The notes under the pieces are model-generated. The model worked only from the letters and a program-made list of their open reading frames with translations, was not told where the DNA came from and searched no databases. The position numbers were made by a program, and so were the translations under genes. Of a DNA stretch of 64,000 nt, positions 1 to 64,000 are shown piece by piece; position 1 is the stretch's first letter, and each line of letters opens with the position of its first letter. The DNA is taken from IMG/VR virus record IMGVR_UViG_3300030202_000274, positions 1 to 64,000 of that record, one strand, 5' to 3'. The stretch comes from a virus.

Positions 1-67
1 TTGTAGTAAAGTCTTGTTTAGCAAAACTTGTGTAACTTAATGCTGGTTGATTTCCAATAAACGGCAT
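1..67 (-). CDS. Distal tail-fibre protein, N-terminal fragment (cut by left edge)
   Basis: The ATG is at 67 on the minus strand, and the first 20 residues (MPFIGNQPALSYTSFAKQDF) are identical to the start of the 255-residue tail protein encoded at 33675-34442. The rest lies beyond the left edge. It is the third gene of the tail cluster, after the fibre and the 108-residue protein, in the same order as at 34450-36087. The DNA is part of the 230-bp segment present twice in the window. Confidence 0.75.
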   Translation of the reverse strand, partial: MPFIGNQPALSYTSFAKQDFTT

Positions 68-236
68 TAATCTCCTATGTACTTATTGCATCTACTGTTG
101 ATACCCAAACATCTAAAGATGAAGCTGTGTCTGATACTACTTTTAAAGCATCACCAGATTGAACTACAAACTTTGCTCCACCATCTAAAACTTGTAATGA
201 TGAACCTGCAGGAATAGGTGCATCTTTAATTAAATA
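7..236. repeat. Near-identical 230-bp repeat, copy 1 (unit junction)
   Basis: Matches 34382-34611 at a constant offset of 34375. Exact identity runs 7-170 (164 bp), with one mismatch at 171, then identity again 172-236; divergence resumes immediately outside. It covers the 3' half of the 108-residue tail gene and the start of the next gene. If the two copies are one locus, unit 1 closes as a 34,375-bp circle. No other segment shared by the two units approaches this identity. Confidence 0.97.
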
Positions 237-401
237 AATATCGTTTGAACCATCATTAATATAAACTGATGCTATAACTGATGAACTAGTTACATTAGCT
301 ACAGATATTCCAACAACAGTATCATAACTGTCTGAAGTAAATAAAGTTGCAGCAGATGTTCCTACATCATTGCTTGTGTATCTTCTAAAGTTCTGTGCCA
401 T
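75..401 (-). CDS. Conserved small tail protein (108 aa), unit 1 copy
   Basis: Predicted beta-rich, Ser/Thr/Val-rich 108-residue protein directly downstream of the tail fibre (12-base gap). It differs from the 34450-34776 copy at only five residues, all in the first half (positions 12, 16, 35, 39, 51), whereas other shared proteins of the two units are far more diverged. The position suggests a fibre-associated or adaptor role. I do not recognise a named family. The start follows an AGGAG-type site. Confidence 0.85.
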   Translation of the reverse strand: MAQNFRRYTSNDVGTSAATLFTSDSYDTVVGISVANVTSSSVIASVYINDGSNDIYLIKDAPIPAGSSLQVLDGGAKFVVQSGDALKVVSDTASSLDVWVSTVDAIST

Positions 402-413
402 ATATACTCCTTA

Positions 414-1907
414 TTATAAAGCGATTGCCATTGCAATACTAAATCCATTAGTTGCAAAATTACTTGTGTCTACTGCTTCTACATTATTCCATGCAGAACC
501 TGTCCAGTATTTTAGAACATTACTTGTAGTGTTAAAATATAATGCACCTACTAATAAAGTATTACTGTCATTGTCTACTGTTGGATCACTAGCTTTTGGT
601 CCAAGATAACGATCATCAAAATTATCGTATGCAGTTTCTGCAGCAGTAGCCGATGTAGCTGCAGCAGTAGCCGAGTTAGAAGCGTTTGTTGCTTGAGTAG
701 TTGCAGTAGTAGCAGATGTGGCAGCATTCGTTTCACTTGTCGATGCGTTTGATGCAGATGTACTGGCAGCACTTGCACTTGACGCAGCATTAGTTTCAGA
801 TGTTGAAGCATTTGTAGCAGATGTTGCAGCATTGGTAGCAGATGTAGCAGAAGCTGTCGCAGAGTTTGAAGATGCAGTAGCTGAAGTTGCAGCTGATGTA
901 GCAGAACTTGCAGAAGCAGTTGCACTCGTTGCAGCCTGTGTAGCAGGAGCATCCCAAGATGAGCCATTGTAAAATCTAATATCGTTGTCTGTTGAATTAT
1001 AGTACATCGCACCTTCAACAAGAGCATTGCCATCGTTATCTAAAGTTGGATCGCTTGATTTAGTTCCTAAGAATCTGTCATCAAAACTATCAAAACTATT
1101 TGCAGCATTAGTTGCCGAAGTAGCTGCTTCACTTGCTTTTGTAGTTGCAGTTGTTGCGCTAGTTGCAGCATTAGTCTCACTTGTAGCAGCAGCCGAAGCA
1201 CTAGCAGCAGCATTAGTAGCACTTGTTGTAGCACTAGCTGCGTCTACTAATAAATCCCATTTAGCACTATCTGTATTAGTTGTTAATGGTTGTGAACCAG
1301 AAGATGTATGACCTGTGTTAGCTAAAAAAATATTATTTGTTGATGTGTCTTTAACTATATCTCTAGCAGAGTAAGTTGTACCTGCAGACCAGTTACCTTT
1401 GAATGTACCTAACTCTTGCGATACAACAAGTTCTCCATTAGAATCAAAACCAAAAATTTTTCCTGCTCTTTCAGTTGCACCAACAGCAAACTCTGTAGAT
1501 GTCATTGTGTTTGTTCTTGACAATTTAATTGATCTATCTATTTCTTCTTGTAGCTGTTGAATAGCCATCATAGATCTATCCAATCCTTCTTCATGACTTT
1601 CAGCAGGGAATGGATCGTTAGCAATATAATCGATTGCTTGTGTTTGTGGTGATGCTCTTCTTATAACTACAGTTTCTGTAGCAGTTGGAATATTACCAGT
1701 TGTGAAAACAATAGTTCCACCATTAGCATTTCCTGCACCTGTAACTGTGTAGTGAGTAGTTAAAGTTTTAACTGTTTCAGTTGCTGTTGCATCCCTAATA
1801 ATTACTTGAATGTCTGCGTCTGCAAAGATTTTAAAAGTATAGTTAAAGGTATCTAGCGTACCATTTCCAGAGTAGGAGTTTTTTACTGTAGTAGAAGATA
1901 TTGTCAT
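414..1907 (-). CDS. T7-like tail fibre protein, unit 1
   Basis: A 497-residue fibre. The N-terminal ~180 residues resemble the T7 gp17 tail-attachment domain (beta-rich start, then DNIPTATETVVIRR-like and LDRSMMAIQQLQEEIDRS helix-forming segments). The middle is low-complexity Ala/Ser/Thr repeats of the SAT-NA type, in two blocks. Each block ends in a copy of a ~45-residue domain (FDDRFLG... near 949-1098, NFDDRYLG... near 484-631), so the gene has an internal duplication. The last ~20 residues (TSNFATNGFSIAMAIAL) are nearly shared with the unit 2 fibre. It lies last in the T7-like order after the internal proteins. Probably receptor-binding or a shaft for distal fibre proteins. Confidence 0.85.
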   Translation of the reverse strand: MTISSTTVKNSYSGNGTLDTFNYTFKIFADADIQVIIRDATATETVKTLTTHYTVTGAGNANGGTIVFTTGNIPTATETVVIRRASPQTQAIDYIANDPFPAESHEEGLDRSMMAIQQLQEEIDRSIKLSRTNTMTSTEFAVGATERAGKIFGFDSNGELVVSQELGTFKGNWSAGTTYSARDIVKDTSTNNIFLANTGHTSSGSQPLTTNTDSAKWDLLVDAASATTSATNAAASASAAATSETNAATSATTATTKASEAATSATNAANSFDSFDDRFLGTKSSDPTLDNDGNALVEGAMYYNSTDNDIRFYNGSSWDAPATQAATSATASASSATSAATSATASSNSATASATSATNAATSATNASTSETNAASSASAASTSASNASTSETNAATSATTATTQATNASNSATAAATSATAAETAYDNFDDRYLGPKASDPTVDNDSNTLLVGALYFNTTSNVLKYWTGSAWNNVEAVDTSNFATNGFSIAMAIAL

Positions 1908-1952
1908 ACTGTTTTCTCTTTATATATATTTAATCTAATAATCAAGATTATA

Positions 1953-4900
1953 TTATGGTAAAAGCCTTTGAATATCGCTTTCATCCATGGTTGTTTTAAC
2001 TCCTCTTTTCTTGTATTTGCTCTTTTTAGCATCATTAATGTCTTTAGCAAGATTTTTATATTTTAATAACATATCTCTTTCAGCTCTCTTTTTGTAGTTT
2101 TCTATGATCTTTTTAATTTGATATTCTTTACCACCATCATAATTAACATCACCTTCTTGAAGTCTTTGATATGAATAACTTTTAAATTGTCTATCTAGTC
2201 TTTGTATTAAAGTTTCACCCATACCATTTTTAGTTTTACCTATTCTTTCAAGTAAAAAGTTATGAGCAGATTGACCATCAATTTTATATTCTGTTAGATC
2301 TACTGTTTTAAATTTAATCTTAGCAGGTTCTGTCATTGGTATTTTAAGTCTAGCAACTTCAAATAAAACAGGATTATCTTTAACTTCTGTTTCTCTACCA
2401 ACTAAACTGAAACCTTGAAATATAGATGAGTAAGATAAGATTCCATCTGGATTTAAGTATAAACTATTTGGTGTTTTCTCAATAGGTTCTCCAGTTAAAA
2501 AATCTCTTTTAGGTTCTAAATCATCTTTCATTCCTGCTCTGTTTTTAATTGAGTCTGCAAATCCTCTTATTTCATAAGCAGTTTCATCTGGTTCTAAAAT
2601 ATATGGTATACCTTGATTTCTTAAAGATGCGTAAGGAATAGCATTACCAAAAACACCACCTGCAAATCTAGCTAATTTAGCTTCTGTTCCATCACCAATA
2701 AGATCCATTGCATCTGCAATACCTCTTAAATAAGTTTTGTTAGTTGCATTTTTAAAAACTGACATTGCTGCAGAAGTAAACATATCTTGCTTTTGTTGAT
2801 CATTAATGTTTTGTGCGTTTTCTTTTAAGTCTGCAATAATTCCTAAAATATAAAATCGAGGATCCATTCTATTGTATTGTTTATATCCTATTGATCCATC
2901 TTTTTTTATATAACCTATTGAATAAGGTTGCCAACCAAGAGCCATCCACGCTTTTTTAATTTGAAAATTAGATGGTCCAGCACCAGTTAATTTTGGAAAA
3001 CCATTTCCATTTTTATCTACAAGTGATTCTGTAGCTAAATGATAACCATACATAGCAGCAGACATTCCTAACATTTGTCTACCCAAAACTTCAGCTCTTG
3101 CTCTTCTATCTCCAGATTTCCAAAGATCCATATTTTGTTTTGTAAGTAATCCTAATCCTGGAATACGATTACTAAAGTGTCTCCAAAGATTAGTTGGTGT
3201 TCTAATGAAAGGTGCTAAGAATCTAAATTCTGGATTTTTGTTTAACATATCTTGTAAAGCACTACCCCAATTCAAATGAGATCCACCTCTTAAATCATTT
3301 GTATAAGTTGATTCTCTCGCATATTCTAATGCTTCTTTATTAAAAGGATTATCTTTAACATTTGCTGCACCATTAGCATCAAATCCTTCTTTAAAAATTT
3401 TATCTATATTTTCTTTACCTTCTTTAGATGAAAGTTTTAAACCTCTTTCCATAGTGTTATCAAGAGCATTTTGAAATAATCTTCCACGATAGTTTGCTTG
3501 TTTTAAAAACTCATCACCTGTCATTAATAGCCTTGATGGAAATTCAAATATATTACCAATCCAATCAATTCCTTTTCCTGCTATACCACTAAATCCTAAA
3601 TTTTCTCCACTAATAGCTCTTTGTGCTTTGCCACCAACAATATTTAAGTTATCTTGAGTTCTTGATAAAGGATCAAGAATAGCATCACCCTGTCTTATTG
3701 CTAAACCTGTTGCTCTAATTGTATCCCCCATAGTCATAATCATTCCTTGGTATTGAGCAAAACCTAAACGAATTGATCTAGTATCAAACCTAACAGCACC
3801 ACCTGCTATTTGTTCTAGTGGTCTAATAATTGCTTCATATAATCCAGACTTCATGTTTAATGCGTTTGTATAAATTCCAGAAAGGAGTGAGTTAATATAT
3901 AGTGAGTTAAATACTTCTATTGCTTTATGACCTTTTGTTTTACCAGAAGTTTCAATAACAGTTTGAACATTTCCATCTCTCCATTTTTTAGAAATTGTAA
4001 CAGGATCTCCAGAAAATCTTTTAACTATGTCTGCCATTTTTTCTACTTCTAATACATTTCCTTTTGAAGCTGATACAGGAATATTACCTGCTTGAGTAAC
4101 ACGAGCTGCTCCTCTAATTTGTTCTTTTAAATAATAAATGGTGTCTCTCAAGATTGCAGATCTTAAAGCTATTTCTGTTTTAGCTTCTTTGCTCCATTTA
4201 GTACCATCTTCACCAAACTCTTTTAAATATTTTTCACCAGAATTTTTTGCATCTAAAGCAATTTCTTGTATTATTTTTTTAGTTGCTAACATTCTAATAA
4301 CTGCTTCTTTTGCTCTAGCAGCTTCCTTAGGTAATGCTCTTAATACTTCAGATTTATCTCTAGCCATTATTGTTGCAAGTTCATCAGCAACATCATTTCT
4401 TAAAACATCATTAGTTAAAAATTCTTTTGCTTGGTCATCAAATAAATCAGATATATCATCAATAGTTTTTAAAACTTGATTAGCATTCTTAAATGATTTT
4501 ACATTTAATATTTTAGAAATAAAAGATTCTGAATTTGCTTTTGCATTTTTTTTAGATATTTCAATATCTTTTATAGCTTGATCTATATTTATAATAGCTG
4601 CATTACCTTCTGCTATTTTCTTTTTAACAATAGGATCTAATTTTAATGGAGTTTTATCTATTGATTTTAGTTCTGATTTTTTAAATGTTTTAACTGCTCT
4701 TGCTCCATCTTTAGATATAAACTCAACTTCTATGGCTCCTCTCTTCATACTTATTACAGTACCAACATTACCCCTATCATCTGGTGTAACTCTAACACCA
4801 ACATCGATAGGTTTTAATTTTTGTTTCTTTTTAGCTTCTTGTAAACTTTTAATAGCAGCACCATACTCTTTATGAATTTTATTTTTATCTGAAATATTTT

Positions 4901-5603
4901 GAGTTGCTTTCTGTCTTTTAAATGCCTTAATACCCATTAATATTTCTAGTGGTCCACCAATGGCAATACCTTCTAAAACATTTTTTAATCTTCCTTCCAT
5001 TTCGGTATCATCTTCATCTGTTGCAAGATATTGGGTAACAGCATTGTTTAATAGTGGAGAATCAAATTCAATCAACATATCTGATAATCTTCCTTCATCT
5101 GGATCAAACACAGTAAGATCAGCAACAGCTCCTGCTGTCATTCCTCTTAATCCTGTTTTAACAACACCACCTGTTAAACCTGCTCCTTTTAAAAATTTGT
5201 TTGGTCCATAAAAGCCTGTAAGAAATCTTGACACACCTTCTGTGATATTTCCTGCCATGGTTTCTGGTTTTGCAAAGGTAGCTATATTTCTATCTTTTGA
5301 TTTCCATTTTGAAGGTGGAACATATCTAGGTATAAAATCTCTAAAAGTTGTTCTGCCATCATTATCGCCAAACTCTAGACCACCAAGATTTACAATATTT
5401 TCATCTAAAAAATCACCTTGTTCTTCAACAGCATTAACAACACCTTTAGGTACAGCTAAAGCCATATCTTGAAGTGTTAGAAAAAAATTAAAATCATCTT
5501 CATTTGGTTCTTTGACTAAACCAGAATTAACAGGTTTAATTGCTTCGTTAGATTCTCTTATTGATGAGAGAATATCTTTTGCTTCTTGACTAAGCTCTGT
5601 CAT
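1953..5603 (-). CDS. Internal virion / DNA ejection protein, gp16-like, unit 1
   Basis: A 1216-residue protein, the largest of the window. It sits directly upstream of the fibre and downstream of two other internal-protein genes, which is the T7 gene 16 position. It is mostly helical and charged, with Gly-rich amphipathic stretches around residues 560-700 (GLYEAIIRPLEQIAGG, GMIMTMGDTIRATG). I see no lytic transglycosylase catalytic motif at the N terminus, unlike T7 gp16. Expected to be ejected to help DNA cross the envelope. Function is assigned by position and size. Confidence 0.75.
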   Translation of the reverse strand: MTELSQEAKDILSSIRESNEAIKPVNSGLVKEPNEDDFNFFLTLQDMALAVPKGVVNAVEEQGDFLDENIVNLGGLEFGDNDGRTTFRDFIPRYVPPSKWKSKDRNIATFAKPETMAGNITEGVSRFLTGFYGPNKFLKGAGLTGGVVKTGLRGMTAGAVADLTVFDPDEGRLSDMLIEFDSPLLNNAVTQYLATDEDDTEMEGRLKNVLEGIAIGGPLEILMGIKAFKRQKATQNISDKNKIHKEYGAAIKSLQEAKKKQKLKPIDVGVRVTPDDRGNVGTVISMKRGAIEVEFISKDGARAVKTFKKSELKSIDKTPLKLDPIVKKKIAEGNAAIINIDQAIKDIEISKKNAKANSESFISKILNVKSFKNANQVLKTIDDISDLFDDQAKEFLTNDVLRNDVADELATIMARDKSEVLRALPKEAARAKEAVIRMLATKKIIQEIALDAKNSGEKYLKEFGEDGTKWSKEAKTEIALRSAILRDTIYYLKEQIRGAARVTQAGNIPVSASKGNVLEVEKMADIVKRFSGDPVTISKKWRDGNVQTVIETSGKTKGHKAIEVFNSLYINSLLSGIYTNALNMKSGLYEAIIRPLEQIAGGAVRFDTRSIRLGFAQYQGMIMTMGDTIRATGLAIRQGDAILDPLSRTQDNLNIVGGKAQRAISGENLGFSGIAGKGIDWIGNIFEFPSRLLMTGDEFLKQANYRGRLFQNALDNTMERGLKLSSKEGKENIDKIFKEGFDANGAANVKDNPFNKEALEYARESTYTNDLRGGSHLNWGSALQDMLNKNPEFRFLAPFIRTPTNLWRHFSNRIPGLGLLTKQNMDLWKSGDRRARAEVLGRQMLGMSAAMYGYHLATESLVDKNGNGFPKLTGAGPSNFQIKKAWMALGWQPYSIGYIKKDGSIGYKQYNRMDPRFYILGIIADLKENAQNINDQQKQDMFTSAAMSVFKNATNKTYLRGIADAMDLIGDGTEAKLARFAGGVFGNAIPYASLRNQGIPYILEPDETAYEIRGFADSIKNRAGMKDDLEPKRDFLTGEPIEKTPNSLYLNPDGILSYSSIFQGFSLVGRETEVKDNPVLFEVARLKIPMTEPAKIKFKTVDLTEYKIDGQSAHNFLLERIGKTKNGMGETLIQRLDRQFKSYSYQRLQEGDVNYDGGKEYQIKKIIENYKKRAERDMLLKYKNLAKDINDAKKSKYKKRGVKTTMDESDIQRLLP

Positions 5604-5605
5604 AA

Positions 5606-7015
5606 TTAACTATCTTGTCTAGATTTAATTAAAGGTAAATAAAAATTTAAAAAAGCATTAACATCTGGATTACCTTCTTTATCAACATAACCATTTAATT
5701 TTGATAAAGATTTTAATAGATTAGGATTTTCTGGATTTTCATAATACAAAGAAGCAGCAAGTTCAACTTGATTTAATTCTCTTTGAACATTAAATTTATT
5801 TTTTTCTAAACTGAATGTAGTTAATTGTGGTAATTCAATTTCAGTATATTTGTCTACTAACATTAAATTTAATTCTTGAGCATATTGTTTTTTTTCAAAA
5901 GCTGTAGCATCACTATTAGCACCCAACCATGTTTCGTATCTTTTATCATATTCTGATTGAGCTTCATTAGCTAATGCTTTTGCAGTAGCACCACTTTTTT
6001 CTAATACTAAAGAATTATAAAAAGAAGAACCAAGAGCTGATCTTTGAGCTTTAGAATAATCAGCAACTTCTGCACCTTGTTCAATTTGAAATACTAAATC
6101 ATCATGACCAATAGATTCAGTTAATATTTTTTGTTTTAAATCAGCAAATGTTTTTTCTCTTGCACCATCAACAACTTTATGACCATTCGATCTTTCAAAT
6201 TTTTCTAATTCAACTAATAGTTCTTGAGCTTGTTCAAAGTCTGCATCGGGATCACCTTTAATAGTTAATGATTCAATTTTATCTTTATAAACATTAAACA
6301 TTGCCTTACTAAAAGTTTCATTATTTAATTTTGAATCACCTGGATCTATTGTTTTAATTAAATTAACACCTTCATTAGTACCAATAAAACCTTCAGCATC
6401 TGTAATAAATAAAGCATTATCTATAACTTCTTTTCTTTTTTTTAAATCATTCTCACCAAGATTGTGAGCATCGTTATATATTTCTGCAGCTCTATATAGT
6501 TCAGATTTATATTTTTCTTTTAACTTAGGATCATCCGAGGTTTTATATTTACCAATGTTTGCTGATTGAGTGTCATTATAAACTTTAACACTTTCTTTTT
6601 CAAATGCTTCAAAAGATTGTTTCTTTAATGTGTAAACATTTTCAGCATTTTCTAAAAGCATTTGATCAGTAACTAATTTTTTAACTCTTTTGTTTTTTAA
6701 ATTTCCTACAGTTTTTTGTACCAAAGGATCAAACTCTCTTTTAAAAATATCAATAGCTTCTGATTCATTTATGTTATCTTTTTGAGAATGTTTAATTTTA
6801 TCTGATTCAGCTTTTAATTCTAAAACAATTTTTTGTGCTTCAAGTTTTTCTGTAGCATCTCTTTTTTTTACAGCATAATTAGTAACTGCATCTGCAGCAG
6901 GTAATAATGCAGCAGCTATGGTTGAGTTTGGAGATATTTGAATATTACTGGTGACACCACTAGCTTGTGTGGTCATTTCTGTTCTTCCTGCTGTAAATGT
7001 AGGTATCTTAGGCAT
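5606..7015 (-). CDS. Internal core protein, gp15-like, unit 1
   Basis: A 469-residue, highly charged helical protein (many Lys/Glu, long predicted helices throughout, for example NLKNKRVKKLVTDQMLLENA near residue 100). It lies between the gp14-like and gp16-like genes with spacings of two to five bases, the T7 gene 15 slot. The unit 2 counterpart (39293-42517) is 1074 residues, so this one is unusually short for the slot. Assigned by synteny; no catalytic motif seen. Confidence 0.65.
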   Translation of the reverse strand: MPKIPTFTAGRTEMTTQASGVTSNIQISPNSTIAAALLPAADAVTNYAVKKRDATEKLEAQKIVLELKAESDKIKHSQKDNINESEAIDIFKREFDPLVQKTVGNLKNKRVKKLVTDQMLLENAENVYTLKKQSFEAFEKESVKVYNDTQSANIGKYKTSDDPKLKEKYKSELYRAAEIYNDAHNLGENDLKKRKEVIDNALFITDAEGFIGTNEGVNLIKTIDPGDSKLNNETFSKAMFNVYKDKIESLTIKGDPDADFEQAQELLVELEKFERSNGHKVVDGAREKTFADLKQKILTESIGHDDLVFQIEQGAEVADYSKAQRSALGSSFYNSLVLEKSGATAKALANEAQSEYDKRYETWLGANSDATAFEKKQYAQELNLMLVDKYTEIELPQLTTFSLEKNKFNVQRELNQVELAASLYYENPENPNLLKSLSKLNGYVDKEGNPDVNAFLNFYLPLIKSRQDS

Positions 7016-7020
7016 AATAT

Positions 7021-7479
7021 TTATCCGTAGGCTTTAAGTAAAGATTCTCCTGCTTTTGAATAATAAGAAATTTCTGTCATTTTAGCATTCTGTCTAGCAA
7101 TATCACCTTGTATTCTAGCAAAGTTAGCTTCTTCAAATTTTCTAGATTTATTAATTTCAGCATTGTAAGCTATCATATCTTTTTCTAGTTCTGCTTGTTC
7201 AGCATTATATCTCATTACCCTCATTCCAGATCCAGAAAGTTCTGCACCAGATGTAGATATTTTTGTGATTACCTCTCCTTCAAGAACTTGAAACTGTTTA
7301 TCAAATTTAGCAAGATCTAATTCTTTCTTAGCTTCAATAGCTTCTGCTTCTTGCTCTTTGATTAAAGCATTTCTATTTGCAACACTTTGATTAAATTTAC
7401 CATTTGCAGATGCTTGTCTACCAGCTATTATTGCTGTACCTGCTGAAACTACTGGTGCTGCTGCTGCTACCCAACCCAT
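7021..7479 (-). CDS. Internal virion protein B, gp14-like, unit 1
   Basis: A 152-residue protein. A small-residue hydrophobic N terminus (MGWVAAAAPVVSAGTAIIAG) is followed by a long helical charged region, typical of podovirus gp14-like core or ejection proteins. Its start overlaps the stop of the acetyltransferase-like gene (TAATG). The unit 2 counterpart at 42517-43017 has the same architecture. Confidence 0.75.
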   Translation of the reverse strand: MGWVAAAAPVVSAGTAIIAGRQASANGKFNQSVANRNALIKEQEAEAIEAKKELDLAKFDKQFQVLEGEVITKISTSGAELSGSGMRVMRYNAEQAELEKDMIAYNAEINKSRKFEEANFARIQGDIARQNAKMTEISYYSKAGESLLKAYG

Positions 7480-7931
7480 TAGAATAACCTCGCATACATA
7501 TATTGATCTGAACCATCAAAGCCAAATTTTTTCATTAATCCTTCTTCCTCTAAACCTAACCATTTAGCAAATTTTAAACCAGTTGTATAGTTTGCTCTTA
7601 CAGCAGTTTGAACTCGATTGATATTATTTTCTTTAGCAATCCTTGCAAAATCTTTTCTGATTGCTTTTGCGACTAGCAAAGGATGATCTAAAGCATCTTT
7701 AGTAGCTAGTACCCAACCTTCTGCAACACCATCCCAAATAATTTTCATACCTGCAGCAAAGATGGGTTTACCATCAATCATACCTGTAAATGCTAAGTTA
7801 TCTTGTTCTAAGTTCTTTGCGTTACCATCAAACTCCATATCCTTATCCATTAATGTATGATTCATCTGTTGCTTCATAATGTATGCTCCATGTTCTCCTT
7901 TGTATGATACTATGTTTAATATTCTATCCAT
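7479..7931 (-). CDS. GNAT acetyltransferase-like protein, gp13-like, unit 1
   Basis: A 150-residue protein with a GNAT-like layout: an N-terminal strand/helix region, a central strand near AAGMKIIWDGVAEGWVLAT, then a helix carrying RKDFARIAKENNINRVQTAV and a terminal FAKWLGLEEEGLMKKFG segment typical of acetyltransferases. It occupies the T7 gene 13 position between tail tubular B and gp14, where such domains are common. Unit 2 has no equivalent between its tail tube and gp14-like genes. It overlaps the preceding gene by eight bases. Confidence 0.75.
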   Translation of the reverse strand: MDRILNIVSYKGEHGAYIMKQQMNHTLMDKDMEFDGNAKNLEQDNLAFTGMIDGKPIFAAGMKIIWDGVAEGWVLATKDALDHPLLVAKAIRKDFARIAKENNINRVQTAVRANYTTGLKFAKWLGLEEEGLMKKFGFDGSDQYMYARLF

Positions 7932-9951
7932 CGTTAGTTTGAAGTTTAGGATATAAAGATAGTATCGTCAAAGGTAAAGGTTGGTTTTGTCTTACAAATA
8001 TAAAACCATCTGTCTCATAGTTTCCTCTAAACTCTATTTCTTTATCACCTGTAAATACATTGATCCCACTATCCATTGCGTTAGCTGAAGATCTAAATGG
8101 TATTCGTTCCATGTTATCTAAATCTGGACCAATCTCCACACCAATACTTTCATAAAGTCTAGCAGTAATTTCATAGATTCTTTTAGTTTTACTTTGTGAT
8201 GTACCATTCTGCGCACCAGCATCTATTCTCATTGTTTGTAATAAAGATGTGTAGCTTAATCCAACTTTAACTTTAGTTGCAGATCTTTCTAATGTGATCT
8301 CTCCAGAACTTACAACTTTGTTTGGATGCGTTGCGCCATCAGCTAATATTGAAACTGTTTGACCCTCAAGATGAGAAAGACCAGATATAGTTGTAACTGC
8401 AGATCCACTATAAGATAATTGTGAATCTAAAAAATTAAATGAAGTATCATCTGTTTCATCAAAATCATATTGATGAATAAATTCTACATATCTTTTTGTT
8501 GCACCATTAATTGTTCTTTTTACAATTACCCATGTTTGATATTCAGAATCATCTGTAGGTATTGTTGCAACACTTTCACAAACTGAATTACCACTTCCAA
8601 ATGCTCCACCAAATATATGTCTATGAAAAGCAACTACCTGTTGTTCTCTCTGATAAGTTAAACCAACTAACTGACCATCGTTTCTTGCGCACCATATAAC
8701 TTGATTAGGTTCTTGTTGATATGATAATTGTTTAAATCCAGTTTCTGAAATATGTTCGGCAAGGATAGTTAAGTCTGGAGCAACATAACCATCTACATCA
8801 AAGTTATAAGCTAGTTCTCTTAGTTTTCTTTTTGCTCTTTGTAAAAATATAGTTGCGTTACCAACAGCTAAAGCATCTACATTTGCAGCTCCATTGTTAG
8901 ATTGTTTTTTAATTAATATGTTTGTAGGTGTAATAGCATTATCAGTTCCACCCCCACTAACTGCAAACTCACCACCAGCTGTTCCAATAATTAAAGTTCT
9001 TGTTGCTGTCATAAAACGAATTGCGTTTACTTGGTTAGAAGCAATCGTATAAATAATAGCATCATCATCTGCTATAGTACCACCTCTATTCTCATTCATG
9101 TTTTCATAATCACCAGACTTTGAAAAAAATATTGTTTGTGGTTGAGATAATGTTGCAGCAAAAACAAGTCTTTGTTCAAAGAAGGTTACGCAAGAAGGAT
9201 GACCTGTAGTATCTGAAAATGAACCTAGCGACCAATCAGTTGAAGAAGTTGATGAACCTGTATCTTCTATAACTTGCCAAGTAACAACTGTTGTAGATGT
9301 TCTTCCAGTTATCTTTCCATAACCATCTCTAAATCTAACTAGCCTTCCAATGTCTGTTGTTTGAAAACCAGTATTACTATTAATACCTGTTGTTGATGAA
9401 GCAGTTAAAGTTCTACCAGTTCCAACTGTATGATGAGTTGTTGTTAATGTTGTTGATGTAATATTATCATCCATATATGGTCCATCAGTAAAATCAACTT
9501 CTGTTAAACTCCAAGATGTATGACCTGTTCTAGCTAACTTTCTAGCAGCATGATTAGGATGGCAAAGATACATAACATCAGCAGATTGTGCGAACTTAAT
9601 ATCAAATAATTCTGCTTCTAAATAAGGTGATGATATTTCATAAGCTGAACCACTAGATAATATTTGACCATCATCTTTATAAAATCTTATGTACTGATTA
9701 CCAAACTCAAGTATGTAAGTTTGTGTTGTACTAAACTCAAAAGGAATTAATCTTGTTTCTTTTGTAGAATCTTTTACTTCTGCTACAAACTGTGTACCAC
9801 TTCTTCTTGCTGCGCTTCCATGAGGAAACACAATCATGTTTTCTAAAGTCTTACATCCTGTAGAATATTTTTGTAAATCGTTTCTTCCATCTAGTCTTGG
9901 AGATAATTCACCACCTGTAAAGTTCGTTAATTGAACAGCAACTCTAGCCAT
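7924..9951 (-). CDS. Tail tubular protein B (nozzle), unit 1
   Basis: A 675-residue protein beginning ARVAVQLTNFTGGELSPRLDGR, the characteristic start of podovirus tail tubular protein B (gp12-like): TNFTGGELSP followed by an N-terminal RRSGTQFVAEV segment. Beta-rich throughout. It follows tail tubular A with a three-base gap. It forms the nozzle below the portal. The homologue in unit 2 (43014-45224) shares the same opening motif and the QTIFFSKSGDY-like region in diverged form. Confidence 0.9.
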   Translation of the reverse strand: MARVAVQLTNFTGGELSPRLDGRNDLQKYSTGCKTLENMIVFPHGSAARRSGTQFVAEVKDSTKETRLIPFEFSTTQTYILEFGNQYIRFYKDDGQILSSGSAYEISSPYLEAELFDIKFAQSADVMYLCHPNHAARKLARTGHTSWSLTEVDFTDGPYMDDNITSTTLTTTHHTVGTGRTLTASSTTGINSNTGFQTTDIGRLVRFRDGYGKITGRTSTTVVTWQVIEDTGSSTSSTDWSLGSFSDTTGHPSCVTFFEQRLVFAATLSQPQTIFFSKSGDYENMNENRGGTIADDDAIIYTIASNQVNAIRFMTATRTLIIGTAGGEFAVSGGGTDNAITPTNILIKKQSNNGAANVDALAVGNATIFLQRAKRKLRELAYNFDVDGYVAPDLTILAEHISETGFKQLSYQQEPNQVIWCARNDGQLVGLTYQREQQVVAFHRHIFGGAFGSGNSVCESVATIPTDDSEYQTWVIVKRTINGATKRYVEFIHQYDFDETDDTSFNFLDSQLSYSGSAVTTISGLSHLEGQTVSILADGATHPNKVVSSGEITLERSATKVKVGLSYTSLLQTMRIDAGAQNGTSQSKTKRIYEITARLYESIGVEIGPDLDNMERIPFRSSANAMDSGINVFTGDKEIEFRGNYETDGFIFVRQNQPLPLTILSLYPKLQTNDG

Positions 9952-9954
9952 AGG

Positions 9955-10536
9955 TTAGTACCTTGAGTTTATAAATGTAGAGGCTCCCATTACATCTGCT
10001 TGACCATTATCTGGATTAGTATTGTAGCCTTCAGTAGCATCTACAAATCTAGCTTCTTTTAATTTGTCTTGAAACAAATTGTACATATTAGAAGCAACAG
10101 GATTAGAAGATGTAACTGCGTATGCAATATCAGCAGCCAATGCAGCAGAAATTGTTTCTCTTAATAACTCATCATATTGATTAGGATCTGTAATTCTTGC
10201 TACATATTGTATCTTAACTGTTCCATGATTTGCTACAATCTTTCTACCTTCAATTTTATAATCATAATCATAATTTAAAATTGTAAGAACTCTCAAGCAA
10301 TCTGCAGGTAAAGTAAACTGATAACTGAAACCCCATGATGGAGTTTCTGTATCTTTTGCAAGTTCAACTCTTTTGATTAAACAATTCCAGGGATGAGATC
10401 TAAATAAACTATCTCTAACTTGTGTGTATCTTGCGTTGCAAAGTCTTGCGTTTTTTGAATCTTCTGTAAGTGTTAAGATTGTTGATGCACCAAGTTGATT
10501 TAATGCTCCATTACAAATGTCTACTACTGATGCCAT
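9955..10536 (-). CDS. Tail tubular protein A (adaptor/gatekeeper), unit 1
   Basis: A 193-residue protein starting ASVVDICNGALNQLGASTI, with RYTQVRDSLFRSHPWNCLIKR near residue 40 and a FTLPADCLRVL segment. These are the standard landmarks of gp11-like tail tubular protein A. It sits between capsid and nozzle genes. The unit 2 homologue (45224-45823) shows the same landmarks (RHRWKFATNQ, YQLPADPGVLQ). Confidence 0.9.
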   Translation of the reverse strand: MASVVDICNGALNQLGASTILTLTEDSKNARLCNARYTQVRDSLFRSHPWNCLIKRVELAKDTETPSWGFSYQFTLPADCLRVLTILNYDYDYKIEGRKIVANHGTVKIQYVARITDPNQYDELLRETISAALAADIAYAVTSSNPVASNMYNLFQDKLKEARFVDATEGYNTNPDNGQADVMGASTFINSRY

Positions 10537-10537
10537 A

Positions 10538-10738
10538 CTACTTCCTTAATATATACTTTCGCCTTATCTGTCTATCTTTTTCTAATCCCCAAATTTCATG
10601 CTCAGTTCTTTCAAGTTTTGCATCAAAACCATGATGCACCTTACTTGTATTTTTAAACCTGTCTACCAATACATATCGATAAACATAATTATCTTTTTTA
10701 AAATGTAGTACAGGTTTTAATTCTTGTATTTTCTTCAT
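10538..10738 (-). CDS. Small basic protein (66 aa), unit 1
   Basis: A 66-residue Lys/Arg/Tyr-rich protein between the capsid gene and tail tubular A, one base from the latter. Its start lies just downstream of the post-capsid hairpin, so it may be the first gene expressed past that barrier. Family not recognised. Unit 2 has an unrelated-looking 63-residue basic protein in the same slot (45827-46018). Confidence 0.6.
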   Translation of the reverse strand: MKKIQELKPVLHFKKDNYVYRYVLVDRFKNTSKVHHGFDAKLERTEHEIWGLEKDRQIRRKYILRK

Positions 10739-10742
10739 GCAC

Positions 10743-10778
10743 TTTAGGGGGTTTCCACTCTCGCTTTCACCCCCTAAA
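10743..10778. terminator. Post-capsid hairpin, unit 1
   Basis: Perfect 10-bp inverted repeat: TTTAGGGGGT at 10743-10752 and ACCCCCTAAA at 10769-10778, with a 16-base loop, 10 bases past the capsid stop in the leftward direction. No U-tract follows on the minus strand, so it may act as a partial terminator or as an mRNA 3' end stabiliser that raises capsid yield over tail proteins. Confidence 0.7.
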
Positions 10779-10788
10779 ATTCTATTTA

Positions 10789-11652
10789 TTATGCTTCGTG
10801 AGCAAGTATTTCTACAACTTTTTCTTCTTCCATTCTAGTAGAACCGAATGCAGCAGAATAGTAAACTTGAGTAGCATAACCTTTGTCAGCTCTTTCGTCT
10901 ATTCTTGCAGTTGAGTCTTTACCTACAGCAAGAGCAACACCATCTTGTGCAAAAGCAAAACATTTTCTTTTGCTTGAAGCGATTGACAATCTGTTAGATA
11001 CACAAAAGTTGAATCCTAAGAATGTACTTAAATCACCTTGAGCCAATGCTTTTACGGTGTTAAAATCACTTGAAGTTACTTCAGTAGTTCCTAATAGATC
11101 TGTGATCTGTTTAGGAGATACTACGATGTATCTTGGAATTGAAGGATCAACACTAGCTAAGTCAAGAATTTCTTTTGCTTGTCTTAATTTAGCGATAGTT
11201 AAACCAGCAGTTCCAGTTTCAGCTATTTTTTGACTAGAAGGTAATGCAACAGCAGTACCACCAGCAACACCTGTGTCAGCAGATCCAGTTGCAGCAGCAA
11301 TAATAGCATCATCCATTGCTCTACCCATTGCAAAAGCAGCAGCTTGTGCATAGCTAGAAGTAGGATCTACTAACATTCTTACTTTATCTAGATCATCAAC
11401 CAAGTCTGCGAACTCGTAGTCAACAAGTGATACACGTCTTCTACTGTGTGGTGTATCTGCTTGAGGAGTGTTCGAGTGTCTAGTTGATCTTACAGTTGCA
11501 GTAACGCTTCCGATTTGATCGAAGAAAGCATTCTTCCCTGTAACAGATTCTAATCTTACTTTATCTCTAAGAAGAGAACCTTTTTGTTGTGATAACATTT
11601 GTATATTTGAACTGTATTGTTCTACAAATGCTTTTGTTATTTCAGTTGACAT
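10789..11652 (-). CDS. Major capsid protein, unit 1
   Basis: A 287-residue protein, consistent with the small HK97-fold capsid proteins of this phage group. It has an N-terminal helix (ITKAFVEQYSSNIQMLSQQKGSLLRD), a TGKNAFFDQIGSV region, and a central helix SYAQAAAFAMGRAMDDAIIAAATG typical of the capsid spine. It lies after the scaffold and before the tail tube genes, with its own ~100-bp upstream gap and a strong AGGAG site. Distantly similar to the unit 2 capsid (46348-47178), notably ITNAF.. and AYALGRKTDSV. Confidence 0.88.
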   Translation of the reverse strand: MSTEITKAFVEQYSSNIQMLSQQKGSLLRDKVRLESVTGKNAFFDQIGSVTATVRSTRHSNTPQADTPHSRRRVSLVDYEFADLVDDLDKVRMLVDPTSSYAQAAAFAMGRAMDDAIIAAATGSADTGVAGGTAVALPSSQKIAETGTAGLTIAKLRQAKEILDLASVDPSIPRYIVVSPKQITDLLGTTEVTSSDFNTVKALAQGDLSTFLGFNFCVSNRLSIASSKRKCFAFAQDGVALAVGKDSTARIDERADKGYATQVYYSAAFGSTRMEEEKVVEILAHEA

Positions 11653-11732
11653 ATTATGTCTCCTTAAATGTTAAGTTAATGTTAAAACAAAACAGAGACG
11701 TTATCAGAAATTCTGGCTTCTCTTGGATTTAA

Positions 11733-11745
11733 AGTCTTTTAGACT
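11733..11745. promoter_or_regulatory. Hairpin and capsid upstream region, unit 1
   Basis: The gap 11653-11751 ahead of the capsid gene holds a short perfect hairpin (AGTCT at 11733-11737, AGACT at 11741-11745, loop TTT), 7 bases past the stop of the 60-residue gene, and a CAGAA-A-TTCTG palindrome at 11705-11715. No convincing -35/-10 pair is visible. It may mark a terminator plus capsid promoter. Confidence 0.4.
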
Positions 11746-11751
11746 ACAAGT

Positions 11752-11934
11752 CTATTCCTTATTGTCAGAAAGGTTCTTACGAATTGTCTTTCTTTTGTTA
11801 GGCGAACTTTCATTCGCCTTACAAACCCATGTATAATATTCTTCGCAGATTGGCAAGGGATTAGATTTTTGATTCTCTGATCCATTCTCTACAACAATAC
11901 GAAGTATTTCTAATCTTAGTTCTTCTTTATCCAT
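11752..11934 (-). CDS. Hypothetical protein (60 aa), unit 1
   Basis: A 60-residue charged protein with two cysteines and a tryptophan (ICEEYYTWVCKANES), overlapping the end of the scaffold gene by eight bases. Family not recognised. The same slot in unit 2 holds an unrelated 87-residue protein. Confidence 0.55.
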   Translation of the reverse strand: MDKEELRLEILRIVVENGSENQKSNPLPICEEYYTWVCKANESSPNKRKTIRKNLSDNKE

Positions 11935-12799
11935 TTTGCATTGTTCTTAAAGTAAATACTTGTTGAACTACTTTGTCATGATCTGGATGTGCTTTATTCC
12001 AATATGGACCATCTCGATCATTAACAATTTTACTAATCTCAGCTTCATAGTCTGTACCTCTGTCAACACTTTCGCTTTCAGTACCAACTAATTTATCTTC
12101 AGATAATATGTTTGCAATGTTTGCAAAACCTTTGATAATTTCTGGATGATCTCCTAATCGTGTACCATCTTTTAGTTCCATATCTAAGATTTGTGGATTC
12201 ATATTTGCTTTAGCAACTGATCCAGCTTTTTTAATATTAGCATCATAGTTACCACCCCACTCCTTACGAAGTTCGGCTTCTGCATTTGCTTGTGCAGTTT
12301 CAGTATCTATTCTTGCTTGTTGTGCAGAACCTTCCATAGAGTTTTTGTAATACTCCAATATACCTTGAGCCTGTTTATTATTTAAACCTAGCTTGTGAGC
12401 ATTCTCTGCAAAAGATTTTATTGCACCATCATCTAATGGAACAGTATCTGATTTAACTTCTAGTTTATATTTATCTGGTGATTCTGGTCTACCAAGTTTT
12501 CCATAAACTTCTTGCCATTGATCGTCTGTTGAGTTTTCGTTTGGTACTGCAACTTTGTCTTGACCAATCATTCTAGTTGCGTTGATATAGCTTTTAGCTA
12601 ACGCATCTATTTCTGTAAACTTAGAAATGTTTGGATCGTTTCTAAATTCTTCTGAGATTGTATCTTTCCAAGACTTAGCAACAGTTGGTTGTTCTGTTGT
12701 TGTAGAACTAATTGTTTGTTCTGTTTGTTGAGGAGTGTCTGTAGTAGTTGTTGTCTCTTCTACAGGCACATTAGTTTGTGTTATCTGTTCACTTGACAT
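11927..12799 (-). CDS. Capsid scaffolding protein, unit 1
   Basis: A 290-residue acidic protein with a Thr/Gln-rich disordered N terminus (about 45 residues) and long helices. The hallmark KLGRPESPDKYKLEV segment near residue 100 and a downstream LRKEWGGNYDANIKKA motif are typical of T7-like scaffolding proteins. It lies between portal and capsid. It guides procapsid assembly and exits before packaging. The unit 2 homologue is 47564-48310. Confidence 0.85.
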   Translation of the reverse strand: MSSEQITQTNVPVEETTTTTDTPQQTEQTISSTTTEQPTVAKSWKDTISEEFRNDPNISKFTEIDALAKSYINATRMIGQDKVAVPNENSTDDQWQEVYGKLGRPESPDKYKLEVKSDTVPLDDGAIKSFAENAHKLGLNNKQAQGILEYYKNSMEGSAQQARIDTETAQANAEAELRKEWGGNYDANIKKAGSVAKANMNPQILDMELKDGTRLGDHPEIIKGFANIANILSEDKLVGTESESVDRGTDYEAEISKIVNDRDGPYWNKAHPDHDKVVQQVFTLRTMQNG

Positions 12800-13025
12800 T
12801 CTTGTTCTCCTTTTGCAGCATTTGTTTTATAAATAGAAGTACGCTGCGTTGACCTTCCATATATGCACTCTCATGACTATCACCTTTTACATTGGTGGTA
12901 GAATGATAATGACATCTTTTTTCTAAGTCAGACAAAACCTCTTTGCCTTCGTCTGTATTAAAAATATATTGATAATTTTCTCTAAGTTTTTTTACTAGAT
13001 TCTCTAGCTGTTTATTTGATTCCAT
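12789..13025 (-). CDS. Small protein (78 aa) between portal and scaffold, unit 1
   Basis: A 78-residue protein with HYHSTTNVKGDSHESAYMEGQRSVLLFIKQML. The unit 2 gene at 48300-48581 is in the same slot and shares a similar C-terminal pattern (HLEGMRFLTAVIQTRI), so the pair is probably homologous. The Gly-x-Arg followed by a hydrophobic helix is shared. Function unknown; a head-assembly accessory role is possible. Confidence 0.65.
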   Translation of the reverse strand: MESNKQLENLVKKLRENYQYIFNTDEGKEVLSDLEKRCHYHSTTNVKGDSHESAYMEGQRSVLLFIKQMLQKENKNVK

Positions 13026-13028
13026 AAA

Positions 13029-14654
13029 TTATTCAACATCAGCGTTTGCTACAGCTTTAGCCTCTTCTGGTAATGCTTTTGCTAATGGTGCTACTTTTCC
13101 CCCTGCTTCTGCTAGTTGTTGTACTTGTTGCATCTGTTGCATTTGTTCTTGTTGTTGTGCTGCTTGTTGTCTTTCAGCATTTAGTTCAGATTGTGGTTTT
13201 AATATTTTTTGTGGAACACCAACAATGTCTGCCAAGTGTCTAACGAGTTTATCCATATTGATATGATCAAATACTGGAGCAACATTTGATAAGCTACCTA
13301 AAATTTCTATTGCTCTCATAATAGAAGATAACTCTGTAGACTTTTGTGCTTTCGCTAATGGTGATACATATTCTATTTCTATATCTTGACCTGCTAAAAA
13401 TTCTGGAGCTGGTCTAAATAAATTCTTTCTAAGTATTAATGCGAATGTTCTGTCGATCAATGGTTTTAATAATTCAGACTGAAGTCTACCCAAAACTGGA
13501 CCAAGCAATCTCATCTTCTCTTCGTTCCTTTGAATAACTTCTGTTGCTGTCATTTGTGGACCACTCTGCATCATTAATTGATTTACATAAAAAGCATTTC
13601 TAATTGAGTTTCTTCTTTGCTCTTCCATGTTTAAACCTAATGGAGTGTTTGCTCCAATGTTTAATGGTTCAATTCTATCTCTAGTTCCTGCTCTGTAAAA
13701 ATTTAAACCACCAGGTATAGTTCTTACTGGTAACATGAAGCCATCATCTGGAACTAACAATGGTGGATCAACTTGTTTTTGTGCAGACTTAATTGTAGTC
13801 TTTGACATTTCATTTAGCATCTTAACATCTGGCAAAGCTGTCATTGCTGGAGATCTACCATAGATTTCGTGTGATGCTTTTAAGTATCTAGGTACTACAA
13901 AAGGAAACTCTCTAAATCCAGATACAGATAATTCATCACCAGATTCTGCATCTAGGTATACAGATTCAAATGGCATATTTTGTTTATCTTGTTTCTTAGG
14001 ATCAAAGTCTGATCTAGGATAAACTGCATGAAGTATTTCTACTTCTTCGTATGGATCTTTCTGTGCTTTAGTTGCGATGTTCATTGATACATCACCAAAC
14101 TTTTGCATTACTGCTCTTGCAGACAAACTAAACTTTCTAAATACTGTATCGATTCTTCCTTTATCATTTTCTGCAATAAAGATTTCGTTAATGTGTCTTG
14201 TAGAAAATTTTAAAATATCTTCATCATCTTCTTCGATAAACATTGCAGCAGTTCCAAATGTAATTAGATCATGATACAACTCAAATATTTCTTGTTGGAA
14301 GTTAGACTTGTTAAATGCAGAGTACATAACTTCTGTTGCATCTTCTAACCATTCCTTTGCTTCATCCTCATTCTCCATATCGTTTTGTTTGAATCTTAAA
14401 GAGAACCAAGGAGTAGATGGGTTTGTCAACATACCATGTAGCGATGCTGCTAATAGTTCTACTGATTGTAATGGTGAACCATCAAAAATAAGTTCTGTTC
14501 TTTTGTCACCTTTAGATCTTGTCTTAGTAACATCTGCTTTTCTTGGTTGCATATAGTCTGCAACTTCTTGCCAATGACTTTCCCAGTTTTGTCTTTGTGC
14601 TTTTAAACGATCATATCGTTTTAATAAATTTTTTGCTTTATCTGTTTGTGCCAT
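13029..14654 (-). CDS. Portal (head-tail connector) protein, unit 1
   Basis: A 541-residue protein with the T7-family portal layout: KNLLKRYDRLKAQRQNWESHWQEVADYMQPR at the start, SLHGMLTNPSTPWFSL near residue 70, the PFVVPRYLKASHEIYGRSPAMTALPDVKMLN region in the centre, and a Gln-rich tail (about residues 490-520) that reads as repeated CAA/CAG-type codons. It forms the dodecameric ring for DNA entry and tail attachment. Homologous to 48581-50131. Confidence 0.93.
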   Translation of the reverse strand: MAQTDKAKNLLKRYDRLKAQRQNWESHWQEVADYMQPRKADVTKTRSKGDKRTELIFDGSPLQSVELLAASLHGMLTNPSTPWFSLRFKQNDMENEDEAKEWLEDATEVMYSAFNKSNFQQEIFELYHDLITFGTAAMFIEEDDEDILKFSTRHINEIFIAENDKGRIDTVFRKFSLSARAVMQKFGDVSMNIATKAQKDPYEEVEILHAVYPRSDFDPKKQDKQNMPFESVYLDAESGDELSVSGFREFPFVVPRYLKASHEIYGRSPAMTALPDVKMLNEMSKTTIKSAQKQVDPPLLVPDDGFMLPVRTIPGGLNFYRAGTRDRIEPLNIGANTPLGLNMEEQRRNSIRNAFYVNQLMMQSGPQMTATEVIQRNEEKMRLLGPVLGRLQSELLKPLIDRTFALILRKNLFRPAPEFLAGQDIEIEYVSPLAKAQKSTELSSIMRAIEILGSLSNVAPVFDHINMDKLVRHLADIVGVPQKILKPQSELNAERQQAAQQQEQMQQMQQVQQLAEAGGKVAPLAKALPEEAKAVANADVE

Positions 14655-15076
14655 TATCTACCTAATAAACTTGGTTTACCTAAAGTCAAGCCACCAGTTA
14701 CTCCAGTAACTCCTGTTAGGATTGTTGGTGATCTTCCTCTAGCTTTTGCTTTTCTTTTTCTTATAGTAATATCATCTTCTTTTGGTGTATCTATTTCTGG
14801 TGTAGTTACTTCTGTTTGTGTAACTTGTGAAACTTCTGATGCAGTTGGTGATTGAACAACTTGATTACCACCTCTGTTTTCTCTCATCATTCTTTCGTGT
14901 TCTGCTAAGTTTTGTTGATTTTTAGTTTTAGTTTTATTTTTTTTAATTGGGTTTAAATCTCCTTGATAATCTGTAGCATATCCAGATTCATTAGCTTTTC
15001 TTTTTTTTTCTTCTTCTGAAATAAAAAATCCTGCATCTGCTCCTGTGTTTCCATTCCTTGGTCCAGTAGCACTCAT
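14654..15076 (-). CDS. Hypothetical disordered protein (140 aa), unit 1
   Basis: A 140-residue protein rich in Lys, Asn, Glu and Thr, with a C-terminal RKAKARGRSPTILTGVTGVTGGLTLGKPSLLG. The RGRSPTILTG piece recurs in the neighbour at 15254-15475 (RRGRKSTILTGPLG), which suggests related C-terminal modules. It overlaps the portal start by one base. Function unknown; this slot usually holds small head-completion proteins. Confidence 0.6.
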   Translation of the reverse strand: MSATGPRNGNTGADAGFFISEEEKKRKANESGYATDYQGDLNPIKKNKTKTKNQQNLAEHERMMRENRGGNQVVQSPTASEVSQVTQTEVTTPEIDTPKEDDITIRKRKAKARGRSPTILTGVTGVTGGLTLGKPSLLGR

Positions 15077-15078
15077 AA

Positions 15079-15252
15079 TTATTTTCCGAATGTCAAAGAT
15101 GATTTAGTTTCAGATTTAGTTTCAGATTTAACTTCTCTATTTACTGCTACACCATTTTGTAAATCATTCATGTTATTAAATTTAGGTTCTACTTTTTTCT
15201 TTTTAGTTGCAGGTTTCATTTTTTTAATTGCAGCTTTTACTTTATCCAACAT
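15079..15252 (-). CDS. Small basic protein (57 aa), unit 1
   Basis: Translated by hand from the ATG at 15252 to the TAA at 15079. It begins MLDKVKAAIKKMKPATKKKK and ends SSLTFGK, with a repeated SETKSETK. Two bases separate it from the next gene, and an AGGAGAAT site precedes it. Lysine-rich; function unknown. Confidence 0.6.
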   Translation of the reverse strand: MLDKVKAAIKKMKPATKKKKVEPKFNNMNDLQNGVAVNREVKSETKSETKSSLTFGK

Positions 15253-15253
15253 A

Positions 15254-15475
15254 TTATTCTCCTAACAAAGTTTTAAGTTTATCTTCTTCAGTTTTTTGCA
15301 AACCAAGTGGTCCAGTAAGGATTGTAGACTTTCTACCTCTTCTTCTTCTCTCAATCGCATCTTGTTCTTTTTTAATTTTTTCTTTTTCTTCTGCTGATAG
15401 TTCTGCTTTGGGAGCTTCTGGCAAAGGTTGCACAGGTGGTAGTGGTGGTGTTTTTGGTTTGAATATTGATCCCAT
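15254..15475 (-). CDS. Small protein MGSIFKPK family (73 aa), unit 1
   Basis: A 73-residue protein that starts MGSIFKPKTPPLPP and then forms a charged helix. The unit 2 protein at 50857-51054 starts MGSVFKPKAPPPS and has the same Pro-rich plus Glu/Lys helix design, in the same slot near the terminase/portal boundary. Function unknown; the conservation suggests a real head or packaging accessory. Confidence 0.7.
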   Translation of the reverse strand: MGSIFKPKTPPLPPVQPLPEAPKAELSAEEKEKIKKEQDAIERRRRGRKSTILTGPLGLQKTEEDKLKTLLGE

Positions 15476-15477
15476 AA

Positions 15478-16749
15478 TTATATAATCCTGTAATCATTAT
15501 CTGCTACACTTTGTGGCGCAGTTTGTCTAGTATTAATTTCTTGAAGACCAACTGCAAGGTAGCGCATTGCATCACAAGCGTGTGAACTCCAATCGTGTAC
15601 AGGTTTCGATCTGAACATTCTATTTTTGTCGATGTACTTCCTATGGTAATGTCTTAACGCATCTATTAAGTTTTTGCAATGGTCTGTGTCTATCCAACAT
15701 CTAGGCAACAACATTGATACTGCGTGTATACCTTCTTCTACTGGTAGCTTCGGTACTACCTTAAACCTAACTCCTAACTGATATGCTATCTCTCTTCTGG
15801 TCTTTCCATTGCCAAACTCCTGCACATCAATATCGTGTGGAGCAAAGTGATCTTTGTAGATGTATGGTTTTTCTTCTAGCATCTGGATGTAGTGTGGTAA
15901 TCCATGACCTCGTTCCTCATGGTAATCTATTATCTGTACTCCTGTTCCTTTCTGTTGAAAGAATATAATACTACTGTGGTCTGCGACACCGAGATCCCAT
16001 GCAGTCGAGACAGGCAAAGTGGGATCGTAGGGAACTCTAGCTATCTGGTTCTTATCTTCTATCTTGGCGATCTCTTCTCCGTATATAGCACCTTCTATGT
16101 TTGCTATCCAATCACACTCAAACTCTTGCATATACTTTTTCTCACCCATAACTTCTTTTGCTTTCTCTAATTCTTCTGGGTCTACAATCTTAGTATCACT
16201 TGCTTTAGCTTTGTAGTTAAACCAATCTTCTGCACCATTTGCGTGTTGGTATAGATCATAGAAGTTGTTGTTCATTCCAGCAGGTGTACCAATAAATACA
16301 CAATAACCTTTACGATCTGATAGAGCTGGTCTAATTATTTCTGCAAAAAGTTTACCATCAATATTAGCATATTCATCTATGACACATCCATCTAGGTATA
16401 TACCTCTTAACCCATCTGAGTTTTCTGCTCCAAGTAATGTTATTCTTGAGCCATTAGGTAGATCAACTCTTAGTTCTGTTTCGTTAAACTTAGTGTTTGG
16501 TATTTTTGATGTAAACTGCTTCATGTAATCCCAGGCAATAGACTTTGCTTGTTTGAAGGTTGGTGCAATATATGCAAATCTAGGATTCTTCAACTTGCTC
16601 ATCAATGCTGATCTAATCAAATGATTGATCATACATACTGTTTTGCCAAACCTTCTGTGGCACACGAGAACACTCCATCTGTATCTATTGATCTGTTGAT
16701 GTAAATAAGATTGATGTTTTCTCGGAGTATAAGGGATTTTGATATTCAT
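15478..16749 (-). CDS. terL: Terminase large subunit, unit 1
   Basis: A 423-residue packaging motor. The ATPase has an atypical Walker A, CHRRFGKT at residues 30-37, and Walker B VIDE at 123-126. The nuclease domain has AWDLGVADHSS near residue 250 and a C-terminal acidic site in WSSHACDAMRYLAVG. The type differs from the unit 2 enzyme, which has a classical GPVGSGKS loop. Its small subunit appears to be encoded 3.9 kb away (20704-21180) rather than next door. Confidence 0.93.
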   Translation of the reverse strand: MNIKIPYTPRKHQSYLHQQINRYRWSVLVCHRRFGKTVCMINHLIRSALMSKLKNPRFAYIAPTFKQAKSIAWDYMKQFTSKIPNTKFNETELRVDLPNGSRITLLGAENSDGLRGIYLDGCVIDEYANIDGKLFAEIIRPALSDRKGYCVFIGTPAGMNNNFYDLYQHANGAEDWFNYKAKASDTKIVDPEELEKAKEVMGEKKYMQEFECDWIANIEGAIYGEEIAKIEDKNQIARVPYDPTLPVSTAWDLGVADHSSIIFFQQKGTGVQIIDYHEERGHGLPHYIQMLEEKPYIYKDHFAPHDIDVQEFGNGKTRREIAYQLGVRFKVVPKLPVEEGIHAVSMLLPRCWIDTDHCKNLIDALRHYHRKYIDKNRMFRSKPVHDWSSHACDAMRYLAVGLQEINTRQTAPQSVADNDYRII

Positions 16750-16940
16750 TAGTGTATCATCTTAGATCTTTCAATACTACTTAATGGATTATATTCTACA
16801 CCTAGTGTCATCATAACATAATCTGTAAACAGCTCTGCTGCTATCGCATTAGGGAAACCAACAAATCTAATAATTACATTATTTGTTTTCTTATCAATAT
16901 AAGCAATACAATCTAAATCTTCGGTATTAAGATAATCCAT
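16749..16940 (-). CDS. Hypothetical protein (63 aa), first gene of unit 1 late block
   Basis: A 63-residue protein (IAYIDKKTNNVIIRFVGFPNAIAAELFTDYVMMTLGVEYNP) overlapping the terminase start (TAATG). No clear ribosome site precedes the ATG at 16940. Predicted alternating strand-helix. Function unknown. Confidence 0.55.
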   Translation of the reverse strand: MDYLNTEDLDCIAYIDKKTNNVIIRFVGFPNAIAAELFTDYVMMTLGVEYNPLSSIERSKMIH

Positions 16941-17009
16941 ATACTACATCTAGTGTATTTAAGTTTTGAAACAATAAAAAAAATAAAATTTGCAAAAGTG
17001 TTAATAAAT

Positions 17010-17074
17010 GGGTGCAGGGTTGTTTGTGGGGGTGTCTGTGTATGGGTGTGGAAATGGATGTGTGTGGGTGTTGG
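17010..17074 (+). promoter_or_regulatory. G-tract cluster, possible G-quadruplex
   Basis: In AT-rich DNA, five runs of three or more G lie on the plus strand at 17010-17012, 17017-17019, 17028-17032, 17044-17046 and 17066-17068, with further GG pairs between. This satisfies the loose definition of a G-quadruplex former (loops of 4, 8, 11 and 19 bases). The tract is about 70 bases upstream of the late block on the opposite strand. Confidence 0.5.
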
Positions 17075-17174
17075 AAAATCCCATGTATAATGATATGTAT
17101 ATCGCACACGCAAATTTTGGGTGTACCCTACCTTTAAAAATCAAAAAATATATTTTCTGTCTGTTATTTAATAA

Positions 17175-17215
17175 ATTATTACTAGTGATAATTAAACGAT
17201 AGCACTAGTAATAAT
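17175..17215. promoter_or_regulatory. Perfect 13-bp inverted repeat
   Basis: ATTATTACTAGTG at 17175-17187 and CACTAGTAATAAT at 17203-17215, loop of 15. The centre-to-centre distance of the ACTAGTG half-sites is about 23-28 bp. Dyad symmetry between divergent blocks fits an operator or a cruciform; neither side has a T-run that would make it a standard terminator. Confidence 0.65.
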
Positions 17216-17437
17216 AAAAAACCTTTAAATATTCTTATCCGATAGCCTTGATGTGAGAATAGAAACTGGCGCGTCAATATAAGAATAGCATTGTTTAAAC
17301 CTTCTCTACTACTTCAACCTTCTCTAATCTCTAAACCTTAGAACTATTCTAATCTATAAACTGCGTCAATATGTCAACTTATATTAATCAACCAATATAT
17401 TAAATTGAACCAAACAAACAAAACAAAGGAAATAAAA

Positions 17438-17647
17438 ATGAATATATTAAACTCAAAAAAAGTTACTTTTACTTTTGATATGGTAGAGGTTGACTGGAAT
17501 TTCAGCAACACTTTTAATTTATATTTTATTGATGAGATTGGTCAAAGAGATCATAGAGAAGCTGATTGTTTTAGTGCTATGAATATCAAAACAATAGATG
17601 AAGCTGAAAAAATAGCAACTAATTTTGTTTTAGAAAATTACAATTAA
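17438..17647 (+). CDS. Hypothetical protein (69 aa), accessory cassette
   Basis: The ATG at 17438 is chosen because AAAGGA lies 8 bases upstream; an earlier TTG at 17405 has no ribosome site. The protein (MNILNSKKVTFTFDMVEVDWNF...) is acidic with an N-terminal strand pair and a C-terminal helix. First gene of a rightward run of tiny genes. Function unknown. Confidence 0.6.
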   Translation: MNILNSKKVTFTFDMVEVDWNFSNTFNLYFIDEIGQRDHREADCFSAMNIKTIDEAEKIATNFVLENYN

Positions 17648-17665
17648 TAAAAAATTGGTTCAATT

Positions 17666-17785
17666 ATGTTTAGTAAATTATTTAAAAAAATAGAGGGTTT
17701 AATGCAAAATTTAACGCTTATTACTATTTATTTAATTTTTGCTTATTTTATGGCTCAAGTATTAAGATATATTATATCTTTTTAA
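17666..17785 (+). CDS. Single-span membrane peptide (39 aa)
   Basis: Hand-translated: MFSKLFKKIEGLMQNLTLIT, then a hydrophobic stretch (IYLIFAYFMAQVLRYIISF) that can span a membrane. An internal ATG at 17702 with AGAGGG upstream could be the true start, giving 27 residues. Positive-inside N terminus. Function unknown. Confidence 0.45.
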   Translation: MFSKLFKKIEGLMQNLTLITIYLIFAYFMAQVLRYIISF

Positions 17786-17836
17786 TGCGACAATTTGTCA
17801 ACTATAAAAATAAATCAAGATTTAATAAAACAATAG

Positions 17837-17860
17837 AAAACAGAAGGGAATAAAAAATGA
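17837..17860 (+). repeat. 24-bp leader repeat, copy 1
   Basis: Identical over 24 bases to 18080-18103 (offset 243). Each copy contains an AGAAGGGAA ribosome site and ends in the ATGA start of the following gene. Looser versions (CAGAAAGG or CAGAAAGCGAG plus A-rich spacer) precede several other genes of the cassette. Confidence 0.85.
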
Positions 17861-18081
17861 TTGATGACATAAAAATAAATTTAAAAGAATATAAAATGCT
17901 TTTAAATATTGTCAAAACTGTTGCTGATAATTGCAATTATTATTGGTCAAGTGAAGATGATATAGATCAAGATAAAAAAGAATATGATCTAAATTACCAT
18001 AAATTAATCAAAGATTTAAAACATAATATGGTTGATACAGATAATGAAGATTATATGAAATTTTTATATAAATTTAAATAA
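17857..18081 (+). CDS. Hypothetical protein (74 aa), accessory cassette
   Basis: A 74-residue, acidic and lysine-rich helical protein (KEYKMLLNIVKTVADNCNYYWSSEDDIDQDKKEYDLNYHKLIKDL) behind leader repeat 1. Not recognised. Confidence 0.6.
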   Translation: MIDDIKINLKEYKMLLNIVKTVADNCNYYWSSEDDIDQDKKEYDLNYHKLIKDLKHNMVDTDNEDYMKFLYKFK

Positions 18082-18103
18082 AACAGAAGGGAATAAAAAA
18101 TGA
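18080..18103 (+). repeat. 24-bp leader repeat, copy 2
   Basis: Second exact copy of the leader at 17837-17860. It overlaps the stop of the preceding gene and supplies the ribosome site of the gp88-like gene. Confidence 0.85.
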
Positions 18104-18861
18104 TAGCAAAAACAAAACCAACATACAAAGATTTGACAAAGTTAATGTTTACCAATGGTAACCCTAAAACAGATAAAAACTTAAAGATTGAGAGCCTTAA
18201 AAAATATTGGATCAAACGCCTTAATCTTGCACCTGCCTCAATATCTGGGTTTAATACTTGCGCAAGTGCTTCCGAAGGTTGCAAGAATGCTTGTTTACAT
18301 GAAGCAGGAAACCCCGTTTTTATGCCACAAAAAACATTAGGCAGGGTCAATAGAACTTTACTATTGTTTAAAGATCAAGCAAAATTTAAATACATGGCAG
18401 CCAAAGAAATAAGAAATCATGAAATTAACTGTAATAAACATGGTTTAAAAGCAGTCATAAGATTAAATACAACTTCGGATATTATGTTTGAGAAGTCTAA
18501 ATTTAATTTTATGCAAGACTTTCCGAATGTACAATTTTATGATTATACAAAACATTTTAACAGAATGATTAAATATTTACGGGGGGAATTACCTGCTAAT
18601 TATCATTTAACATTTAGCAGGAACGAGGCTAACGACTTCCAAACAACTCAAGTTTTAAAAGCAGGTGGCAATGTTGCAGTAGTTTTTAGAGATAAGCTGC
18701 CGAAAACTTACAAAGGTTTTAAAGTTATAGACGGGGATCTTCACGACTTACGTTTTTTAGATCAAAAAAATGTGGTTGTAGGTCTTAAAGAGAAATTAAC
18801 TTTAAATAAACAAGGTAAACTAGACAGAGATCAATCTGGGTTTGTGGTTGATCTAAAATAA
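18100..18861 (+). CDS. Gp88/DUF7227-like phage protein
   Basis: A 253-residue protein with a cysteine-rich N-terminal signature (CASASEGCKNACLHEAGN near residues 52-70), then VIRLNTTSDIMFE, YDYTKHFNRM and HLTFSRNEAND with a Val-rich NVAVVFR strand. This resembles the phage 'gene product 88' / DUF7227 family by layout, whose biochemical role is not established to my knowledge. The spaced cysteines could bind metal or an Fe-S cluster. By far the largest gene of the accessory cassette. Confidence 0.65.
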   Translation: MIAKTKPTYKDLTKLMFTNGNPKTDKNLKIESLKKYWIKRLNLAPASISGFNTCASASEGCKNACLHEAGNPVFMPQKTLGRVNRTLLLFKDQAKFKYMAAKEIRNHEINCNKHGLKAVIRLNTTSDIMFEKSKFNFMQDFPNVQFYDYTKHFNRMIKYLRGELPANYHLTFSRNEANDFQTTQVLKAGGNVAVVFRDKLPKTYKGFKVIDGDLHDLRFLDQKNVVVGLKEKLTLNKQGKLDRDQSGFVVDLK

Positions 18862-18881
18862 ACAATAACAAAAAGGGAAAT

Positions 18882-19073
18882 ATGACAGTACAATTATATT
18901 ATAAAACAAAAAAGGAACTTAAAAATAAGATAGGATCCGAGCTTGACTATTCGGAAACCAATATTTTTAAAAATGAGTACACTTCAAATGGTGTTGTAAT
19001 TGGTTGCGATCCAGATCGTAAATGGTTCGCAAAAGTTACAATTAAAAACAACTTAATTCAGAGGGTTCAATAA
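18882..19073 (+). CDS. Hypothetical protein (63 aa)
   Basis: A 63-residue, Lys-rich protein (LYYKTKKELKNKIGSELDYSETNIF..., GVVIGCDPDRKWFAKVTIKNN) with a strand-rich C terminus. The stop overlaps the next start by one base. An AAGGGA site precedes it. The DPDRKWFAKVT segment is typical of small phage proteins of unknown role. Confidence 0.65.
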   Translation: MTVQLYYKTKKELKNKIGSELDYSETNIFKNEYTSNGVVIGCDPDRKWFAKVTIKNNLIQRVQ

Positions 19074-19336
19074 TGACATTAAATGAAATAGTAAAAATAC
19101 AAAGCGTAATTGATAACAGATCGATTGCTTCAGATACTTTAAAGAGTTTAAAAGAAATAAAGTATTATTCAGAAAGTAAAAACAAATTTCTGTCTATAGG
19201 AGATATGCATATTGATCACTATGTCAGATCAACAAATAAAAAATTAAATGAAATATCAAACATAAATATTGAATTAGCATTAGAACTAATTGATTTAAGA
19301 AATAAAGTGAGGGGTTTAAATGAATTGGAAGGATAA
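19073..19336 (+). CDS. Hypothetical protein (87 aa)
   Basis: An 87-residue helical protein with a basic and acidic mix, translationally coupled to the previous gene (TAATG) and overlapping the next by 17 bases. Not recognised. Confidence 0.55.
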   Translation: MTLNEIVKIQSVIDNRSIASDTLKSLKEIKYYSESKNKFLSIGDMHIDHYVRSTNKKLNEISNINIELALELIDLRNKVRGLNELEG

Positions 19337-19490
19337 TTTTATTAAGTTTGTTAATAGATTAAGCAAAAAAAAGGGTTGGAAGTGTGACGATATGAACCCT
19401 TATTTTTATCAAGTTAATTTGTTACATCTTAGCAATGCGAAAACATTACGAGAATATAAACAACAACAAAAACAGAAAGCGAGTAAATAA
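19320..19490 (+). CDS. Hypothetical small protein (56 aa)
   Basis: Hand-translated from the ATG at 19320: MNWKDNFIKFVNRLSKKKGW then KCDDMNPYFYQVNLLHLSNA and a Gln/Lys tail. A site GTGAGGGG lies just upstream. It ends one base before the next ATG at 19492. Basic; function unknown. Confidence 0.5.
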   Translation: MNWKDNFIKFVNRLSKKKGWKCDDMNPYFYQVNLLHLSNAKTLREYKQQQKQKASK

Positions 19491-19491
19491 A

Positions 19492-19713
19492 ATGACAAAT
19501 AAAAACTTTGAATTAGCGTGTGAATTAGCTGATAATTTATACTTTAAATTTATAGACAATTTAAGTGATGATATAGCTAGTGAGTTTGTAATTGATGACA
19601 AAGAAAATATAGGTAGCACAAAGAACACCGAGAAAGGTAGCAATTTATATTGGGAACTAGAAAGCACAATTAAAAACGCATTAGATAAACAAACAGAAAG
19701 TGAGACAAAATGA
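19492..19713 (+). CDS. Hypothetical acidic protein (73 aa)
   Basis: The ATG at 19492 is preferred over an upstream TTG at 19435, because the preceding gene ends at 19490 and an AAAGCGAG leader precedes 19492. The product (MTNKNFELACELADNLYFKF...) is acidic and helical. Not recognised. Confidence 0.55.
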   Translation: MTNKNFELACELADNLYFKFIDNLSDDIASEFVIDDKENIGSTKNTEKGSNLYWELESTIKNALDKQTESETK

Positions 19714-19781
19714 CAGATGTTAATTTTTACTGCTGCGTTGTAGTTTTATTTTTAATTATAGTATCAATAATAACAATATAG
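19710..19781 (+). CDS. Membrane micro-peptide (23 aa)
   Basis: ATGA overlap with the previous stop. The translated peptide is MTDVNFYCC followed by VVVLFLIIVSIITI, essentially one membrane span. Translational coupling supports expression, but peptides this short can be chance. Confidence 0.4.
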   Translation: MTDVNFYCCVVVLFLIIVSIITI

Positions 19782-19796
19782 AAAGCGAGGAATAAC

Positions 19797-20036
19797 ATGG
19801 CTATAGATTTTGACGCATTAGATTTAATTAGAGGTAAGAACAAAGCTAAAAGACATGAAGCAATTAAGCAGCAACAAAGAGAACAAAAAGAAAAGGATAT
19901 AAAATATTTCATGAACCAATTAAGTGAAATAAAAAGAGATCATGACTTGTGCAATGATCCAGCAGTTAAAAAATTACTGTTGGATAAGTGGCTCGGAGTG
20001 GTTAAGTTATGCGTAAAAAAAATAGAGGATAAATAA
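19797..20036 (+). CDS. Hypothetical charged helical protein (79 aa)
   Basis: A 79-residue protein preceded by AAGCGAGGAA. Long Lys/Glu/Gln helix (KNKAKRHEAIKQQQREQKEKDIKYFMNQL) and a C-terminal LLDKWLGVVKLCVKKIE. Probably a coiled-coil accessory protein. Confidence 0.6.
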   Translation: MAIDFDALDLIRGKNKAKRHEAIKQQQREQKEKDIKYFMNQLSEIKRDHDLCNDPAVKKLLLDKWLGVVKLCVKKIEDK

Positions 20037-20207
20037 TTGTATCAAATAAACTTTAAAAAATTTTTTGATGATGATGATTTATTAACTGGTAAAATTATGC
20101 AGTTAATAGAACTAACTCAAGAAAATATAAACAACAATAACAACAAACAAAAAGAGGTGAATAAAAATGACACTAAGCAAATACGAAGCATGGGTACAAA
20201 CGGCTAA
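20037..20207 (+). CDS. Possible TTG-start small protein (56 aa)
   Basis: A TTG directly after the previous stop, with GAGGAT 6 bases upstream, opens a frame encoding MYQINFKKFFDDDDLLTGKI and an Asn/Gln-rich tail. It overlaps the next gene by 41 bases. The non-ATG start and overlap make it uncertain. Confidence 0.35.
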   Translation: MYQINFKKFFDDDDLLTGKIMQLIELTQENINNNNNKQKEVNKNDTKQIRSMGTNG

Positions 20208-20403
20208 GAGTGGGGAATCAATAACCTACTATGACAAAGGTTACCTAGCAAGACAGAGATTCTATGACAATAATCTAAGAGATATTGCTAACTTTTTTAT
20301 GAGATTAGCAGAGAATAATGTTGTGGAATTATACCAAAAAAGATTGACGCATGGTAATGTTAATCATGATCCAGTCTTTCAATACATAGCAAGAAAAATA
20401 TAA
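20167..20403 (+). CDS. Hypothetical protein (78 aa)
   Basis: A 78-residue protein (SKYEAWVQTAKSGESITYYDKGYLARQRF...NVVELYQKRLTHGNVNHDPVFQYIARKI) after an AGAGGTG site. The TYYDKGYLA... and VELYQKR pattern resembles small phage proteins seen in marine podoviruses and cyanophages, but no family can be named. Confidence 0.6.
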   Translation: MTLSKYEAWVQTAKSGESITYYDKGYLARQRFYDNNLRDIANFFMRLAENNVVELYQKRLTHGNVNHDPVFQYIARKI

Positions 20404-20469
20404 ATGTTATGGTTAATTCTAGGATATATAGTTTTATCTTGGATGTTTTTAGCACCATATTTTAATTAA
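20404..20469 (+). CDS. Membrane micro-peptide (21 aa)
   Basis: The ATG lies immediately after the previous TAA. The product MLWLILGYIVLSWMFLAPYF(N) is a complete hydrophobic span. Second such micro-peptide of the cassette (with 19710-19781). Short, therefore tentative. Confidence 0.4.
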   Translation: MLWLILGYIVLSWMFLAPYFN

Positions 20470-20487
20470 CAAACAGAAAGGAAAAAA

Positions 20488-20703
20488 ATGTACATAGATA
20501 AATACAAAGTAGAAATAAAAGGTAGCAAGTACCATGAAAAAACTGATAAGAGAATGAAAGATCAAGTGTTGGCTACTTATCAAAGCGATGAGGGTATGAA
20601 TATTAAATCATTAAAAAATATTCTTGAGGAACTTGCAGATAGCCATAATGCACACCACGATATTACTTTTAATATTGTAATGAAACAATACGACCACGAT
20701 TAA
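20488..20703 (+). CDS. Hypothetical protein (71 aa), last gene of cassette
   Basis: A 71-residue, His/Lys/Asp-rich protein after a CAGAAAGGAA leader. Its stop abuts the stop of the convergent small-terminase gene with no base between. Not recognised. Confidence 0.6.
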   Translation: MYIDKYKVEIKGSKYHEKTDKRMKDQVLATYQSDEGMNIKSLKNILEELADSHNAHHDITFNIVMKQYDHD

Positions 20704-21180
20704 TTACTCTTTATTATCAGAGGGTGTAATATCTGTTACATCCTCTGATACATCAATCAAATCATCTTGAGTATCTTCCCAACTAATAGTCATTTTCTGG
20801 TCTATGTTTTGCTTAATAGGTTTGTTATCAGAATAAAGATCAGTTAATTTTCCTGCAACCCATTGAACAAACTTAGCCTTCTCTCTTATCCATAATATCT
20901 CATTGGGAGATTCAACTTCTTGATAATTAAAAACTTGCAGCAATTTATCAATTAAAGTTTGAACACCTAGCTTTCTTGCTTCAACTATTTTAGTTTCTAA
21001 CTGTGGATTTTTTTTTAAGTAATGATAAAACTTCATCAAGCTGAAAGGATACTGCTTGTCTTCTAGTATCTCTGTAAGGGTTAACCCTTTTACCAATTTT
21101 TCTTCTATGGTAAATAGATCTTTCTCTGTTATCAATTCTTGGTTTGGTTTTGGTGTAATAGTATTCTTTGATTTGCTCAT
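20704..21180 (-). CDS. terS: Terminase small subunit, Sf6-like, unit 1
   Basis: A 158-residue protein. Residues ~20-95 (LFTIEEKLVKGLTLTEILEDKQYP...FYHYLKKNPQLETKIVEARKLGVQTLIDKLLQV) show the helix-turn-helix arrangement of Sf6 gp1-type small terminases: 'G-T/L-x-EI', an aromatic 'FY-x-L', then the 'AR...' helix. An acidic tail follows. AGGA lies 9 bases before the ATG. It overlaps the upstream 140-residue gene by 191 bases in another frame. It would recognise the packaging site for the large subunit at 15478-16749. Confidence 0.75.
   Translation of the reverse strand: MSKSKNTITPKPNQELITEKDLFTIEEKLVKGLTLTEILEDKQYPFSLMKFYHYLKKNPQLETKIVEARKLGVQTLIDKLLQVFNYQEVESPNEILWIREKAKFVQWVAGKLTDLYSDNKPIKQNIDQKMTISWEDTQDDLIDVSEDVTDITPSDNKE
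20715..20750. terminator. 15-bp hairpin at convergent operon ends
   Basis: TATCAGAGG (20715-20723) pairs with CCTCTGATA (20742-20750), a G-U pair joins (20724/20741), and TGTAA (20725-20729) pairs with TTACA (20736-20740) around a 6-base loop. It lies inside the 3' end of the small-terminase gene and just past the stop of the convergent cassette, so it could end or protect both transcripts. No U-tract follows on either strand. Confidence 0.65.
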
Positions 21181-21412
21181 CTGTATAGTTCCTAAATTGT
21201 ATTAGTTTTGATAGTTGTTTTATTCTAGTTTCATCTGTGTAATTAGCTTTGTTAAACTTATTAAAGTTTTGATACCCATGATACTTACATTTAAAAGTTT
21301 TACCATCAGATAGTGGATAACCTTTCATTCTACAAGGTATTTTCTTACCCTCTCTTAACCCAGCACGAGTAAAGCCTTGACAGAATACCTTTCTCATTGG
21401 TCGACCTACCAT
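20990..21412 (-). CDS. Cys/His zinc-binding-like basic protein (140 aa)
   Basis: N terminus MVGRPMRKVFCQGFTRAG..., then KKIPCRMKG and CKYHGYQNF: a C-x(n)-C-x(n)-C-x2-H pattern like the short zinc knuckle (ending CxxHG) found in many phage proteins. A Lys/Arg/Tyr-rich remainder follows. The last 63 codons overlap the small-terminase gene out of phase. It overlaps the next upstream gene by one base (TAATG). Function unknown, perhaps nucleic-acid binding. Confidence 0.6.
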   Translation of the reverse strand: MVGRPMRKVFCQGFTRAGLREGKKIPCRMKGYPLSDGKTFKCKYHGYQNFNKFNKANYTDETRIKQLSKLIQFRNYTDEQIKEYYYTKTKPRIDNRERSIYHRRKIGKRVNPYRDTRRQAVSFQLDEVLSLLKKKSTVRN

Positions 21413-22113
21413 TATTTTTTATTCTCCCATGGTTTTATTCCATTGCGTTTATTGTATTCAACTTTCTCTCTGTATCTTGGGTTAGCTTGTTTTTTTATCC
21501 TAGATAATGCAGTTAGAATTTTCTCACTATTAACATAGGTTGCTTTACTCTCTCTTTCATTATCTTCCTTTCTTTGAATAGCTAACTTACAGAGGTAGAC
21601 ATTAGTTTTATCTTCTTTTAATTCGTTGATAGGGAGTTTAGATAATTCATCTAATATCTTCTCCCTATCCCCTGCAAAACTCTTAACTATTTTACCTATA
21701 TTATTTTGTATATTGTCTTCTACTAATGTAGCTAATGTTTGGCTATCTGACGCTAAATGTTTAGCTATCTTAGGTTTTGAGATGGTCGTATTATGGCTAT
21801 CATAAGTGTTCTCAGCTTTTAAAAATGTATCATTAACAATATAAGTTTTACCAGATCTACCTCTAATATCTGATATGATATTTAATTTATTTAGTTTAGC
21901 TAACGCAGTTTTAACAGTAGCTCTACATAATCCTGTATCTTTAGCGATAGTTTCGTGTCTTAATCCTGCCTTATATCCATTCTTTTTCCAGGCATATTTC
22001 ATCACAGATAAGAAAACATTTAAGCAGGTAGATTTTTCTTCCCCATTTAAAATATCTAAGTGATGATAAAGTTTATAAGTTACATGAAGGAAACCTCTGG
22101 TTGTTATGTTCAT
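21412..22113 (-). CDS. Winged-helix DNA-binding protein (233 aa)
   Basis: Residues ~45-95 (GYKAGLRHETIAKDTGLCRATVKTALAKLNKLNIISDIRGRSGKTYIV) form a classic helix-turn-helix of the HTH_36 replication-initiator/regulator type, with a beta wing. A helical Lys/Glu-rich C-terminal half ends in NPRYREKVEYNKRNGIKPWENK. It could be a replication initiator, helicase-loading or regulatory protein; the sequence alone does not decide. First choice is replication, since the unit has no other clear initiator besides the DnaA-like protein. Confidence 0.65.
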   Translation of the reverse strand: MNITTRGFLHVTYKLYHHLDILNGEEKSTCLNVFLSVMKYAWKKNGYKAGLRHETIAKDTGLCRATVKTALAKLNKLNIISDIRGRSGKTYIVNDTFLKAENTYDSHNTTISKPKIAKHLASDSQTLATLVEDNIQNNIGKIVKSFAGDREKILDELSKLPINELKEDKTNVYLCKLAIQRKEDNERESKATYVNSEKILTALSRIKKQANPRYREKVEYNKRNGIKPWENKK

Positions 22114-22502
22114 TATTTATCCTTTCTTTTGGTTGATTTACAATTTAATTTGTGGTGGTCGTGCAAGGATCTTAAAATATTAACCCATTGATCCTCATTC
22201 ATTAGCTGAAACTCTGTCTTAGAGGCTCGTATACGCTTAATTCTAAAGGTTAGGCTAGTCTCGGTCAATTCCTTATAGAAAACTAAAAAACAAGGTATGT
22301 TTAGGCGTTCAGCGATGATTTTTGAGAGGGTTGTAGCCTTGTATTTTTGATTCTTGTCGTAGCAAGTCTCAATTATAGCTAAAGGTTCATAACAATACTG
22401 ACAACACTCAACAGAATCAACATCTATCATGGCAATGCCTTCATATTTTCTATGCCAATCATTATAGCTGCCATTACTGAATGCGTAGGTATATCTAGCC
22501 AT
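22113..22502 (-). CDS. Hypothetical protein (129 aa), cysteine-rich
   Basis: A 129-residue protein with SIDVDSVE-like IDVDSVECCQYCYEPLAIIETCYDKNQKYKAT, then LSKIIAERLNIPCFLVFYK. The order acidic-Glu-x-Lys before a strand is reminiscent of nuclease-like folds, but no PD-(D/E)XK site can be asserted. Coupled by a one-base overlap to the winged-helix gene. Confidence 0.6.
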   Translation of the reverse strand: MARYTYAFSNGSYNDWHRKYEGIAMIDVDSVECCQYCYEPLAIIETCYDKNQKYKATTLSKIIAERLNIPCFLVFYKELTETSLTFRIKRIRASKTEFQLMNEDQWVNILRSLHDHHKLNCKSTKRKDK

Positions 22503-22647
22503 TTTTTAAAACCCTTATCTCGTTTTCTTTCTCTTCAATCTCTTTCTCAAGTGCAAAAATTATATCAGCTTGTTTCTTAATATATTTTTTGGCTCGTTTT
22601 AATTCTTCTTTACAATCAGTCTCATCAAAAATTCCAGAATATGTCAT
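22495..22647 (-). CDS. Small coiled-coil protein (50 aa)
   Basis: Hand-translated from the ATG at 22647, ATGA-coupled to the upstream stop. MTYSGIFDETDCKEELKRAK is followed by KYIKKQADIIFALEKEIEEK, a heptad-like charged helix. It overlaps the next start by 8 bases. Function unknown. Confidence 0.55.
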   Translation of the reverse strand: MTYSGIFDETDCKEELKRAKKYIKKQADIIFALEKEIEEKENEIRVLKNG

Positions 22648-22865
22648 TCTGGTAAATCAACATGATAATCTTTAATGTTATCATATTCTCTTGGTGATAA
22701 TTCTGGATTTAATTTTTCACAAAAAGCAAGTATTAAAGTTCTCATTTCAGAGTTACTTAAAATATCATATCCTGCCATTTGAAAAACTAGATGATACTCT
22801 TCTGGAGTAAAATTAATCTCATCAAGATCATTTATTTTTTTTCTAATTTTATCAAACTCTTTCAT
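22644..22865 (-). CDS. Hypothetical protein (73 aa)
   Basis: The ATG at 22865 is preferred because GGAG lies 7 bases upstream; the longer GTG form overlaps the PP-loop gene. MKEFDKIRKKINDLDEINFT... contains FTPEEYHLVFQMAGYDI and an acidic C terminus. Helical; not recognised. Confidence 0.6.
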   Translation of the reverse strand: MKEFDKIRKKINDLDEINFTPEEYHLVFQMAGYDILSNSEMRTLILAFCEKLNPELSPREYDNIKDYHVDLPE

Positions 22866-22866
22866 A

Positions 22867-23694
22867 TTAAACTCCACACATTCCCTCATCACATAAATGG
22901 CTAAACATATCTAATTGCTTATCATCTTCAGCTTTATTAAACTGTACTTCACTCAAAGGTTTACAAGACCTATGAACAAATATCTCTTCATCTTTTTTTC
23001 TTGTAATACTTCTAACTTTTGAATCAAAATCAACAGCTATTGCAAACTCTTTTGGTCTTTCTGTTTTCATAAAATGCCAGTAAGCATCATTGTGAAATGG
23101 ACATACAATACAAGCTGACTTCTCAGGCATAGGTACATTTTGTTTTTTTAAATAGTTAATACAATCTTGCCTTGACATATTCATTTCAATCAATGGATGT
23201 TTGTTTAAAATATATTTATCTCTAGCAGGTTTCATTCTTTGTACTTCATCAGTTGATATGCCTATCCATTGTTCAACATACTTATCTTTAGGAAAGTGCT
23301 TACCTTTTGCAACACCACAAAGCTCTCTTATTTTTTTTCTTATTTCTTGTATTTTATAAACATTTGTGCATTGACGCATGACCATACCTTTCTTACCAGT
23401 TATTTTATTTTGTGTAAAATATGGTGCATCAACAAAGTTAGTTGTATCTTTTGCAGCTAACATATCTTGCATAATATCCCCTTTAGAAACTACATAAACA
23501 GGATAAGGTAAAATTGATTTTAAATATTTTAAATATTTATTAACTGTTTCTGGCTCATTTTTTGTGTCTGCGAAGATTGCTGCCTGTGGCATGGGTAAAT
23601 CTCCTTTAGCTGCCATTATTGCCATTGTAGAGCTTTGAACTCCTGCTCCTAAACTTATAACTGTTAATGTTTTTTTTCTATCTTTATCAATCAT
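22867..23694 (-). CDS. PAPS-reductase-like PP-loop protein
   Basis: A 275-residue adenine-nucleotide alpha-hydrolase-like protein. The PP-loop variant SLGAGVQSSTMA is at residues ~14-25, PQAAIFADTKNEP follows as in CysH-like enzymes, and a CxxC pair (SACIVCPFH) lies near residue 198 with RQC near residue 108. The true sulfate-reduction signature (ECG..H) is not evident, so the product is probably one of the phage or mobile-element PP-loop enzymes (DndC/CysH relatives) that may modify nucleic acid. Its substrate is unknown. Confidence 0.8.
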   Translation of the reverse strand: MIDKDRKKTLTVISLGAGVQSSTMAIMAAKGDLPMPQAAIFADTKNEPETVNKYLKYLKSILPYPVYVVSKGDIMQDMLAAKDTTNFVDAPYFTQNKITGKKGMVMRQCTNVYKIQEIRKKIRELCGVAKGKHFPKDKYVEQWIGISTDEVQRMKPARDKYILNKHPLIEMNMSRQDCINYLKKQNVPMPEKSACIVCPFHNDAYWHFMKTERPKEFAIAVDFDSKVRSITRKKDEEIFVHRSCKPLSEVQFNKAEDDKQLDMFSHLCDEGMCGV

Positions 23695-23954
23695 TATTTT
23701 TCCTTTATTATTTTTTTAACTACTGATCTAGGATAAGCAGTTATGTTACCAATAGATAGCTTATCTTCATCATAAAAAAATGAGGTAAATATTTTAACTA
23801 CTTTAGAATCTTTATAATATAAATATCCTATATCTTCGCACCAGGTATAGCTAAACTTATCAACATCAGATAAGTCATCATACCATTGAGAAGATGAGCA
23901 AATATCTTGCCAAATTACACGAACTTTTTTATATGGTAATTTTTTTTTAATCAT
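23694..23954 (-). CDS. Hypothetical protein (86 aa), first leftward gene
   Basis: The ATG at 23954 is chosen over a TTG at 23972: GGAAAG lies 4 bases upstream. MIKKKLPYKKVRVIWQDICS... contains YTWCEDIGYLYY and IGNITAYPRSVVKKI. The predicted promoter at 23964-23992 would put the transcript start within about three bases of the ATG. Not recognised. Confidence 0.55.
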   Translation of the reverse strand: MIKKKLPYKKVRVIWQDICSSSQWYDDLSDVDKFSYTWCEDIGYLYYKDSKVVKIFTSFFYDEDKLSIGNITAYPRSVVKKIIKEK

Positions 23955-23963
23955 TTTCTTTCC

Positions 23964-23992
23964 GTTATACAATTATAATTATCCGTTGACAA
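23964..23992 (-). promoter_or_regulatory. Leftward sigma70-type promoter
   Basis: Minus strand: -35 TTGTCA (23992-23987), 17-base spacer, -10 TATAAC (23969-23964). Both boxes match consensus at five of six positions. It serves the leftward block starting at 23954. Its -35 overlaps that of the rightward promoter within the palindrome GTTG-A-CAAC (23985-23993). Confidence 0.6.
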
Positions 23993-24012
23993 CCTGTTAA
24001 AATCATTGTAAT
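23986..24012 (+). promoter_or_regulatory. Rightward sigma70-type promoter
   Basis: -35 TTGACA (23986-23991) is a perfect consensus. The best -10 is TGTAAT (24007-24012), a 15-base spacer, slightly short. It would start transcription about 20 bases before the nuclease gene at 24042. TTATCCGTT (23979-23987), a weak DnaA-box resemblance, overlaps it. Confidence 0.5.
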
Positions 24013-24041
24013 CGTTAGCAAAAAAAACAGATTGGAAAAAA

Positions 24042-24959
24042 ATGGAAAACGATAAAATAAAAAAAGCATTCTCAATATTTAATGGTGGTGAAGGATTAGA
24101 TCATTGGTCATACTCATCAACTAGTACACCTTTTGCAAAAAATATTATTGGTTACAGTTTCCCTCAAGAAGTTAGAAGGAAGTTTCCATTTAGATACAAA
24201 GCTAATTTTGGAAACCTAGTTAATAATGTGGTGCAGAAATTAATTGCAGATGTAATTTATAAATCTAAAACAATCAAAGAGACAGAGTGGGATCGAGATT
24301 ATAAAGTTTGTTTTGATCAAGAAAAAGAAATCATAAATGCAAACCCACCAGTAGATGCAAAGGATAAGTTCGGCAGAGAAGCTATGATTAAGTTTGCAGA
24401 AGATTGTATTCCAATCACAAAAAAAGTTGTGCAAAATATTATTGGTAAAGATAAATTAGTTTGCGAAAGATATGTTGAACTAAAAGAATTTGACATGATC
24501 AAGCCTGTATTGGGTCGTATTGATTATGAAACTAAAACAAAATTTATAGAATTAAAAACTAAGCCACCTAATTTAAGGAAGGTTAAAGGTAAAGAAGAGT
24601 GGAACATGATCACTCAAGAATTACCTTCAGAGCCTACAATTGAAAACCTTACACAAACTTCGTTCTACTACATGGCAACAAAGAAGATACCTTACTTGGT
24701 ATATGTTAATGATAAAGATTATGTCATTTTTGATAAGAGCCATGAGTTAATGAAGGCAGACCATTTGCAACATCTTTACAATATCATGATAGATAAAATT
24801 TTAACATGGGAGAAGATGATTATGTTTGCCGAAGGTAACATCAATAGATTAGCTAACATGATGGAGCCACCAGATCTTAATCATTTCTTTTATTATAAAG
24901 ATTTAGCAGATGAACAAAAACAACTAATCAATAAACTATGGGGTATTAAATATGAGTAG
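24042..24959 (+). CDS. PD-(D/E)XK exonuclease, RecB/Cas4-like
   Basis: A 305-residue nuclease. The motif VLGRID (residues ~156-161) followed by IELKTK (~169-174) gives the G-x-x-D...E-x-K active site, and QTSFYYMATK (~205) supplies the downstream Q-x3-Y seen in RecB/Cas4 nucleases. It is coupled to the ERF gene by an 8-base overlap, a nuclease plus annealing-protein pair like Red-alpha/beta. It should resect DNA ends for recombination-dependent replication. Unit 2 uses a different nuclease (YqaJ). Confidence 0.85.
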   Translation: MENDKIKKAFSIFNGGEGLDHWSYSSTSTPFAKNIIGYSFPQEVRRKFPFRYKANFGNLVNNVVQKLIADVIYKSKTIKETEWDRDYKVCFDQEKEIINANPPVDAKDKFGREAMIKFAEDCIPITKKVVQNIIGKDKLVCERYVELKEFDMIKPVLGRIDYETKTKFIELKTKPPNLRKVKGKEEWNMITQELPSEPTIENLTQTSFYYMATKKIPYLVYVNDKDYVIFDKSHELMKADHLQHLYNIMIDKILTWEKMIMFAEGNINRLANMMEPPDLNHFFYYKDLADEQKQLINKLWGIKYE

Positions 24960-25626
24960 TGAAAACAATAATGTATATAGAATGGGAACAAACAATATGA
25001 GTAACATACATAAGAAGTTACACAATGCGTGTAACCACGCAAAGTCTGTGCAAAAAGCAAACAAGGTTAAGGGTATGCCTTTCAATCCTTTGTTACATGA
25101 TGATGTGCAAAGAGTGGCAATGGATGCTTTATTAAAAAATAATTTATATCCAACTTGTAATTACATAACAGATGTTACAGATAGATTTGTAATTGTAACT
25201 TGCACCATGAGAATAACTGACATCGATGATCCAAAAAGTTTTATTGTGATCGATGGATGTACTGCAATGGGTGGATTAGATAAGTATGGAACAGGTCAAG
25301 CAATGTCATACAGTAAAAAGTATGCGTTCTTGAATGCGTTAAACCTAAAGACAGGAATGGATTTAGAAGATGGTTATAATGCAAAACCATTCCAACAAAA
25401 TTCTGTGGAGCAATCCTCAGAACCTACCTACCTTGATGATGAGGTAGATGTAGAAGAGATCATTAACAGGATCGAACAAACTAAAACTGATAAGCAATTA
25501 GATTCAGTTAAAAGTCAAGTGAGATCAGTTGTTAATCATCTTAAAAATAATAACTTCAAAGCATACGAACAAATAAGAGACAAAACTCGTAAGCATGAAG
25601 TCAAACTAACAAATAATCAACAGTAG
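24952..25626 (+). CDS. erf: ERF-family single-strand annealing protein
   Basis: A 224-residue recombinase. The ERF core covers residues ~15-145: NIHKKLHNACNHAKSVQKANK, then YPTCNYITDVTDRFVIVTCTMRITD, and the family hallmark GTGQAMSYSKKYAFLNALNLKTG (quoted in part: QAMSYSKKYAFLNALNL). A variable acidic and charged C-terminal tail follows. It anneals complementary single strands with the adjacent nuclease. Confidence 0.87.
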   Translation: MSSENNNVYRMGTNNMSNIHKKLHNACNHAKSVQKANKVKGMPFNPLLHDDVQRVAMDALLKNNLYPTCNYITDVTDRFVIVTCTMRITDIDDPKSFIVIDGCTAMGGLDKYGTGQAMSYSKKYAFLNALNLKTGMDLEDGYNAKPFQQNSVEQSSEPTYLDDEVDVEEIINRIEQTKTDKQLDSVKSQVRSVVNHLKNNNFKAYEQIRDKTRKHEVKLTNNQQ

Positions 25627-25648
25627 TTGATATAACTAAGGAGTAAAC

Positions 25649-25945
25649 ATGGATAATCAATCCGAAAAAATATACATCAACCTAACTAAGAACAAAGATT
25701 GGAAGTCACCAAGCGATAAACTTCCTGTCTATGTTGGTCCAAAAAATATGAAGCACCCAGATAAGAACTGGACTATTGGTGTAAACATAAATGGTAAGTG
25801 GTATAACCAAGCTGCGTTTCCGTCTAAAGATCAAGACGGCAATGTCAAGGAAGGTGAGTTGACAGTAATTTTAACACCAAGTGGAGCAGGTAAAAATAGC
25901 TTTGCAAAAGCAAATGATGGTGGTAATAACGAATATACCTTTTAA
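25649..25945 (+). CDS. Candidate ssDNA-binding-like protein (98 aa)
   Basis: A 98-residue, strand-rich protein (NWTIGVNINGKWYNQAAFPSK) with a disordered Gly/Asn/acidic tail ending NNEYTF. It sits directly after nuclease and ERF, where phages usually place SSB, and unit 1 has no canonical SSB. Phage SSBs commonly end in an acidic tail closed by Phe, as unit 2's does (FDDQF). Inference from position and tail only. AAGGAG precedes the ATG. Confidence 0.45.
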   Translation: MDNQSEKIYINLTKNKDWKSPSDKLPVYVGPKNMKHPDKNWTIGVNINGKWYNQAAFPSKDQDGNVKEGELTVILTPSGAGKNSFAKANDGGNNEYTF

Positions 25946-25964
25946 CTTAGGCTAAAGGGTATCA

Positions 25965-26012
25965 AGCAGGGTGGGGTTTTTTTTCCCTTTCTATCGTTTT
26001 CCCCACCTTGCT
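25965..26012. terminator. Hairpin between recombination genes
   Basis: AGCAGGGTGGGG (25965-25976) and CCCCACCTTGCT (26001-26012) pair over 12 positions with one mismatch. The T-run (25977-25984) lies in the loop, not after the stem, so this is not a standard terminator. A T-rich loop with a GC-rich stem between 25945 and the start at 26029 could be an attenuator or processing site. Confidence 0.5.
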
Positions 26013-26028
26013 AAAAAAAGGATTTAAT

Positions 26029-26238
26029 ATGGCAGACAATATAAAAGAACCAGCACACTACATAGCAAACAAGATTGAACCAATAGATTTTATTATCGAA
26101 AACAATTTTAATTTTTGTGAGGGTAATGTAATTAAATATATTTCTAGATATAAAAGAAAGAATGGTATCGAAGATCTTAAAAAAGCTAGACAGTATATAG
26201 ATTTTTTGATCAAAAAAGAAGTTGAAAAAACTAAATAA
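26029..26238 (+). CDS. DUF3310 protein (69 aa)
   Basis: The ATG at 26029 has AAAAGGA upstream; an earlier TTG at 26008 is inside the hairpin. The sequence EPAHYIANKIEPIDFIIENNF, then EGNVIKYISRYKRKNGIEDLKKARQYIDFLI, fits DUF3310 throughout, a family frequent in phages and often near nucleotide metabolism genes. Biochemical role not established. Confidence 0.85.
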   Translation: MADNIKEPAHYIANKIEPIDFIIENNFNFCEGNVIKYISRYKRKNGIEDLKKARQYIDFLIKKEVEKTK

Positions 26239-26240
26239 GT

Positions 26241-26495
26241 ATGACAAAATTTAAAAGAATTATCAATGGAGAGTGTCATTTTACAATGATCGAACTCTTT
26301 GATGATGTAGAGAAGGCTACCAACCCTCAAAATAGAGGTGAGTTAGTAGAATGTAATATCGATAATTTAAGAATCGATTTTACAAAAGTAAAAAAGGAGC
26401 ATGATGGAACAAATCCGATTGCGTCTGCAGAAGCTAAAGGATCTTCAAGCGAAGAAACACGAGAAGTATCTGGAAGCCAAACTGAAAGTAAATAA
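26241..26495 (+). CDS. Hypothetical protein (84 aa)
   Basis: The ATG at 26241 follows the DUF3310 stop by two bases. N-terminal half ordered (KRIINGECHFTMIELFDDVEKAT), C-terminal 35 residues low-complexity Glu/Ser/Lys. The last 95 bases are also read in a second frame by 26401-26568, which has a better ribosome site, so the 3' half may be dispensable. Confidence 0.5.
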   Translation: MTKFKRIINGECHFTMIELFDDVEKATNPQNRGELVECNIDNLRIDFTKVKKEHDGTNPIASAEAKGSSSEETREVSGSQTESK

Positions 26496-26568
26496 GTATC
26501 AACAAGATTCTTATAAATTACTTTGGCAAATAGAGCAGACAAAAGAAGAGTTAATGACGGCTAAATAG
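26401..26568 (+). CDS. Small coiled-coil protein (55 aa)
   Basis: Hand-translated from ATGATG at 26401, with AAAAAGGAGC immediately upstream. MMEQIRLRLQKLKDLQAKKH begins a nearly continuous Lys/Glu/Gln/Leu coiled coil. It overlaps the preceding gene by 95 bases. The strong ribosome site and heptad pattern support it. Confidence 0.55.
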   Translation: MMEQIRLRLQKLKDLQAKKHEKYLEAKLKVNKYQQDSYKLLWQIEQTKEELMTAK

Positions 26569-26616
26569 TTATTAACTTATTAGTTGAAAAAAAAGAAAGG
26601 AAAACGTAGGGGATCT

Positions 26617-27144
26617 ATGACTATAAATGTAAGCACACACTATAACAAACACATCAATAACTTAAATCAAAACAACTTTATCTACAAAGTTAAGAAAGCA
26701 TTTTACCTTCTTACGAGCCAAGAAGAAAGATTATATGAGGTAGGGTTCTCGGAAGGATTTCTGTACGCAGCAGAACTAATGCAAAGACAACCAATCCTAG
26801 ATAGCAATAACAAAACTAAAATTGCTACTACATTTAAAACAAAGAACGCAAACCTGGAAGTCGTATCTAAACTTGTAGATAAAGTTTGTGAGAAATATAC
26901 TGTAAGCAAACATGACATCTTTAGTAAAGGTAGAACTAGAGATGTAGTTCGAGCAAGAAGTATAATCTATAACCTATTGTATGAAGGTTACAATGTTAGC
27001 TTATCTTCTATGGCTAGAGTATTTAATCAAGATCATACTACGATCATTCACTCTATAAGAAACAAACGAGATAAGAAAAATTATTGGGGTCCAGAAAATT
27101 CTATCTGGGAAGAGTTTGAAGAATTAAAAACAATTACTTTTTAA
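26617..27144 (+). CDS. Protein with DnaA domain IV (175 aa)
   Basis: The ATG at 26617 is the first with a purine-rich site (GGGGA); a TTG at 26584 extends it by 11 Lys-rich residues. The C-terminal half (residues ~85-152) reads as DnaA domain IV: VVSKLVDKVCEKYTVSKHDI, RDVVRARSIIYNLLY, then SSMARVFNQDHTTIIHSIRN, with the D-H-T-T box-recognition motif intact. There is no AAA+ domain; residues 1-80 are unrelated. It could bind host or phage DnaA boxes as initiator or as competitor of host DnaA. Confidence 0.82.
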   Translation: MTINVSTHYNKHINNLNQNNFIYKVKKAFYLLTSQEERLYEVGFSEGFLYAAELMQRQPILDSNNKTKIATTFKTKNANLEVVSKLVDKVCEKYTVSKHDIFSKGRTRDVVRARSIIYNLLYEGYNVSLSSMARVFNQDHTTIIHSIRNKRDKKNYWGPENSIWEEFEELKTITF

Positions 27145-27295
27145 ATCCAGACTTCATATTCTTGTAAGCCTTAGAACTAATTGTAGATTTCTTTTTGCTT
27201 CTTGAAGTACCTGCTTTTTTACGTTTGTTAATATTATAGTACAAACCTTTTTTAGCAGTTTTACCAGTAGCTGTTTTGTGATAACCTTTTTTCAT
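27134..27295 (-). CDS. Small basic protein (53 aa)
   Basis: Hand-translated from the ATG at 27295: MKKGYHKTATGKTAKKGLYY, then a Lys/Arg/Ser-rich tail. The last 11 bases overlap the convergent DnaA-like gene, with no terminator between them. It is the downstream-most gene of the unit 1 leftward block. Highly basic, possibly nucleic-acid binding. Confidence 0.6.
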   Translation of the reverse strand: MKKGYHKTATGKTAKKGLYYNINKRKKAGTSRSKKKSTISSKAYKNMKSGFKK

Positions 27296-27494
27296 GTTGC
27301 TCCTTATGTTGTTTGAGTTTTAACTCACAATAGTTGTCAAAGCAAGAACCATCTTTGCCATCATGACAAAAATATTCTCTGTTTGCAGTAACAATCCAAC
27401 CACCATTGTCACTAATTAATTCTTTGTTACATTCCTTGCAGTAACCACAAATAAAAGACTTAGCTTTTTGTTTTTTCCATCCCTTTTTTTTCAT
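27261..27494 (-). CDS. Putative zinc-ribbon protein (77 aa)
   Basis: A 77-residue protein with ICGYCKECNKELISDNGGW and a second pair in YFCHDGKDGSCFDNYC. The C-x2-C and C-x2-C ... C spacing suggests one zinc site. Lys-rich N terminus. It overlaps the next gene by 35 bases and the previous by one (TAATG). Confidence 0.65.
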   Translation of the reverse strand: MKKKGWKKQKAKSFICGYCKECNKELISDNGGWIVTANREYFCHDGKDGSCFDNYCELKLKQHKEQHEKRLSQNSYW

Positions 27495-27745
27495 TAACAG
27501 TTCCAGGCTCTTAATGCTTTATTAATTCTACTATTAGGATCTCTTGCAGTTTTAGCTGAAGTTAATTTCTTCTTCATCCCTTTCATCCTCGCGCAGAAGG
27601 ATGCTCTTCTTTTGTTACCAACTTTTTTACTTGGTGCTTTTAGATTGCCACCAGTAGCACGATTATAACTTCGTCTACCTTTAGCATTCAATCCACCTTT
27701 AGGATTCTTTCCTGCTTTTCTCTGCCATGCTGGTGTTTTTGCCAT
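27494..27745 (-). CDS. DUF6321-like basic protein, unit 1
   Basis: An 83-residue protein with the NPKGGLNAKGRRSYNR and GNLKAPSKKVGNKRRASFCARMKGM segments and a DPNSRINKALRAWNC end. Its paralogue in unit 2 (50582-50857) shares NPKGGLNARGR, NLKAPVKKGTNPRRVSFAARF but is located near the portal instead of the lysis genes. Very basic; function unknown. Confidence 0.75.
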   Translation of the reverse strand: MAKTPAWQRKAGKNPKGGLNAKGRRSYNRATGGNLKAPSKKVGNKRRASFCARMKGMKKKLTSAKTARDPNSRINKALRAWNC

Positions 27746-27748
27746 AAC

Positions 27749-27967
27749 TTATTCTACTATCTTTTTGATCGCTTTGCTACCATCAATATTTTTTTCTAAT
27801 TCAGCTTTTACTTTACCACATTTATAATCAATATTTTCATTAGCATCTCTTTCAGCGATACGCTTTCCCTTGAGACAATCACTCATTGATCCTTGAATAC
27901 GATGTTCTTTTAACTCTCCTGCTATAAACATACAAAGAGCCACAACTGTACTAATGACTGTTTCCAT
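27749..27967 (-). CDS. Small membrane-anchored protein (72 aa), unit 1
   Basis: A short hydrophobic N terminus (TVISTVVALCMFIAG) is followed by SMSDCLKGKRIAERDANENIDYKCGKVKAELE with two cysteines. Homologous to 63072-63284 in unit 2 (SMSDCLKGKRIAMRNAKDSIKYQC). The last 17 bases of the upstream gene overlap it. Probably a lysis accessory or spanin-like partner, judging by location only. Confidence 0.7.
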   Translation of the reverse strand: METVISTVVALCMFIAGELKEHRIQGSMSDCLKGKRIAERDANENIDYKCGKVKAELEKNIDGSKAIKKIVE

Positions 27968-28313
27968 TTTGTCTTACCTTATCTTTTAAATCTTCAATAT
28001 CTTCTAATGCTTTTTTTAACTGTGCTTCTATATGATCTAGCATAACTTGTGTATGGATATTCTTATCTAAAAGTTCTTGATGCTTCTCTACAGTTTCGTA
28101 TAGATCTTCAAGAAGTAAGTATTGTTCTTTGTCTGTAGTTGTTTGCTCTGATTTTTTAAGTAGATCAGAGTTCATTAATTCTCTAGAAGTTTCTAACGAA
28201 GTTAGTCTTGCAGTCACTTCTGTGTATGCAAAGATACCCATAGCAACACCAACAATAATACCAACCATATTTTTGATTGGCATAGCAACAGATGTATTCT
28301 CACTTATCTTCAT
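27951..28313 (-). CDS. Membrane-anchored coiled-coil protein (120 aa), spanin-like, unit 1
   Basis: One N-terminal membrane span (residues ~15-32, MVGIIVGVAMGIFAYTEV) and a long charged coiled coil to the end (ALEDIEDLKDKVRQNG). The homologue in unit 2 (63284-63655) keeps LTSLETSRELFQNDLLKKSEQ. Architecture and location beside endolysin and holin fit an i-spanin-like role, which is inference. Confidence 0.65.
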   Translation of the reverse strand: MKISENTSVAMPIKNMVGIIVGVAMGIFAYTEVTARLTSLETSRELMNSDLLKKSEQTTTDKEQYLLLEDLYETVEKHQELLDKNIHTQVMLDHIEAQLKKALEDIEDLKDKVRQNGNSH

Positions 28314-28408
28314 TTCTTTTTCTTTTTCTTAGGAAAAAATATTCTATTTAAATGACTAGCAAACTTATCCAGTAAACCAAAAAATTTATAAAAAAACTTA
28401 TCAATCAT
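28310..28408 (-). CDS. Lysine-tailed amphipathic micro-protein (32 aa)
   Basis: Start and stop both form ATGA overlaps with neighbours (start overlaps the stop at 28405-28407; stop overlaps the ATG at 28311-28313). Peptide MIDKFFYKFFGLLDKFASHL, then NRIFFPKKKKKK. Aromatic and amphipathic with a polylysine end. Translational coupling on both sides supports expression. Lysis-related role possible, unproven. Confidence 0.55.
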   Translation of the reverse strand: MIDKFFYKFFGLLDKFASHLNRIFFPKKKKKK

Positions 28409-28542
28409 CTTCCTTGACCCTTGTATCTTGTTAGCTTTTGTTGACGCTTCTCACTTTTGTTCTTAGATTTTTTATGCGCACCTGGTCCACGCTTCTTAGG
28501 TTTCTCTCTAGGTATAAAGTGTGTAAACTTTTGCTTTGCCAT
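28405..28542 (-). CDS. MAKQKFTHFIPR-type basic protein (45 aa), unit 1
   Basis: Hand-translated: MAKQKFTHFIPREKPKKRGP followed by a Lys/Arg-rich region ending TRYKGQGR. The unit 2 homologue at 53919-54053 is nearly identical in both ends (MAKQKFTHFIPRDKPKKR...TRYKGQGR) but lies next to the small terminase. Extremely basic; function unknown. Confidence 0.75.
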   Translation of the reverse strand: MAKQKFTHFIPREKPKKRGPGAHKKSKNKSEKRQQKLTRYKGQGR

Positions 28543-28658
28543 TACTTTTTCTTTTTATATTTTTTTTTCTTTTTCTTCTTACCTGTTTGCTGAGCAAGAA
28601 GTGATGGTTTCTTTTTACTGTATTGTGATACGAACATTGTAGGTGCTTGTGTTGACAT
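28542..28658 (-). CDS. Lysine-rich micro-protein (38 aa)
   Basis: MSTQAPTMFVSQYSKKKPSL followed by LAQQTG and a C-terminal run of nearly uninterrupted Lys. The stop overlaps the next ATG by one base (TAATG), and the start overlaps the holin stop. Part of a chain of coupled micro-genes. Possibly DNA-charge neutralising; unknown. Confidence 0.55.
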   Translation of the reverse strand: MSTQAPTMFVSQYSKKKPSLLAQQTGKKKKKKKYKKKK

Positions 28659-29035
28659 TACTTTCTCTTAATTAAATCTGTTGCTTTAAGACCATACACA
28701 GAAGCTATTACTCCCACGAAAATAGTCTGGTACCAAAAAGGAAGATCAGAAAAATACTCAAAGAACAATTTCATTTTCTCCATGTGAGCAGGATTGTCAG
28801 ACCAAACTGCAAATCCTAACATCACGATTGGCACACTTAACAAAATTAAAATGAACTCATCTTTCCAGTCTGAGTTTCTACTCTCTAATAATTTACCTTG
28901 ATACTCTGCTTCACCTTTTGCCATCTTAGCAGCATGATTCATTTGAGCATCTGCCATAAGCATTTTAGTTTTCTGTTTGTTTTTATAAATATGACTACCT
29001 GCTTGTACTGCAAGTTTAATAGCACTTAACCACAT
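28658..29035 (-). CDS. Holin-like membrane protein (125 aa), unit 1
   Basis: A basic amphipathic N terminus (residues 1-60) precedes two hydrophobic spans: EFILILLSVPIVMLGFAVW (~62-81) and FWYQTIFVGVIASVYGLKA (~100-118). The pattern fits the GTA-type holin family (3TM, PF11351-like). It lies immediately after the endolysin. The homologue in unit 2 (63655-64000) shares the FFEYF-LP-WYQ-IF-GV motif. Confidence 0.8.
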   Translation of the reverse strand: MWLSAIKLAVQAGSHIYKNKQKTKMLMADAQMNHAAKMAKGEAEYQGKLLESRNSDWKDEFILILLSVPIVMLGFAVWSDNPAHMEKMKLFFEYFSDLPFWYQTIFVGVIASVYGLKATDLIKRK

Positions 29036-29511
29036 TATACTAAATCCTTTGCCTTACCAATTACTGGCTTGTATTTTGTTTTGCCTTCAGATCTATAAGC
29101 ATGAAGGAATTGCTTTCTAGGATCCTTATCACAAATACTACAATGTATCCACCCAGAATTAGGCTCACCTACCTTGTAATATTCTAAGATTAATTGATCA
29201 AACTCTAGGTTTTTATATATCCAGTCTGCAAGTTCAGCATTATCTGTGCCTACTACCTCGAAGTCTGCTGCTTCTGCTTTGGCGTGTTGGCTATTTATTG
29301 AGCTGCCTATCGCTACACAAAGTTGTTCAGATCTAAATCCACTAGTCACCTTAACTCTACCGAAGTGATCTCGAACTGGTTGCAGGATAGTCTCGCAAAG
29401 AGTTTTAAGTTTTTCTATTTGATCTGCATTAGGATTATTATCAATACCCTTTCTAACTGCAGTATCTGATTTGATTAATTCTTGAAGAGTAAAGTTTCGT
29501 GATAATTTCAT
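29035..29511 (-). CDS. Endolysin, peptidase M15 type
   Basis: A 158-residue zinc peptidase-like lysin. KLSRNFTLQELIKSDTAVR start, KVTSGFRSEQLCVAIGSS, then SQHAKAEAADFEV (the H-x6-D metal pair) and GWIHCS (third His). These are the M15 D-Ala-carboxypeptidase/lysin landmarks. It overlaps the holin by one base and the upstream gene by four. It should cut peptide cross-links in the host wall. The unit 2 copy must lie beyond the right edge. Confidence 0.9.
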   Translation of the reverse strand: MKLSRNFTLQELIKSDTAVRKGIDNNPNADQIEKLKTLCETILQPVRDHFGRVKVTSGFRSEQLCVAIGSSINSQHAKAEAADFEVVGTDNAELADWIYKNLEFDQLILEYYKVGEPNSGWIHCSICDKDPRKQFLHAYRSEGKTKYKPVIGKAKDLV

Positions 29512-29810
29512 TCGTATATAATCCTTACATTAAGTTTCTTTTGTTCTTTAGTTGTACCTCTAGATATAAAGGATCCTTTAAGATTTCTTTTATATCCATC
29601 TTTTGCAACATAAACATCTTTCTTTCTATAATTTTTAGACTTAACATCATAAGCAGTATACTCACCTGTTGTCATATTTAAAGTAACAATATCTACTGGA
29701 CCAAGACCACCAAGGGGTGTGAATACAAGAAGATTAGGATCTTTGCAAAGTCTAAGTTGTGCTTTTAATTCTGTAGTTAAGCCTGTAATAGCTTTTACTC
29801 TTCTAGCCAT
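29508..29810 (-). CDS. Small PD-(D/E)XK-like protein (100 aa)
   Basis: The centre reads GGLGPVDIVTLNMTTGEY followed by TAYDVKSKNYRK, that is D...D-x-K with beta strands, the minimal arrangement of a PD-(D/E)XK nuclease core. Too short to be sure and no partner residue is obvious. It sits between endolysin and a coiled-coil protein. Confidence 0.5.
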   Translation of the reverse strand: MARRVKAITGLTTELKAQLRLCKDPNLLVFTPLGGLGPVDIVTLNMTTGEYTAYDVKSKNYRKKDVYVAKDGYKRNLKGSFISRGTTKEQKKLNVRIIYE

Positions 29811-30042
29811 TGTATTTGATAAAGCCTAGCAAGGAAGCTATAGCACCACCAATGAGTAACAATACTCTAAAACCACCTTTGCTTTTATTAACATCTTCTT
29901 TTAAACCTTTTATATCTTTACGCATCTCATCGATTGCTTTGAATAAAGTTTTCATTCTCTCAGCACAAACCTTCTCATGATAAGATATTCTTATAGAGTT
30001 GTTATCCTCTACTGCTTCTTTCAAAGTTTTTTTTCTAGGCAT
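29803..30042 (-). CDS. Coiled-coil protein with C-terminal membrane span (79 aa)
   Basis: A Lys/Glu-rich helix (MRKDIKGLKEDVNKSKGG) is followed by FRVLLLIGGAIASLLGFI (~58-75) and a short basic end. The layout resembles XhlA-type haemolysin/holin accessories. It overlaps both neighbours by eight bases. Confidence 0.6.
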   Translation of the reverse strand: MPRKKTLKEAVEDNNSIRISYHEKVCAERMKTLFKAIDEMRKDIKGLKEDVNKSKGGFRVLLLIGGAIASLLGFIKYNG

Positions 30043-30250
30043 CTTCTCTCTCTACCTCGTTACAAAAATAAGTTACATATAATTTTTCTTTATTAAACTT
30101 GTCTACATATTCATTGGTAACTTTTATGGTAGCTGCTGCACCTGCTTTAGTACAGTCTGTCCAGGAATTAAATTCTATTGGTGATAATGTTGTGTTGTTA
30201 CACATCCCAGTTATTGCTGAGCAAATAGTGTAAGCCAATACAAATTTCAT
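30035..30250 (-). CDS. Small secreted-like cysteine protein (71 aa)
   Basis: The N terminus MKFVLAYTICSAITGMC looks like a signal peptide. Further cysteines (~33 and ~63) could form disulfides. Its place in the lysis block suggests a periplasmic accessory such as an o-spanin-like or inhibitor protein; no lipobox is clear. Confidence 0.5.
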   Translation of the reverse strand: MKFVLAYTICSAITGMCNNTTLSPIEFNSWTDCTKAGAAATIKVTNEYVDKFNKEKLYVTYFCNEVEREDA

Positions 30251-30504
30251 TAGCCTTTAGGTATATCTGATTTAACTTTAGCAATAGCATCTACCCAGTT
30301 AGTAGTACCATTAACCTTATCCCAGTATTGCATATCTAACTGTTCTTGTATTGATGGATAAGCAGTTGCTCTTTCTCTTTGATATTGTTTAGCATCATAT
30401 TCTGCTTTTTCTTCTAATGCTTTTGCTTCTTCAATATCTCTTTGTGCTTCTTCTTCTGCTGTGAATTGAATTTTTTTTCCATCTATTAATTTAAATCTAG
30501 TCAT
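30250..30504 (-). CDS. Tail-fibre assembly/XkdW-like protein (84 aa)
   Basis: The Glu/Ala-rich helix FTAEEEAQRDIEEAKALEEK leads to YPSIQEQLDMQYWDKVNGTT and an AKVKSDIPKG end, the C-terminal signature of many phage tail-associated small proteins that follow a fibre gene. It comes three bases after the fibre at 30507-31067. Confidence 0.6.
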   Translation of the reverse strand: MTRFKLIDGKKIQFTAEEEAQRDIEEAKALEEKAEYDAKQYQRERATAYPSIQEQLDMQYWDKVNGTTNWVDAIAKVKSDIPKG

Positions 30505-30506
30505 AA

Positions 30507-31067
30507 TTATTTAGTTCCATATAAAGTATAAAAATAATCTTCAATATTTCCAGAACCAGGTTGAAGTTTTATTTTATTTATTTTTGCTACATAAGTTGCT
30601 TCTAATGTTGCAGTACCTAACATTGTTCTTATAGCATTAGAATTTGACATTCTTGTACCCCACCAAGTTATTCTGTTTGATTGGTTAACTGAACCTTCTG
30701 TTATAATTGGAGATATATCCATTGTTATACTATTTCCTTCTGCGTTAGCAGTATCATTTCCAACTTCTTTTGAAATTCTGATTGAAGTATTGCCATCTGA
30801 ATAATCATTATCAATCTGATTATCTGTATTAGTGAAAATAATACTTGCTCCATATTTATAGTTATTTGAACTTGTATGATAAGATGAACCATTATCTGTG
30901 CTTAAATAAGCTAATAGTGTGGCATTGTCTGTTTCTGGCTTCCAATTCCAATACAATTTAAATTTACTGTAAGTTTCTGGTAAAGATATTTCAATACTTG
31001 ATAAACCAGATTGTGCTGTTCCAGAAGCAGAAGCTACTTTAACAAAATTAGTAGTAATTAATGCCAT
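30507..31067 (-). CDS. Distal tail-fibre/receptor-binding-like protein (186 aa)
   Basis: A beta-rich, Ser/Thr/Asn-rich protein with ISLPETYSKFKLYWNWKPET and SNAIRTMLGTATLEATYV. Typical of the host-specificity proteins at the end of tail clusters. A hairpin and possible 26-codon frame lie just upstream. Structure unknown. Confidence 0.6.
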   Translation of the reverse strand: MALITTNFVKVASASGTAQSGLSSIEISLPETYSKFKLYWNWKPETDNATLLAYLSTDNGSSYHTSSNNYKYGASIIFTNTDNQIDNDYSDGNTSIRISKEVGNDTANAEGNSITMDISPIITEGSVNQSNRITWWGTRMSNSNAIRTMLGTATLEATYVAKINKIKLQPGSGNIEDYFYTLYGTK

Positions 31068-31091
31068 ATTGTTATACTCCTATTAACGCTA

Positions 31092-31110
31092 TTGTTTGTT
31101 TCACAAACAA
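31092..31110. promoter_or_regulatory. Hairpin in tail-gene gap
   Basis: TTGTTTGT (31092-31099) and ACAAACAA (31103-31110) form an 8-bp stem with a 3-base loop between two tail genes. A possible micro-gene of 26 codons (31058-31138, minus strand, GGAG upstream) spans it, but I do not annotate that separately. It might limit transcription or protect the mRNA upstream. Confidence 0.5.
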
Positions 31111-31140
31111 CAGAATTTCTTTGATTACTTTTATCCATTA

Positions 31141-31401
31141 TCATACTCCAATCAAAGCTTGGATTTCGTCATCATCTAATCCCAAGTCTTTTAGTTTTTG
31201 TTTGCCAGATGCTTTCTTAGTTTCTTTGTTTGCTTCAGCGTCTTTTAATTCTTGTTCAACTGTTGGTATCATAGCTTTTATATCTTCTTTAGAAATAGGT
31301 GTTGTATTTTCTAACCATTCTATTTCGCAAGTATTAATATCATCACCTCTTAAAACTACTTTTGCATTTGGATTAATTTTTAATATTGCATTTATAATCA
31401 T
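31141..31401 (-). CDS. XkdW-like tail assembly protein (86 aa), copy 2
   Basis: MIINAILKINPNAKVVLRGD opens a small alpha/beta domain, then EIEWLENTTPISKEDIKAMI, PTVEQELKDAEANKETKKAS and KLKDLGLDDDEIQALIG. Clear paralogue of 33421-33675 in the same position behind a fibre gene. Possibly a fibre chaperone. Confidence 0.7.
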   Translation of the reverse strand: MIINAILKINPNAKVVLRGDDINTCEIEWLENTTPISKEDIKAMIPTVEQELKDAEANKETKKASGKQKLKDLGLDDDEIQALIGV

Positions 31402-32156
31402 TATCCTTGTATCTCCATTAAAATTAAACTGTAAAATCTACCATCTGTTGATGTTGAAGTTGTAGAACCAGACGCTTTTCTAAAACCTAAAGTGTACTGT
31501 TGTGCAGATGTTGTGTTTGGACTATCTAAATGTATAGCGTTCAAATTTGCTAAATATGCACCAGAGCCACTTCTACCAGTTGCAACACCACCTAAACCAG
31601 TTCCACTTAAAGTACCTCTAAAAACTTGTATTTCTGAATAAGTATTACCATTAGATTGAGCATCTAAATTTGCTGTTCCTATTATAAATATTTTATTACT
31701 TGTGCTTGATGGCGTAATACTTGCGTTTAACATTTCAGATACAGTTGTTGTTGAATTTGTTAAAGTTGTAGTGCTTGAATTTTCAACAACTTGCAAAACT
31801 TTACCTAAAGCAACTCCACTATCTAATTTAGCACTTGTAACAGCACCATCTCCAAGTTTAGCAGTAGTTACAGAGCCATCACTAGGTACTGTCATAACTC
31901 CTGTTCCATAATGTAAAAAGAAATTACAAGTAGATGTGCTTGGTACTGCAACGCCAAAGTCTATTGTAGAACTTGAAACTGTAAAGTTAGTAGCTTGAAC
32001 CACACCATCAATACTAATTAAGCATGATTGAGCAGAGTTTGGTGTAAATGCTACTGAACCTTTTGTAATAGAATAAGAACTAGAACCATCAAAGGTAATA
32101 TTATCTAGTACCTCTATGTTTGATATTTTATCTAATCCTCTGCCAAGATAAGCCAT
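31401..32156 (-). CDS. Tail-fibre-like protein (251 aa), copy 2
   Basis: LDNITFDGSSSYSITKGSVA start, a GSVTTAKLGDGAVTSAKLDS repeat near residue 100, KVLQVVENSSTTT, then a beta-rich C-terminal head. The shared KVLQVV-x-NSIT-SS-SNKI design shows it is a diverged paralogue of 33675-34442. One-base overlap with both neighbours. Likely an adhesin tip. Confidence 0.7.
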   Translation of the reverse strand: MAYLGRGLDKISNIEVLDNITFDGSSSYSITKGSVAFTPNSAQSCLISIDGVVQATNFTVSSSTIDFGVAVPSTSTCNFFLHYGTGVMTVPSDGSVTTAKLGDGAVTSAKLDSGVALGKVLQVVENSSTTTLTNSTTTVSEMLNASITPSSTSNKIFIIGTANLDAQSNGNTYSEIQVFRGTLSGTGLGGVATGRSGSGAYLANLNAIHLDSPNTTSAQQYTLGFRKASGSTTSTSTDGRFYSLILMEIQG

Positions 32157-32332
32157 TACTCTGAACCTCCATTATCTATTACTGTTCCACCATCTGCTAT
32201 CCATTCTTGTATTGCTTGGTAATCTTTGTTTGCTTCGTCTAGTGGTACTGACCAAACTTCACCATTAGTTAAAGTTATTTTGTAACTTGCAAATTCATTA
32301 TTTGAATATAATTTTTCTACACTATCAATCAT
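32156..32332 (-). CDS. Small tail accessory protein (58 aa)
   Basis: Hand-translated from the ATG at 32332: MIDSVEKLYSNNEFASYKIT, then TNGEVWSVPLDEANKDYQAI and QEWIADGGTVIDNG. The 'SVPLDEANKDYQAIQEWIA' segment is a common pattern of short proteins adjacent to fibre genes (tail-fibre assembly). TAATG coupling with the following gene. Confidence 0.65.
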   Translation of the reverse strand: MIDSVEKLYSNNEFASYKITLTNGEVWSVPLDEANKDYQAIQEWIADGGTVIDNGGSE

Positions 32333-32334
32333 AA

Positions 32335-33417
32335 TTATAACTCCGCACTTAATTGAATGTTAGCACCACTAGAAGCATTAGATAATAATAAAACACCATC
32401 TCCTGTGCTTCCAACAGATGAACTATTTGTTTGTACTAAACCAGATGAAGTACCGAAATATATAGCACCAATACTACTTATGTTTACATAAGAACCTGCC
32501 GCAGATACACCTATACTTCCACTATATGAAATACTTGGAGATGACCTCATTGTTTGAGGAAACGTTAATGAAATATTTTGATTTGTGCTAGAATTATTGG
32601 AACCAGAGCCATACGCTTGATAACTAGAAGAACCTTGTGCATCAGCACCTAATTTAGCAAAATATCTTAAACATCTATTTTTATTCACATCATAAGGCAA
32701 GAACTCAAAATCAGATGCAGTTGTTCCAGCTTCTAATTGTACGCCTGTGATTTGCCAAGTAGCACCATTAGTTGCTATTAAATTTGTTTGTCCAGTTACA
32801 CCTTCATAAGTTGCTGTACCCCAACTTCCAGCACTACCAACTTCACCAGAACCAGCACCTAAACTTAAACTTAATCTTATTCCTAAAGTATTATTAGTAA
32901 CCCAAGTTCCAGAAGTATCTCCATCTATTGTTACCGAAACATCTGTCCAAGTATTTGCTGAACTTATAGTGTAAGAAAAATTATAAAATCTATTATAATC
33001 TCCATTTATAATAGCACCACCAAATGTTCCTGTAAGACTTGATTTAACTTTAAATGAAAGAGTAACATCTTGTGCTTGTGCTGTACCCCAGTTTAAATTT
33101 CTAATCATATTACCTTCTATATGCTGAACAACTCTATAAGTTGCATTACTTGCTATAGAACTATCTGCTGTTGTTACAGTAGCTTTAAAAGAATTAACAA
33201 AATTAGTAGGTGCGTCAGTAGATTGTTCAATAGTAAAAACTCCAGCAGATGACATTCCTCTAGCACCAAATCTATCAATTCCATATTGAACTGTTCCACT
33301 ATTTATTGTAACTGCTGAGGCAGTTCTTTGTGCTATGCTCATATCACCATTGATGACGATGTTTCTGAACTTAACATTGTCTTGAAATCCAGCACTTGGT
33401 ATTTTTGTTATTGCCAT
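32335..33417 (-). CDS. Tail-fibre/host-specificity protein (360 aa)
   Basis: Starts FRNIVINGDMSIAQRTASA, which is a recurring motif of marine phage fibre tips, then two beta-rich domains, and a C-terminal ITGVQLEAGTTASDFEFLPYD (a carbohydrate-binding-like module end) followed by a short Ser/Asn-rich region. Probably binds the host surface. Not homologous in sequence to its neighbours. Confidence 0.75.
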   Translation of the reverse strand: MAITKIPSAGFQDNVKFRNIVINGDMSIAQRTASAVTINSGTVQYGIDRFGARGMSSAGVFTIEQSTDAPTNFVNSFKATVTTADSSIASNATYRVVQHIEGNMIRNLNWGTAQAQDVTLSFKVKSSLTGTFGGAIINGDYNRFYNFSYTISSANTWTDVSVTIDGDTSGTWVTNNTLGIRLSLSLGAGSGEVGSAGSWGTATYEGVTGQTNLIATNGATWQITGVQLEAGTTASDFEFLPYDVNKNRCLRYFAKLGADAQGSSSYQAYGSGSNNSSTNQNISLTFPQTMRSSPSISYSGSIGVSAAGSYVNISSIGAIYFGTSSGLVQTNSSSVGSTGDGVLLLSNASSGANIQLSAEL

Positions 33418-33420
33418 AAT

Positions 33421-33675
33421 TTATCCTATCAACGCTTTTATTTCAGCGTCAGTTAATCCTAAATCTTTTAATTTTTGTTTTCCATTAGATGCGTCTGTTT
33501 CTTTTTGTGTTTCTGCATCTTTTAATTCTTGTTCTATTGTTGGTATCATAGCTTCAATATCTTCTTTAGTAATATTGTTTGGATTTCCATCATGCCAAAT
33601 TATTTTATTCATATCTTCTGCATCTACAGAAACTTTTGCATTAGCATCAATTTTTAATATTGCATCTATAATCAT
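33421..33675 (-). CDS. XkdW-like tail assembly protein (84 aa), copy 1
   Basis: MIIDAILKIDANAKVSVDAE, IIWHDGNPNNITKEDIEAMI, PTIEQELKDAETQKE and KLKDLGLTDAEIKALIG. About two-thirds similar by eye to 31141-31401. The two fibre/XkdW pairs are thus a local duplication separated by 32156-33417. Confidence 0.7.
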   Translation of the reverse strand: MIIDAILKIDANAKVSVDAEDMNKIIWHDGNPNNITKEDIEAMIPTIEQELKDAETQKETDASNGKQKLKDLGLTDAEIKALIG

Positions 33676-34442
33676 TATGCTGATACCTCCATAAGTGTTA
33701 TTATAGAAATTTGTTCAGAATCATTATCGTTTCTATTACCTACAACAAGAGTTCCACCATTACATTTACCTTGAATTTTATAAGTAGTAGCTGATGTGGT
33801 ACTTGGTGAATCTAAAAGTTGTAAATGTACTGTGTCCATATTTCCACTCTCATAAGTGTATTGTGTTCTTGTTGAAGTATATGTTTGACTACTAGCTGGT
33901 TGACCAATAGCTGTAGAACCTCTTAAAAGATTAAACATATTAATTTGTGAATTACTGCCATTTGATGTGCAAAAACTTGCTGTTATAAGAATTTTGTTAG
34001 AAGAACTTGACGGTGTAATTGATGCAGATAATCCTGTTACATCTGTAAATGATGTTGATGTTGTTGAAAATTTTGTATCTTTTACAGTTTGAACAACTTG
34101 TAAAACTTTTCCAGCACTTAATTTAGCAGAAGTTACAGAACCATCAACTAACTGGCTTGTTCCAACACTAGCGTTTGGTGGATTTACAGTTTGAACAGCT
34201 TTACCTAAATATACACAGTACATATCATCAGAAGATGATGTAGCACTTGTTAGTGTTAATGTAGTACCACTAGCAGAATATGCAGTTGTAGGCTCTTGTC
34301 TTACAAAGTTAATAAATAATGCTAACTCATTTGCATTAGCAACTGGATTATCCAATGTGTAAGATGTAGTCGCACTTGTACTAAAGTCTTGTTTAGCAAA
34401 ACTTGTGTAACTTAATGCTGGTTGATTTCCAATAAACGGCAT
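33675..34442 (-). CDS. Tail-fibre-like protein (255 aa), copy 1
   Basis: MPFIGNQPALSYTSFAKQDF start, LDNPVANANELALFINFVRQEP domain, then NASVGTSQLVDGSVTSAKLS (a T7-fibre-associated repeat), a KVLQVVQTVKDTKF linker and a beta-rich C terminus. The 5' end falls in the 230-bp repeat. Its first 20 codons are also found at the left window edge. Confidence 0.75.
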   Translation of the reverse strand: MPFIGNQPALSYTSFAKQDFSTSATTSYTLDNPVANANELALFINFVRQEPTTAYSASGTTLTLTSATSSSDDMYCVYLGKAVQTVNPPNASVGTSQLVDGSVTSAKLSAGKVLQVVQTVKDTKFSTTSTSFTDVTGLSASITPSSSSNKILITASFCTSNGSNSQINMFNLLRGSTAIGQPASSQTYTSTRTQYTYESGNMDTVHLQLLDSPSTTSATTYKIQGKCNGGTLVVGNRNDNDSEQISIITLMEVSA

Positions 34443-34611
34443 TAATCTCCTATGTACTTATTGCATCTACTGTTGATACCCAAACATCTAAAGATGAAGC
34501 TGTGTCTGATACTACTTTTAAAGCATCACCAGATTGAACTACAAATTTTGCTCCACCATCTAAAACTTGTAATGATGAACCTGCAGGAATAGGTGCATCT
34601 TTAATTAAATA
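34382..34611. repeat. Near-identical 230-bp repeat, copy 2 (unit junction)
   Basis: Second copy of 7-236. Left of it is unit 1 tail DNA, right of it unit 2. The change of genome occurs within or beside this segment, since the 108-residue gene and fibre to its right belong with the unit 2 late genes. Confidence 0.97.
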
Positions 34612-34776
34612 GATGTCATTAGAACTATCATTAATATATACAGATGCTATAACACTAGATGTTGTAACATTTGAAACTGATATACCAACAACAGTATCAT
34701 AACTATCTGAAGTAAATAAAGTTGCTGCTCCTGTACCTACGTTGTTGCTTGTGTATCTTCTAAAGTTTTGTGCCAT
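34450..34776 (-). CDS. Conserved small tail protein (108 aa), unit 2 copy
   Basis: Differs from 75-401 in five of 108 residues. The DNA identity is almost complete in its 3' half and falls in its 5' half, so the sharp boundary of the repeat lies inside the gene near 34612. Same place after the unit 2 fibre. Confidence 0.85.
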   Translation of the reverse strand: MAQNFRRYTSNNVGTGAATLFTSDSYDTVVGISVSNVTTSSVIASVYINDSSNDIYLIKDAPIPAGSSLQVLDGGAKFVVQSGDALKVVSDTASSLDVWVSTVDAIST

Positions 34777-34788
34777 ATTACTCCTTTA

Positions 34789-36087
34789 TTATAATGCAAT
34801 CGCCATGGCTATAGCGAATCCATTTGTTGCTAAATTTGAAGTATCAGTAGATTCAATATTTGTCCACGCACTTCCATTATAGTATTTTAATACATTACTT
34901 GTAGAATTATAGAATAAATCACCTTCATCTAATGATGAACTTGGATCACTAGATCCTATTCTGTATTTATCTGCAAAGTTATTAACATCAGATATATTGT
35001 TGGCTACTGTTGTTACATTAGAACTAATACCAGCAACAGATGTTACATTACTAGATATTCCAGCTACTGTTGTTACATTTGCCGATATACCTGCTACCGA
35101 AGTTACATTAGAAGCAATTCCTGCAACTGTTGTAACATTAGCAGCTATTGGACCAACTTGTCCTACTTCTGTAGATATACCTGCAACAGTTTGAATATCA
35201 GATGAATCTCCTGCCACAGTAGTAACATTACTTGAAATACCTGCAACTGTAGTAACATTTGCTGATATTCCACCTACTGTGTTAACATTACCTATATTAT
35301 TTCCTACAGTATTAACATTAGTTATTGAACCTGCAACTGTATCTATTTCTGGACTTGCTTCTTGTAAGTCAGATGCAACAGTTTCTATTTCAGAAACAGC
35401 TTCGTTAAGATCGTTTGCAACTGTAATAATATCTGCAATATTAGATGCAACTGTATTAACATTTGCAATATTAGATGCTACCGTATTTATATTAGTTACA
35501 GCTCCAGCAACTGCTGTAACATTAGATGCAATACCACTAACTGTAGTTACATCACTAGCTATTGCTGCTATTGTATTTATATTTGTAATATCTTGAGAAA
35601 ACTCTAATCCATTACCAGAACTATTTACTGATAAAACTTTATTAGCAACAAGATTTGGAAATGTAATATTAAATGTATTTGCTGTTGTTGCTGCAGCTTT
35701 TGGAGAAAACTTAAGATCTCTCTCAAGCTGTTGACACATAGCAATAATTTTATCTAATTCAGTATTAAGTGATCCTATTTGAAAAGCACCAGATGTTGGG
35801 AAATCTGTAGATCTTGCTATTGCTAAATCTCTAGATATTGTAATTACATCATTTACTGTTGCACCAGGCGAACCTAATGTAATAGAACCACCACCAGTTT
35901 GTCCTGCACCAGATACTGAATATTCTGTTGCATCTGCTGGTGATGCAGAAAAAGTTAATAGTGATGTACCATTAAATACTTTTAAATCTGCATTATCAAA
36001 AAATTCAAATCCTACAGTAAAACTAGTTTGTCCACTCGTTGCTGTATATTGAACTCGTGGTTCTGTATCTGAAATTGTTATACTCAT
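34789..36087 (-). CDS. T7-like tail fibre protein, unit 2
   Basis: A 432-residue fibre. The N-terminal ~140 residues match the gp17-like attachment domain (EPRVQYTATSGQTSFTVGFEF, LDKIIAMCQQLERDLKFSP). The central shaft consists of about 20 near-decapeptide repeats of the type GISSNVTTVA/NINTVASNIA (about residues 165-380). The last residues (TSNLATNGFAIAMAIAL) are shared with the unit 1 fibre. The shaft repeats are coding, not CRISPR. Confidence 0.87.
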   Translation of the reverse strand: MSITISDTEPRVQYTATSGQTSFTVGFEFFDNADLKVFNGTSLLTFSASPADATEYSVSGAGQTGGGSITLGSPGATVNDVITISRDLAIARSTDFPTSGAFQIGSLNTELDKIIAMCQQLERDLKFSPKAAATTANTFNITFPNLVANKVLSVNSSGNGLEFSQDITNINTIAAIASDVTTVSGIASNVTAVAGAVTNINTVASNIANVNTVASNIADIITVANDLNEAVSEIETVASDLQEASPEIDTVAGSITNVNTVGNNIGNVNTVGGISANVTTVAGISSNVTTVAGDSSDIQTVAGISTEVGQVGPIAANVTTVAGIASNVTSVAGISANVTTVAGISSNVTSVAGISSNVTTVANNISDVNNFADKYRIGSSDPSSSLDEGDLFYNSTSNVLKYYNGSAWTNIESTDTSNLATNGFAIAMAIAL

Positions 36088-39000
36088 TATCGAAGTCCTT
36101 TTTCTATATCGTCAAATAACCAATCCAAGTACCATACGTTCTGAAATGGAATTAATCTACGCACATTACGTGCTGTATAGTGATTATATGAATTGCCACC
36201 TACGTCATACATAATATCAAACACATTATAAATTTGAGATGCACTTGGACCTAATAATCCTACTTTAGATTTCATAGAAGAACCATAAGGTTTGCCTTCA
36301 CCCATTAATGGAGCTATACCAATTCTATTATCTGTAAGAGCTTCTATAGATCTATTAACATCTACAAATATACCACCTAATCCAGATCTATCAAATGCTG
36401 CCAATAATTTTGCAGTTAAAGATTTTTTAGAATAATCTTTGTTAAATCTAAACTCACTGTAAACTGCATCTACTAACATACCAGATCCCATTAATAACAT
36501 AGAACCAAATAAAAAATCTAAATCTCTTTCTTGCATACCTCTCATTAACATTCTTTGTGTAGAAGCCATTGCAAATTTTTTAAACTGTACAATAGTACTA
36601 GCAAGTTCATAGTTCATAAACAAAGGTGTATCTCCTTTGCCTGGCGTTACAATTGTAACATTAATATCTTTATTTAATGCTGCACCAAATCTTTGTTTAG
36701 CTAAATCATCAGTCCATTCTGCTGAATTAGCCATTCTGTTATATAATGTTTTAGTACCATGTTCTTCATACATTTTAGCAATTCTTTTTGCTATTTCTTC
36801 ATCAATACCAGAAGCTGCTAATTTAGTTTTAAATTTATCTGATAAAGTACCTTTACTCCATTTAACAGAGTCTTCTAATATTCTAGAACCAATAGTAACA
36901 GACGCTGCACTTTTCATAAATTCTGTCCATCTAGACATCATGTTAATATACATAAAGTTAAAGTTAGCTGCTTTACCCATCATACCTTCTACTTTAGAAG
37001 ACATACCAAACATATCTCCTATATCAGAAAATAACATAGCTCTTTGTCCAGTAACCATATCTACTGCTTCTGCAAAAGATTGTGCTTCTTTTTTACCTGC
37101 TTTGAAGATACCGAATTTTTTATTTGATAGCATATCTGCCCACATTTCAAATTGTGTTTTAAAACCTCTTTGAATACCAGATGTCATAATAGTTCTTGGT
37201 ACATCAGCTACAGCTGCAAAGAAACCTGTAAGCATTGTTAAAGCATTATAATGTTTCATTGTTCTCATTGCTCTAGATGTCCAAGCATGAGGATCAGCAG
37301 GTAATCCATATGTACCTCTAACCAGCTCAATACCAGCTTCTAAATCTTCCAGAACTTTGTTTCTTTCTGCCATAATCTTGGCTTTTTGTGCCTTAGTTTT
37401 TGCCTTAAATGCCTTAATGTTATATTCTTCAGCTACTTGATATAATCCAGGAAACGTCATTGATTCAGCTTCATCTATGTATTTATATCCTAAACCATTT
37501 GGATCTCCGTATTTTTTAGTAAATAAAATATCTGGAGTTACTTGTCTGTAGTATGTTTTCATTAATGAAAAAATATCACTAACTATAAAATCATTATCTA
37601 CTAACTTCATTTGTGTTTCTGGTAAAAGATTTAATTCTCTAGCTCTTGTAGCTCTAGCATATCTAGGTCTATTAAAAGCATATCTTTCAAATATAAGATC
37701 TTTAATATCATCAGTATATTTTGTTTTTTCAAATCTTTGAAATGGAAAATGTCCTGCTAGATCATCTACTAAAGTATTTAACTTTTTTTCATTAATATAC
37801 TTTTTTCTTTTAATTAGATCTTCTCTAATGATATTTTTAAATAATTCTTTGTTTTTATCTATATTACTTTTATTATAAATAATATTAACATAATCTTTTA
37901 TTAAACTATCTGACGCTTTTAATCGTTCTTCTAACTTAGCAATTTTATTTTTAATTTCTGTTGCAGAATATTGTGATGTAGTACCATCTACTTTAGACTT
38001 AAATGATTTAGTAGTTTCACCTTTCTTTTTCATTGTGTCCATAGTACCTTTCCAAAAATTTAATTCTCTTTCAATTGGTAATTTACGAATACCAAGTTCT
38101 TGCATTTCTTTACCTATTGGGCCATAGACTTTATCTTGTGTAATTCTTGCAGCTTGTGCTATTTCTGGAATATCATTTTGCATACCTTTTAATCTTGTTT
38201 TGGTTACTTCTCTACTAAACTCAGCTAAAGACATTTGACTATTCATAATGTTGTGCATATTAATTCCTAGTTCAGTTTTAGGATGCGCACCTTGTACTCT
38301 AGCAATATACTTCATGTATTGCTCTTTAATATCTTTCATAGCCTCTATAGATCCTACTTCTCTCATTCTTAATTGTAGCTCAATAGATGGATCTGTTGCT
38401 TTAAAACCATAGTCTTTAGTATTTTTTAATTTAAGTAATGGTGTATCTAATATATCTGCAATCATAGTTCTTGCATTTTTAGAAGCAGATTTAGTAACTC
38501 TAAATACATTAGTCCAAGGACCATCTTCTCCAAATATACCTAAATAACTTTTTACAAATCTTTCACCTTGAAATTCTTCAGAAGGTGTAGGTTTTACTTT
38601 TTGCTCATTAGCTGCTGCACCTACATTACCAGGTGTTGGAGGTCTTTCATTAGGATTAATAAATTTACCATCTTCATATATTTCTTGTGTCATTGTTTTA
38701 GGTGGTGCATGAAATGATTTATCTGCATCTATAATTTTTTGTTGTGTAGCTCCACCTATAGTGCCTTTGCCCATTTTATTTATAATATATGGTAATCCAT
38801 AACCACCAGCAACAATCCAAGGAACATAATCATCTGGTCTTGTTGGATCTATATTTTGTTTTGCTATTTCTTCAGCAGTAAAAGCTGTACCAAATACTTT
38901 TGCACTTTGCCCTGCTTTAGTTGCTAATAATAAACTTGAAGGATCTAAAAATGCTCCAGTAATTTTACCTATATGATACCAAGGACTTGCATAGTTTTGT

Positions 39001-39293
39001 TCAGCTTGTTTATTTAACTTTTGTATAATAGCTGTAGATTCTGCAGCACTTTTACTAAACATAAACTGATCATAAAAATCTTGATAGTTTTTTAATTGTG
39101 GATCATTTTTAGGATTATAATTTTCATCTGGTACAAAATCTTGATGATTAACAAGATAATCAACAGCCATTGATGTTAAATTTTCAGAAGCAAATCCTTG
39201 TTGAAAATCAACATAAGGACTATACTCTATAGGAGTATTTCTTTCTTGCTTTAAACTTTCTGCATCAGAAGGCTTAAATGGAAAAGCCGTCAT
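36087..39293 (-). CDS. Internal virion / DNA ejection protein, gp16-like, unit 2
   Basis: A 1068-residue protein in the last core-protein slot, coupled to the fibre by one base. Helical, with hydrophobic amphipathic stretches (HYNALTMLTGFFAAVADVPR near residue 680, MLMRGMQERDLDFLFGSMLL near 915). Synteny and size match 1953-5603, but the N-terminal half differs. No transglycosylase motif seen. Confidence 0.7.
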   Translation of the reverse strand: MTAFPFKPSDAESLKQERNTPIEYSPYVDFQQGFASENLTSMAVDYLVNHQDFVPDENYNPKNDPQLKNYQDFYDQFMFSKSAAESTAIIQKLNKQAEQNYASPWYHIGKITGAFLDPSSLLLATKAGQSAKVFGTAFTAEEIAKQNIDPTRPDDYVPWIVAGGYGLPYIINKMGKGTIGGATQQKIIDADKSFHAPPKTMTQEIYEDGKFINPNERPPTPGNVGAAANEQKVKPTPSEEFQGERFVKSYLGIFGEDGPWTNVFRVTKSASKNARTMIADILDTPLLKLKNTKDYGFKATDPSIELQLRMREVGSIEAMKDIKEQYMKYIARVQGAHPKTELGINMHNIMNSQMSLAEFSREVTKTRLKGMQNDIPEIAQAARITQDKVYGPIGKEMQELGIRKLPIERELNFWKGTMDTMKKKGETTKSFKSKVDGTTSQYSATEIKNKIAKLEERLKASDSLIKDYVNIIYNKSNIDKNKELFKNIIREDLIKRKKYINEKKLNTLVDDLAGHFPFQRFEKTKYTDDIKDLIFERYAFNRPRYARATRARELNLLPETQMKLVDNDFIVSDIFSLMKTYYRQVTPDILFTKKYGDPNGLGYKYIDEAESMTFPGLYQVAEEYNIKAFKAKTKAQKAKIMAERNKVLEDLEAGIELVRGTYGLPADPHAWTSRAMRTMKHYNALTMLTGFFAAVADVPRTIMTSGIQRGFKTQFEMWADMLSNKKFGIFKAGKKEAQSFAEAVDMVTGQRAMLFSDIGDMFGMSSKVEGMMGKAANFNFMYINMMSRWTEFMKSAASVTIGSRILEDSVKWSKGTLSDKFKTKLAASGIDEEIAKRIAKMYEEHGTKTLYNRMANSAEWTDDLAKQRFGAALNKDINVTIVTPGKGDTPLFMNYELASTIVQFKKFAMASTQRMLMRGMQERDLDFLFGSMLLMGSGMLVDAVYSEFRFNKDYSKKSLTAKLLAAFDRSGLGGIFVDVNRSIEALTDNRIGIAPLMGEGKPYGSSMKSKVGLLGPSASQIYNVFDIMYDVGGNSYNHYTARNVRRLIPFQNVWYLDWLFDDIEKGLR

Positions 39294-42200
39294 TAATTTA
39301 ATTTACCTAATTTACCACCATAAGAATTTATACCTCTTGTATAACCTTCAAAAATCATTTTATCTAAAAGTGTTTGATTTTGTGGTGGATAATATTCATT
39401 AAATGCTTCTGAACCCATTTCGTGTTCAATCATAAATTTAATTAATTGATACATTTGATTTCCATCATAAAAATTAATTGCAGTATCTCTAGTAAAATTA
39501 GTTTTATCTTCTAACGCATTTAAATATGGCTCACTATCAACTGCATAAACTTTTAATATTTGTTCTGCTGTAGGATTATTACCATATCTTTTAGTAGTTT
39601 CATTTTTAATTAAAGTAGAGTTATTAATCATTACTCTCATAGCAGCTCTTATAGAATCTACAGGACTAGCAAATATTGCTGCTTGATTACCTGTAGTAAT
39701 ATCAGTCATTTCACCATCCCAAGTTTGATCTGTTTTCATAACTGCCATATAATTATTAGTTCTAAATGTTAATGGTAAAGATTTATCTTGATAGCTATTA
39801 TATACATGTTGCATATAAGTTTTTTGTAAAGCTGCTTCTGTAGCAGAAGTTTTATGTGGAGGAAATCTAGATTCTAATAATTTTTGTTTATCAGTAAAAT
39901 TTCTATTTTTATTTATTTGTGCATCCATTGATATAATTTCATTAACTTCATTATTAATTTCTGCAGCTTCATTGTAATAAGATTCAACATCTATATCTTT
40001 TCCTAATGCTTTAAATATAAAACCAAATGGTTTTACTTCTTTAGGCACATCATTTATTAAAGGAAAGTCTGGATAAAATCTATAATCAGAAGCTTCTATC
40101 ATTGTTTTAGTAGTTCCATAAAAAAACTTTTGTAACCATTTTTCTGTTCCAGAATCTCCATCAATAAATCTACCTAAACCTTTTTTCATAAATAAATCAA
40201 ATTTTTTAGTAGCAATTTCTTGCATAATTTCATTTCTAGTTTCTGGAGCTGATACAGGTTCTATTAAATCTTTTTCTATTAACATATTACTTCTTAGACC
40301 AGTAGGATCAAAAAAGTTATCTCCTTGTGTTAAAGATATTAATTTATCATCATATAAAATTTTAGCATGATAATTAGGCTTACGATCTTTTCCTTCTCCA
40401 GTAAAAGTTCCAGTAGGTTCTATAATAAGATTTTTATAATTTTCATCTATAACTCTTTTCATAACATCAGTAATATTAACTGGTGTTTGTTCTTTACCAC
40501 TTGGGCCAACAGGATCAAAACCAAATCTTTCTATTTGTTCTTCTTTAGATAAATTTTCTTTTAAATAATTTGCTTGTGCCATTAATGCAGAATCAAAACC
40601 TTGACCAGTAAATCCAATTTCTTTTTCAAAACCATGTTTAATCATACTTACTTTACCTGTACCATTTAATCTTGTAGCAGAATAACCTTGTTTATTCATT
40701 GAATGTAAAGCTTGTATAGAAGCTTTGTAAAATTGTTGTTTACCTTCATCTGTTGTAATATCTATATCACTATTACCATTTATGTAAGCTAACTGTGTTT
40801 TAATATTATTTAACCAAACTTGTTGTACTTGTGGTGTCATATCAAGTCCTTTATACCAAGCACTTGTACTTTCTGGTATAAACATATGACTAAATTTATT
40901 TACTTTTTTATTAAATATTTTTTTAAGCCACCAAGTATCTGTATTTATATCTTGCATTTCAATAGTCCATTTCATATTATTAATTGCAACATCTAAATTA
41001 TTATCAATATTATCAGATACTTTTTTATAATTTTCTTCTAAATTACCTTTATTACCTACTATTTGATTTAATTTTTCAGCAACTATTTCATTAGATTCCA
41101 TAGCACTTAAACCCATTTTATTTGCTGCATTATAAATATGTTCGTTTTCAACTGTTACATAAGGAAACATATCTTGTGATTTAATATAATTAAATAAAGA
41201 TAGATTTTCTTTAAAATCTTCTATCATTCCTGGTGTTTTAAAATTAACATTATAATCTTTATTTATTTTTTTTAATACAGCAGTTGGTTCTATATTTTGA
41301 TTTTTATATAATTCCATAACTGTTGCTAAATCTGGATTATCAATATCAGTTATATTTTTATCATCTATTCCATATCTTCTAAGTAAAGCAGTTTTAAATA
41401 ATTCCATTTGCTCATTATCTTCAAACTTATCAATAACTTCATAATTTGCAGCTTTACTTACTAATTCTTGTACATTAATATTTTTATTAACTATTTCTAC
41501 AGCTCTATCAAAATCTTTATCAATACCTGGCATACTATTTGTTACATAATTAGTAGCATTGCCATTTGCACCATTAGCAAATTTATGAACATCTAATATT
41601 CCACCACTAGCTTGTTGTCCATCAAGATTATATTTTATTTTAGCATTTTTTAATTGATTAATATTTTTACTATTATAATCATCATATAATGATTTAACTT
41701 TAGTTATTATTTTAGATCTTTTAAATGGATCTGTAATATCTTTAGCATATTTTTGAAATATAGGATTATCAACATTATCTGGTGTTATAGGTAAATTATC
41801 TTTACCTGCTGCATAATTTAAAAAATATTTATTACCATCTACATCTCCTAATTTTTTTATAATACTAAATACTCTTAATGTTTCTAAATCTATAATATCA
41901 TTATCTAAATCTTTTTTTAATTGACTACCACTATATCTATTAGTTTCTACTATTGTAGATTCTGCACCACCATAATTATGATTTAAAGTTTTTAATAAAT
42001 CATTTCCAATAAAACTATTTATATCTAATCCTGTTAAATTTGGATTCATATTGATAGTTTCTAAATGTGATCCTGCATCTACCATTGTTTGATCTTTAGT
42101 TAAATTCCAACCATCTAATGCTTTTTGATCTTCTCTATTATTATAATTAGTTGTAGCATAAGACATATTAGCTAGATTTTTTTGAGCTAATATATTTTGA

Positions 42201-42517
42201 GCAATATTTTTATAAACGTTTGGCGTACTTGCAATTACTGTTTTAGAATAATTATCAACAGCATTTCTCATTCCATCTGGATCAAATTTAAACTTATCTT
42301 TTAATTGTAGATAATGATCTCTTGATTGTTGATTAAATTGAAATTGCCAATTTGCAGAAGCATCAACCTCAGCTTTTTTTCTAAATACATCTATAGCTTC
42401 ACTAATAGGTTTAGATATTTCTGCTGCTATAGTTGTGGTAGGAAATTTTGGAATACCAATATTATCAGCTACACTTGCTTTTAAACCAACTTGTTTTTTT
42501 GCTTGTTTTAATGCCAT
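39293..42517 (-). CDS. Internal core protein, gp15-like, unit 2
   Basis: A 1074-residue, Asn/Lys/Glu-rich, mostly helical protein between gp14-like and gp16-like genes with one-base overlaps. More than twice the length of its unit 1 counterpart (469), so the two units organise ejection proteins differently. Assigned by position. Confidence 0.65.
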   Translation of the reverse strand: MALKQAKKQVGLKASVADNIGIPKFPTTTIAAEISKPISEAIDVFRKKAEVDASANWQFQFNQQSRDHYLQLKDKFKFDPDGMRNAVDNYSKTVIASTPNVYKNIAQNILAQKNLANMSYATTNYNNREDQKALDGWNLTKDQTMVDAGSHLETINMNPNLTGLDINSFIGNDLLKTLNHNYGGAESTIVETNRYSGSQLKKDLDNDIIDLETLRVFSIIKKLGDVDGNKYFLNYAAGKDNLPITPDNVDNPIFQKYAKDITDPFKRSKIITKVKSLYDDYNSKNINQLKNAKIKYNLDGQQASGGILDVHKFANGANGNATNYVTNSMPGIDKDFDRAVEIVNKNINVQELVSKAANYEVIDKFEDNEQMELFKTALLRRYGIDDKNITDIDNPDLATVMELYKNQNIEPTAVLKKINKDYNVNFKTPGMIEDFKENLSLFNYIKSQDMFPYVTVENEHIYNAANKMGLSAMESNEIVAEKLNQIVGNKGNLEENYKKVSDNIDNNLDVAINNMKWTIEMQDINTDTWWLKKIFNKKVNKFSHMFIPESTSAWYKGLDMTPQVQQVWLNNIKTQLAYINGNSDIDITTDEGKQQFYKASIQALHSMNKQGYSATRLNGTGKVSMIKHGFEKEIGFTGQGFDSALMAQANYLKENLSKEEQIERFGFDPVGPSGKEQTPVNITDVMKRVIDENYKNLIIEPTGTFTGEGKDRKPNYHAKILYDDKLISLTQGDNFFDPTGLRSNMLIEKDLIEPVSAPETRNEIMQEIATKKFDLFMKKGLGRFIDGDSGTEKWLQKFFYGTTKTMIEASDYRFYPDFPLINDVPKEVKPFGFIFKALGKDIDVESYYNEAAEINNEVNEIISMDAQINKNRNFTDKQKLLESRFPPHKTSATEAALQKTYMQHVYNSYQDKSLPLTFRTNNYMAVMKTDQTWDGEMTDITTGNQAAIFASPVDSIRAAMRVMINNSTLIKNETTKRYGNNPTAEQILKVYAVDSEPYLNALEDKTNFTRDTAINFYDGNQMYQLIKFMIEHEMGSEAFNEYYPPQNQTLLDKMIFEGYTRGINSYGGKLGKLN

Positions 42518-43017
42518 TAATATTTATCTCCTGGATCATCTGTAAAATATTGACCTCTAGGTTGTCTTCCTTGATATGAGTCAGCATAAGATTTTGTTTT
42601 TAATGCTGATGCTGCTATACTTGCATAAGCTCCAAACTCTTTAGCTTTACCCATAACTTTTGTTGTATATATTTGACTTTCTATTTTAGATTCACCTCTA
42701 AGTGTATTAATTTTTATATTGGTTACATCTTTTGTTGCTATTCTATCTATTTCAGATTGAGTAGATAGAAAACTTCTACTATCATCATTGTAACCAGAAC
42801 CTGCAACTATAGCTAAATTTTGTTTACGTTTTCTTCTAGCTTCTTCTAATACATCATTAGAATCTTGTAATCCTTTTAACTGATTGTATTTTTTTTCTGT
42901 TTCATATTCTTTTATAATAGCTTTGTTAGTTGCTTTTTGAGCTTGTATTTGTGAATAAGTTCCAACTGCTTGTACAACAGTACTAGCAATAGCTAATGTA
43001 ACAGGATCAGCACTCAT
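42517..43017 (-). CDS. Internal virion protein B, gp14-like, unit 2
   Basis: A 166-residue protein with a small-residue N terminus (ADPVTLAIASTVVQAVGTYS), a long helical charged middle and IVAGSGYNDDSRSFLSTQSE resembling the TSGAELSGSG region of the unit 1 protein. A four-base ATGA overlap joins it to the tail tube gene. No gp13-like gene lies between them. Confidence 0.72.
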   Translation of the reverse strand: MSADPVTLAIASTVVQAVGTYSQIQAQKATNKAIIKEYETEKKYNQLKGLQDSNDVLEEARRKRKQNLAIVAGSGYNDDSRSFLSTQSEIDRIATKDVTNIKINTLRGESKIESQIYTTKVMGKAKEFGAYASIAASALKTKSYADSYQGRQPRGQYFTDDPGDKY

Positions 43018-45224
43018 GCAAAAACTACCTCCACACTCATTCCTAATATTTTAATTGGTAACGGATCATCTTGAGATAATGTTACTGTTGGACTTTTGCT
43101 ATAACCTAAAAAGAAAAATTCTTTTTTGTCTGTTACAGGTGTTAAGTCAGAACCACCAGTGAAGTTAACTTGTTGGACTACTAAAGATTTAGAGGTTGTG
43201 TCTGCAGCTTTGACAGTTAAATCTAAAGCAGAATTAATATCAATGATGGCTCTTGAGATTCTTCTTGGTAAACCAGTTAATGGTCCTTCGGGTAATTCTT
43301 TGTCTATTGGCATAGTTTCAATAATAGGTGTATAGTTAAATCCAATTTTTACTCCAGTTCCTCTTGGAGAGTTTAATGTAATAGTATCTGTACCACTAAC
43401 AGTAAACGCACCTAATGAACTATTACCTTCTACTGCATTAACAGACTCATTGGTGTAAATACCATTTACAGAATGAAAATATCCTTTAACAATTGTAACA
43501 ACAGCATTATCTGCTGGAGTTGCTGCTAAGTTTTGATCTAAGTTAAGATCATAAGATCCACCACCATTATTTGTAACAGCTTGTATAGTATATTCAGTAG
43601 AGTTTCCTGCAATAGTAAATGTTTCATTAATTTGTGGATCAGAAGTAAATCCATCTATTTTTACTACAGCTCCAGATTGACTAGCACCCTGTACTAATGG
43701 TGTACCTCTTTGACTTACTGTTGATGTTGTTTGCATATCTAATGTAATACTATCATCATCTCCAAATTTTTCTAGTGTATATACTGTAGATCCATTTAAT
43801 TGTCTTTTAACAATACATACTAAAAATTCATTTAATGTAATTACAGATTGATATAAATCATTTTCTTTAGTTGTCCAAAGTCCCCATCCTGCTATTTTTT
43901 CATCTCTAACAGAATGAAATATAGCCATACTTCCTGGAAGTGTACTTCCGTTATTTAAAAAAAACGCATACTGTTCTGGTCTAGTAAAGTTACCTTTTAT
44001 AATGGCTACTTGTTTTGGATTATCTATTAAATGTTCTGCAAGTATTGATACCGAAGTTGATTTATATCCATCTTCAATATCTGAATAAACAAATTCTCTT
44101 ACAGCTTTACCATTTTTTTGAACAAAACCTGCTGCTTGATCAAACATAACAGGAGCTGTTCTACTAATACCATAAGGTGTTTGTCTTAATACTGATACAT
44201 TTCCAGGAGTAATAGTATTATCATTTGCTCTTGGAATATAATATTCACCACCATCTGTAAATACTTGTAAGTCTTTTCCAGACAACATATGTCTAACTTC
44301 ATTAACTTCTGAACCTGCAATATCTAAATCAATAGCTTCATCTGCTTGACCTGTTCCTACACTAAAATTAAAATACTCAGATATTCTAGAAGCTAATATA
44401 CCAGCAGGTCTAGACTTTAAACCACCTAACCATAGTCTGTTATTATGAAAAGTTACTGCTTGTGGAAATCCTCTTTTGGTAGATATAGATTGTTCTGCCC
44501 AATCAAAATGTGGACCAGCACTACCCATGTCTTCAATAATAGTAATAGTAACTTCTGTAGCAGAAGTAAAACCAGTTATCTTACCTTGTTTTTTATTTAT
44601 TTCTATATAATCCCCAACTTGATTACTTGTAAAAGCATCAGCACTTGCAGTTACAGTTCTACCTGTTCCTGTTGCATGAGAAGATAAACTTACACTAATA
44701 GAACTAGAAGCATATTTATAAAATGGTCTAGTTGTTTTATTAACACCACTTACAGTTACTGAATCATCATCATCAAATGCAAATACTGATACTGTAAACG
44801 AAGTTGCAGATTCTCTAAATAATCTTCTTGTTTCATTATCTCTATGTGTAATAAAAATAGTATCGCCAAATTGAGCAAAGTTTAATTCAAATAGTTGAGC
44901 TGTAGTCCAATTGCAATTAGTTGTATAGTTAGATACTATTGCACTACCATTAATATTATAAACATCCATTCTTTGATTAGATAAAACAATAATAGCTATT
45001 TCATCATCAGAAAATACAAATGGAATTAATCTAGACTCAGCAGGTAATGTTGCTAAATATGTAGTTCCTGGTCTTCTCATAAGACCACCTTCTGCTAATA
45101 ATGCAAAGTTTCTACATTGTTTAGCTCCATTTGAATAAGCAGGTGTATCTATTCTGGTAGCTAATAATGGATTAAGCTCTCCAGAAGAAAAATTGGTTAA
45201 TACAGTTTTTAATGTTCTTGCCAT
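43014..45224 (-). CDS. Tail tubular protein B (nozzle), unit 2
   Basis: A 736-residue nozzle protein opening ARTLKTVLTNFSSGELNPLL and LMRRPGTTYLATLP, the same landmarks as unit 1. It contains an extra ~50-residue beta segment after residue 500. Beta-rich. One-base overlap with tail tubular A. Confidence 0.9.
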   Translation of the reverse strand: MARTLKTVLTNFSSGELNPLLATRIDTPAYSNGAKQCRNFALLAEGGLMRRPGTTYLATLPAESRLIPFVFSDDEIAIIVLSNQRMDVYNINGSAIVSNYTTNCNWTTAQLFELNFAQFGDTIFITHRDNETRRLFRESATSFTVSVFAFDDDDSVTVSGVNKTTRPFYKYASSSISVSLSSHATGTGRTVTASADAFTSNQVGDYIEINKKQGKITGFTSATEVTITIIEDMGSAGPHFDWAEQSISTKRGFPQAVTFHNNRLWLGGLKSRPAGILASRISEYFNFSVGTGQADEAIDLDIAGSEVNEVRHMLSGKDLQVFTDGGEYYIPRANDNTITPGNVSVLRQTPYGISRTAPVMFDQAAGFVQKNGKAVREFVYSDIEDGYKSTSVSILAEHLIDNPKQVAIIKGNFTRPEQYAFFLNNGSTLPGSMAIFHSVRDEKIAGWGLWTTKENDLYQSVITLNEFLVCIVKRQLNGSTVYTLEKFGDDDSITLDMQTTSTVSQRGTPLVQGASQSGAVVKIDGFTSDPQINETFTIAGNSTEYTIQAVTNNGGGSYDLNLDQNLAATPADNAVVTIVKGYFHSVNGIYTNESVNAVEGNSSLGAFTVSGTDTITLNSPRGTGVKIGFNYTPIIETMPIDKELPEGPLTGLPRRISRAIIDINSALDLTVKAADTTSKSLVVQQVNFTGGSDLTPVTDKKEFFFLGYSKSPTVTLSQDDPLPIKILGMSVEVVFA

Positions 45225-45823
45225 TATACATCAGTTCTCGTAGAGTTTCTTAAATTAATAAATCTAGAAGTATCTAGTTTTCTAGTAGTTACTTCTGCTG
45301 TATCTATATTTTTAGATATTAAAAATTGTCTATCAGACATTTGTTTAAATTGATTAATCATACCTGCATCTCTAGCAACTGAACCTGCAAATAAAGAAGC
45401 AAGTTCATATTCTAAAGCTAATCTAAAATGAGCTGGAAAATAATCTTCTTCTACTCTGTAAATATAATCCAATACTAAATTATGATTTGCACCATAAGTA
45501 TTAACATAAATCATATTCTTATATCTTGTATAAGGAATAATATAATCGTTAACTGTTAATGTATTAATTTGTAGTACTCCAGGATCAGCAGGTAACTGAT
45601 AAGCATATTCATATCTTCCTACTGGAGCTGTAGATAATAGTGATAATGTTTTTTGATTAGTTGCAAACTTCCATCTATGTCTAGTTAGACAAGCTTGTAC
45701 AATGTCTTCATAAACATTAGAAGCAACTAAAGCTTCTGTAGATCCATCCTCAAAGGAAGATATAGGTTGTGCGCCTATCATTACTAAAGCTCTTGCACAT
45801 ATATCTACTTTTGATGTTGCCAT
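45224..45823 (-). CDS. Tail tubular protein A, unit 2
   Basis: A 199-residue protein beginning ATSKVDICARALVMIGAQPI, with RHRWKFATNQKTLSLL and AYQLPADPGVLQINTL. The adaptor between portal and nozzle. Confidence 0.9.
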   Translation of the reverse strand: MATSKVDICARALVMIGAQPISSFEDGSTEALVASNVYEDIVQACLTRHRWKFATNQKTLSLLSTAPVGRYEYAYQLPADPGVLQINTLTVNDYIIPYTRYKNMIYVNTYGANHNLVLDYIYRVEEDYFPAHFRLALEYELASLFAGSVARDAGMINQFKQMSDRQFLISKNIDTAEVTTRKLDTSRFINLRNSTRTDV

Positions 45824-45826
45824 TTA

Positions 45827-46018
45827 TTATTTTTTAAAATTTTTATTTCCTCTTAAAATTTTTAATTCAATATCGTTCATAGCTTTAATTTCTTTATTAG
45901 TAGCTTTTGCATTTCCTAAAGTTACCATATTTCTTAATCCATAAGTTTGAACAATTGCTGCATCTTTTGCATCAGAATAAAAATTTTTTAAAATATTATT
46001 TTTATTTTTTTTAGTCAT
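45827..46018 (-). CDS. Small basic protein (63 aa), unit 2
   Basis: Lys/Asn-rich; contains FYSDAKDAAIVQTYGLRNMV. Located between the head and tail-tube genes, as 10538-10738 in unit 1. Not recognised. Confidence 0.55.
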   Translation of the reverse strand: MTKKNKNNILKNFYSDAKDAAIVQTYGLRNMVTLGNAKATNKEIKAMNDIELKILRGNKNFKK

Positions 46019-46049
46019 TATATTTCCTTATTTTAATTTATAAAATTGA

Positions 46050-46067
46050 GGGCGAAATTAATCGCCC
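46050..46067. terminator. Post-head-gene hairpin, unit 2
   Basis: GGGCGA (46050-46055), loop AATTAA, TCGCCC (46062-46067), 20 bases beyond the stop of the 83-residue gene. On the minus strand a TCAATTTTATAAATTAAAAT tract follows, weakly terminator-like. It parallels the post-capsid hairpin of unit 1. Confidence 0.6.
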
Positions 46068-46086
46068 CCAAAATATCTTTAAACGA

Positions 46087-46338
46087 TTATGATCCGTTTA
46101 CGACAGTTACTGTAGCAGCACCTGTTGCAGAAGACACTACAAGAATGTCTACTGTTTGAGTACCACCATTTGAACCAACGCAAAGAATAATATCATTTTC
46201 TTTTAAGTTCTCAGTTGCTGAGTTGAAGTAACCAGAAGCAGCTATTGTAGCAATAGCATCTCCATCTGTATAAAAGAATACAGAGTTACCACCAGCTTCA
46301 GCAATCTTTTTGATTGGGTTTGCAGTTTCGTAAGCCAT
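46087..46338 (-). CDS. Possible head-decoration protein (83 aa), unit 2
   Basis: A small beta-rich protein (GNSVFFYTDGDAIATIAASG, DIILCVGSNGGTQTVDILVV) directly after the capsid gene with a 9-base gap. The location and size fit head-fibre or decoration proteins. Not present in unit 1. Confidence 0.55.
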   Translation of the reverse strand: MAYETANPIKKIAEAGGNSVFFYTDGDAIATIAASGYFNSATENLKENDIILCVGSNGGTQTVDILVVSSATGAATVTVVNGS

Positions 46339-46347
46339 ATATTCTCC

Positions 46348-47178
46348 TTATTCAGCACATTTTTGAACTCTAATACCATCAGTATCAATTAATGTACCGC
46401 CTATGCTTAGCATAGAAGTAATTAAATGAGAAACTTTTTCTGGTATGTAGTTCACTTCAGTTTTAACATCAGAACCAACTCCTAAGCCTAATGATGATTT
46501 GTGGAAAGCCACAGTATGTCTATCAGTAGAACCAGAAGTTTCTAGTCCACTGTGTACAAACCATAAGAATCCTAACCATCTTTTAGCAGTCATTCCTCCA
46601 GCATATGGAAGCTCACCTTCGCCTACATATTCAACTCTAGAGAATTGATCTAGGTTAATTAGGTCAGACCATTGTTTTGGTCCTACTACCCAATATCTTT
46701 GTTGGTCATCTGGTACATCATTAGTATTGAAAAGTTCCATCATAGCTTGAGCTTTTCCTAAGTTCATTCCAGTACCTGTTCCAGATGAGTTGTTTGCAAG
46801 AGTTGTAGCACCATTCATAATCCCAGTTAATACACTGTCAGTTTTTCTACCTAAAGCGTATGCTGCAGATTGTGCAACTACTTGTCTTTCGTCAATGTTT
46901 ACCTTTAACTCGTCTAGCTTGTCAACGTAATCAGCTGCATAGTAATCAGTTAAAGTTGCTGACACATTGCTGTGTGATAGATCCATTGCAACTACTTCAG
47001 CATGTCTTGCTTTAGTGTTTGCAGAACCTTTTGCAACTTTCTGAAACTTAACAGTGTTACCATTAACGCCATTCACAGTTCTTACTAAGTTCTTTAACTT
47101 AGAACCCATTCTTTGATAAGCCATGTGAACTTCTGCTTCAAACTGAGTAATAAAGGCATTTGTTATTGATGTTGCCAT
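46348..47178 (-). CDS. Major capsid protein, unit 2
   Basis: A 276-residue protein with ITNAFITQFEAEVHMAYQRM and VNGVNGNTVKFQKVAKGSAN segments, and the spine helix QSAAYALGRKTDSVLTGIM. Same gene order as unit 1's capsid but only distantly similar. Its 150-bp upstream gap has paired direct repeats. Confidence 0.85.
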   Translation of the reverse strand: MATSITNAFITQFEAEVHMAYQRMGSKLKNLVRTVNGVNGNTVKFQKVAKGSANTKARHAEVVAMDLSHSNVSATLTDYYAADYVDKLDELKVNIDERQVVAQSAAYALGRKTDSVLTGIMNGATTLANNSSGTGTGMNLGKAQAMMELFNTNDVPDDQQRYWVVGPKQWSDLINLDQFSRVEYVGEGELPYAGGMTAKRWLGFLWFVHSGLETSGSTDRHTVAFHKSSLGLGVGSDVKTEVNYIPEKVSHLITSMLSIGGTLIDTDGIRVQKCAE

Positions 47179-47208
47179 TTTATTGTCCTTTGTTTGTTGT
47201 TAAGTTAC

Positions 47209-47256
47209 GTTTGTTATCCGATTATCTTACAAATGCAGTGGTTTGTTATCCAATTA
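47209..47256. promoter_or_regulatory. Paired 16-bp direct repeats upstream of capsid gene
   Basis: GTTTGTTATCCGATTA (47209-47224) and GTTTGTTATCCAATTA (47241-47256) differ at one base and are spaced 32 bp, about three helical turns. They lie in the 150-bp gap before the capsid ATG. On the coding (minus) strand they read with GGATAACAAAC. An AT-rich TAAGATAAT box lies between. Likely regulatory. Confidence 0.6.
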
Positions 47257-47328
47257 AGGGCAAACATTAAACATTTTTAAGGTCTTGATATAGAAATAGA
47301 TTTGTTTAATTGTTTAAACAACGCACAA

Positions 47329-47592
47329 TTACATCCATATTTTAGGAATAGTAATTACTTCTCCAAACTCTATATTACCTTTTTTGTCATAAGAATATGT
47401 ACCAAATAATGTAATATATTTTTTGGTTTCTTTGTATATCCACATTTGACTAGATACAGCTTTAGCTGGTTCATGATCATCCATATCGGATTTATTAATC
47501 CAACCTGTTTCACTAACTGCATCTAGCCAATGCAAATCTTTTTTAAGTTTTTTATACTTAAATTTATTTTTTTGTTTCGTATGCTTTTTCAT
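47329..47592 (-). CDS. Hypothetical protein (87 aa), unit 2
   Basis: An 87-residue protein with a basic N terminus and a beta-rich segment (SSQMWIYKETKKYITLFGTY). It overlaps the end of the scaffold gene by 29 bases. Function unknown. Confidence 0.55.
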   Translation of the reverse strand: MKKHTKQKNKFKYKKLKKDLHWLDAVSETGWINKSDMDDHEPAKAVSSQMWIYKETKKYITLFGTYSYDKKGNIEFGEVITIPKIWM

Positions 47593-48310
47593 ACAGTTCT
47601 GTTACACGTTTAATATAAGCATCATCCCTTTTATTAGAATCATAATATCTAGGATCATTCATCATAGATTTAAGATCTGCAAAATCTGGAGTAACAGATA
47701 CTTGTGTAGGTGTAGTAGGCATAGGACTATCTTTAGTCATTTTCATTATTTCTTCTATTGCTTTTACACCTTCAGCTGTTGATGCTATACTTGAAAAAGT
47801 ATTGTAAGCTTCTGGTGATAAGTTTTTCTTAGACCAAAGCTCTGCAGCTTCAACTCTTTCTTTTGAGTTGTCACCTAACTTTTGCATTTCAGCATTAACA
47901 TCTGGTAAAGTTGCCATTGCATTATCAATAAATACTTTAACACCTTCATCAAATTGTTCTTGAGATAAACCATTTTGTTTAGCTGTTTCTTTCCACCATT
48001 GTACTATTTCCATATCATCTGATACAGATACATCTACATTTTCTGGAAGTTCTGGAACATTAACTTTATATTCTTCTGGTACTTTACCAAGTCTTTCTTG
48101 TTCTAAATCTTGTCTAACTTGTTTAGACAGATCTTCTGTTCTTGAGCCTAATTTTTTTTCAAGAGCATTATAACTAGAAGCTAAGTTTTCTAAATTAACT
48201 TCTTTTCTATCAGCATCCCAAAATTTATCTTGTACATATTCTGGTTTATCACTGACAGTTTGTTCTTGCGTTTCTGTGGTGATTGGTGCTGTTGCATTAT
48301 CATCTACCAT
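47564..48310 (-). CDS. Capsid scaffolding protein, unit 2
   Basis: A 248-residue acidic, helical protein with VPEEYKVNVPELPENVDVSV near residue 75, WWKETAKQNGLSQEQFDEGV downstream, and a C-terminal basic helix. It fits the T7-like scaffold in its place before the capsid. Confidence 0.82.
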   Translation of the reverse strand: MVDDNATAPITTETQEQTVSDKPEYVQDKFWDADRKEVNLENLASSYNALEKKLGSRTEDLSKQVRQDLEQERLGKVPEEYKVNVPELPENVDVSVSDDMEIVQWWKETAKQNGLSQEQFDEGVKVFIDNAMATLPDVNAEMQKLGDNSKERVEAAELWSKKNLSPEAYNTFSSIASTAEGVKAIEEIMKMTKDSPMPTTPTQVSVTPDFADLKSMMNDPRYYDSNKRDDAYIKRVTELYEKAYETKK

Positions 48311-48581
48311 CTTGTTCTCCTTTTTTTATTCTTGTTTGTATTACAGCTGTTAGGAATCTCATTCCTTCTAAATGAAATAATCCATTGCTATCTATATTAG
48401 GACCAGCAACTGCTTCAGTTGTAATTGATTTAATATACTCAAGAATTTTTTTTCCATCATCATTCTTAAATACACCTGCAAATAATTTATTAAGATTACG
48501 TTCTTCTTCTTCTGTTCTTACGTAACCATCAATAGATTTTGCAGGAATTGGTCTTTTTTCTTTAAGTCCATCCCAACTCAT
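48300..48581 (-). CDS. Small protein (93 aa) between portal and scaffold, unit 2
   Basis: Shares its slot with 12789-13025 and probably its C-terminal motif (G-MRFLTAVIQT). It contains DGKKILEYIKSITTEAVAG. Role unknown. Confidence 0.65.
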   Translation of the reverse strand: MSWDGLKEKRPIPAKSIDGYVRTEEEERNLNKLFAGVFKNDDGKKILEYIKSITTEAVAGPNIDSNGLFHLEGMRFLTAVIQTRIKKGEQDGR

Positions 48582-50131
48582 TATTGTGGTATTTCTCCTT
48601 CTTTCGGTGCAGTTTGTAACTGACTAATCTGTTGGACTATTTGTCTTTGTTCTTCTTCATCACGAATAAGTTTTTCAGGCAAATTCATTTTTTGTGCTAG
48701 ATACTTAGCAGTTTCATTTTGATTAACAATAACATTAATCATTTGTGGGCCAAATGTACCTGCAATAATTTCATTAAATCTATTTATATCAGAAACATCT
48801 TGCATATGTTGTGCTTTAGCTAATGGAGATCTAGCAGCAATCTTTACTTCTCTACCATTAACTTTAGGTAGTTCTATTCTACCTTGTTTAGATAATAATC
48901 TAATAATTCTTTTTAATAACGGATGTATAAATTCAGATTGTAGTCTTCCAAAAGAAGAACCTATTTGTCTTGATAGATCTGCCATTCTTTCAGAAACTTC
49001 TGTTGCTGTCATTGGAGTTCCTTCTGGTCTTCCAAGAGCTTCCATGTATAAAGCTTTTTTAATATTCTGCCTCATGTCTTGTAATACTAACTGAGCTACA
49101 TCAAAATTAGATGCAGACTGTATAGCACTTAATCCTCTTGATCCTGGAGCTACTGGTATTAAAGATCCAGGTACTAATGCAATATTGTCTGGATTAATTA
49201 CACCATCATCTTCATAAGTATAAACTCCAGATACTGACATCTGTGCATTTTGTAATATTAGCTCAACAGTTAAGTTACAAGTTTTAATTGCCCCCATAGC
49301 ATTAAATACTGGCCCTCTACCATAAACTTCACCAGATGCTTTATTCCATCTAAATACTAAATATGGATTAGATCCTTCTCCAGAATATTCTTCTTCAAAT
49401 ATAACTGCTTTAGGATTTTCTAATACAACACAATATTTATATTTTTCTTCATTGTCTTGATGTATTTTATATACAGCTTCTATAATTGTTAATTCTTTTT
49501 TTTGTTGTAACAAATCAAAATTTTCTGGCATTACAGCTTTAGGATATAAAACTTTAACGTGTTCTGGTTTTACTTTTCTAGTTCTATAGACTGTATCAAT
49601 CTTTCCGTCTGGGCCATTTAATAAACATACTTTAGGTAATGGTACAGCTGTAAATTTAACAGGATTAACAGCATCACCTTCTTCTACTAACATACATCCA
49701 GTACCAACAGCTAGATCCATAAATGCTTCATGTACTTCTTGATTAAAGTTTGAGTTTTGTAATACTTCAAAAACGTATTCAGTAATTTTATCTAACTGTA
49801 AATTAACTTGTGATTTTTGTTCTTCTGGTATTTCAACACCTGCTTGAAAATCTGCCCATCTTGCAAATGTAGGTACGATACCAGATTGTAATCTTGATGC
49901 AAATTCTTGTACACCAACTACAGCAGTTTCATCAAAAATCTTATCAGTTCTTTTTTGTCCTGGTGATTCTTCATAAAAAGATTCTCTATTAGGTAAACAA
50001 TACTCATAGGCTTCTTCAAATTTTTCTCTCCAATGATCTTTTACAGATACAGCTTCTTTGTATTTTTCTAAGATACCTGCTGCTTTGTCTGATGTATTTA
50101 TTATTGGTGTATCGTCTATTGTGTAATCCAT
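48581..50131 (-). CDS. Portal (head-tail connector) protein, unit 2
   Basis: A 516-residue protein with the T7-family portal landmarks: DHWREKFEEAYEYCLPNRES, EFASRLQSGIVPTFARWADF, PYLVFRWNKASGEVYGRGPV and MTATEVSERMADLSRQIGSS. Homologous to 13029-14654 but without the long Gln-rich tail. Confidence 0.93.
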   Translation of the reverse strand: MDYTIDDTPIINTSDKAAGILEKYKEAVSVKDHWREKFEEAYEYCLPNRESFYEESPGQKRTDKIFDETAVVGVQEFASRLQSGIVPTFARWADFQAGVEIPEEQKSQVNLQLDKITEYVFEVLQNSNFNQEVHEAFMDLAVGTGCMLVEEGDAVNPVKFTAVPLPKVCLLNGPDGKIDTVYRTRKVKPEHVKVLYPKAVMPENFDLLQQKKELTIIEAVYKIHQDNEEKYKYCVVLENPKAVIFEEEYSGEGSNPYLVFRWNKASGEVYGRGPVFNAMGAIKTCNLTVELILQNAQMSVSGVYTYEDDGVINPDNIALVPGSLIPVAPGSRGLSAIQSASNFDVAQLVLQDMRQNIKKALYMEALGRPEGTPMTATEVSERMADLSRQIGSSFGRLQSEFIHPLLKRIIRLLSKQGRIELPKVNGREVKIAARSPLAKAQHMQDVSDINRFNEIIAGTFGPQMINVIVNQNETAKYLAQKMNLPEKLIRDEEEQRQIVQQISQLQTAPKEGEIPQ

Positions 50132-50211
50132 TATTTTTTACTCCACTTATTTTTAAGTTCTACAATAAAAACTTTTATTTTAAAAATAATTTTATTTATA
50201 TATTTCATCAT
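50131..50211 (-). CDS. Amphipathic micro-protein (26 aa)
   Basis: ATGA overlap with the upstream stop and TAATG overlap with the portal start. MMKYINKIIFKIKVFIVELK then NKWSKK: hydrophobic/basic amphipathic helix. Coupled on both sides; tentative because of its size. Confidence 0.45.
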   Translation of the reverse strand: MMKYINKIIFKIKVFIVELKNKWSKK

Positions 50212-50582
50212 CTAAATCTTTTAGTTTTCGCTGCGATACTTTTAGGTTGTTTAACGAATTGTTTTCCTTTTTTATTTCCACGTGCTTTAGCTGCGTTAGT
50301 TGCTGACTTTTCTTTAGCCGTAAGAGCTTTCCAAGCTTTCTTAGGTAAATATCTTCGTTTGCCTTCTGATTTTTTACCACTGCTTGTTTGCCATTTTTGT
50401 TTACCCCATTTGGTAAGTTTGTTTGATGAAGACTTAGATCCTCTATAGCCTCCACCTGCTTTTTTATAAATCTTGACAGCAAGTTGCATAGCCCTAGCAC
50501 TGTGTTTTCCTCCCATTCTTGCTTTGGCTTGAGCTTTAGCTCTTGCCCATAAAGCAGGTTTAGTTTTCTTTGCAGTAGCCAT
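50208..50582 (-). CDS. DUF5872-like basic protein (124 aa)
   Basis: KPALWARAKAQAKARMGGKH, SARAMQLAVKIYKKAGGGYR, then LTKWGKQKWQTSSGKKSEGK and RRYLPKKAWKALTAKEKSAT. The W-QTS-GKK motif and KRYLP are distinctive. I assign DUF5872 from memory. Very basic, perhaps DNA-associated inside the head. Confidence 0.65.
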   Translation of the reverse strand: MATAKKTKPALWARAKAQAKARMGGKHSARAMQLAVKIYKKAGGGYRGSKSSSNKLTKWGKQKWQTSSGKKSEGKRRYLPKKAWKALTAKEKSATNAAKARGNKKGKQFVKQPKSIAAKTKRFR

Positions 50583-50857
50583 TAAGCTTTCTTCTTATGC
50601 CTATTTGCAAAGTTTCTTGCAGCAGCTACACTACCGAAACCCCAAGCTTTTAATGCTAAAGCTTTTCTTGTAGGTCTGCCTTTACTATCTTTCATTGGTC
50701 CTTTCATTCCTGCAAACCTTGCAGCGAATGATACTCTACGAGGATTAGTTCCTTTTTTAACAGGAGCTTTTAAGTTTGCACCTTCTTTACGTTTAAAGAA
50801 AGCTCTACCTCTAGCATTAAGTCCCCCTTTTGGATTTTGATAAACTTTAGCTACCAT
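50582..50857 (-). CDS. DUF6321-like basic protein, unit 2
   Basis: A 91-residue protein with NPKGGLNARGRAFFKRKEGA and NLKAPVKKGTNPRRVSFAAR, then KGPMKDSKGRPTRKALALKA. Homologue of 27494-27745 but relocated from the lysis to the head block. Its C terminus (AARNFANRHKKKA) differs. Confidence 0.72.
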   Translation of the reverse strand: MVAKVYQNPKGGLNARGRAFFKRKEGANLKAPVKKGTNPRRVSFAARFAGMKGPMKDSKGRPTRKALALKAWGFGSVAAARNFANRHKKKA

Positions 50858-51054
50858 TATCCAAAGAAACCTCTGCCACCTGCTTGACTAAATAAAGATC
50901 TAGTACCAATAACTCCTCTAGCAACTTTTTTTTCATAAATATCTTGTTCTTTTTTTATTTCTTTAGCTCGTATTTCTTCTTGCTTTCTTGCTTCTTCAAT
51001 TGCAGGATCTGCTTTTGATGGTGGTGGTGCTTTTGGTTTAAATACTGAACCCAT
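50857..51054 (-). CDS. Small protein MGSVFKPK family (65 aa), unit 2
   Basis: MGSVFKPKAPPPSKADPAIE followed by a charged helix and GTRSLFSQAGGRGFFG. Same opening as 15254-15475 of unit 1. TAATG overlaps on both sides. Confidence 0.7.
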   Translation of the reverse strand: MGSVFKPKAPPPSKADPAIEEARKQEEIRAKEIKKEQDIYEKKVARGVIGTRSLFSQAGGRGFFG

Positions 51055-51212
51055 TATAACTCCTCATCATCCATATCATCAAAATCATAAGAAGTTAACG
51101 AACCCATATTAGCTTCCATTTCTCTTAAAAGATCATCTTCTTGATCATGAAGATCTCTCATCTCGTCAATGATTTCTTGTACAGATTTTTGTTTTTTTTT
51201 AATTTTTGACAT
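51054..51212 (-). CDS. Small acidic protein (52 aa)
   Basis: Hand-translated: MSKIKKKQKSVQEIIDEMRD, then LHDQEDDLLREMEANMGSL and an Asp-rich end. Short coiled coil with an acidic tail. It overlaps the 141-residue gene by 14 bases. Function unknown. Confidence 0.55.
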   Translation of the reverse strand: MSKIKKKQKSVQEIIDEMRDLHDQEDDLLREMEANMGSLTSYDFDDMDDEEL

Positions 51213-51624
51213 TTGGATCCTTAATTTTTTGATTAAATGACTTATATCCTGCTTTTATCAACGCACAATAAAGCTGATAAGGAGTAAGGATATACCATTT
51301 ATAAAATCCTATTAAACGCATTATAAATGAAACACAGGTCATATCTTTAATTCTAAAGAGCTGCCATTGTTCTTTTTCTGGACATCTTAATACTTCATAG
51401 TCTTTCAAATAGAATAACATATCTTCAAGTTCTTCTGGAGATAGTAAACTATGTTTTATTCCTGCATGAGTGTATTCTAAATGAATCCATACATTTTTTT
51501 CTGGATCAAAGTTTAAAGCACCACAATGTTTAAAACCTTTTTTTAAAAACTGTAACCATTCTGGATAAGGATATTCATCTGCTTCATAAAAATATACTAA
51601 CCATTCCTTTTGAATATGTCCCAT
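51199..51624 (-). CDS. Hypothetical protein (141 aa), possible cysteine-peptidase-like fold
   Basis: A 141-residue protein with HCGALNFDPEKNVWIHLEYT and a hydrophobic TCVSFIMRLIGFYKWYILTP YQLYCAL segment (spans two quotes). The Cys and aromatic-rich helix followed by TPYQLY recalls permuted NlpC/P60-like families, a guess only. It overlaps the large terminase by 28 bases. Confidence 0.5.
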   Translation of the reverse strand: MGHIQKEWLVYFYEADEYPYPEWLQFLKKGFKHCGALNFDPEKNVWIHLEYTHAGIKHSLLSPEELEDMLFYLKDYEVLRCPEKEQWQLFRIKDMTCVSFIMRLIGFYKWYILTPYQLYCALIKAGYKSFNQKIKDPNVKN

Positions 51625-53129
51625 ACTTTCCTTTTGGTTACACCTGGTTTAGAAAATACATCCCATTGTTTCTTAGCAACAGTTGGTTGTGTTTGTATTT
51701 TACCAGACATCATTGTTCTACCTTCACCAGCTCCCATCATCAAATATTGTAAAGCATCATGAACGTGAGAGTATCTATTCTTTAAAGGTTTTTCATCATA
51801 TCTATCTCCAGACACTTGAAGTCTTCTATAATGATAGCCACCATTAAAACCTTTTTTTAAATTTATACATTCTGTACTCATAGTAAATCCTGGTGATCCA
51901 TCTATTAATCTTGATAGTGTAGAATCAACAGCTTCTATTCTTAATGCAACATCATTAGATGGTGCAGGAATAGCTTTTAATCCATAATTTCTCATTATTT
52001 GAAATGGAGTTCTTTCATCTGTTTGTGATCTAAAATCTCCAGCAGGATCTCCATAGATCATAACTTCATATCCTTTGTATAATTTTGCTATTTCTCCTCT
52101 CAGTAATTCTGAGAATCTAATTACACCCATATCAAAACAAACAAGCTCATTTAATATATTCCATTTACCTGTAGTAGTTCTTTGACCAAAGACTGCAGCA
52201 GGAGTTAATCCAAAGTCAACTCCAATCCATATTGGTTGTCCAGGTATTAAATCTATTTTTTCTTTTGTTATATGTAATTCATCTTTGAAACTGTGATATA
52301 CAGGTTTACCTTCTTCAATAGATCCTAGTTTATTTAAAACATAAACATCTATCCATCCTTTTGTTTTACCTCTAATAATATTTTCATAATATTTTTCGGT
52401 TAGGTTTTTTTTATTTTCTGATTTTTTGTTATCTTCATAACCAGTTATTAATCCATCAGATCCTTTGTTTTCTAGCAAAGCAGGGGGTTGGGTATAAAAA
52501 CTCCAGTTGTCTGGTTTGATTAACATTAAAGCTTCTTCTCTAGAGATGTGGTCTGGTACAGGTACATCTGCTGCCATGATTGGCCACCAGTGATCTTCTT
52601 CTGGTGCGTTGGTATCAGCTATAACTCCATACCAACTAGCTCCACCTTCTCTCATACTAGGAAATCTTCCTACCCTCATAGTACAAGCATCTATGATTGA
52701 TTTGGGTATTTCTCTTGCTTCATTAACCCAAACACCAGTCAATTCTAATGATAGTAATTTCTTAACATCTTCTGGTCTATCAAGAGCTAAGAAGATAACT
52801 TCTACATCAAGTTCACCAACTAAGATTCTATGAGTATAAGGAACACTCCAAGCAAAGTTACCCCAAGTATCTTCTGGAAACCAATCTAACCATGTTTTGA
52901 TTGTTGTAGTTCTAAGCTGTGGATTTGTATTTCTAATTACAGCCCATCTAGATTTTCTTTTACCTTCTGCATTTTTCTGTTGTAATAAAGCTCGTCTAAA
53001 TATTTCAATACAACAAGCAACTGACTTACCAGAACCTACTGGCCCACGCAGTCCTCTAAAGAAGTCGTCAGACTTCATAAATTTTTTTAGAGTATCGCCT
53101 TCTGGTTTGTATTTAAAATTAATCGACAT
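51597..53129 (-). CDS. terL: Terminase large subunit, unit 2
   Basis: A 510-residue motor. Walker A GPVGSGKS at residues 29-36, a WVNEAREIP Walker B near residue 135, the nuclease start WIGVDFGLTPAA near 300 and a GDPAGDFR acidic site. The type differs from the unit 1 enzyme. Its small subunit is at 54170-54544. Confidence 0.93.
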   Translation of the reverse strand: MSINFKYKPEGDTLKKFMKSDDFFRGLRGPVGSGKSVACCIEIFRRALLQQKNAEGKRKSRWAVIRNTNPQLRTTTIKTWLDWFPEDTWGNFAWSVPYTHRILVGELDVEVIFLALDRPEDVKKLLSLELTGVWVNEAREIPKSIIDACTMRVGRFPSMREGGASWYGVIADTNAPEEDHWWPIMAADVPVPDHISREEALMLIKPDNWSFYTQPPALLENKGSDGLITGYEDNKKSENKKNLTEKYYENIIRGKTKGWIDVYVLNKLGSIEEGKPVYHSFKDELHITKEKIDLIPGQPIWIGVDFGLTPAAVFGQRTTTGKWNILNELVCFDMGVIRFSELLRGEIAKLYKGYEVMIYGDPAGDFRSQTDERTPFQIMRNYGLKAIPAPSNDVALRIEAVDSTLSRLIDGSPGFTMSTECINLKKGFNGGYHYRRLQVSGDRYDEKPLKNRYSHVHDALQYLMMGAGEGRTMMSGKIQTQPTVAKKQWDVFSKPGVTKRKVWDIFKRNG

Positions 53130-53307
53130 TTACACCAACATTTGCTTTTAACAGATTGTATATAGTTTCTTCACCAAAAGCTTCTACAAGTTTATCAGCT
53201 TCATAGTCTGTTATCATGTGTGTTGGATAATGTTTAAGATGTGTATTCTTAACGATAGTTCTTAATCTTTTACGATCTTTTAAACTTAAATTATTGAGGA
53301 ACGACAT
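53119..53307 (-). CDS. Hypothetical protein (62 aa)
   Basis: A 62-residue helical, basic protein (RKRLRTIVKNTHLKHYPTHM, ITDYEADKLVEAFGEETIYN). It overlaps both HNH and terminase genes. The 'YPTHMITDYEADKLVEAFG' phrase looks conserved, but no family can be named. Confidence 0.55.
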   Translation of the reverse strand: MSFLNNLSLKDRKRLRTIVKNTHLKHYPTHMITDYEADKLVEAFGEETIYNLLKANVGVNVD

Positions 53308-53573
53308 TTTAATTGTTCTACCCTTTCTAATACTATTTTCAAGATTTCTTCTTCTTTACCATATTTAGCTTCAAATTCTTTCTTAGCCATGTGTATAGAG
53401 AAGTTTCCTTGATGATGGTCATGACATAACGGAATCACGTGGAAGTGGCTTGTACGTCTTCCTATGCCAGTTCCAGGGGGTCTTATATGATGTAGGTTAG
53501 CTGGTCTTTCGCAAACATAGCAGCCAAGCTCAGCTACCCACCTCATATGTTCTTTTTCTTTTTTTGTCGCCAT
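53286..53573 (-). CDS. HNH-type/Ref-like nuclease (95 aa)
   Basis: CYVCERPANLHHIRPPGTG, then FHVIPLCHDHHQGNFSIHMA: a C-x2-C knuckle, LHHIR, and PLCHDHHQG, the betabetaalpha-metal arrangement of HNH or Ref-type nucleases. Next to the terminases, where HNH proteins often assist packaging cleavage. Confidence 0.8.
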   Translation of the reverse strand: MATKKEKEHMRWVAELGCYVCERPANLHHIRPPGTGIGRRTSHFHVIPLCHDHHQGNFSIHMAKKEFEAKYGKEEEILKIVLERVEQLKCRSSII

Positions 53574-53704
53574 TACTTCTTTTTCATTTTAGCAATAATC
53601 TTTTTTTTAAGAGCTTCTGGTAATGTTTTCTGTTTTCCTGTTAACTTGCTTTTTGCAGCAGGTCTTCCTCTTTTTGAACCGTAAGTTCCTTTTCCGTAGG
53701 GCAT
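53573..53704 (-). CDS. Small basic protein (43 aa)
   Basis: Hand-translated: MPYGKGTYGSKRGRPAAKSK followed by LTGKQKTLPEALKKKIIAKM and KKK. TAATG overlap with the HNH gene. The sequence MPYGKGTYG is a recurring start of tiny marine phage proteins. Function unknown. Confidence 0.6.
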   Translation of the reverse strand: MPYGKGTYGSKRGRPAAKSKLTGKQKTLPEALKKKIIAKMKKK

Positions 53705-53850
53705 TGTTCCTCCATTTGTTCGTATGTTGATCTGCATCCATCTGGTGTTGCAGCACTTGCCATCTGTATGGCTTGTATATCATTTTCAGCTGAATATACA
53801 ATCTCTCTTTTTAAAGAGTCATCTTTCCATATATTTACTTTGTAATTCAT
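53641..53850 (-). CDS. Hypothetical protein (69 aa)
   Basis: The ATG at 53850 is chosen: AAGGAGAG is 4 bases upstream, while an earlier start at 53913 has none. MNYKVNIWKDDSLKREIVYS begins a strand/helix domain with NDIQAIQMASAATPDGCRST. It overlaps the 43-residue gene by 64 bases. Not recognised. Confidence 0.55.
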   Translation of the reverse strand: MNYKVNIWKDDSLKREIVYSAENDIQAIQMASAATPDGCRSTYEQMEEQCPTEKELTVQKEEDLLQKAS

Positions 53851-53918
53851 ATTCTCTCCTTTGTTTGTTGGAAGGGAGAACCTTATAGAACTAAAAAAAT
53901 TTTTAAAACGCACTTAGG

Positions 53919-54053
53919 CTAACGCCCTTGCCCTTTGTACCTAGTTTGCTTCTTTTGTCTTTTGGAAGATTTGTTTTGGCTCTTAGTATGAACCCCTCGT
54001 CTTTTCTTAGGTTTATCTCTTGGTATAAAATGTGTAAACTTCTGTTTTGCCAT
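53919..54053 (-). CDS. MAKQKFTHFIPR-type basic protein (44 aa), unit 2
   Basis: Hand-translated: MAKQKFTHFIPRDKPKKRRG and a basic tail ending TRYKGQGR. Counterpart of 28405-28542, but here between terminase genes rather than next to the holin, so this gene or its neighbourhood has moved. Confidence 0.72.
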   Translation of the reverse strand: MAKQKFTHFIPRDKPKKRRGVHTKSQNKSSKRQKKQTRYKGQGR

Positions 54054-54169
54054 GCGTACCTTTTTGAACCCTGTTGTCTGTGAGAGTTGCCTCGTCAGCT
54101 ATGGCTGATGATTTTTGCCCCCACCCTCCGACTCTGCTAGTCGTAGATGTGTGGGTGCATACCAACGCC
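54054..54169. other. Structured gap next to small terminase
   Basis: A 116-bp gap with no gene. TCAGC-TATG-GCTGA (54095-54108) and CGACT-CTGCT-AGTCG (54129-54143) are perfect hairpins, and CACCC (54122-54126) can pair with GGGTG (54153-54157) around the second. Being next to terS and inside the packaging block, it could hold a packaging-site or processing element. Confidence 0.5.
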
Positions 54170-54544
54170 TCACGTTAGATCTATATTAATCTTAATATCC
54201 CCCTGTATATTGTGAGATACCTTATCTGGTGTTCTCAATCCTACTCTATCGAGAATATCTCTACTAGCTTCTAGTTGAACATATTCACTCCTCGCCCCTG
54301 TGGATAGCTCGATAAGTCTTTTACTCGCACTTACTGCGCCAAGTCCAAGAGTTTGTGCAATACGTTGTTGCATATACTGTTGTACCTTTGGTAAACGTAG
54401 TGTGCGAGAAGCACTTACTCTCGCTGAATCTTTGCTAACTTCTGTTGAATATCCTGCCTTTTTAGCAGCTTCTGTTATACTACACCCAGTAGCTACGATT
54501 GTATCTACTAGGTTTCGTTGTTTCTCTGTTAGATCGTCTTTCAT
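54170..54544 (-). CDS. terS: Terminase small subunit, unit 2
   Basis: A 124-residue protein with LTEKQRNLVDTIVATGCSIT, EAAKKAGYSTEVSKDSARVS and ASRTLRLPKVQQYMQQRIAQ. This is the Terminase_2-type small subunit (HTH, then a helical oligomerisation segment). A different family from the unit 1 protein. First gene of the late block. Confidence 0.85.
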   Translation of the reverse strand: MKDDLTEKQRNLVDTIVATGCSITEAAKKAGYSTEVSKDSARVSASRTLRLPKVQQYMQQRIAQTLGLGAVSASKRLIELSTGARSEYVQLEASRDILDRVGLRTPDKVSHNIQGDIKINIDLT

Positions 54545-54571
54545 AACGCTTATTTATTCTACCCTTAACTG

Positions 54572-54600
54572 TTCGTAGTTATTTTAATTGTCACTGTCAA
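54572..54600 (-). promoter_or_regulatory. Possible late promoter (weak -10), unit 2
   Basis: Minus strand TTGACA (54600-54595) is a perfect -35; at 17 bases the -10 would be TACGAA (54577-54572), only three of six matches. The -35 and position ahead of terS are the sole support. Confidence 0.35.
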
Positions 54601-54706
54601 GAGAAATAACAGGACTTTAGTGGTATTGGAAACTCACATAACTATATCTTGTATGGCGACTTACAGGCTCTAGTTCGCTTTGCTCACCCAAGCCCTTCGG
54701 TCTTGT

Positions 54707-54984
54707 CCCTAAAGGGTAACGATCCTGGTCGCATTGATCAATCCTCTGGATTGCTCTGAAGGAGTTGCCAAAGGCAACGCTTACAACCCCATACGCAATT
54801 TTCTAAAGAAACCGTTCGCTGTTGCTCACTATTGCTATGGGTCCCCCCCACACACGTGGATTAATGTGCTTGTATCATGAGTTTGCCTTAATGAACAGTG
54901 CAAGGGACATCAGCGCCTCACCTAAAGGTGATTCCCCTTCGGGTGCGCTGTGTCGCACTGTGTCATTAAGCTTTGCCTCATGAT
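54707..54984 (+). ncRNA. Candidate large structured RNA
   Basis: Within about 280 bases at least nine helices can be drawn. Local hairpins: CCC-TAAA-GGG (54707-54716), CAATCC-TCT-GGATTG (54739-54753), GTTGCC-AAA-GGCAAC (54764-54778), TTTC-TAAA-GAAA (54800-54811), TCACC-TAAA-GGTGA (54918-54931), CCC-TTC-GGG (54935-54943). Enclosing stems: CCCATA/TATGGG plus GCAAT/ATTGC (54788-54799 with 54831-54841), CAGCGC/GCGCTG extended by GACA/TGTC (54906-54916 with 54945-54954), CAGTGC/GCACTG (54896-54901 with 54955-54960), TTAATGA/TCATTAA (54888-54894 with 54963-54969), ATCATG/CATGAT (54874-54879 with 54979-54984). The nesting from 54874 to 54984 is complete. UUCG and C(UAAA)G loops suggest the plus strand. 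Confidence 0.6.
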
Positions 54985-55053
54985 GACTGCACACCTTAAC
55001 CACATGCGTTATGCCATGTCGGTTATAAAGTAAACGATAACAGAAAGGTTACA

Positions 55054-55224
55054 ATGGAGTACGTTAAATACTATGAGTTGATAACAGATGAACACGATAA
55101 GAAAAGAGTTGTTGAGTTATCAATGTTAAGAGAAGAAGCTATAGTGAAAGCTGACTATGATAAAGTTAGTGAATTAGATAGCGAAATAAATAATATAACT
55201 AAAGGAGTTAGATATGATGGGTAG
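55054..55224 (+). CDS. Small coiled-coil protein (56 aa), first early gene unit 2
   Basis: Hand-translated: MEYVKYYELITDEHDKKRVV, then ELSMLREEAIVKADYDKVSE and a short tail. AGAAAGG precedes it. Its stop overlaps the next gene by 11 bases. Charged, helical; unknown. Confidence 0.6.
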   Translation: MEYVKYYELITDEHDKKRVVELSMLREEAIVKADYDKVSELDSEINNITKGVRYDG

Positions 55225-55708
55225 TGAATTAAATCAACAAGATTATTCAGATAGTAGATTAGATGATATGCAAGATGTATTAGATTGTGTTGATATGAAA
55301 GCTGGTGTTACTGGCTTTTTCAATACAGTTATATCACCATTTGCTGATCATCCAGACTGGTCTATGTTAGCTGAATGGAACGCTAATAGTATTATTGGTG
55401 TATTCCAAAGACATCATGAGCAATGTATCAAAAGTCTAGATAAGACAAAAGATCTTATGCAGACTGCGTTACGAGAAGATGTTGGTAATGAGATTACTAA
55501 GCTAAATGTTGACAAGTTAATATTTAGACGTGATGCTCAAGAAGTTAATATCAAAAGAGCTAAGTCTATATTGAATGAGTTTCTTCTATGTTATGAAACT
55601 ACCTTTGGTAAGAAGTTTATGCCTCAAAGCAAAGCTCCTGTTAAAGATGTTACTAAACAGATGAAAGAATACAATATGACTAGACTAAAAGAAGCTCTAG
55701 GTAAGTAA
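55214..55708 (+). CDS. Hypothetical early protein (164 aa)
   Basis: A 164-residue acidic protein (QDVLDCVDMKAGVTGFFNTV, DWSMLAEWNANSIIGVFQRH) with a helical C terminus. ATGATG start after AAGGAG. A terminator follows directly. Function unknown; being first and separately terminated suggests strong early expression. Confidence 0.65.
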   Translation: MMGSELNQQDYSDSRLDDMQDVLDCVDMKAGVTGFFNTVISPFADHPDWSMLAEWNANSIIGVFQRHHEQCIKSLDKTKDLMQTALREDVGNEITKLNVDKLIFRRDAQEVNIKRAKSILNEFLLCYETTFGKKFMPQSKAPVKDVTKQMKEYNMTRLKEALGK

Positions 55709-55722
55709 TAATAAACAATCAA

Positions 55723-55758
55723 ACCCGGTACTCTTAACAGGGTACTGGGTTTTTTTTA
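55723..55758 (+). terminator. Intrinsic terminator / attenuator
   Basis: ACCCGGTAC (55723-55731) pairs with GTACTGGGT (55742-55750) with one G-U pair, 10-base loop, followed by a T8 run. Standard rightward terminator. Because more rightward genes follow, it probably separates or attenuates the first two early genes. Confidence 0.85.
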
Positions 55759-55766
55759 TCGTTACA

Positions 55767-55805
55767 GCCCATTTTCAAAACGTTCGGCGTTGAAAATCAT
55801 TGGGC
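55767..55805 (+). promoter_or_regulatory. Hairpin after terminator
   Basis: GCCCA (55767-55771) with TGGGC (55801-55805), and TTTTCAA (55772-55778) with TTGAAAA (55790-55796), CG/CG near the TTCGG loop. A bulge of about four bases lies on the right arm. It lies in the 90-base leader of the next gene. Purpose unknown. Confidence 0.5.
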
Positions 55806-55849
55806 GTTGCTGCCGAAATTCTATAAACTAATAAACAAAGGAGAATACT

Positions 55850-56032
55850 ATGTTAATTAAACTACAAAACTGGCTAATGAATGTTGCTGCCAAATGGATT
55901 TGGATTGCAATCATGTTGCCAATTAGAATCATTCTAGGTTTGATATTTGCTGTATCAAAGCATATGCCTACTAAGGTTGAATTACCTTATAAAGTTGTTA
56001 AGAATGAACCTAAAGAAAAATGGTATAACTAA
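55850..56032 (+). CDS. Single-span membrane protein (60 aa)
   Basis: An amphipathic/hydrophobic segment from residue ~8 to 34 (AKWIWIAIMLPIRIILGLIF) then a basic, charged C terminus. AAGGAG lies upstream. The stop overlaps the next start by one base. Confidence 0.6.
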   Translation: MLIKLQNWLMNVAAKWIWIAIMLPIRIILGLIFAVSKHMPTKVELPYKVVKNEPKEKWYN

Positions 56033-56199
56033 TGGAAGTTGTAGGTAAACTTATGATGATACTTACAGGATTTATATTAACAATGTTAGGTAGTATAACA
56101 TTTATACATTCTGATCATCAAACATTAGGTATTATAATTTGTTTTGCAGGTATTGTATCAATGTTTGCAGGACTACCAGATAACCAAAGGAACAGATGA
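56032..56199 (+). CDS. Two-span membrane protein (55 aa)
   Basis: Hand-translated: MEVVGKLMMILTGFILTMLG with a second span TLGIIICFAGIVSMFAGL after a short His/Asp loop. TAATG overlap before, ATGA overlap after. Resembles holin or superinfection-type small membrane proteins only in topology. Confidence 0.6.
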   Translation: MEVVGKLMMILTGFILTMLGSITFIHSDHQTLGIIICFAGIVSMFAGLPDNQRNR

Positions 56200-56399
56200 C
56201 AAAGTACAAACAACATATAATAGATGAACTAGCCAAGTTGCAATTTGATTATGCAGAGTGCAAAATTGAAATGGATGAATTTATTGCTGGTATAACAAGA
56301 CTAGGTATAGATTCTCCAGGCGACATAGAGGAGCATAGATCTAATGCAGAAGAAGCAAGATACGAGTACAAAGTATCTCAACATCAAAATAAGTTTTGA
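56196..56399 (+). CDS. Hypothetical small protein (67 aa)
   Basis: A 67-residue, helical, charged protein (QHIIDELAKLQFDYAECKIE, DSPGDIEEHRSNAEEARYEY). It overlaps the next gene by 56 bases. Not recognised. Confidence 0.55.
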   Translation: MTKYKQHIIDELAKLQFDYAECKIEMDEFIAGITRLGIDSPGDIEEHRSNAEEARYEYKVSQHQNKF

Positions 56400-56559
56400 A
56401 GAAATATTTGATTTACAAGAAATACTTAAATTATATTTTTTAGAACAAGAAACATTAGCTCATAAAGATACAAAAGATATTAAATGTTACAAACTAAATG
56501 AAAGATTAAAACATTTAGTTGCTTTGTATGAATTAGAGAATCCTAGCGTAGAAGATTAG
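56344..56559 (+). CDS. Hypothetical small protein (71 aa)
   Basis: A 71-residue protein; GAGGAG lies about 10 bases upstream of its ATG, inside the previous gene. FEEIFDLQEILKLYFLEQET, then DIKCYKLNERLKHLVALYEL. Helical bundle, unknown. Confidence 0.5.
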   Translation: MQKKQDTSTKYLNIKISFEEIFDLQEILKLYFLEQETLAHKDTKDIKCYKLNERLKHLVALYELENPSVED

Positions 56560-56602
56560 TCGGTATCATTACTGCTCCCTTATTCTACGATAAACACACA
56601 GT

Positions 56603-56660
56603 TGCGTTGCACTGTGGGGATTAAGCAACGCACACAGCTATCCCAAGAAATGAGATAGCT
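56603..56660 (+). promoter_or_regulatory. Two hairpins in leader of membrane gene
   Basis: TGCGTTGC (56603-56610) with GCAACGCA (56625-56632), and AGCTATC (56636-56642) with GATAGCT (56654-56660). CACAG (56598-56602) can instead pair with CTGTG (56612-56616), a competing fold. They fill the 145-base gap before 56705. A six-codon frame (56688-56708) overlaps the next ATG. Confidence 0.55.
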
Positions 56661-56704
56661 TATATAAACAGAAAGAAAGAAATAACTATGAAAGGTATAG
56701 CTAT

Positions 56705-56920
56705 ATGAAGTCCGTTATCAAAGAAAAAGCTAAAAATCTACGCACAAACATAGAAGGGGTAATACCTAAATTTTTTGGCTTTTTGAAATATATTTTAATA
56801 GCTGTATTATCTGGATTAAGTTGGTCATTATACTTTATTGGTCAAGCTATAGATCTTTGTAATCAGTATGTAAAATACACTAAACAAAAAATAACAAAGG
56901 ATAAAAATGAAAACAATTGA
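56705..56920 (+). CDS. Membrane protein (71 aa)
   Basis: A basic N terminus, then FFGFLKYILIAVLSGLSWSL and YFIGQAIDL, one or two spans (residues ~22-50), and a Lys-rich tail. Overlap of 14 bases with the following regulator gene. Confidence 0.6.
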   Translation: MKSVIKEKAKNLRTNIEGVIPKFFGFLKYILIAVLSGLSWSLYFIGQAIDLCNQYVKYTKQKITKDKNENN

Positions 56921-57119
56921 AATTGGAGATATATTAAACAGCATACCAAAAAAAAGAAGAAGAAATGCTAATACAATTAAGTATGGTATGTTTGGTTTAT
57001 CTTTAGGACCAGAAACATACGAAAGATTAAATAAGTATTGTTTTAAACATAATATAGCAAAAGCTACATTAGTTAGAAATTTAGTAATTAAATATTTAGA
57101 TGAGGTAGATAATGTATAA
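56907..57119 (+). CDS. Ribbon-helix-helix DNA-binding protein (70 aa)
   Basis: The C-terminal half GMFGLSLGPETYERLNKYCF, KHNIAKATLVRNLVIKYLDE has the strand-helix-helix pattern of Arc/CopG repressors (PETYERL, then S/T-x-LVRNL). The N terminus is Lys/Arg-rich. Likely autoregulates or represses the early block. Confidence 0.72.
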   Translation: MKTIEIGDILNSIPKKRRRNANTIKYGMFGLSLGPETYERLNKYCFKHNIAKATLVRNLVIKYLDEVDNV

Positions 57120-57447
57120 TGTAATATTATGGAAAGATAATGATAATGAAGATATTCATGTATTTAAAAATAAACCAACATTTGCAGATTTATATCCATT
57201 ATTAGAATGTGATACGATTGAAATATTGCAAGGTTATGATTCAGATATATCTAATCGTACATTTGATATGTTTTGTGATGAAGAATCAAAATTAAAAAAT
57301 ACAACATATCCAAATAAAAGAGCAACCAAAGCTTGGTACAATTGGCAACAAAGAACTAAAAGACAATGTTTACCAGGAGATCATATTGTAGGATCTGTTG
57401 CTATTATTAAAAAACAAAAGTTTAAATTAAAGGAGATTGATGGCTAA
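57112..57447 (+). CDS. DUF3846-like protein (111 aa)
   Basis: PTFADLYPLLECDTIEILQG, then TFDMFCDEESKLKNTTYPNK with RAT, and LPGDHIVGSVAII: the ordering LQ-VDIE..., DEEGKL, N-x-AT and D-x-x-G-x-VA-I is that of DUF3846, a small domain common in phages and plasmids. Role unknown. Confidence 0.65.
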   Translation: MYNVILWKDNDNEDIHVFKNKPTFADLYPLLECDTIEILQGYDSDISNRTFDMFCDEESKLKNTTYPNKRATKAWYNWQQRTKRQCLPGDHIVGSVAIIKKQKFKLKEIDG

Positions 57448-57781
57448 TTGTTATTACCATTCTAAATCATCAGTAAAAAAATGGGGTGGTAAAACTACAG
57501 ACTACCAACCTATACATGATTGGTTTGATGAATCAAAAAAGATTGTTGCACACTATACTCATAGAGCATTACGACATCATGCTGAAGGTTGTTTTGCTGC
57601 CGAAAAAGAGTTTGGTACTACTATTACAAATTCTGATGGTAAAGTTGTTCCCGTCAGACTTATTGCCGAGCAACACATTCGTGAAGATCTAGGTTGGATT
57701 CCTAGTTTTCAAGATTGGGCAGTACAAATACGAGCAACACAATGGATGATAAGAGGATATAAAAATGTTGGAAAAGATTGA
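57440..57781 (+). CDS. DUF6915-like protein (113 aa)
   Basis: The ATG at 57440 follows AAGGAG. PIHDWFDESKKIVAHYTHRA, LRHHAEGCFAAEKEFGTTIT, NSDGKVVPVRLIAEQHIREDL, and GWIPSFQDWAVQI. The first two His/Trp pairs and 'HIREDLGWIPS' are characteristic. Family from memory (DUF6915). It may be a metal-binding enzyme of unknown substrate. Confidence 0.65.
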   Translation: MANCYYHSKSSVKKWGGKTTDYQPIHDWFDESKKIVAHYTHRALRHHAEGCFAAEKEFGTTITNSDGKVVPVRLIAEQHIREDLGWIPSFQDWAVQIRATQWMIRGYKNVGKD

Positions 57782-58154
57782 AGACGTACTTAAAGCTTTA
57801 CATAAACATGGTATTACTAAAATTACTATTGATTATGAAGGTGGTCATGACGAAGGTACATTTGATGAATGTGTCTTTTACAAAGGTGAAAACAAAGTTG
57901 TTGTAGATTGGGACAAAGTCATGAATGAAGAAGCTACTGACTTTGATGATAATAGTTTTTTAGGTTTAATTTATTCAGATTATGGTAGATTAAATCAACA
58001 CTATTCGTTTGCTTCAGAATATTCTTGTCGTGGTACTGTTACTATAAATACAGAAACAGGTGACTTTGATGATGATGGTTATGAACGTACAGAAACAGAA
58101 ACAGATACATATCATACAGGTAATGTATTTAAAGAACAGAAAGAGGTATTTTAA
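57765..58154 (+). CDS. DUF6878-like acidic protein (129 aa)
   Basis: KHGITKITIDYEGGHDEGTF and a strongly acidic C terminus (GDFDDDGYERTETETDTYHT). The 'I-x-YEGGHDEGTFDEC' opening fits DUF6878. Overlaps its neighbour by 17 bases. Confidence 0.55.
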   Translation: MLEKIEDVLKALHKHGITKITIDYEGGHDEGTFDECVFYKGENKVVVDWDKVMNEEATDFDDNSFLGLIYSDYGRLNQHYSFASEYSCRGTVTINTETGDFDDDGYERTETETDTYHTGNVFKEQKEVF

Positions 58155-58257
58155 GTGAAACCAAAAGAAAAGAAAGAGTACTTAAAATGGGTTAATAATT
58201 TTGCTAATGCAAAAACTGTTACCACAAAAGAAACCAAAACAAAAAAGAAAGGTAAAA

Positions 58258-58851
58258 ATGAAACCAATAAGAAGTAATGAACTAAACTATCTTGATCACC
58301 TTATTGCAGAAAAGTTTAGACACAGAAGACAAAACATTGAGTCAGAAATAGAAGCTGCTACTCAAAAACAAACTGATAAAAATTACAAATCGTTTGTAGA
58401 AAAGTTAGGTATAAAAGCTCAAATTAAAGCTTTTAAAGACGCAGATGATAAACTTAAAAAGTTTCAACAGCAAAAAGAATCTTATGAGTCTAAATTATAT
58501 GCTGCAATGACTAATAAAAAAATAGAGCTTGAACAAAAACTTCAGTCTTGGGCTTCTATTAGAGGATGGAAAGGTAATTATGGTAACATTTTAGATGTTT
58601 CAATTAAAGATTATGATGATGTTACTTCAACATTATCAAGAGCTTGTAAACAAGAAACTAAAACAGCTGTAGAAAAATTACCTAAATTCAAAGTAAAACA
58701 TGATTTAGATTTACTTGAAGAACAAGCTAAAAATGTTTTATACTCTGGTAGAGATATAAAAGATGTATGGAGACATTTAGGTTCTACATTCAAAGCTTCT
58801 GGTGTACCAGTAGCTGCACCTAAAGAGTTTCTACAATTAGAAAGTAAATAA
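58258..58851 (+). CDS. Coiled-coil protein (197 aa)
   Basis: The ATG at 58258 follows AAAGG. The in-frame GTG at 58156 (with AGAGG) would add 34 Lys-rich residues and is an alternative start. Long helices (DDKLKKFQQQKESYESKLYA, KKIELEQKLQSWASIRGWKG) and a C-terminal LLEEQAKNVLYSGRDIKDVW. Role unknown. Confidence 0.6.
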   Translation: MKPIRSNELNYLDHLIAEKFRHRRQNIESEIEAATQKQTDKNYKSFVEKLGIKAQIKAFKDADDKLKKFQQQKESYESKLYAAMTNKKIELEQKLQSWASIRGWKGNYGNILDVSIKDYDDVTSTLSRACKQETKTAVEKLPKFKVKHDLDLLEEQAKNVLYSGRDIKDVWRHLGSTFKASGVPVAAPKEFLQLESK

Positions 58852-58852
58852 T

Positions 58853-59161
58853 ATGGATATAGATAATGAAATAAATTATCTAGCTGAAACTGATACTACC
58901 TTTGCTGAACATATGGCAGAGGTAGAGTATCAGCGAGATATGATTAAACATTACAAAGGTAGTTATGTAAATCAATCTGATGTAGCTGTTTCAAAAGCTA
59001 TTGAAAATTATTACGCTTCCGAAAGTTATGTTAATTCAATTAAAACAATTAATGCTCTCAATATAGATCTTCTTAAATTAAAAAACAAAAGAAGAACTGC
59101 CGAAATGAAAATAGAAATATGGAGAACATTAGAAGCATCAAGGAGAAAAGGCAATGTATAA
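58853..59161 (+). CDS. Coiled-coil protein (102 aa)
   Basis: A 102-residue, charged, helical protein (TDTTFAEHMAEVEYQRDMIK, LKNKRRTAEMKIEIWRTLEA). It follows its neighbour with a one-base gap and overlaps the Xre regulator by 8 bases. Unknown. Confidence 0.55.
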   Translation: MDIDNEINYLAETDTTFAEHMAEVEYQRDMIKHYKGSYVNQSDVAVSKAIENYYASESYVNSIKTINALNIDLLKLKNKRRTAEMKIEIWRTLEASRRKGNV

Positions 59162-59414
59162 CGAACAAGAACTTTATACTTATATTGGTAAACAAATTAA
59201 ACATGCTAGACATACTACATTTCAACATAGAGTTATGACTCAAACTGAATTAGCTAAAGCTGCAGGTTGTACCTTTCAACAAATTCAAAAATATGAAAGA
59301 GCTACCAACAAAGTATCAATAACTAAATTAGGTAAAATAGCAGAATATACAAAAAAACCATTAGGTTATTTTATTCCTAATAGTATAATGGACAGCACTA
59401 CCATATCTAGTTGA
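59154..59414 (+). CDS. Xre-type helix-turn-helix regulator 1 (86 aa)
   Basis: A 5-helix HTH: IGKQIKHARHTTFQHRVMTQ, TELAKAAGCTFQQIQKYERA, TNKVSITKLGKIAEYTKKPL. The recognition motif AGCTFQQIQKYERA is canonical. Its stop lies at the -35 of the next gene's promoter. Confidence 0.85.
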   Translation: MYNEQELYTYIGKQIKHARHTTFQHRVMTQTELAKAAGCTFQQIQKYERATNKVSITKLGKIAEYTKKPLGYFIPNSIMDSTTISS

Positions 59415-59438
59415 CAGCTACCAAAATATACATATACC
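59411..59438 (+). promoter_or_regulatory. Promoter ahead of second Xre gene
   Basis: -35 TTGACA (59411-59416), 16-base spacer, -10 TATACC (59433-59438; four of six). The transcript would begin about two bases before the ATG at 59447, that is nearly leaderless. It overlaps the stop of regulator 1. Confidence 0.5.
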
Positions 59439-59446
59439 TAGTAATT

Positions 59447-59689
59447 ATGGCAAATAAGGCACTAGGAGAACAATTTCATAATAAGGTAATACCCCAGTTT
59501 GTTAAAATAAGAAAAGACATGGGTATTTCTCAATTAGAAATGGATGAAATATTAGGTGTAGCTAAGGGACTTGTATCAAAATGGGAGTGTGGTATAAGAA
59601 AACCAAGTGGCTGGTTATTCTGTTGTTGGGCAGAAGCACTAGATGCCGAAATTGTAATTAAAAAAAAAGAGGTAAAACATGACAGTTAA
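59447..59689 (+). CDS. Xre-type helix-turn-helix regulator 2 (80 aa)
   Basis: The ATG at 59447 is used; a TTG at 59411 is the -35 itself. VIPQFVKIRKDMGISQLEMD, EILGVAKGLVSKWECGIRKP: clear HTH. Shorter than regulator 1 and not obviously derived from it. Together they may form a regulatory pair for the early block. Confidence 0.82.
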   Translation: MANKALGEQFHNKVIPQFVKIRKDMGISQLEMDEILGVAKGLVSKWECGIRKPSGWLFCCWAEALDAEIVIKKKEVKHDS

Positions 59690-59990
59690 TCCAGAGTTTA
59701 ATCCTGGTGATATAACAGACGATCCTATTGTAAATGATGTAATCAAAAAAACAATTGATAGACACGTTCAAGGTATGGAGAAGTTTGGGAAGACTATGTC
59801 TGAAAACAAAAGACCTACTTCCGAATGGGTAGATGAAACAATCGAAGAACTATTAGATGCTATACATTATTTAACTAAAATAAAAACTGAGTTTAAAGAA
59901 TTAGACGCAGATAAAATTAAAGTTAAAGCAGCTCTAAAAAGTTTAGGAGAAGGAACATCTACTAATGAAAAAACAGAAACCCAAAGTTGA
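59679..59990 (+). CDS. MazG-like protein (103 aa)
   Basis: RHVQGMEKFGKTMSENKRPT followed by EWVDETIEELLDAIHYLTKI: the E-x-x-E-E-L-x-D-x-x-x-Y pattern of the MazG-like all-helical NTP pyrophosphohydrolases (two Glu, then Asp). It may clean up dNTPs or modulate (p)ppGpp, as suggested for other phage MazGs. Confidence 0.55.
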   Translation: MTVNPEFNPGDITDDPIVNDVIKKTIDRHVQGMEKFGKTMSENKRPTSEWVDETIEELLDAIHYLTKIKTEFKELDADKIKVKAALKSLGEGTSTNEKTETQS

Positions 59991-60258
59991 AATAGATTAC
60001 ACACCTTATCATGTAAGACAACAAGCATGGTATATGTCATTGCTTAAGTTTTACAAAACTATTGAGTTTAATGATAAGATATATACTGACTTCGCTACTA
60101 AATTGTTATCAGGTAAAATGGAAAAAGAAATTTTACAACAATTAGATAGTCTTAGAAGAAAACACAAAAAAATAGAACAAAAGAAATGGGAAGATATAAA
60201 ACGAAAGGGTGCAACTCGTGTAGGTTTAAACTTCCGAAATATATACAGGAGTAAATAA
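59965..60258 (+). CDS. Hypothetical basic protein (97 aa)
   Basis: A basic, helical protein with YHVRQQAWYMSLLKFYKTIE and KKWEDIKRKGATRVGLNFRN. It overlaps the MazG-like gene by 26 bases. Not recognised. Confidence 0.55.
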   Translation: MKKQKPKVEIDYTPYHVRQQAWYMSLLKFYKTIEFNDKIYTDFATKLLSGKMEKEILQQLDSLRRKHKKIEQKKWEDIKRKGATRVGLNFRNIYRSK

Positions 60259-60437
60259 TGGCAGAACAAAATGAAAGTATACAAGAAATTCATTCAAGAA
60301 ATAAACATCAAGCTTTACAAAAAAAAAGAATTGAAGTTATAACTCATCTTGCAGGATTACTTGGTGTAACCGAATTAAAATATATACAGACAGAATTACA
60401 TAACATGATCGAAGACATTGAAAGGAAAAATAAATGA
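60258..60437 (+). CDS. Small helical protein (59 aa)
   Basis: Hand-translated: MAEQNESIQEIHSRNKHQAL, then EVITHLAGLLGVTELKYIQT and ELHNMIEDIERKNK. One-base overlap before, ATGA overlap with the YqaJ gene after; likely a coupled accessory. Unknown. Confidence 0.6.
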   Translation: MAEQNESIQEIHSRNKHQALQKKRIEVITHLAGLLGVTELKYIQTELHNMIEDIERKNK

Positions 60438-61057
60438 ACAAAGATTTTGATCGTAAAACAGGCATAGGTGGATCAGACGCTACTAGAATCTACAATGGTG
60501 ATTGGCACGATTTGTATTTAGAAAAAATCGGAGAGAAAGAATCAGACGATCTCTCAGATGTTTTACCAGTACAAATGGGAATACATACCGAAGATTTTAA
60601 CATTCGCTGGTTTGAAAAACAAACAGGTATTAAAGTTGTAGGTGAACAAGTCTTTATCAAATCTAAAAAATATCCATTTATGTATTGCAATATAGATGGT
60701 GTCCTCAATGAAAAAAAAGCATTACTAGAATGTAAACATACTAACGCTTTTACAAATGAAATCAAAACAGCAGAAAAATACAAAGCACAGATACAACATT
60801 ATCTTATGATATATGGTGCAGATAAAATGTATTTGTCTATGTTTTTTGGTAATATGAAATGGGGACTAGCAGAAATACTTCCAGATAAAAAGTTTCAAAA
60901 TCAATTAGAATCTGCTGAAATATTGTTTTGGCATTTAGTAGAAAGCAAAACACCACCACCAGATTTTGTTGACTTCAACAATTTTAACGAACAGATAAAG
61001 GAGCATAACAATGGTAGAGAAATCATACCCTTACTCACCAGGCAGTCAGAAAGTTGA
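60434..61057 (+). CDS. YqaJ-type recombination exonuclease
   Basis: A 207-residue nuclease. GIGGSDATRIYNGDWHDLYL (residues 11-30) is the YqaJ signature, with GIHTEDFNIRWFEKQTG (E), MYCNIDGVL (D), ALLECKHTNA (E-x-K) and the Q-x-x-HYLM motif (AQIQHYLMIYG). It makes single strands for the annealing protein at 61343. Confidence 0.9.
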   Translation: MNKDFDRKTGIGGSDATRIYNGDWHDLYLEKIGEKESDDLSDVLPVQMGIHTEDFNIRWFEKQTGIKVVGEQVFIKSKKYPFMYCNIDGVLNEKKALLECKHTNAFTNEIKTAEKYKAQIQHYLMIYGADKMYLSMFFGNMKWGLAEILPDKKFQNQLESAEILFWHLVESKTPPPDFVDFNNFNEQIKEHNNGREIIPLLTRQSES

Positions 61058-61343
61058 TACTTCAATAGAAGCTGCCGAACTAATAAAAGAAGGCGCTGAT
61101 ACTATAAGAACTAAAGTATTTAATGTTATTGCAAACAAAGGTAACTTTGGAGCAACAGCAGATGAAGTAGCTGAATTGTTAGGGTTATCTTCATTTACTG
61201 TAAGACCAAGAGTAACTGAACTATATAAACAAGATAAAATAGAAAGAAAAGATAAACGTAAAAATAATAGTAAGCGATCTGCATATGTTTATGTAGTAAG
61301 TAAAACTTATATTAATAATCAATACACAAAGAAAGGTATATAA
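61011..61343 (+). CDS. Winged-helix DNA-binding protein (110 aa)
   Basis: RTKVFNVIANKGNFGATADE, VAELLGLSSFTVRPRVTELY, KQDKIERKDKRKNN: a MarR-like winged helix with a Lys-rich wing. AAGGAG lies upstream in the end of the exonuclease gene (47-base overlap). Probably regulatory or a replication accessory. Confidence 0.7.
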   Translation: MVEKSYPYSPGSQKVDTSIEAAELIKEGADTIRTKVFNVIANKGNFGATADEVAELLGLSSFTVRPRVTELYKQDKIERKDKRKNNSKRSAYVYVVSKTYINNQYTKKGI

Positions 61344-61900
61344 TGAGAACAGGAAAAGAAGAACATTTTTGGTTATGGGATCAAGTTAAAAATACTAATC
61401 CTAAATATACAAAACCATTTACTAAGTTTGGTGGTAAAGAACTAACTACTATAGATCCAATGTATCAGATACAAGTTATGACTGGTATGTTTGGTCCAGT
61501 AGGTTTAGGTTGGTCGTATCATGTTGACTACACATACACAGATAAAAATGTGTTTGCTGAAGTAACAGTTAGATACAGAAAAGAACCTAGCCTAGAATGG
61601 AATCAATTTGGCCCAGTATCTTCAGTACAAGCATTGTACAAAAAGAATGGTGGACTAGATGATGAAGCACCAAAGAAAGCAATGACAGATGCTATGACAA
61701 AAGCATTTAGTCATCTTGGTATAAGTGCTGATGTGTTTCTTGGTTTATTTGACAACAACAAATATGTTCAAGAAATGAAAGCTAAGTTTGATGCTAAACC
61801 AACTAATATAACTGTAATCAATACAAAGGAGTTAAACAATGTTAAACAAAGTAATGTTGATAGGAAGACTGGGAGCAGACCCAGAAATAAAACAAACTAA
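61343..61900 (+). CDS. Single-strand annealing protein (Rad52/Sak-like)
   Basis: A 185-residue protein: GGKELTTIDPMYQIQVMTGM, VDYTYTDKNVFAEVTVRYRK, then DDEAPKKAMTDAMTKAFSHL with GISADVFLGL. The conserved K-A-x-TDA-x-x-KA-x-S-x-LG and GxAADV/FLG pattern is common to Rad52-like annealing proteins. It lies between YqaJ and SSB, hence part of the recombination set. Confidence 0.75.
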   Translation: MRTGKEEHFWLWDQVKNTNPKYTKPFTKFGGKELTTIDPMYQIQVMTGMFGPVGLGWSYHVDYTYTDKNVFAEVTVRYRKEPSLEWNQFGPVSSVQALYKKNGGLDDEAPKKAMTDAMTKAFSHLGISADVFLGLFDNNKYVQEMKAKFDAKPTNITVINTKELNNVKQSNVDRKTGSRPRNKTN

Positions 61901-62246
61901 GAAAGGTGAGTCTTTTGCTAACCTGTCTTTAGCTACTAATAAAAAATACAAAACTAAAGATGGTGAATGGCAAGAAAAAACTACATGGCATAAAATTGTA
62001 GTATGGGATCCAAGACTTGCAGACAATATGCAAAAGTATGCAAAGAGTGGAACTCAATTGTTTGTTGAAGGTGAATTAGAAACTAGACAATTTAAAGATT
62101 CTAATGATCAAAACAGAATTGTAACTGAGGTTGTAATACCTCGATTTACAGGAAGCATTAAAATGGTTGGCGACAAACCATCTAATACTAAGACAGCAGG
62201 GAATATCCCAGCATCTAGTAATGATGATTTTGATGACCAGTTTTAA
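61839..62246 (+). CDS. ssb: Single-stranded DNA-binding protein
   Basis: A 135-residue canonical SSB: LNKVMLIGRLGADPEIKQTK, FANLSLATNKKYKTKDGEWQ, TTWHKIVVWDPRLADNMQKY (OB-fold), a disordered linker, and the acidic tail SSNDDFDDQF. AAGGAG is inside the annealing gene (62-base overlap). Confidence 0.95.
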   Translation: MLNKVMLIGRLGADPEIKQTKKGESFANLSLATNKKYKTKDGEWQEKTTWHKIVVWDPRLADNMQKYAKSGTQLFVEGELETRQFKDSNDQNRIVTEVVIPRFTGSIKMVGDKPSNTKTAGNIPASSNDDFDDQF

Positions 62247-62486
62247 TAGGTTAAGATAATCTACCTATATGGGCAAGTCCCAAGTAAATGTTTATCAACT
62301 GTAGTATGTAACTACATCTGTTGTGAACTGTAGGCGTATGAATAAATTTTGGATTGAGTACGCCTACAGATATAAAATTTGTGACGACAAATAGGTAAGC
62401 TAGAACCTGTATGTAACTAGATACTAGTCCTCGTTACAGCTAAAGTCCTGCTAAGTAAGCATCTTTTTAGGTGCTTACTTTTTTTT
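62246..62486 (+). ncRNA. Candidate structured RNA with terminator
   Basis: A 282-base gap after ssb. ATAGGT/ACCTAT (62246-62251 with 62263-62268, or ACCTAT with a second ATAGGT at 62391-62396), TGTAGT-ATGTA-ACTACA (62300-62316), CTGTAGGCGTA with TACGCCTACAG (62328-62338 with 62359-62369, 11 bp), TGTAAC with GTTACA (62412-62417 with 62433-62438) or alternatively ACTAG-ATA-CTAGT (62416-62428), then the terminator. The two ATAGGT copies could compete for one partner. Confidence 0.55.
62453..62486 (+). terminator. Intrinsic terminator after ssb
   Basis: AAGTAAGCA (62453-62461), 10-base loop, TGCTTACTT (62472-62480), followed by six more T (62481-62486). Perfect stem. Ends the rightward early transcript and the candidate RNA. 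Confidence 0.9.
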
Positions 62487-62528
62487 ATGTGAGGTGTGAG
62501 CTTCCGAATTTCATAATAGTCTTAATGT

Positions 62529-62801
62529 ATGAACACAATAATATGCTTAAGAGATATATTTAAAAAACGTAAAGTATCTAATAAAGAAGTAGTAACTTTA
62601 TTTGATAACATTGCTGATACTGTAACTATTGATTTACTTAAAGGTAATACTATAGATGCAGCACAAGTTGCTTTGGTATCTAATGTAATGCAGATAGCAT
62701 CTAACTATAATAACAAGAAATTTGCTATAGATCTATTGCAAGGAGCTTTAGCTGAGCTAGAATCAGATCATTTTATTGAAACAGGCAATAAACTGTCATA
62801 G
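62529..62801 (+). CDS. Hypothetical protein (90 aa)
   Basis: A 90-residue helical protein (KKRKVSNKEVVTLFDNIADT, KGNTIDAAQVALVSNVMQIA, ...FAIDLLQGALAELESDHFIE). It is alone after the terminator, with no clear ribosome site, and converges with the lysis block 56 bases away. Not recognised. Confidence 0.6.
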   Translation: MNTIICLRDIFKKRKVSNKEVVTLFDNIADTVTIDLLKGNTIDAAQVALVSNVMQIASNYNNKKFAIDLLQGALAELESDHFIETGNKLS

Positions 62802-62857
62802 AGCTACGTACAGAGCTTTTATATATATTGTACCCAATGATACCGAATTAGGTCTAT

Positions 62858-63070
62858 TTAGCTATCCTGTGGCTTCTCAGAGCCATTTAAATGGTCTAAA
62901 TTGCTTACTCCATCAAAATAATCATGTATATATGGTACAGCTCTACAATCATGAGCTTTTCTCATAGATTTCTGTTTATTTTTAAATTCAACAGCTTTTT
63001 GTTCTGATTCAAATATTTGATTACTAAAAATTTTATACAAATTATTTTGTTTCCAAATAACACACCACAT
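62858..63070 (-). CDS. Hypothetical protein (70 aa), unit 2
   Basis: The ATG at 63070 directly follows the stop of the next gene upstream (a TTG at 63079 is less likely). MWCVIWKQNNLYKIFSNQIF, then EQKAVEFKNKQKSMRKAHDC. A small alpha/beta protein; unit 1 has no equivalent at its end. Unknown. Confidence 0.55.
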   Translation of the reverse strand: MWCVIWKQNNLYKIFSNQIFESEQKAVEFKNKQKSMRKAHDCRAVPYIHDYFDGVSNLDHLNGSEKPQDS

Positions 63071-63071
63071 A

Positions 63072-63284
63072 TTATTCAATAATAAGTTTTTTAATTGATT
63101 TACTTCCGTCTATATTTGACTCAAGCTCAGCCATTGATTTTATACATTGGTATTTAATAGAATCTTTTGCATTACGCATTGCAATTCTTTTACCTTTTAA
63201 ACAATCAGACATTGAGATTTGAATACGTGCTTCTTTAATCTCTCCGTTTATTATCATTAATAATGCTATTACTAACTCTGTCAT
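63072..63284 (-). CDS. Small membrane-anchored protein (70 aa), unit 2
   Basis: TELVIALLMIINGEIKEARI then SMSDCLKGKRIAMRNAKDSI and KYQCIKSMAELESNIDGSKS. Clear homologue of 27749-27967 (about half the residues shared), same neighbours. Confidence 0.72.
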   Translation of the reverse strand: MTELVIALLMIINGEIKEARIQISMSDCLKGKRIAMRNAKDSIKYQCIKSMAELESNIDGSKSIKKLIIE

Positions 63285-63655
63285 TAATGACCTCCATTTG
63301 CTCTAACTTTATCTTTTAATTCTTCAATATCAGCTAACGCTTGATCTAATTGTTCTCTTAAAAATTCTATATTAACTTTGTTAGTCATGTTCATTTCTTG
63401 AGTCTGTTCCATTTTCTCTACAGATTTATAAAGATCCTCAATTAAAAATATTTGCTCTTGGTCTACGGGGACTTGTTCAGATTTTTTAAGTAAATCATTT
63501 TGAAATAATTCTCTTGATGTTTCCAGAGATACTAATCTAGAAGTTAGTTCTGTATATGCAAACACTCCTGCTGCAACTAAAATTATTAACGAAGCTACTG
63601 TTTTCATAGGCATTTGAACAGCTGCCGAATCTGAAATATTTAGTGGCTTAGACAT
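63284..63655 (-). CDS. Membrane-anchored coiled-coil protein (123 aa), spanin-like, unit 2
   Basis: TM near residues 19-36 (TVASLIILVAAGVFAYTEL), then LVSLETSRELFQNDLLKKSE and a coiled coil ending ELKDKVRANGGH. Homologue of 27951-28313. Adjacent to the holin without the micro-genes present in unit 1. Confidence 0.68.
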   Translation of the reverse strand: MSKPLNISDSAAVQMPMKTVASLIILVAAGVFAYTELTSRLVSLETSRELFQNDLLKKSEQVPVDQEQIFLIEDLYKSVEKMEQTQEMNMTNKVNIEFLREQLDQALADIEELKDKVRANGGH

Positions 63656-64000
63656 TATTTTTTTCTCATGATGTCAGCACCCTTGAGTCCATAAATCGCC
63701 GATACTACACCGATAAAAATTGCTTGATACCAATAAGGTAAATTTTTGAAATACTCAAAAAATAAATCTAATTTATTACGTATTTCTGGATCGTCAGAAA
63801 AAACAGACCAACCCAATAAAAGAATAGGCAAAGATACAAGGATAAGTACAAATTCGTCTTTCCAACCATTATCATTACTTTCAATAACTTTCGCTTTATA
63901 TTCAAGTTCACCTTTACTCATTTGCTCTGCATGACGCATTTGTGCATCTGCCATAAGCATTTGTGTTTGTTTTTTTTTCTTGTATATATGCGATCCTGCT
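63655..64000 (-). CDS. Holin-like membrane protein, unit 2 (cut by right edge)
   Basis: Frame open to the edge: AGSHIYKKKKQTQMLMADAQ matches AGSHIYKNKQKTKMLMADAQ of unit 1, so the true start lies outside the window. Two spans, EFVLILVSLPILLLGWSVF and YWYQAIFIGVVSAIYGLKG. Endolysin and distal tail genes should follow beyond the edge. Confidence 0.8.
   Translation of the reverse strand, partial: AGSHIYKKKKQTQMLMADAQMRHAEQMSKGELEYKAKVIESNDNGWKDEFVLILVSLPILLLGWSVFSDDPEIRNKLDLFFEYFKNLPYWYQAIFIGVVSAIYGLKGADIMRKK

Follow-up and report, generated by a model that had tools for sequence, protein, structure and literature searches.

Evidence for a large folded RNA beside the packaging genes of a group of marine phages

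What is the role of a noncoding gap of 509 bases (54545–55053) that separates the gene of the terminase small subunit (TerS) on the minus strand from two small divergent genes on the plus strand? The gap lies in the window analysed here, that is the whole stretch of 64,000 nt, and the initial annotation had described in it, at positions 54707–54984, an ornate structured RNA or DNA element within a G+C-rich noncoding stretch. The stretch is indeed G+C-rich (0.48 vs about 0.30–0.35 genome-wide), ORFs confined to it have at most 53 aa, and the GC skew flips its sign at the element. The two divergent genes are without a family match (Pfam and PHROG for 55054–55224); directly after the second one a hairpin followed by a T run (55723–55760, plus strand) resembles an intrinsic terminator. 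The TerL of the phage shares 66% identity with the TerL of Pelagibacter phage EXVC031P Hodr, and the phage has HNH genes in addition to TerS and TerL. A scan of the 64,000 nt detected neither tRNA nor tmRNA.

Portal, TerL and tail genes each occur twice in the whole record of 66.6 kb (among others at 13029–16749 and 43014–53129), and a separate 37-kb record matches it, in the parts compared, only from about 31.8 kb onward. Thus, the record is probably composed of two phages joined in assembly. The element is found at 100% in the separate 37-kb record and is thereby confirmed outside the joined one. Two observations concern the first phage part: a gene similar to phosphoadenosine phosphosulfate reductase (22867–23694, PHROG 424) is a possible auxiliary metabolic gene, and the inter-ORF gap at 10601–10750 has a folding z of about −5 for either strand (20 shuffles).

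When compared with dinucleotide shuffles, the region 54650–55053 folds with z −4.6 on the plus and −5.5 on the minus strand and the inner domain 54870–54990 with z −5.6 and −7.8, respectively, and in both cases no shuffle was as good as the observed sequence. With DNA folding parameters z is −6.3, again with no shuffle reaching the observed energy. The non-crossing hairpins and enclosing stems that had been described are thus present beyond chance. The element spans 54656–55009 and consists of domain A, domain B, two hairpins and domain C (Table 1); the limits originally given are therefore too narrow, as structured parts extend to 54656 with a weak outer stem beyond. The same holds for the inner domain: it had been placed at 54874–54984, and it is a helix stack closed on a two-hairpin junction as described, with basal helices reaching 54847 and 55009. 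TTTGCC had rightly been read in either strand of the symmetric internal loop, which corresponds to GGCAAA on the minus strand.

Table 1. Features of the element and of its surroundings (positions in the window)
Feature	Position	Strand	Basis
Terminase small subunit (TerS)	54170–54544	-	PHROG 51, E 2.5e-14
Promoter-like TTGACA-17-TACGAA of the TerS operon, conserved, between the RNA and TerS	54572–54600	-	homologue comparison
Putative outer stem P0, 3′ strand (UGUGAGUU)	54631–54638	-	minimum-energy and centroid folds
Domain C, multibranch element closed by GCGAC...GTCGC, with conserved AGGATCGTTACCC and GGCTTGGGTG	54656–54732	-	22 distinct homologues aligned
Local hairpin around CAATCC-AGA-GGATTG	54736–54755	-	sequence, repeat I6, folds
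Local hairpin GTTGCC-TTT-GGCAAC	54764–54778	-	sequence, repeat I5, folds
Domain B, branched stem CCCATA...GTATGGG	54787–54841	-	folds, homologues
Domain A (form 1), branched hairpin of ~163 nt with stacked helices, symmetric GGCAAA/GGCAAA internal loop and apical two-hairpin junction	54847–55009	-	z −7.8; covariation; covariance model
GGCAAA, symmetric internal loop, 3′ side	54882–54887	-	(nearly) invariant in 25 homologues
GGCAAA, symmetric internal loop, 5′ side	54972–54977	-	(nearly) invariant in 25 homologues
Divergent small gene, 56 aa, abutted or overlapped antisense by the RNA at its start	55054–55224	+	syntenic conservation
Putative outer stem P0, 5′ strand, opposite codons of the divergent gene	55072–55079	-	minimum-energy and centroid folds
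Candidate RNA promoter TTGATA-18-TATCGT, inside the divergent gene	55094–55123	-	weak consensus match
Second divergent gene, 164 aa, marker of synteny	55214–55708	+	syntenic conservation

In relatives the closing stem of domain B encloses about 55, 83–90 or 180–193 nt. The small hairpins of domain C vary in sequence with their pairing kept (by inspection of 22 distinct homologues), and the consensus fold of this domain is weak (E −8.1). Inclusion of the outer flanks (54600–55088) weakens z to −3.4, so that support for the outer flank falls short of that for the core. In the window's clade the P0 duplex has an energy of −23.3 with its own and of −22.9 with foreign partners; as this control revealed no excess, P0 is in this clade suggestive only. 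The element is not among the top-ranked windows of a folding scan with 150-nt windows, because these cut domain A. The lowest z of that scan (−7.2 on the minus strand, 20 shuffles) belongs to 47401–47550, in or near the gap between the ORFs 46348–47178 and 47564–48310.

By TerL and TerS searches of IMG/VR together with pattern scans more than 200 loci were gathered. The gap folds on the minus strand with z ≤ −2.9 in all 22 sampled homologues, and z is below −3 in each of the 33 representatives whose domain A is recognisable (mean −8.0). Five gaps with z near 0 (L007, L042, L053, L059, L072) were excluded since TerS is cut by the contig end and a wrong stretch had been extracted, as judged from their abnormal lengths. 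Domain A occurs in two main forms which are poorly alignable with each other and were each aligned separately; the window has form 1. The proportion of paired cells is 88.8% for form 1 (A2, 25 sequences including the window) and 93.9% for form 2 (A1, 15 sequences), percentages which are inflated as the counted structures were derived from the same sequences. Stronger evidence comes from the pairs changed on both sides, 27 of 55 in form 1 and 23 of 46 in form 2, which are non-independent events because the homologues are related, and from the slid controls: the covariation score amounts to 0.253 in form 1 (0.110 shuffled, at most 0.102 with partners slid) and to 0.352 in form 2 (0.152 and at most 0.092, respectively). 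The unpaired letters of junctions and loops are conserved in the homologues while the helices covary.

A covariance model of form 2 (R1) recovers loci that were not used for training (L107, L014, L045, L095, L249, L256 and L257, E 5e-16 to 1e-11) and also the more diverged loci L062, L064 and L058 (E 1e-8 to 9e-5), almost always on the TerS-sense strand with one low-scoring exception on the opposite strand. With the model R2, whose training set includes the window, domain A is the sole match in the window. Among the loci that the patterns of domains A, B and C yielded, every verified one is followed by a TerS of the same orientation, preceded by the divergent genes, or flanked by both where the contig is long enough. 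Four candidates were rejected as chance matches, L221 and L246 being GC-rich and unrelated with filamentous-phage-like ORFs (ORFs read only) and L193 and L205 lacking a model match. Similar DNA was not found in sequenced phages, nor the form-1 motif in a pattern scan of bacterial and archaeal genomes. Neither of the two refuting outcomes named in the initial annotation has thus occurred, as the stability exceeds that of dinucleotide shuffles on both strands and compensatory changes are found in the homologous gaps. Since many related phages keep the fold while changing and even swapping the sequence, our results support the view that the stretch of ~450 bases beside the packaging genes is a large folded RNA outside the catalogued families.

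The z-score by itself does not tell the strand; for this the paired energy difference and the G-U test are needed. The shuffle-corrected difference of the folding energies, minus strand less plus strand, favours the minus strand in 29 of the 33 domain-A representatives (Wilcoxon p 2e-6). In structures predicted with Watson–Crick pairs only, 59 columns with G-U pairs are opposed to 36 with A-C pairs, summed over the domains. Two alignments of the Hodr clade contain 39 vs 13 and 25 vs 6 such cells, an excess that is favoured by the prediction of these structures on the minus strand with G-U allowed. The energy test with all 54 Hodr-type gaps is not significant (33 of 54 favour the minus strand, p 0.13). 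Judged from these sequence statistics, the RNA strand is most likely the minus strand, that is the sense of TerS. A cruciform would show no strand preference, and the choice that had been left between structured RNA and DNA element therefore leans to the RNA side.

The domains are not inherited as one block. The locus L192 has a TerS and a divergent gene which are both 94% identical to those of the window and similar domains B (84%) and C (92%), and its domain A is just 21% identical. In L003 domain A is 98% identical to that of the window, domain B 55% and the small hairpins 23%, and L037 and L201 are alike save for domain A (87% against 22%). These contrasting identities indicate that the domains are exchanged as cassettes, independently of the neighbouring genes, whose identity remains at 90% or more. 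By inspection, L058 and L062 carry the GGAGU/GGAUU internal loop of form 2 with its two sides exchanged, and forms 1 and 2 differ in the junction position of the CUUG linker ahead of a GC-capped hairpin. We read these predicted folds as an internal loop that recurs reversed and a three-way junction that is permuted.

The cultured isolate Hodr has at the equivalent place (L206:2505–2834) one giant hairpin with z −10.9. Its 5′ arm takes in the ribosome-binding site, the start codon and ~70 nt of the divergent coding sequence, and in six close relatives 27 of 103 pairs are changed on both sides. Neither Hodr nor the most distant relatives are recovered by covariance models built on the clade of the window. 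For this reason the likeness rests on position and shape, and the hairpin is a diverged counterpart by these two features with homology unproven. The outer pairing into the divergent gene is firm in the Hodr clade, and the outer stem of the window's clade may be a reduced form of this arrangement. In the GenBank record of Hodr (L206:1–11461) the locus tags are those of another phage (EXVC032PBaldr), and both terminase genes, TerS and TerL, are labelled hypothetical.

Where would such an RNA begin and end? Almost every homologue has TTGACA at a distance of 43–65 nt ahead of TerS. As this near-universal box is situated downstream of the RNA, a separate promoter for TerS is probable, which would speak against a simple leader of TerS. 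The −10-like element of this site (54572–54577) reads TACGAA, TACGTA or TACGTT in most close relatives and not TATAAT, with TTGACA being near-invariant, and Hodr has a good −10 (TATACT); the site is perhaps an activator-dependent late promoter. Between domain C and this promoter the homologues share conserved TAGTATTGTGAGTTT...CACTAAAGTG (54605–54645), which may be an operator or the RNA's 3′ end. At the other side, the candidate promoter within the divergent gene would start the RNA near 55088. In the window scan this consensus match shows no excess over shuffles; in the homologues the promoter-like scores on the minus strand peak 71–85 nt upstream of domain A, within the divergent gene, where 45% of the scores exceed 5, compared with 6–24% at other offsets. 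We regard this start as suggestive.

Conserved fold, compensatory change, fixed position and cassette exchange being established, we suggest that the element encodes a stand-alone minus-strand RNA which acts in trans on a protein of the host or the phage, as its scaffold or decoy, a reading that we hold with about even confidence for and against. Transcription would run in the sense of TerS from a promoter that probably lies within the first part of the divergent early gene, and would stop ahead of the TerS promoter. An outer stem would hold the independent domains A, B and C, which are made of recurring internal loops and junctions, and as protein-binding modules these could be swapped by recombination with the surrounding genes left unchanged. 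The start and end of transcription, the action in trans and the protein partner are what we infer; the action in trans as scaffold or decoy is suggested by the presence of several independent domains, the conserved loops within variable helices, the place outside the TerS transcript and the module exchange beside constant neighbours.

The first of the rival explanations in our ranking is a function in cis, as antisense RNA or early/late switch: the RNA, driven by its own promoter, would cover the divergent early gene at its ribosome-binding site and start and would lower its expression as late transcription begins, with the outer stem determining how much of the antisense arm is free. The element reaches up to or into the start of this gene, the promoter-like scores peak inside it, and the hairpin of the Hodr clade includes the translation start with compensatory changes. 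However, the arm that would act as antisense is occupied by a helix of the RNA itself, not all relatives have the same divergent gene, and domains B and C would be superfluous, so that we consider this reading unlikely. Next in rank is a leader of the late operon, in which transcription would run through the RNA into TerS and the structure would control processing or elongation, the latter by processive antitermination as with HK022 put RNA or EAR. This agrees with the verified loci, in all of which the packaging and structural operon follows the element immediately on the same strand, and an intrinsic terminator is not seen between the RNA and TerS. Nevertheless, the conserved promoter-like site intervenes before TerS in nearly all homologues, Hodr included, and the element is well beyond known put sites in size and variability; we therefore rate a leader as quite improbable.

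Inverted repeats at the boundary of early and late genes could also function as DNA, for example, as replication origin, packaging site or cruciform. The change of the GC skew, the excess of folding with DNA parameters and the adjacent TerS would fit, but the minus strand is favoured where a cruciform gives no asymmetry, junction and loop letters are conserved next to covarying helices, and the forms are swapped beside a nearly identical TerS, unlike a pac site recognised by TerS. A DNA element, ranked behind the leader, has thus little probability. Least probable by far is an RNA of the plus strand, with the element as the folded 5′ UTR of the divergent early operon: plus-strand folding exceeds shuffles and two UUCG loops lie on this strand, yet the strand tests favour the minus strand and a scan of the early-gene side found no consistent plus-strand promoter upstream of the element.

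SAR11 bacteria are among the most abundant bacteria of the ocean, and their phages are correspondingly common. If the element is an RNA, a whole phage clade spends 350–650 nt out of roughly 35 kb of genome on a molecule that is absent from every RNA catalogue tested here, and its exchangeable, permuted modules would offer a natural series on the reuse of RNA junctions. More speculatively, and with considerable doubt on our side, the elements might form a new modular class of viral RNAs of marine podoviruses in which cassettes are traded and loops and junctions are reused in reversed or permuted form, and their rapid turnover might stem from an arms race with a host factor, the RNA being a device of counter-defence or host takeover.

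The element had been likened to the large phage and marine ncRNAs. At the gathering threshold no Rfam 15 family matches the window or its homologues (cmscan), nor does one match 12 homologues at an E-value threshold; covariance-model matches in Rfam to GOLLD, ROOL, IMES and other marine RNAs, phi29-type pRNA and 6S RNA are absent. The likeness to GOLLD and ROOL is therefore one of kind only. Full-text searches of open-licence papers found no description of such a pelagiphage RNA, and the word terminase does not occur in the main text of the 2010 metagenome RNA survey (PMC2864571). GOLLD combines a conserved with a variable part and forms a homo-oligomeric cage, and GOLLD and ROOL are 600–800+ nt long and often located near tRNA islands (PMC12286853). 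Like the element, both are large ornate phage-encoded RNAs of unknown function; the element differs in being smaller, in its constant place upstream of TerS and in the exchange of its domains as cassettes, and the tRNA-island proximity of ROOL is not shared by the window.

Other known RNAs resemble the element in single respects. The pRNA of phi29 is a junction-bearing phage RNA tied to packaging whose structure is kept while its sequence drifts, and in its junctions, its fold under sequence drift and its nearness to packaging functions the element is comparable; it differs in having no Rfam match, in belonging to a phage with TerS, TerL and HNH genes, and in the swapping of its forms beside an almost constant TerS. 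6S RNA and adenovirus VA RNA are long irregular hairpins of ~160 nt which act as decoys of host proteins. Domain A is a similar hairpin, whereas the element as a whole has multiple domains and matches neither in Rfam. With HK022 put and EAR it has in common that a structured RNA precedes a phage operon or a long one; known put sites are far smaller and less variable, and a putative promoter sits between the element and the operon. Finally, natural rearrangements within structured RNAs are reported in an earlier study (PMC10085705), and compared with the motifs covered there, the loop and the junction of the element are rearranged among the members of one syntenic locus.
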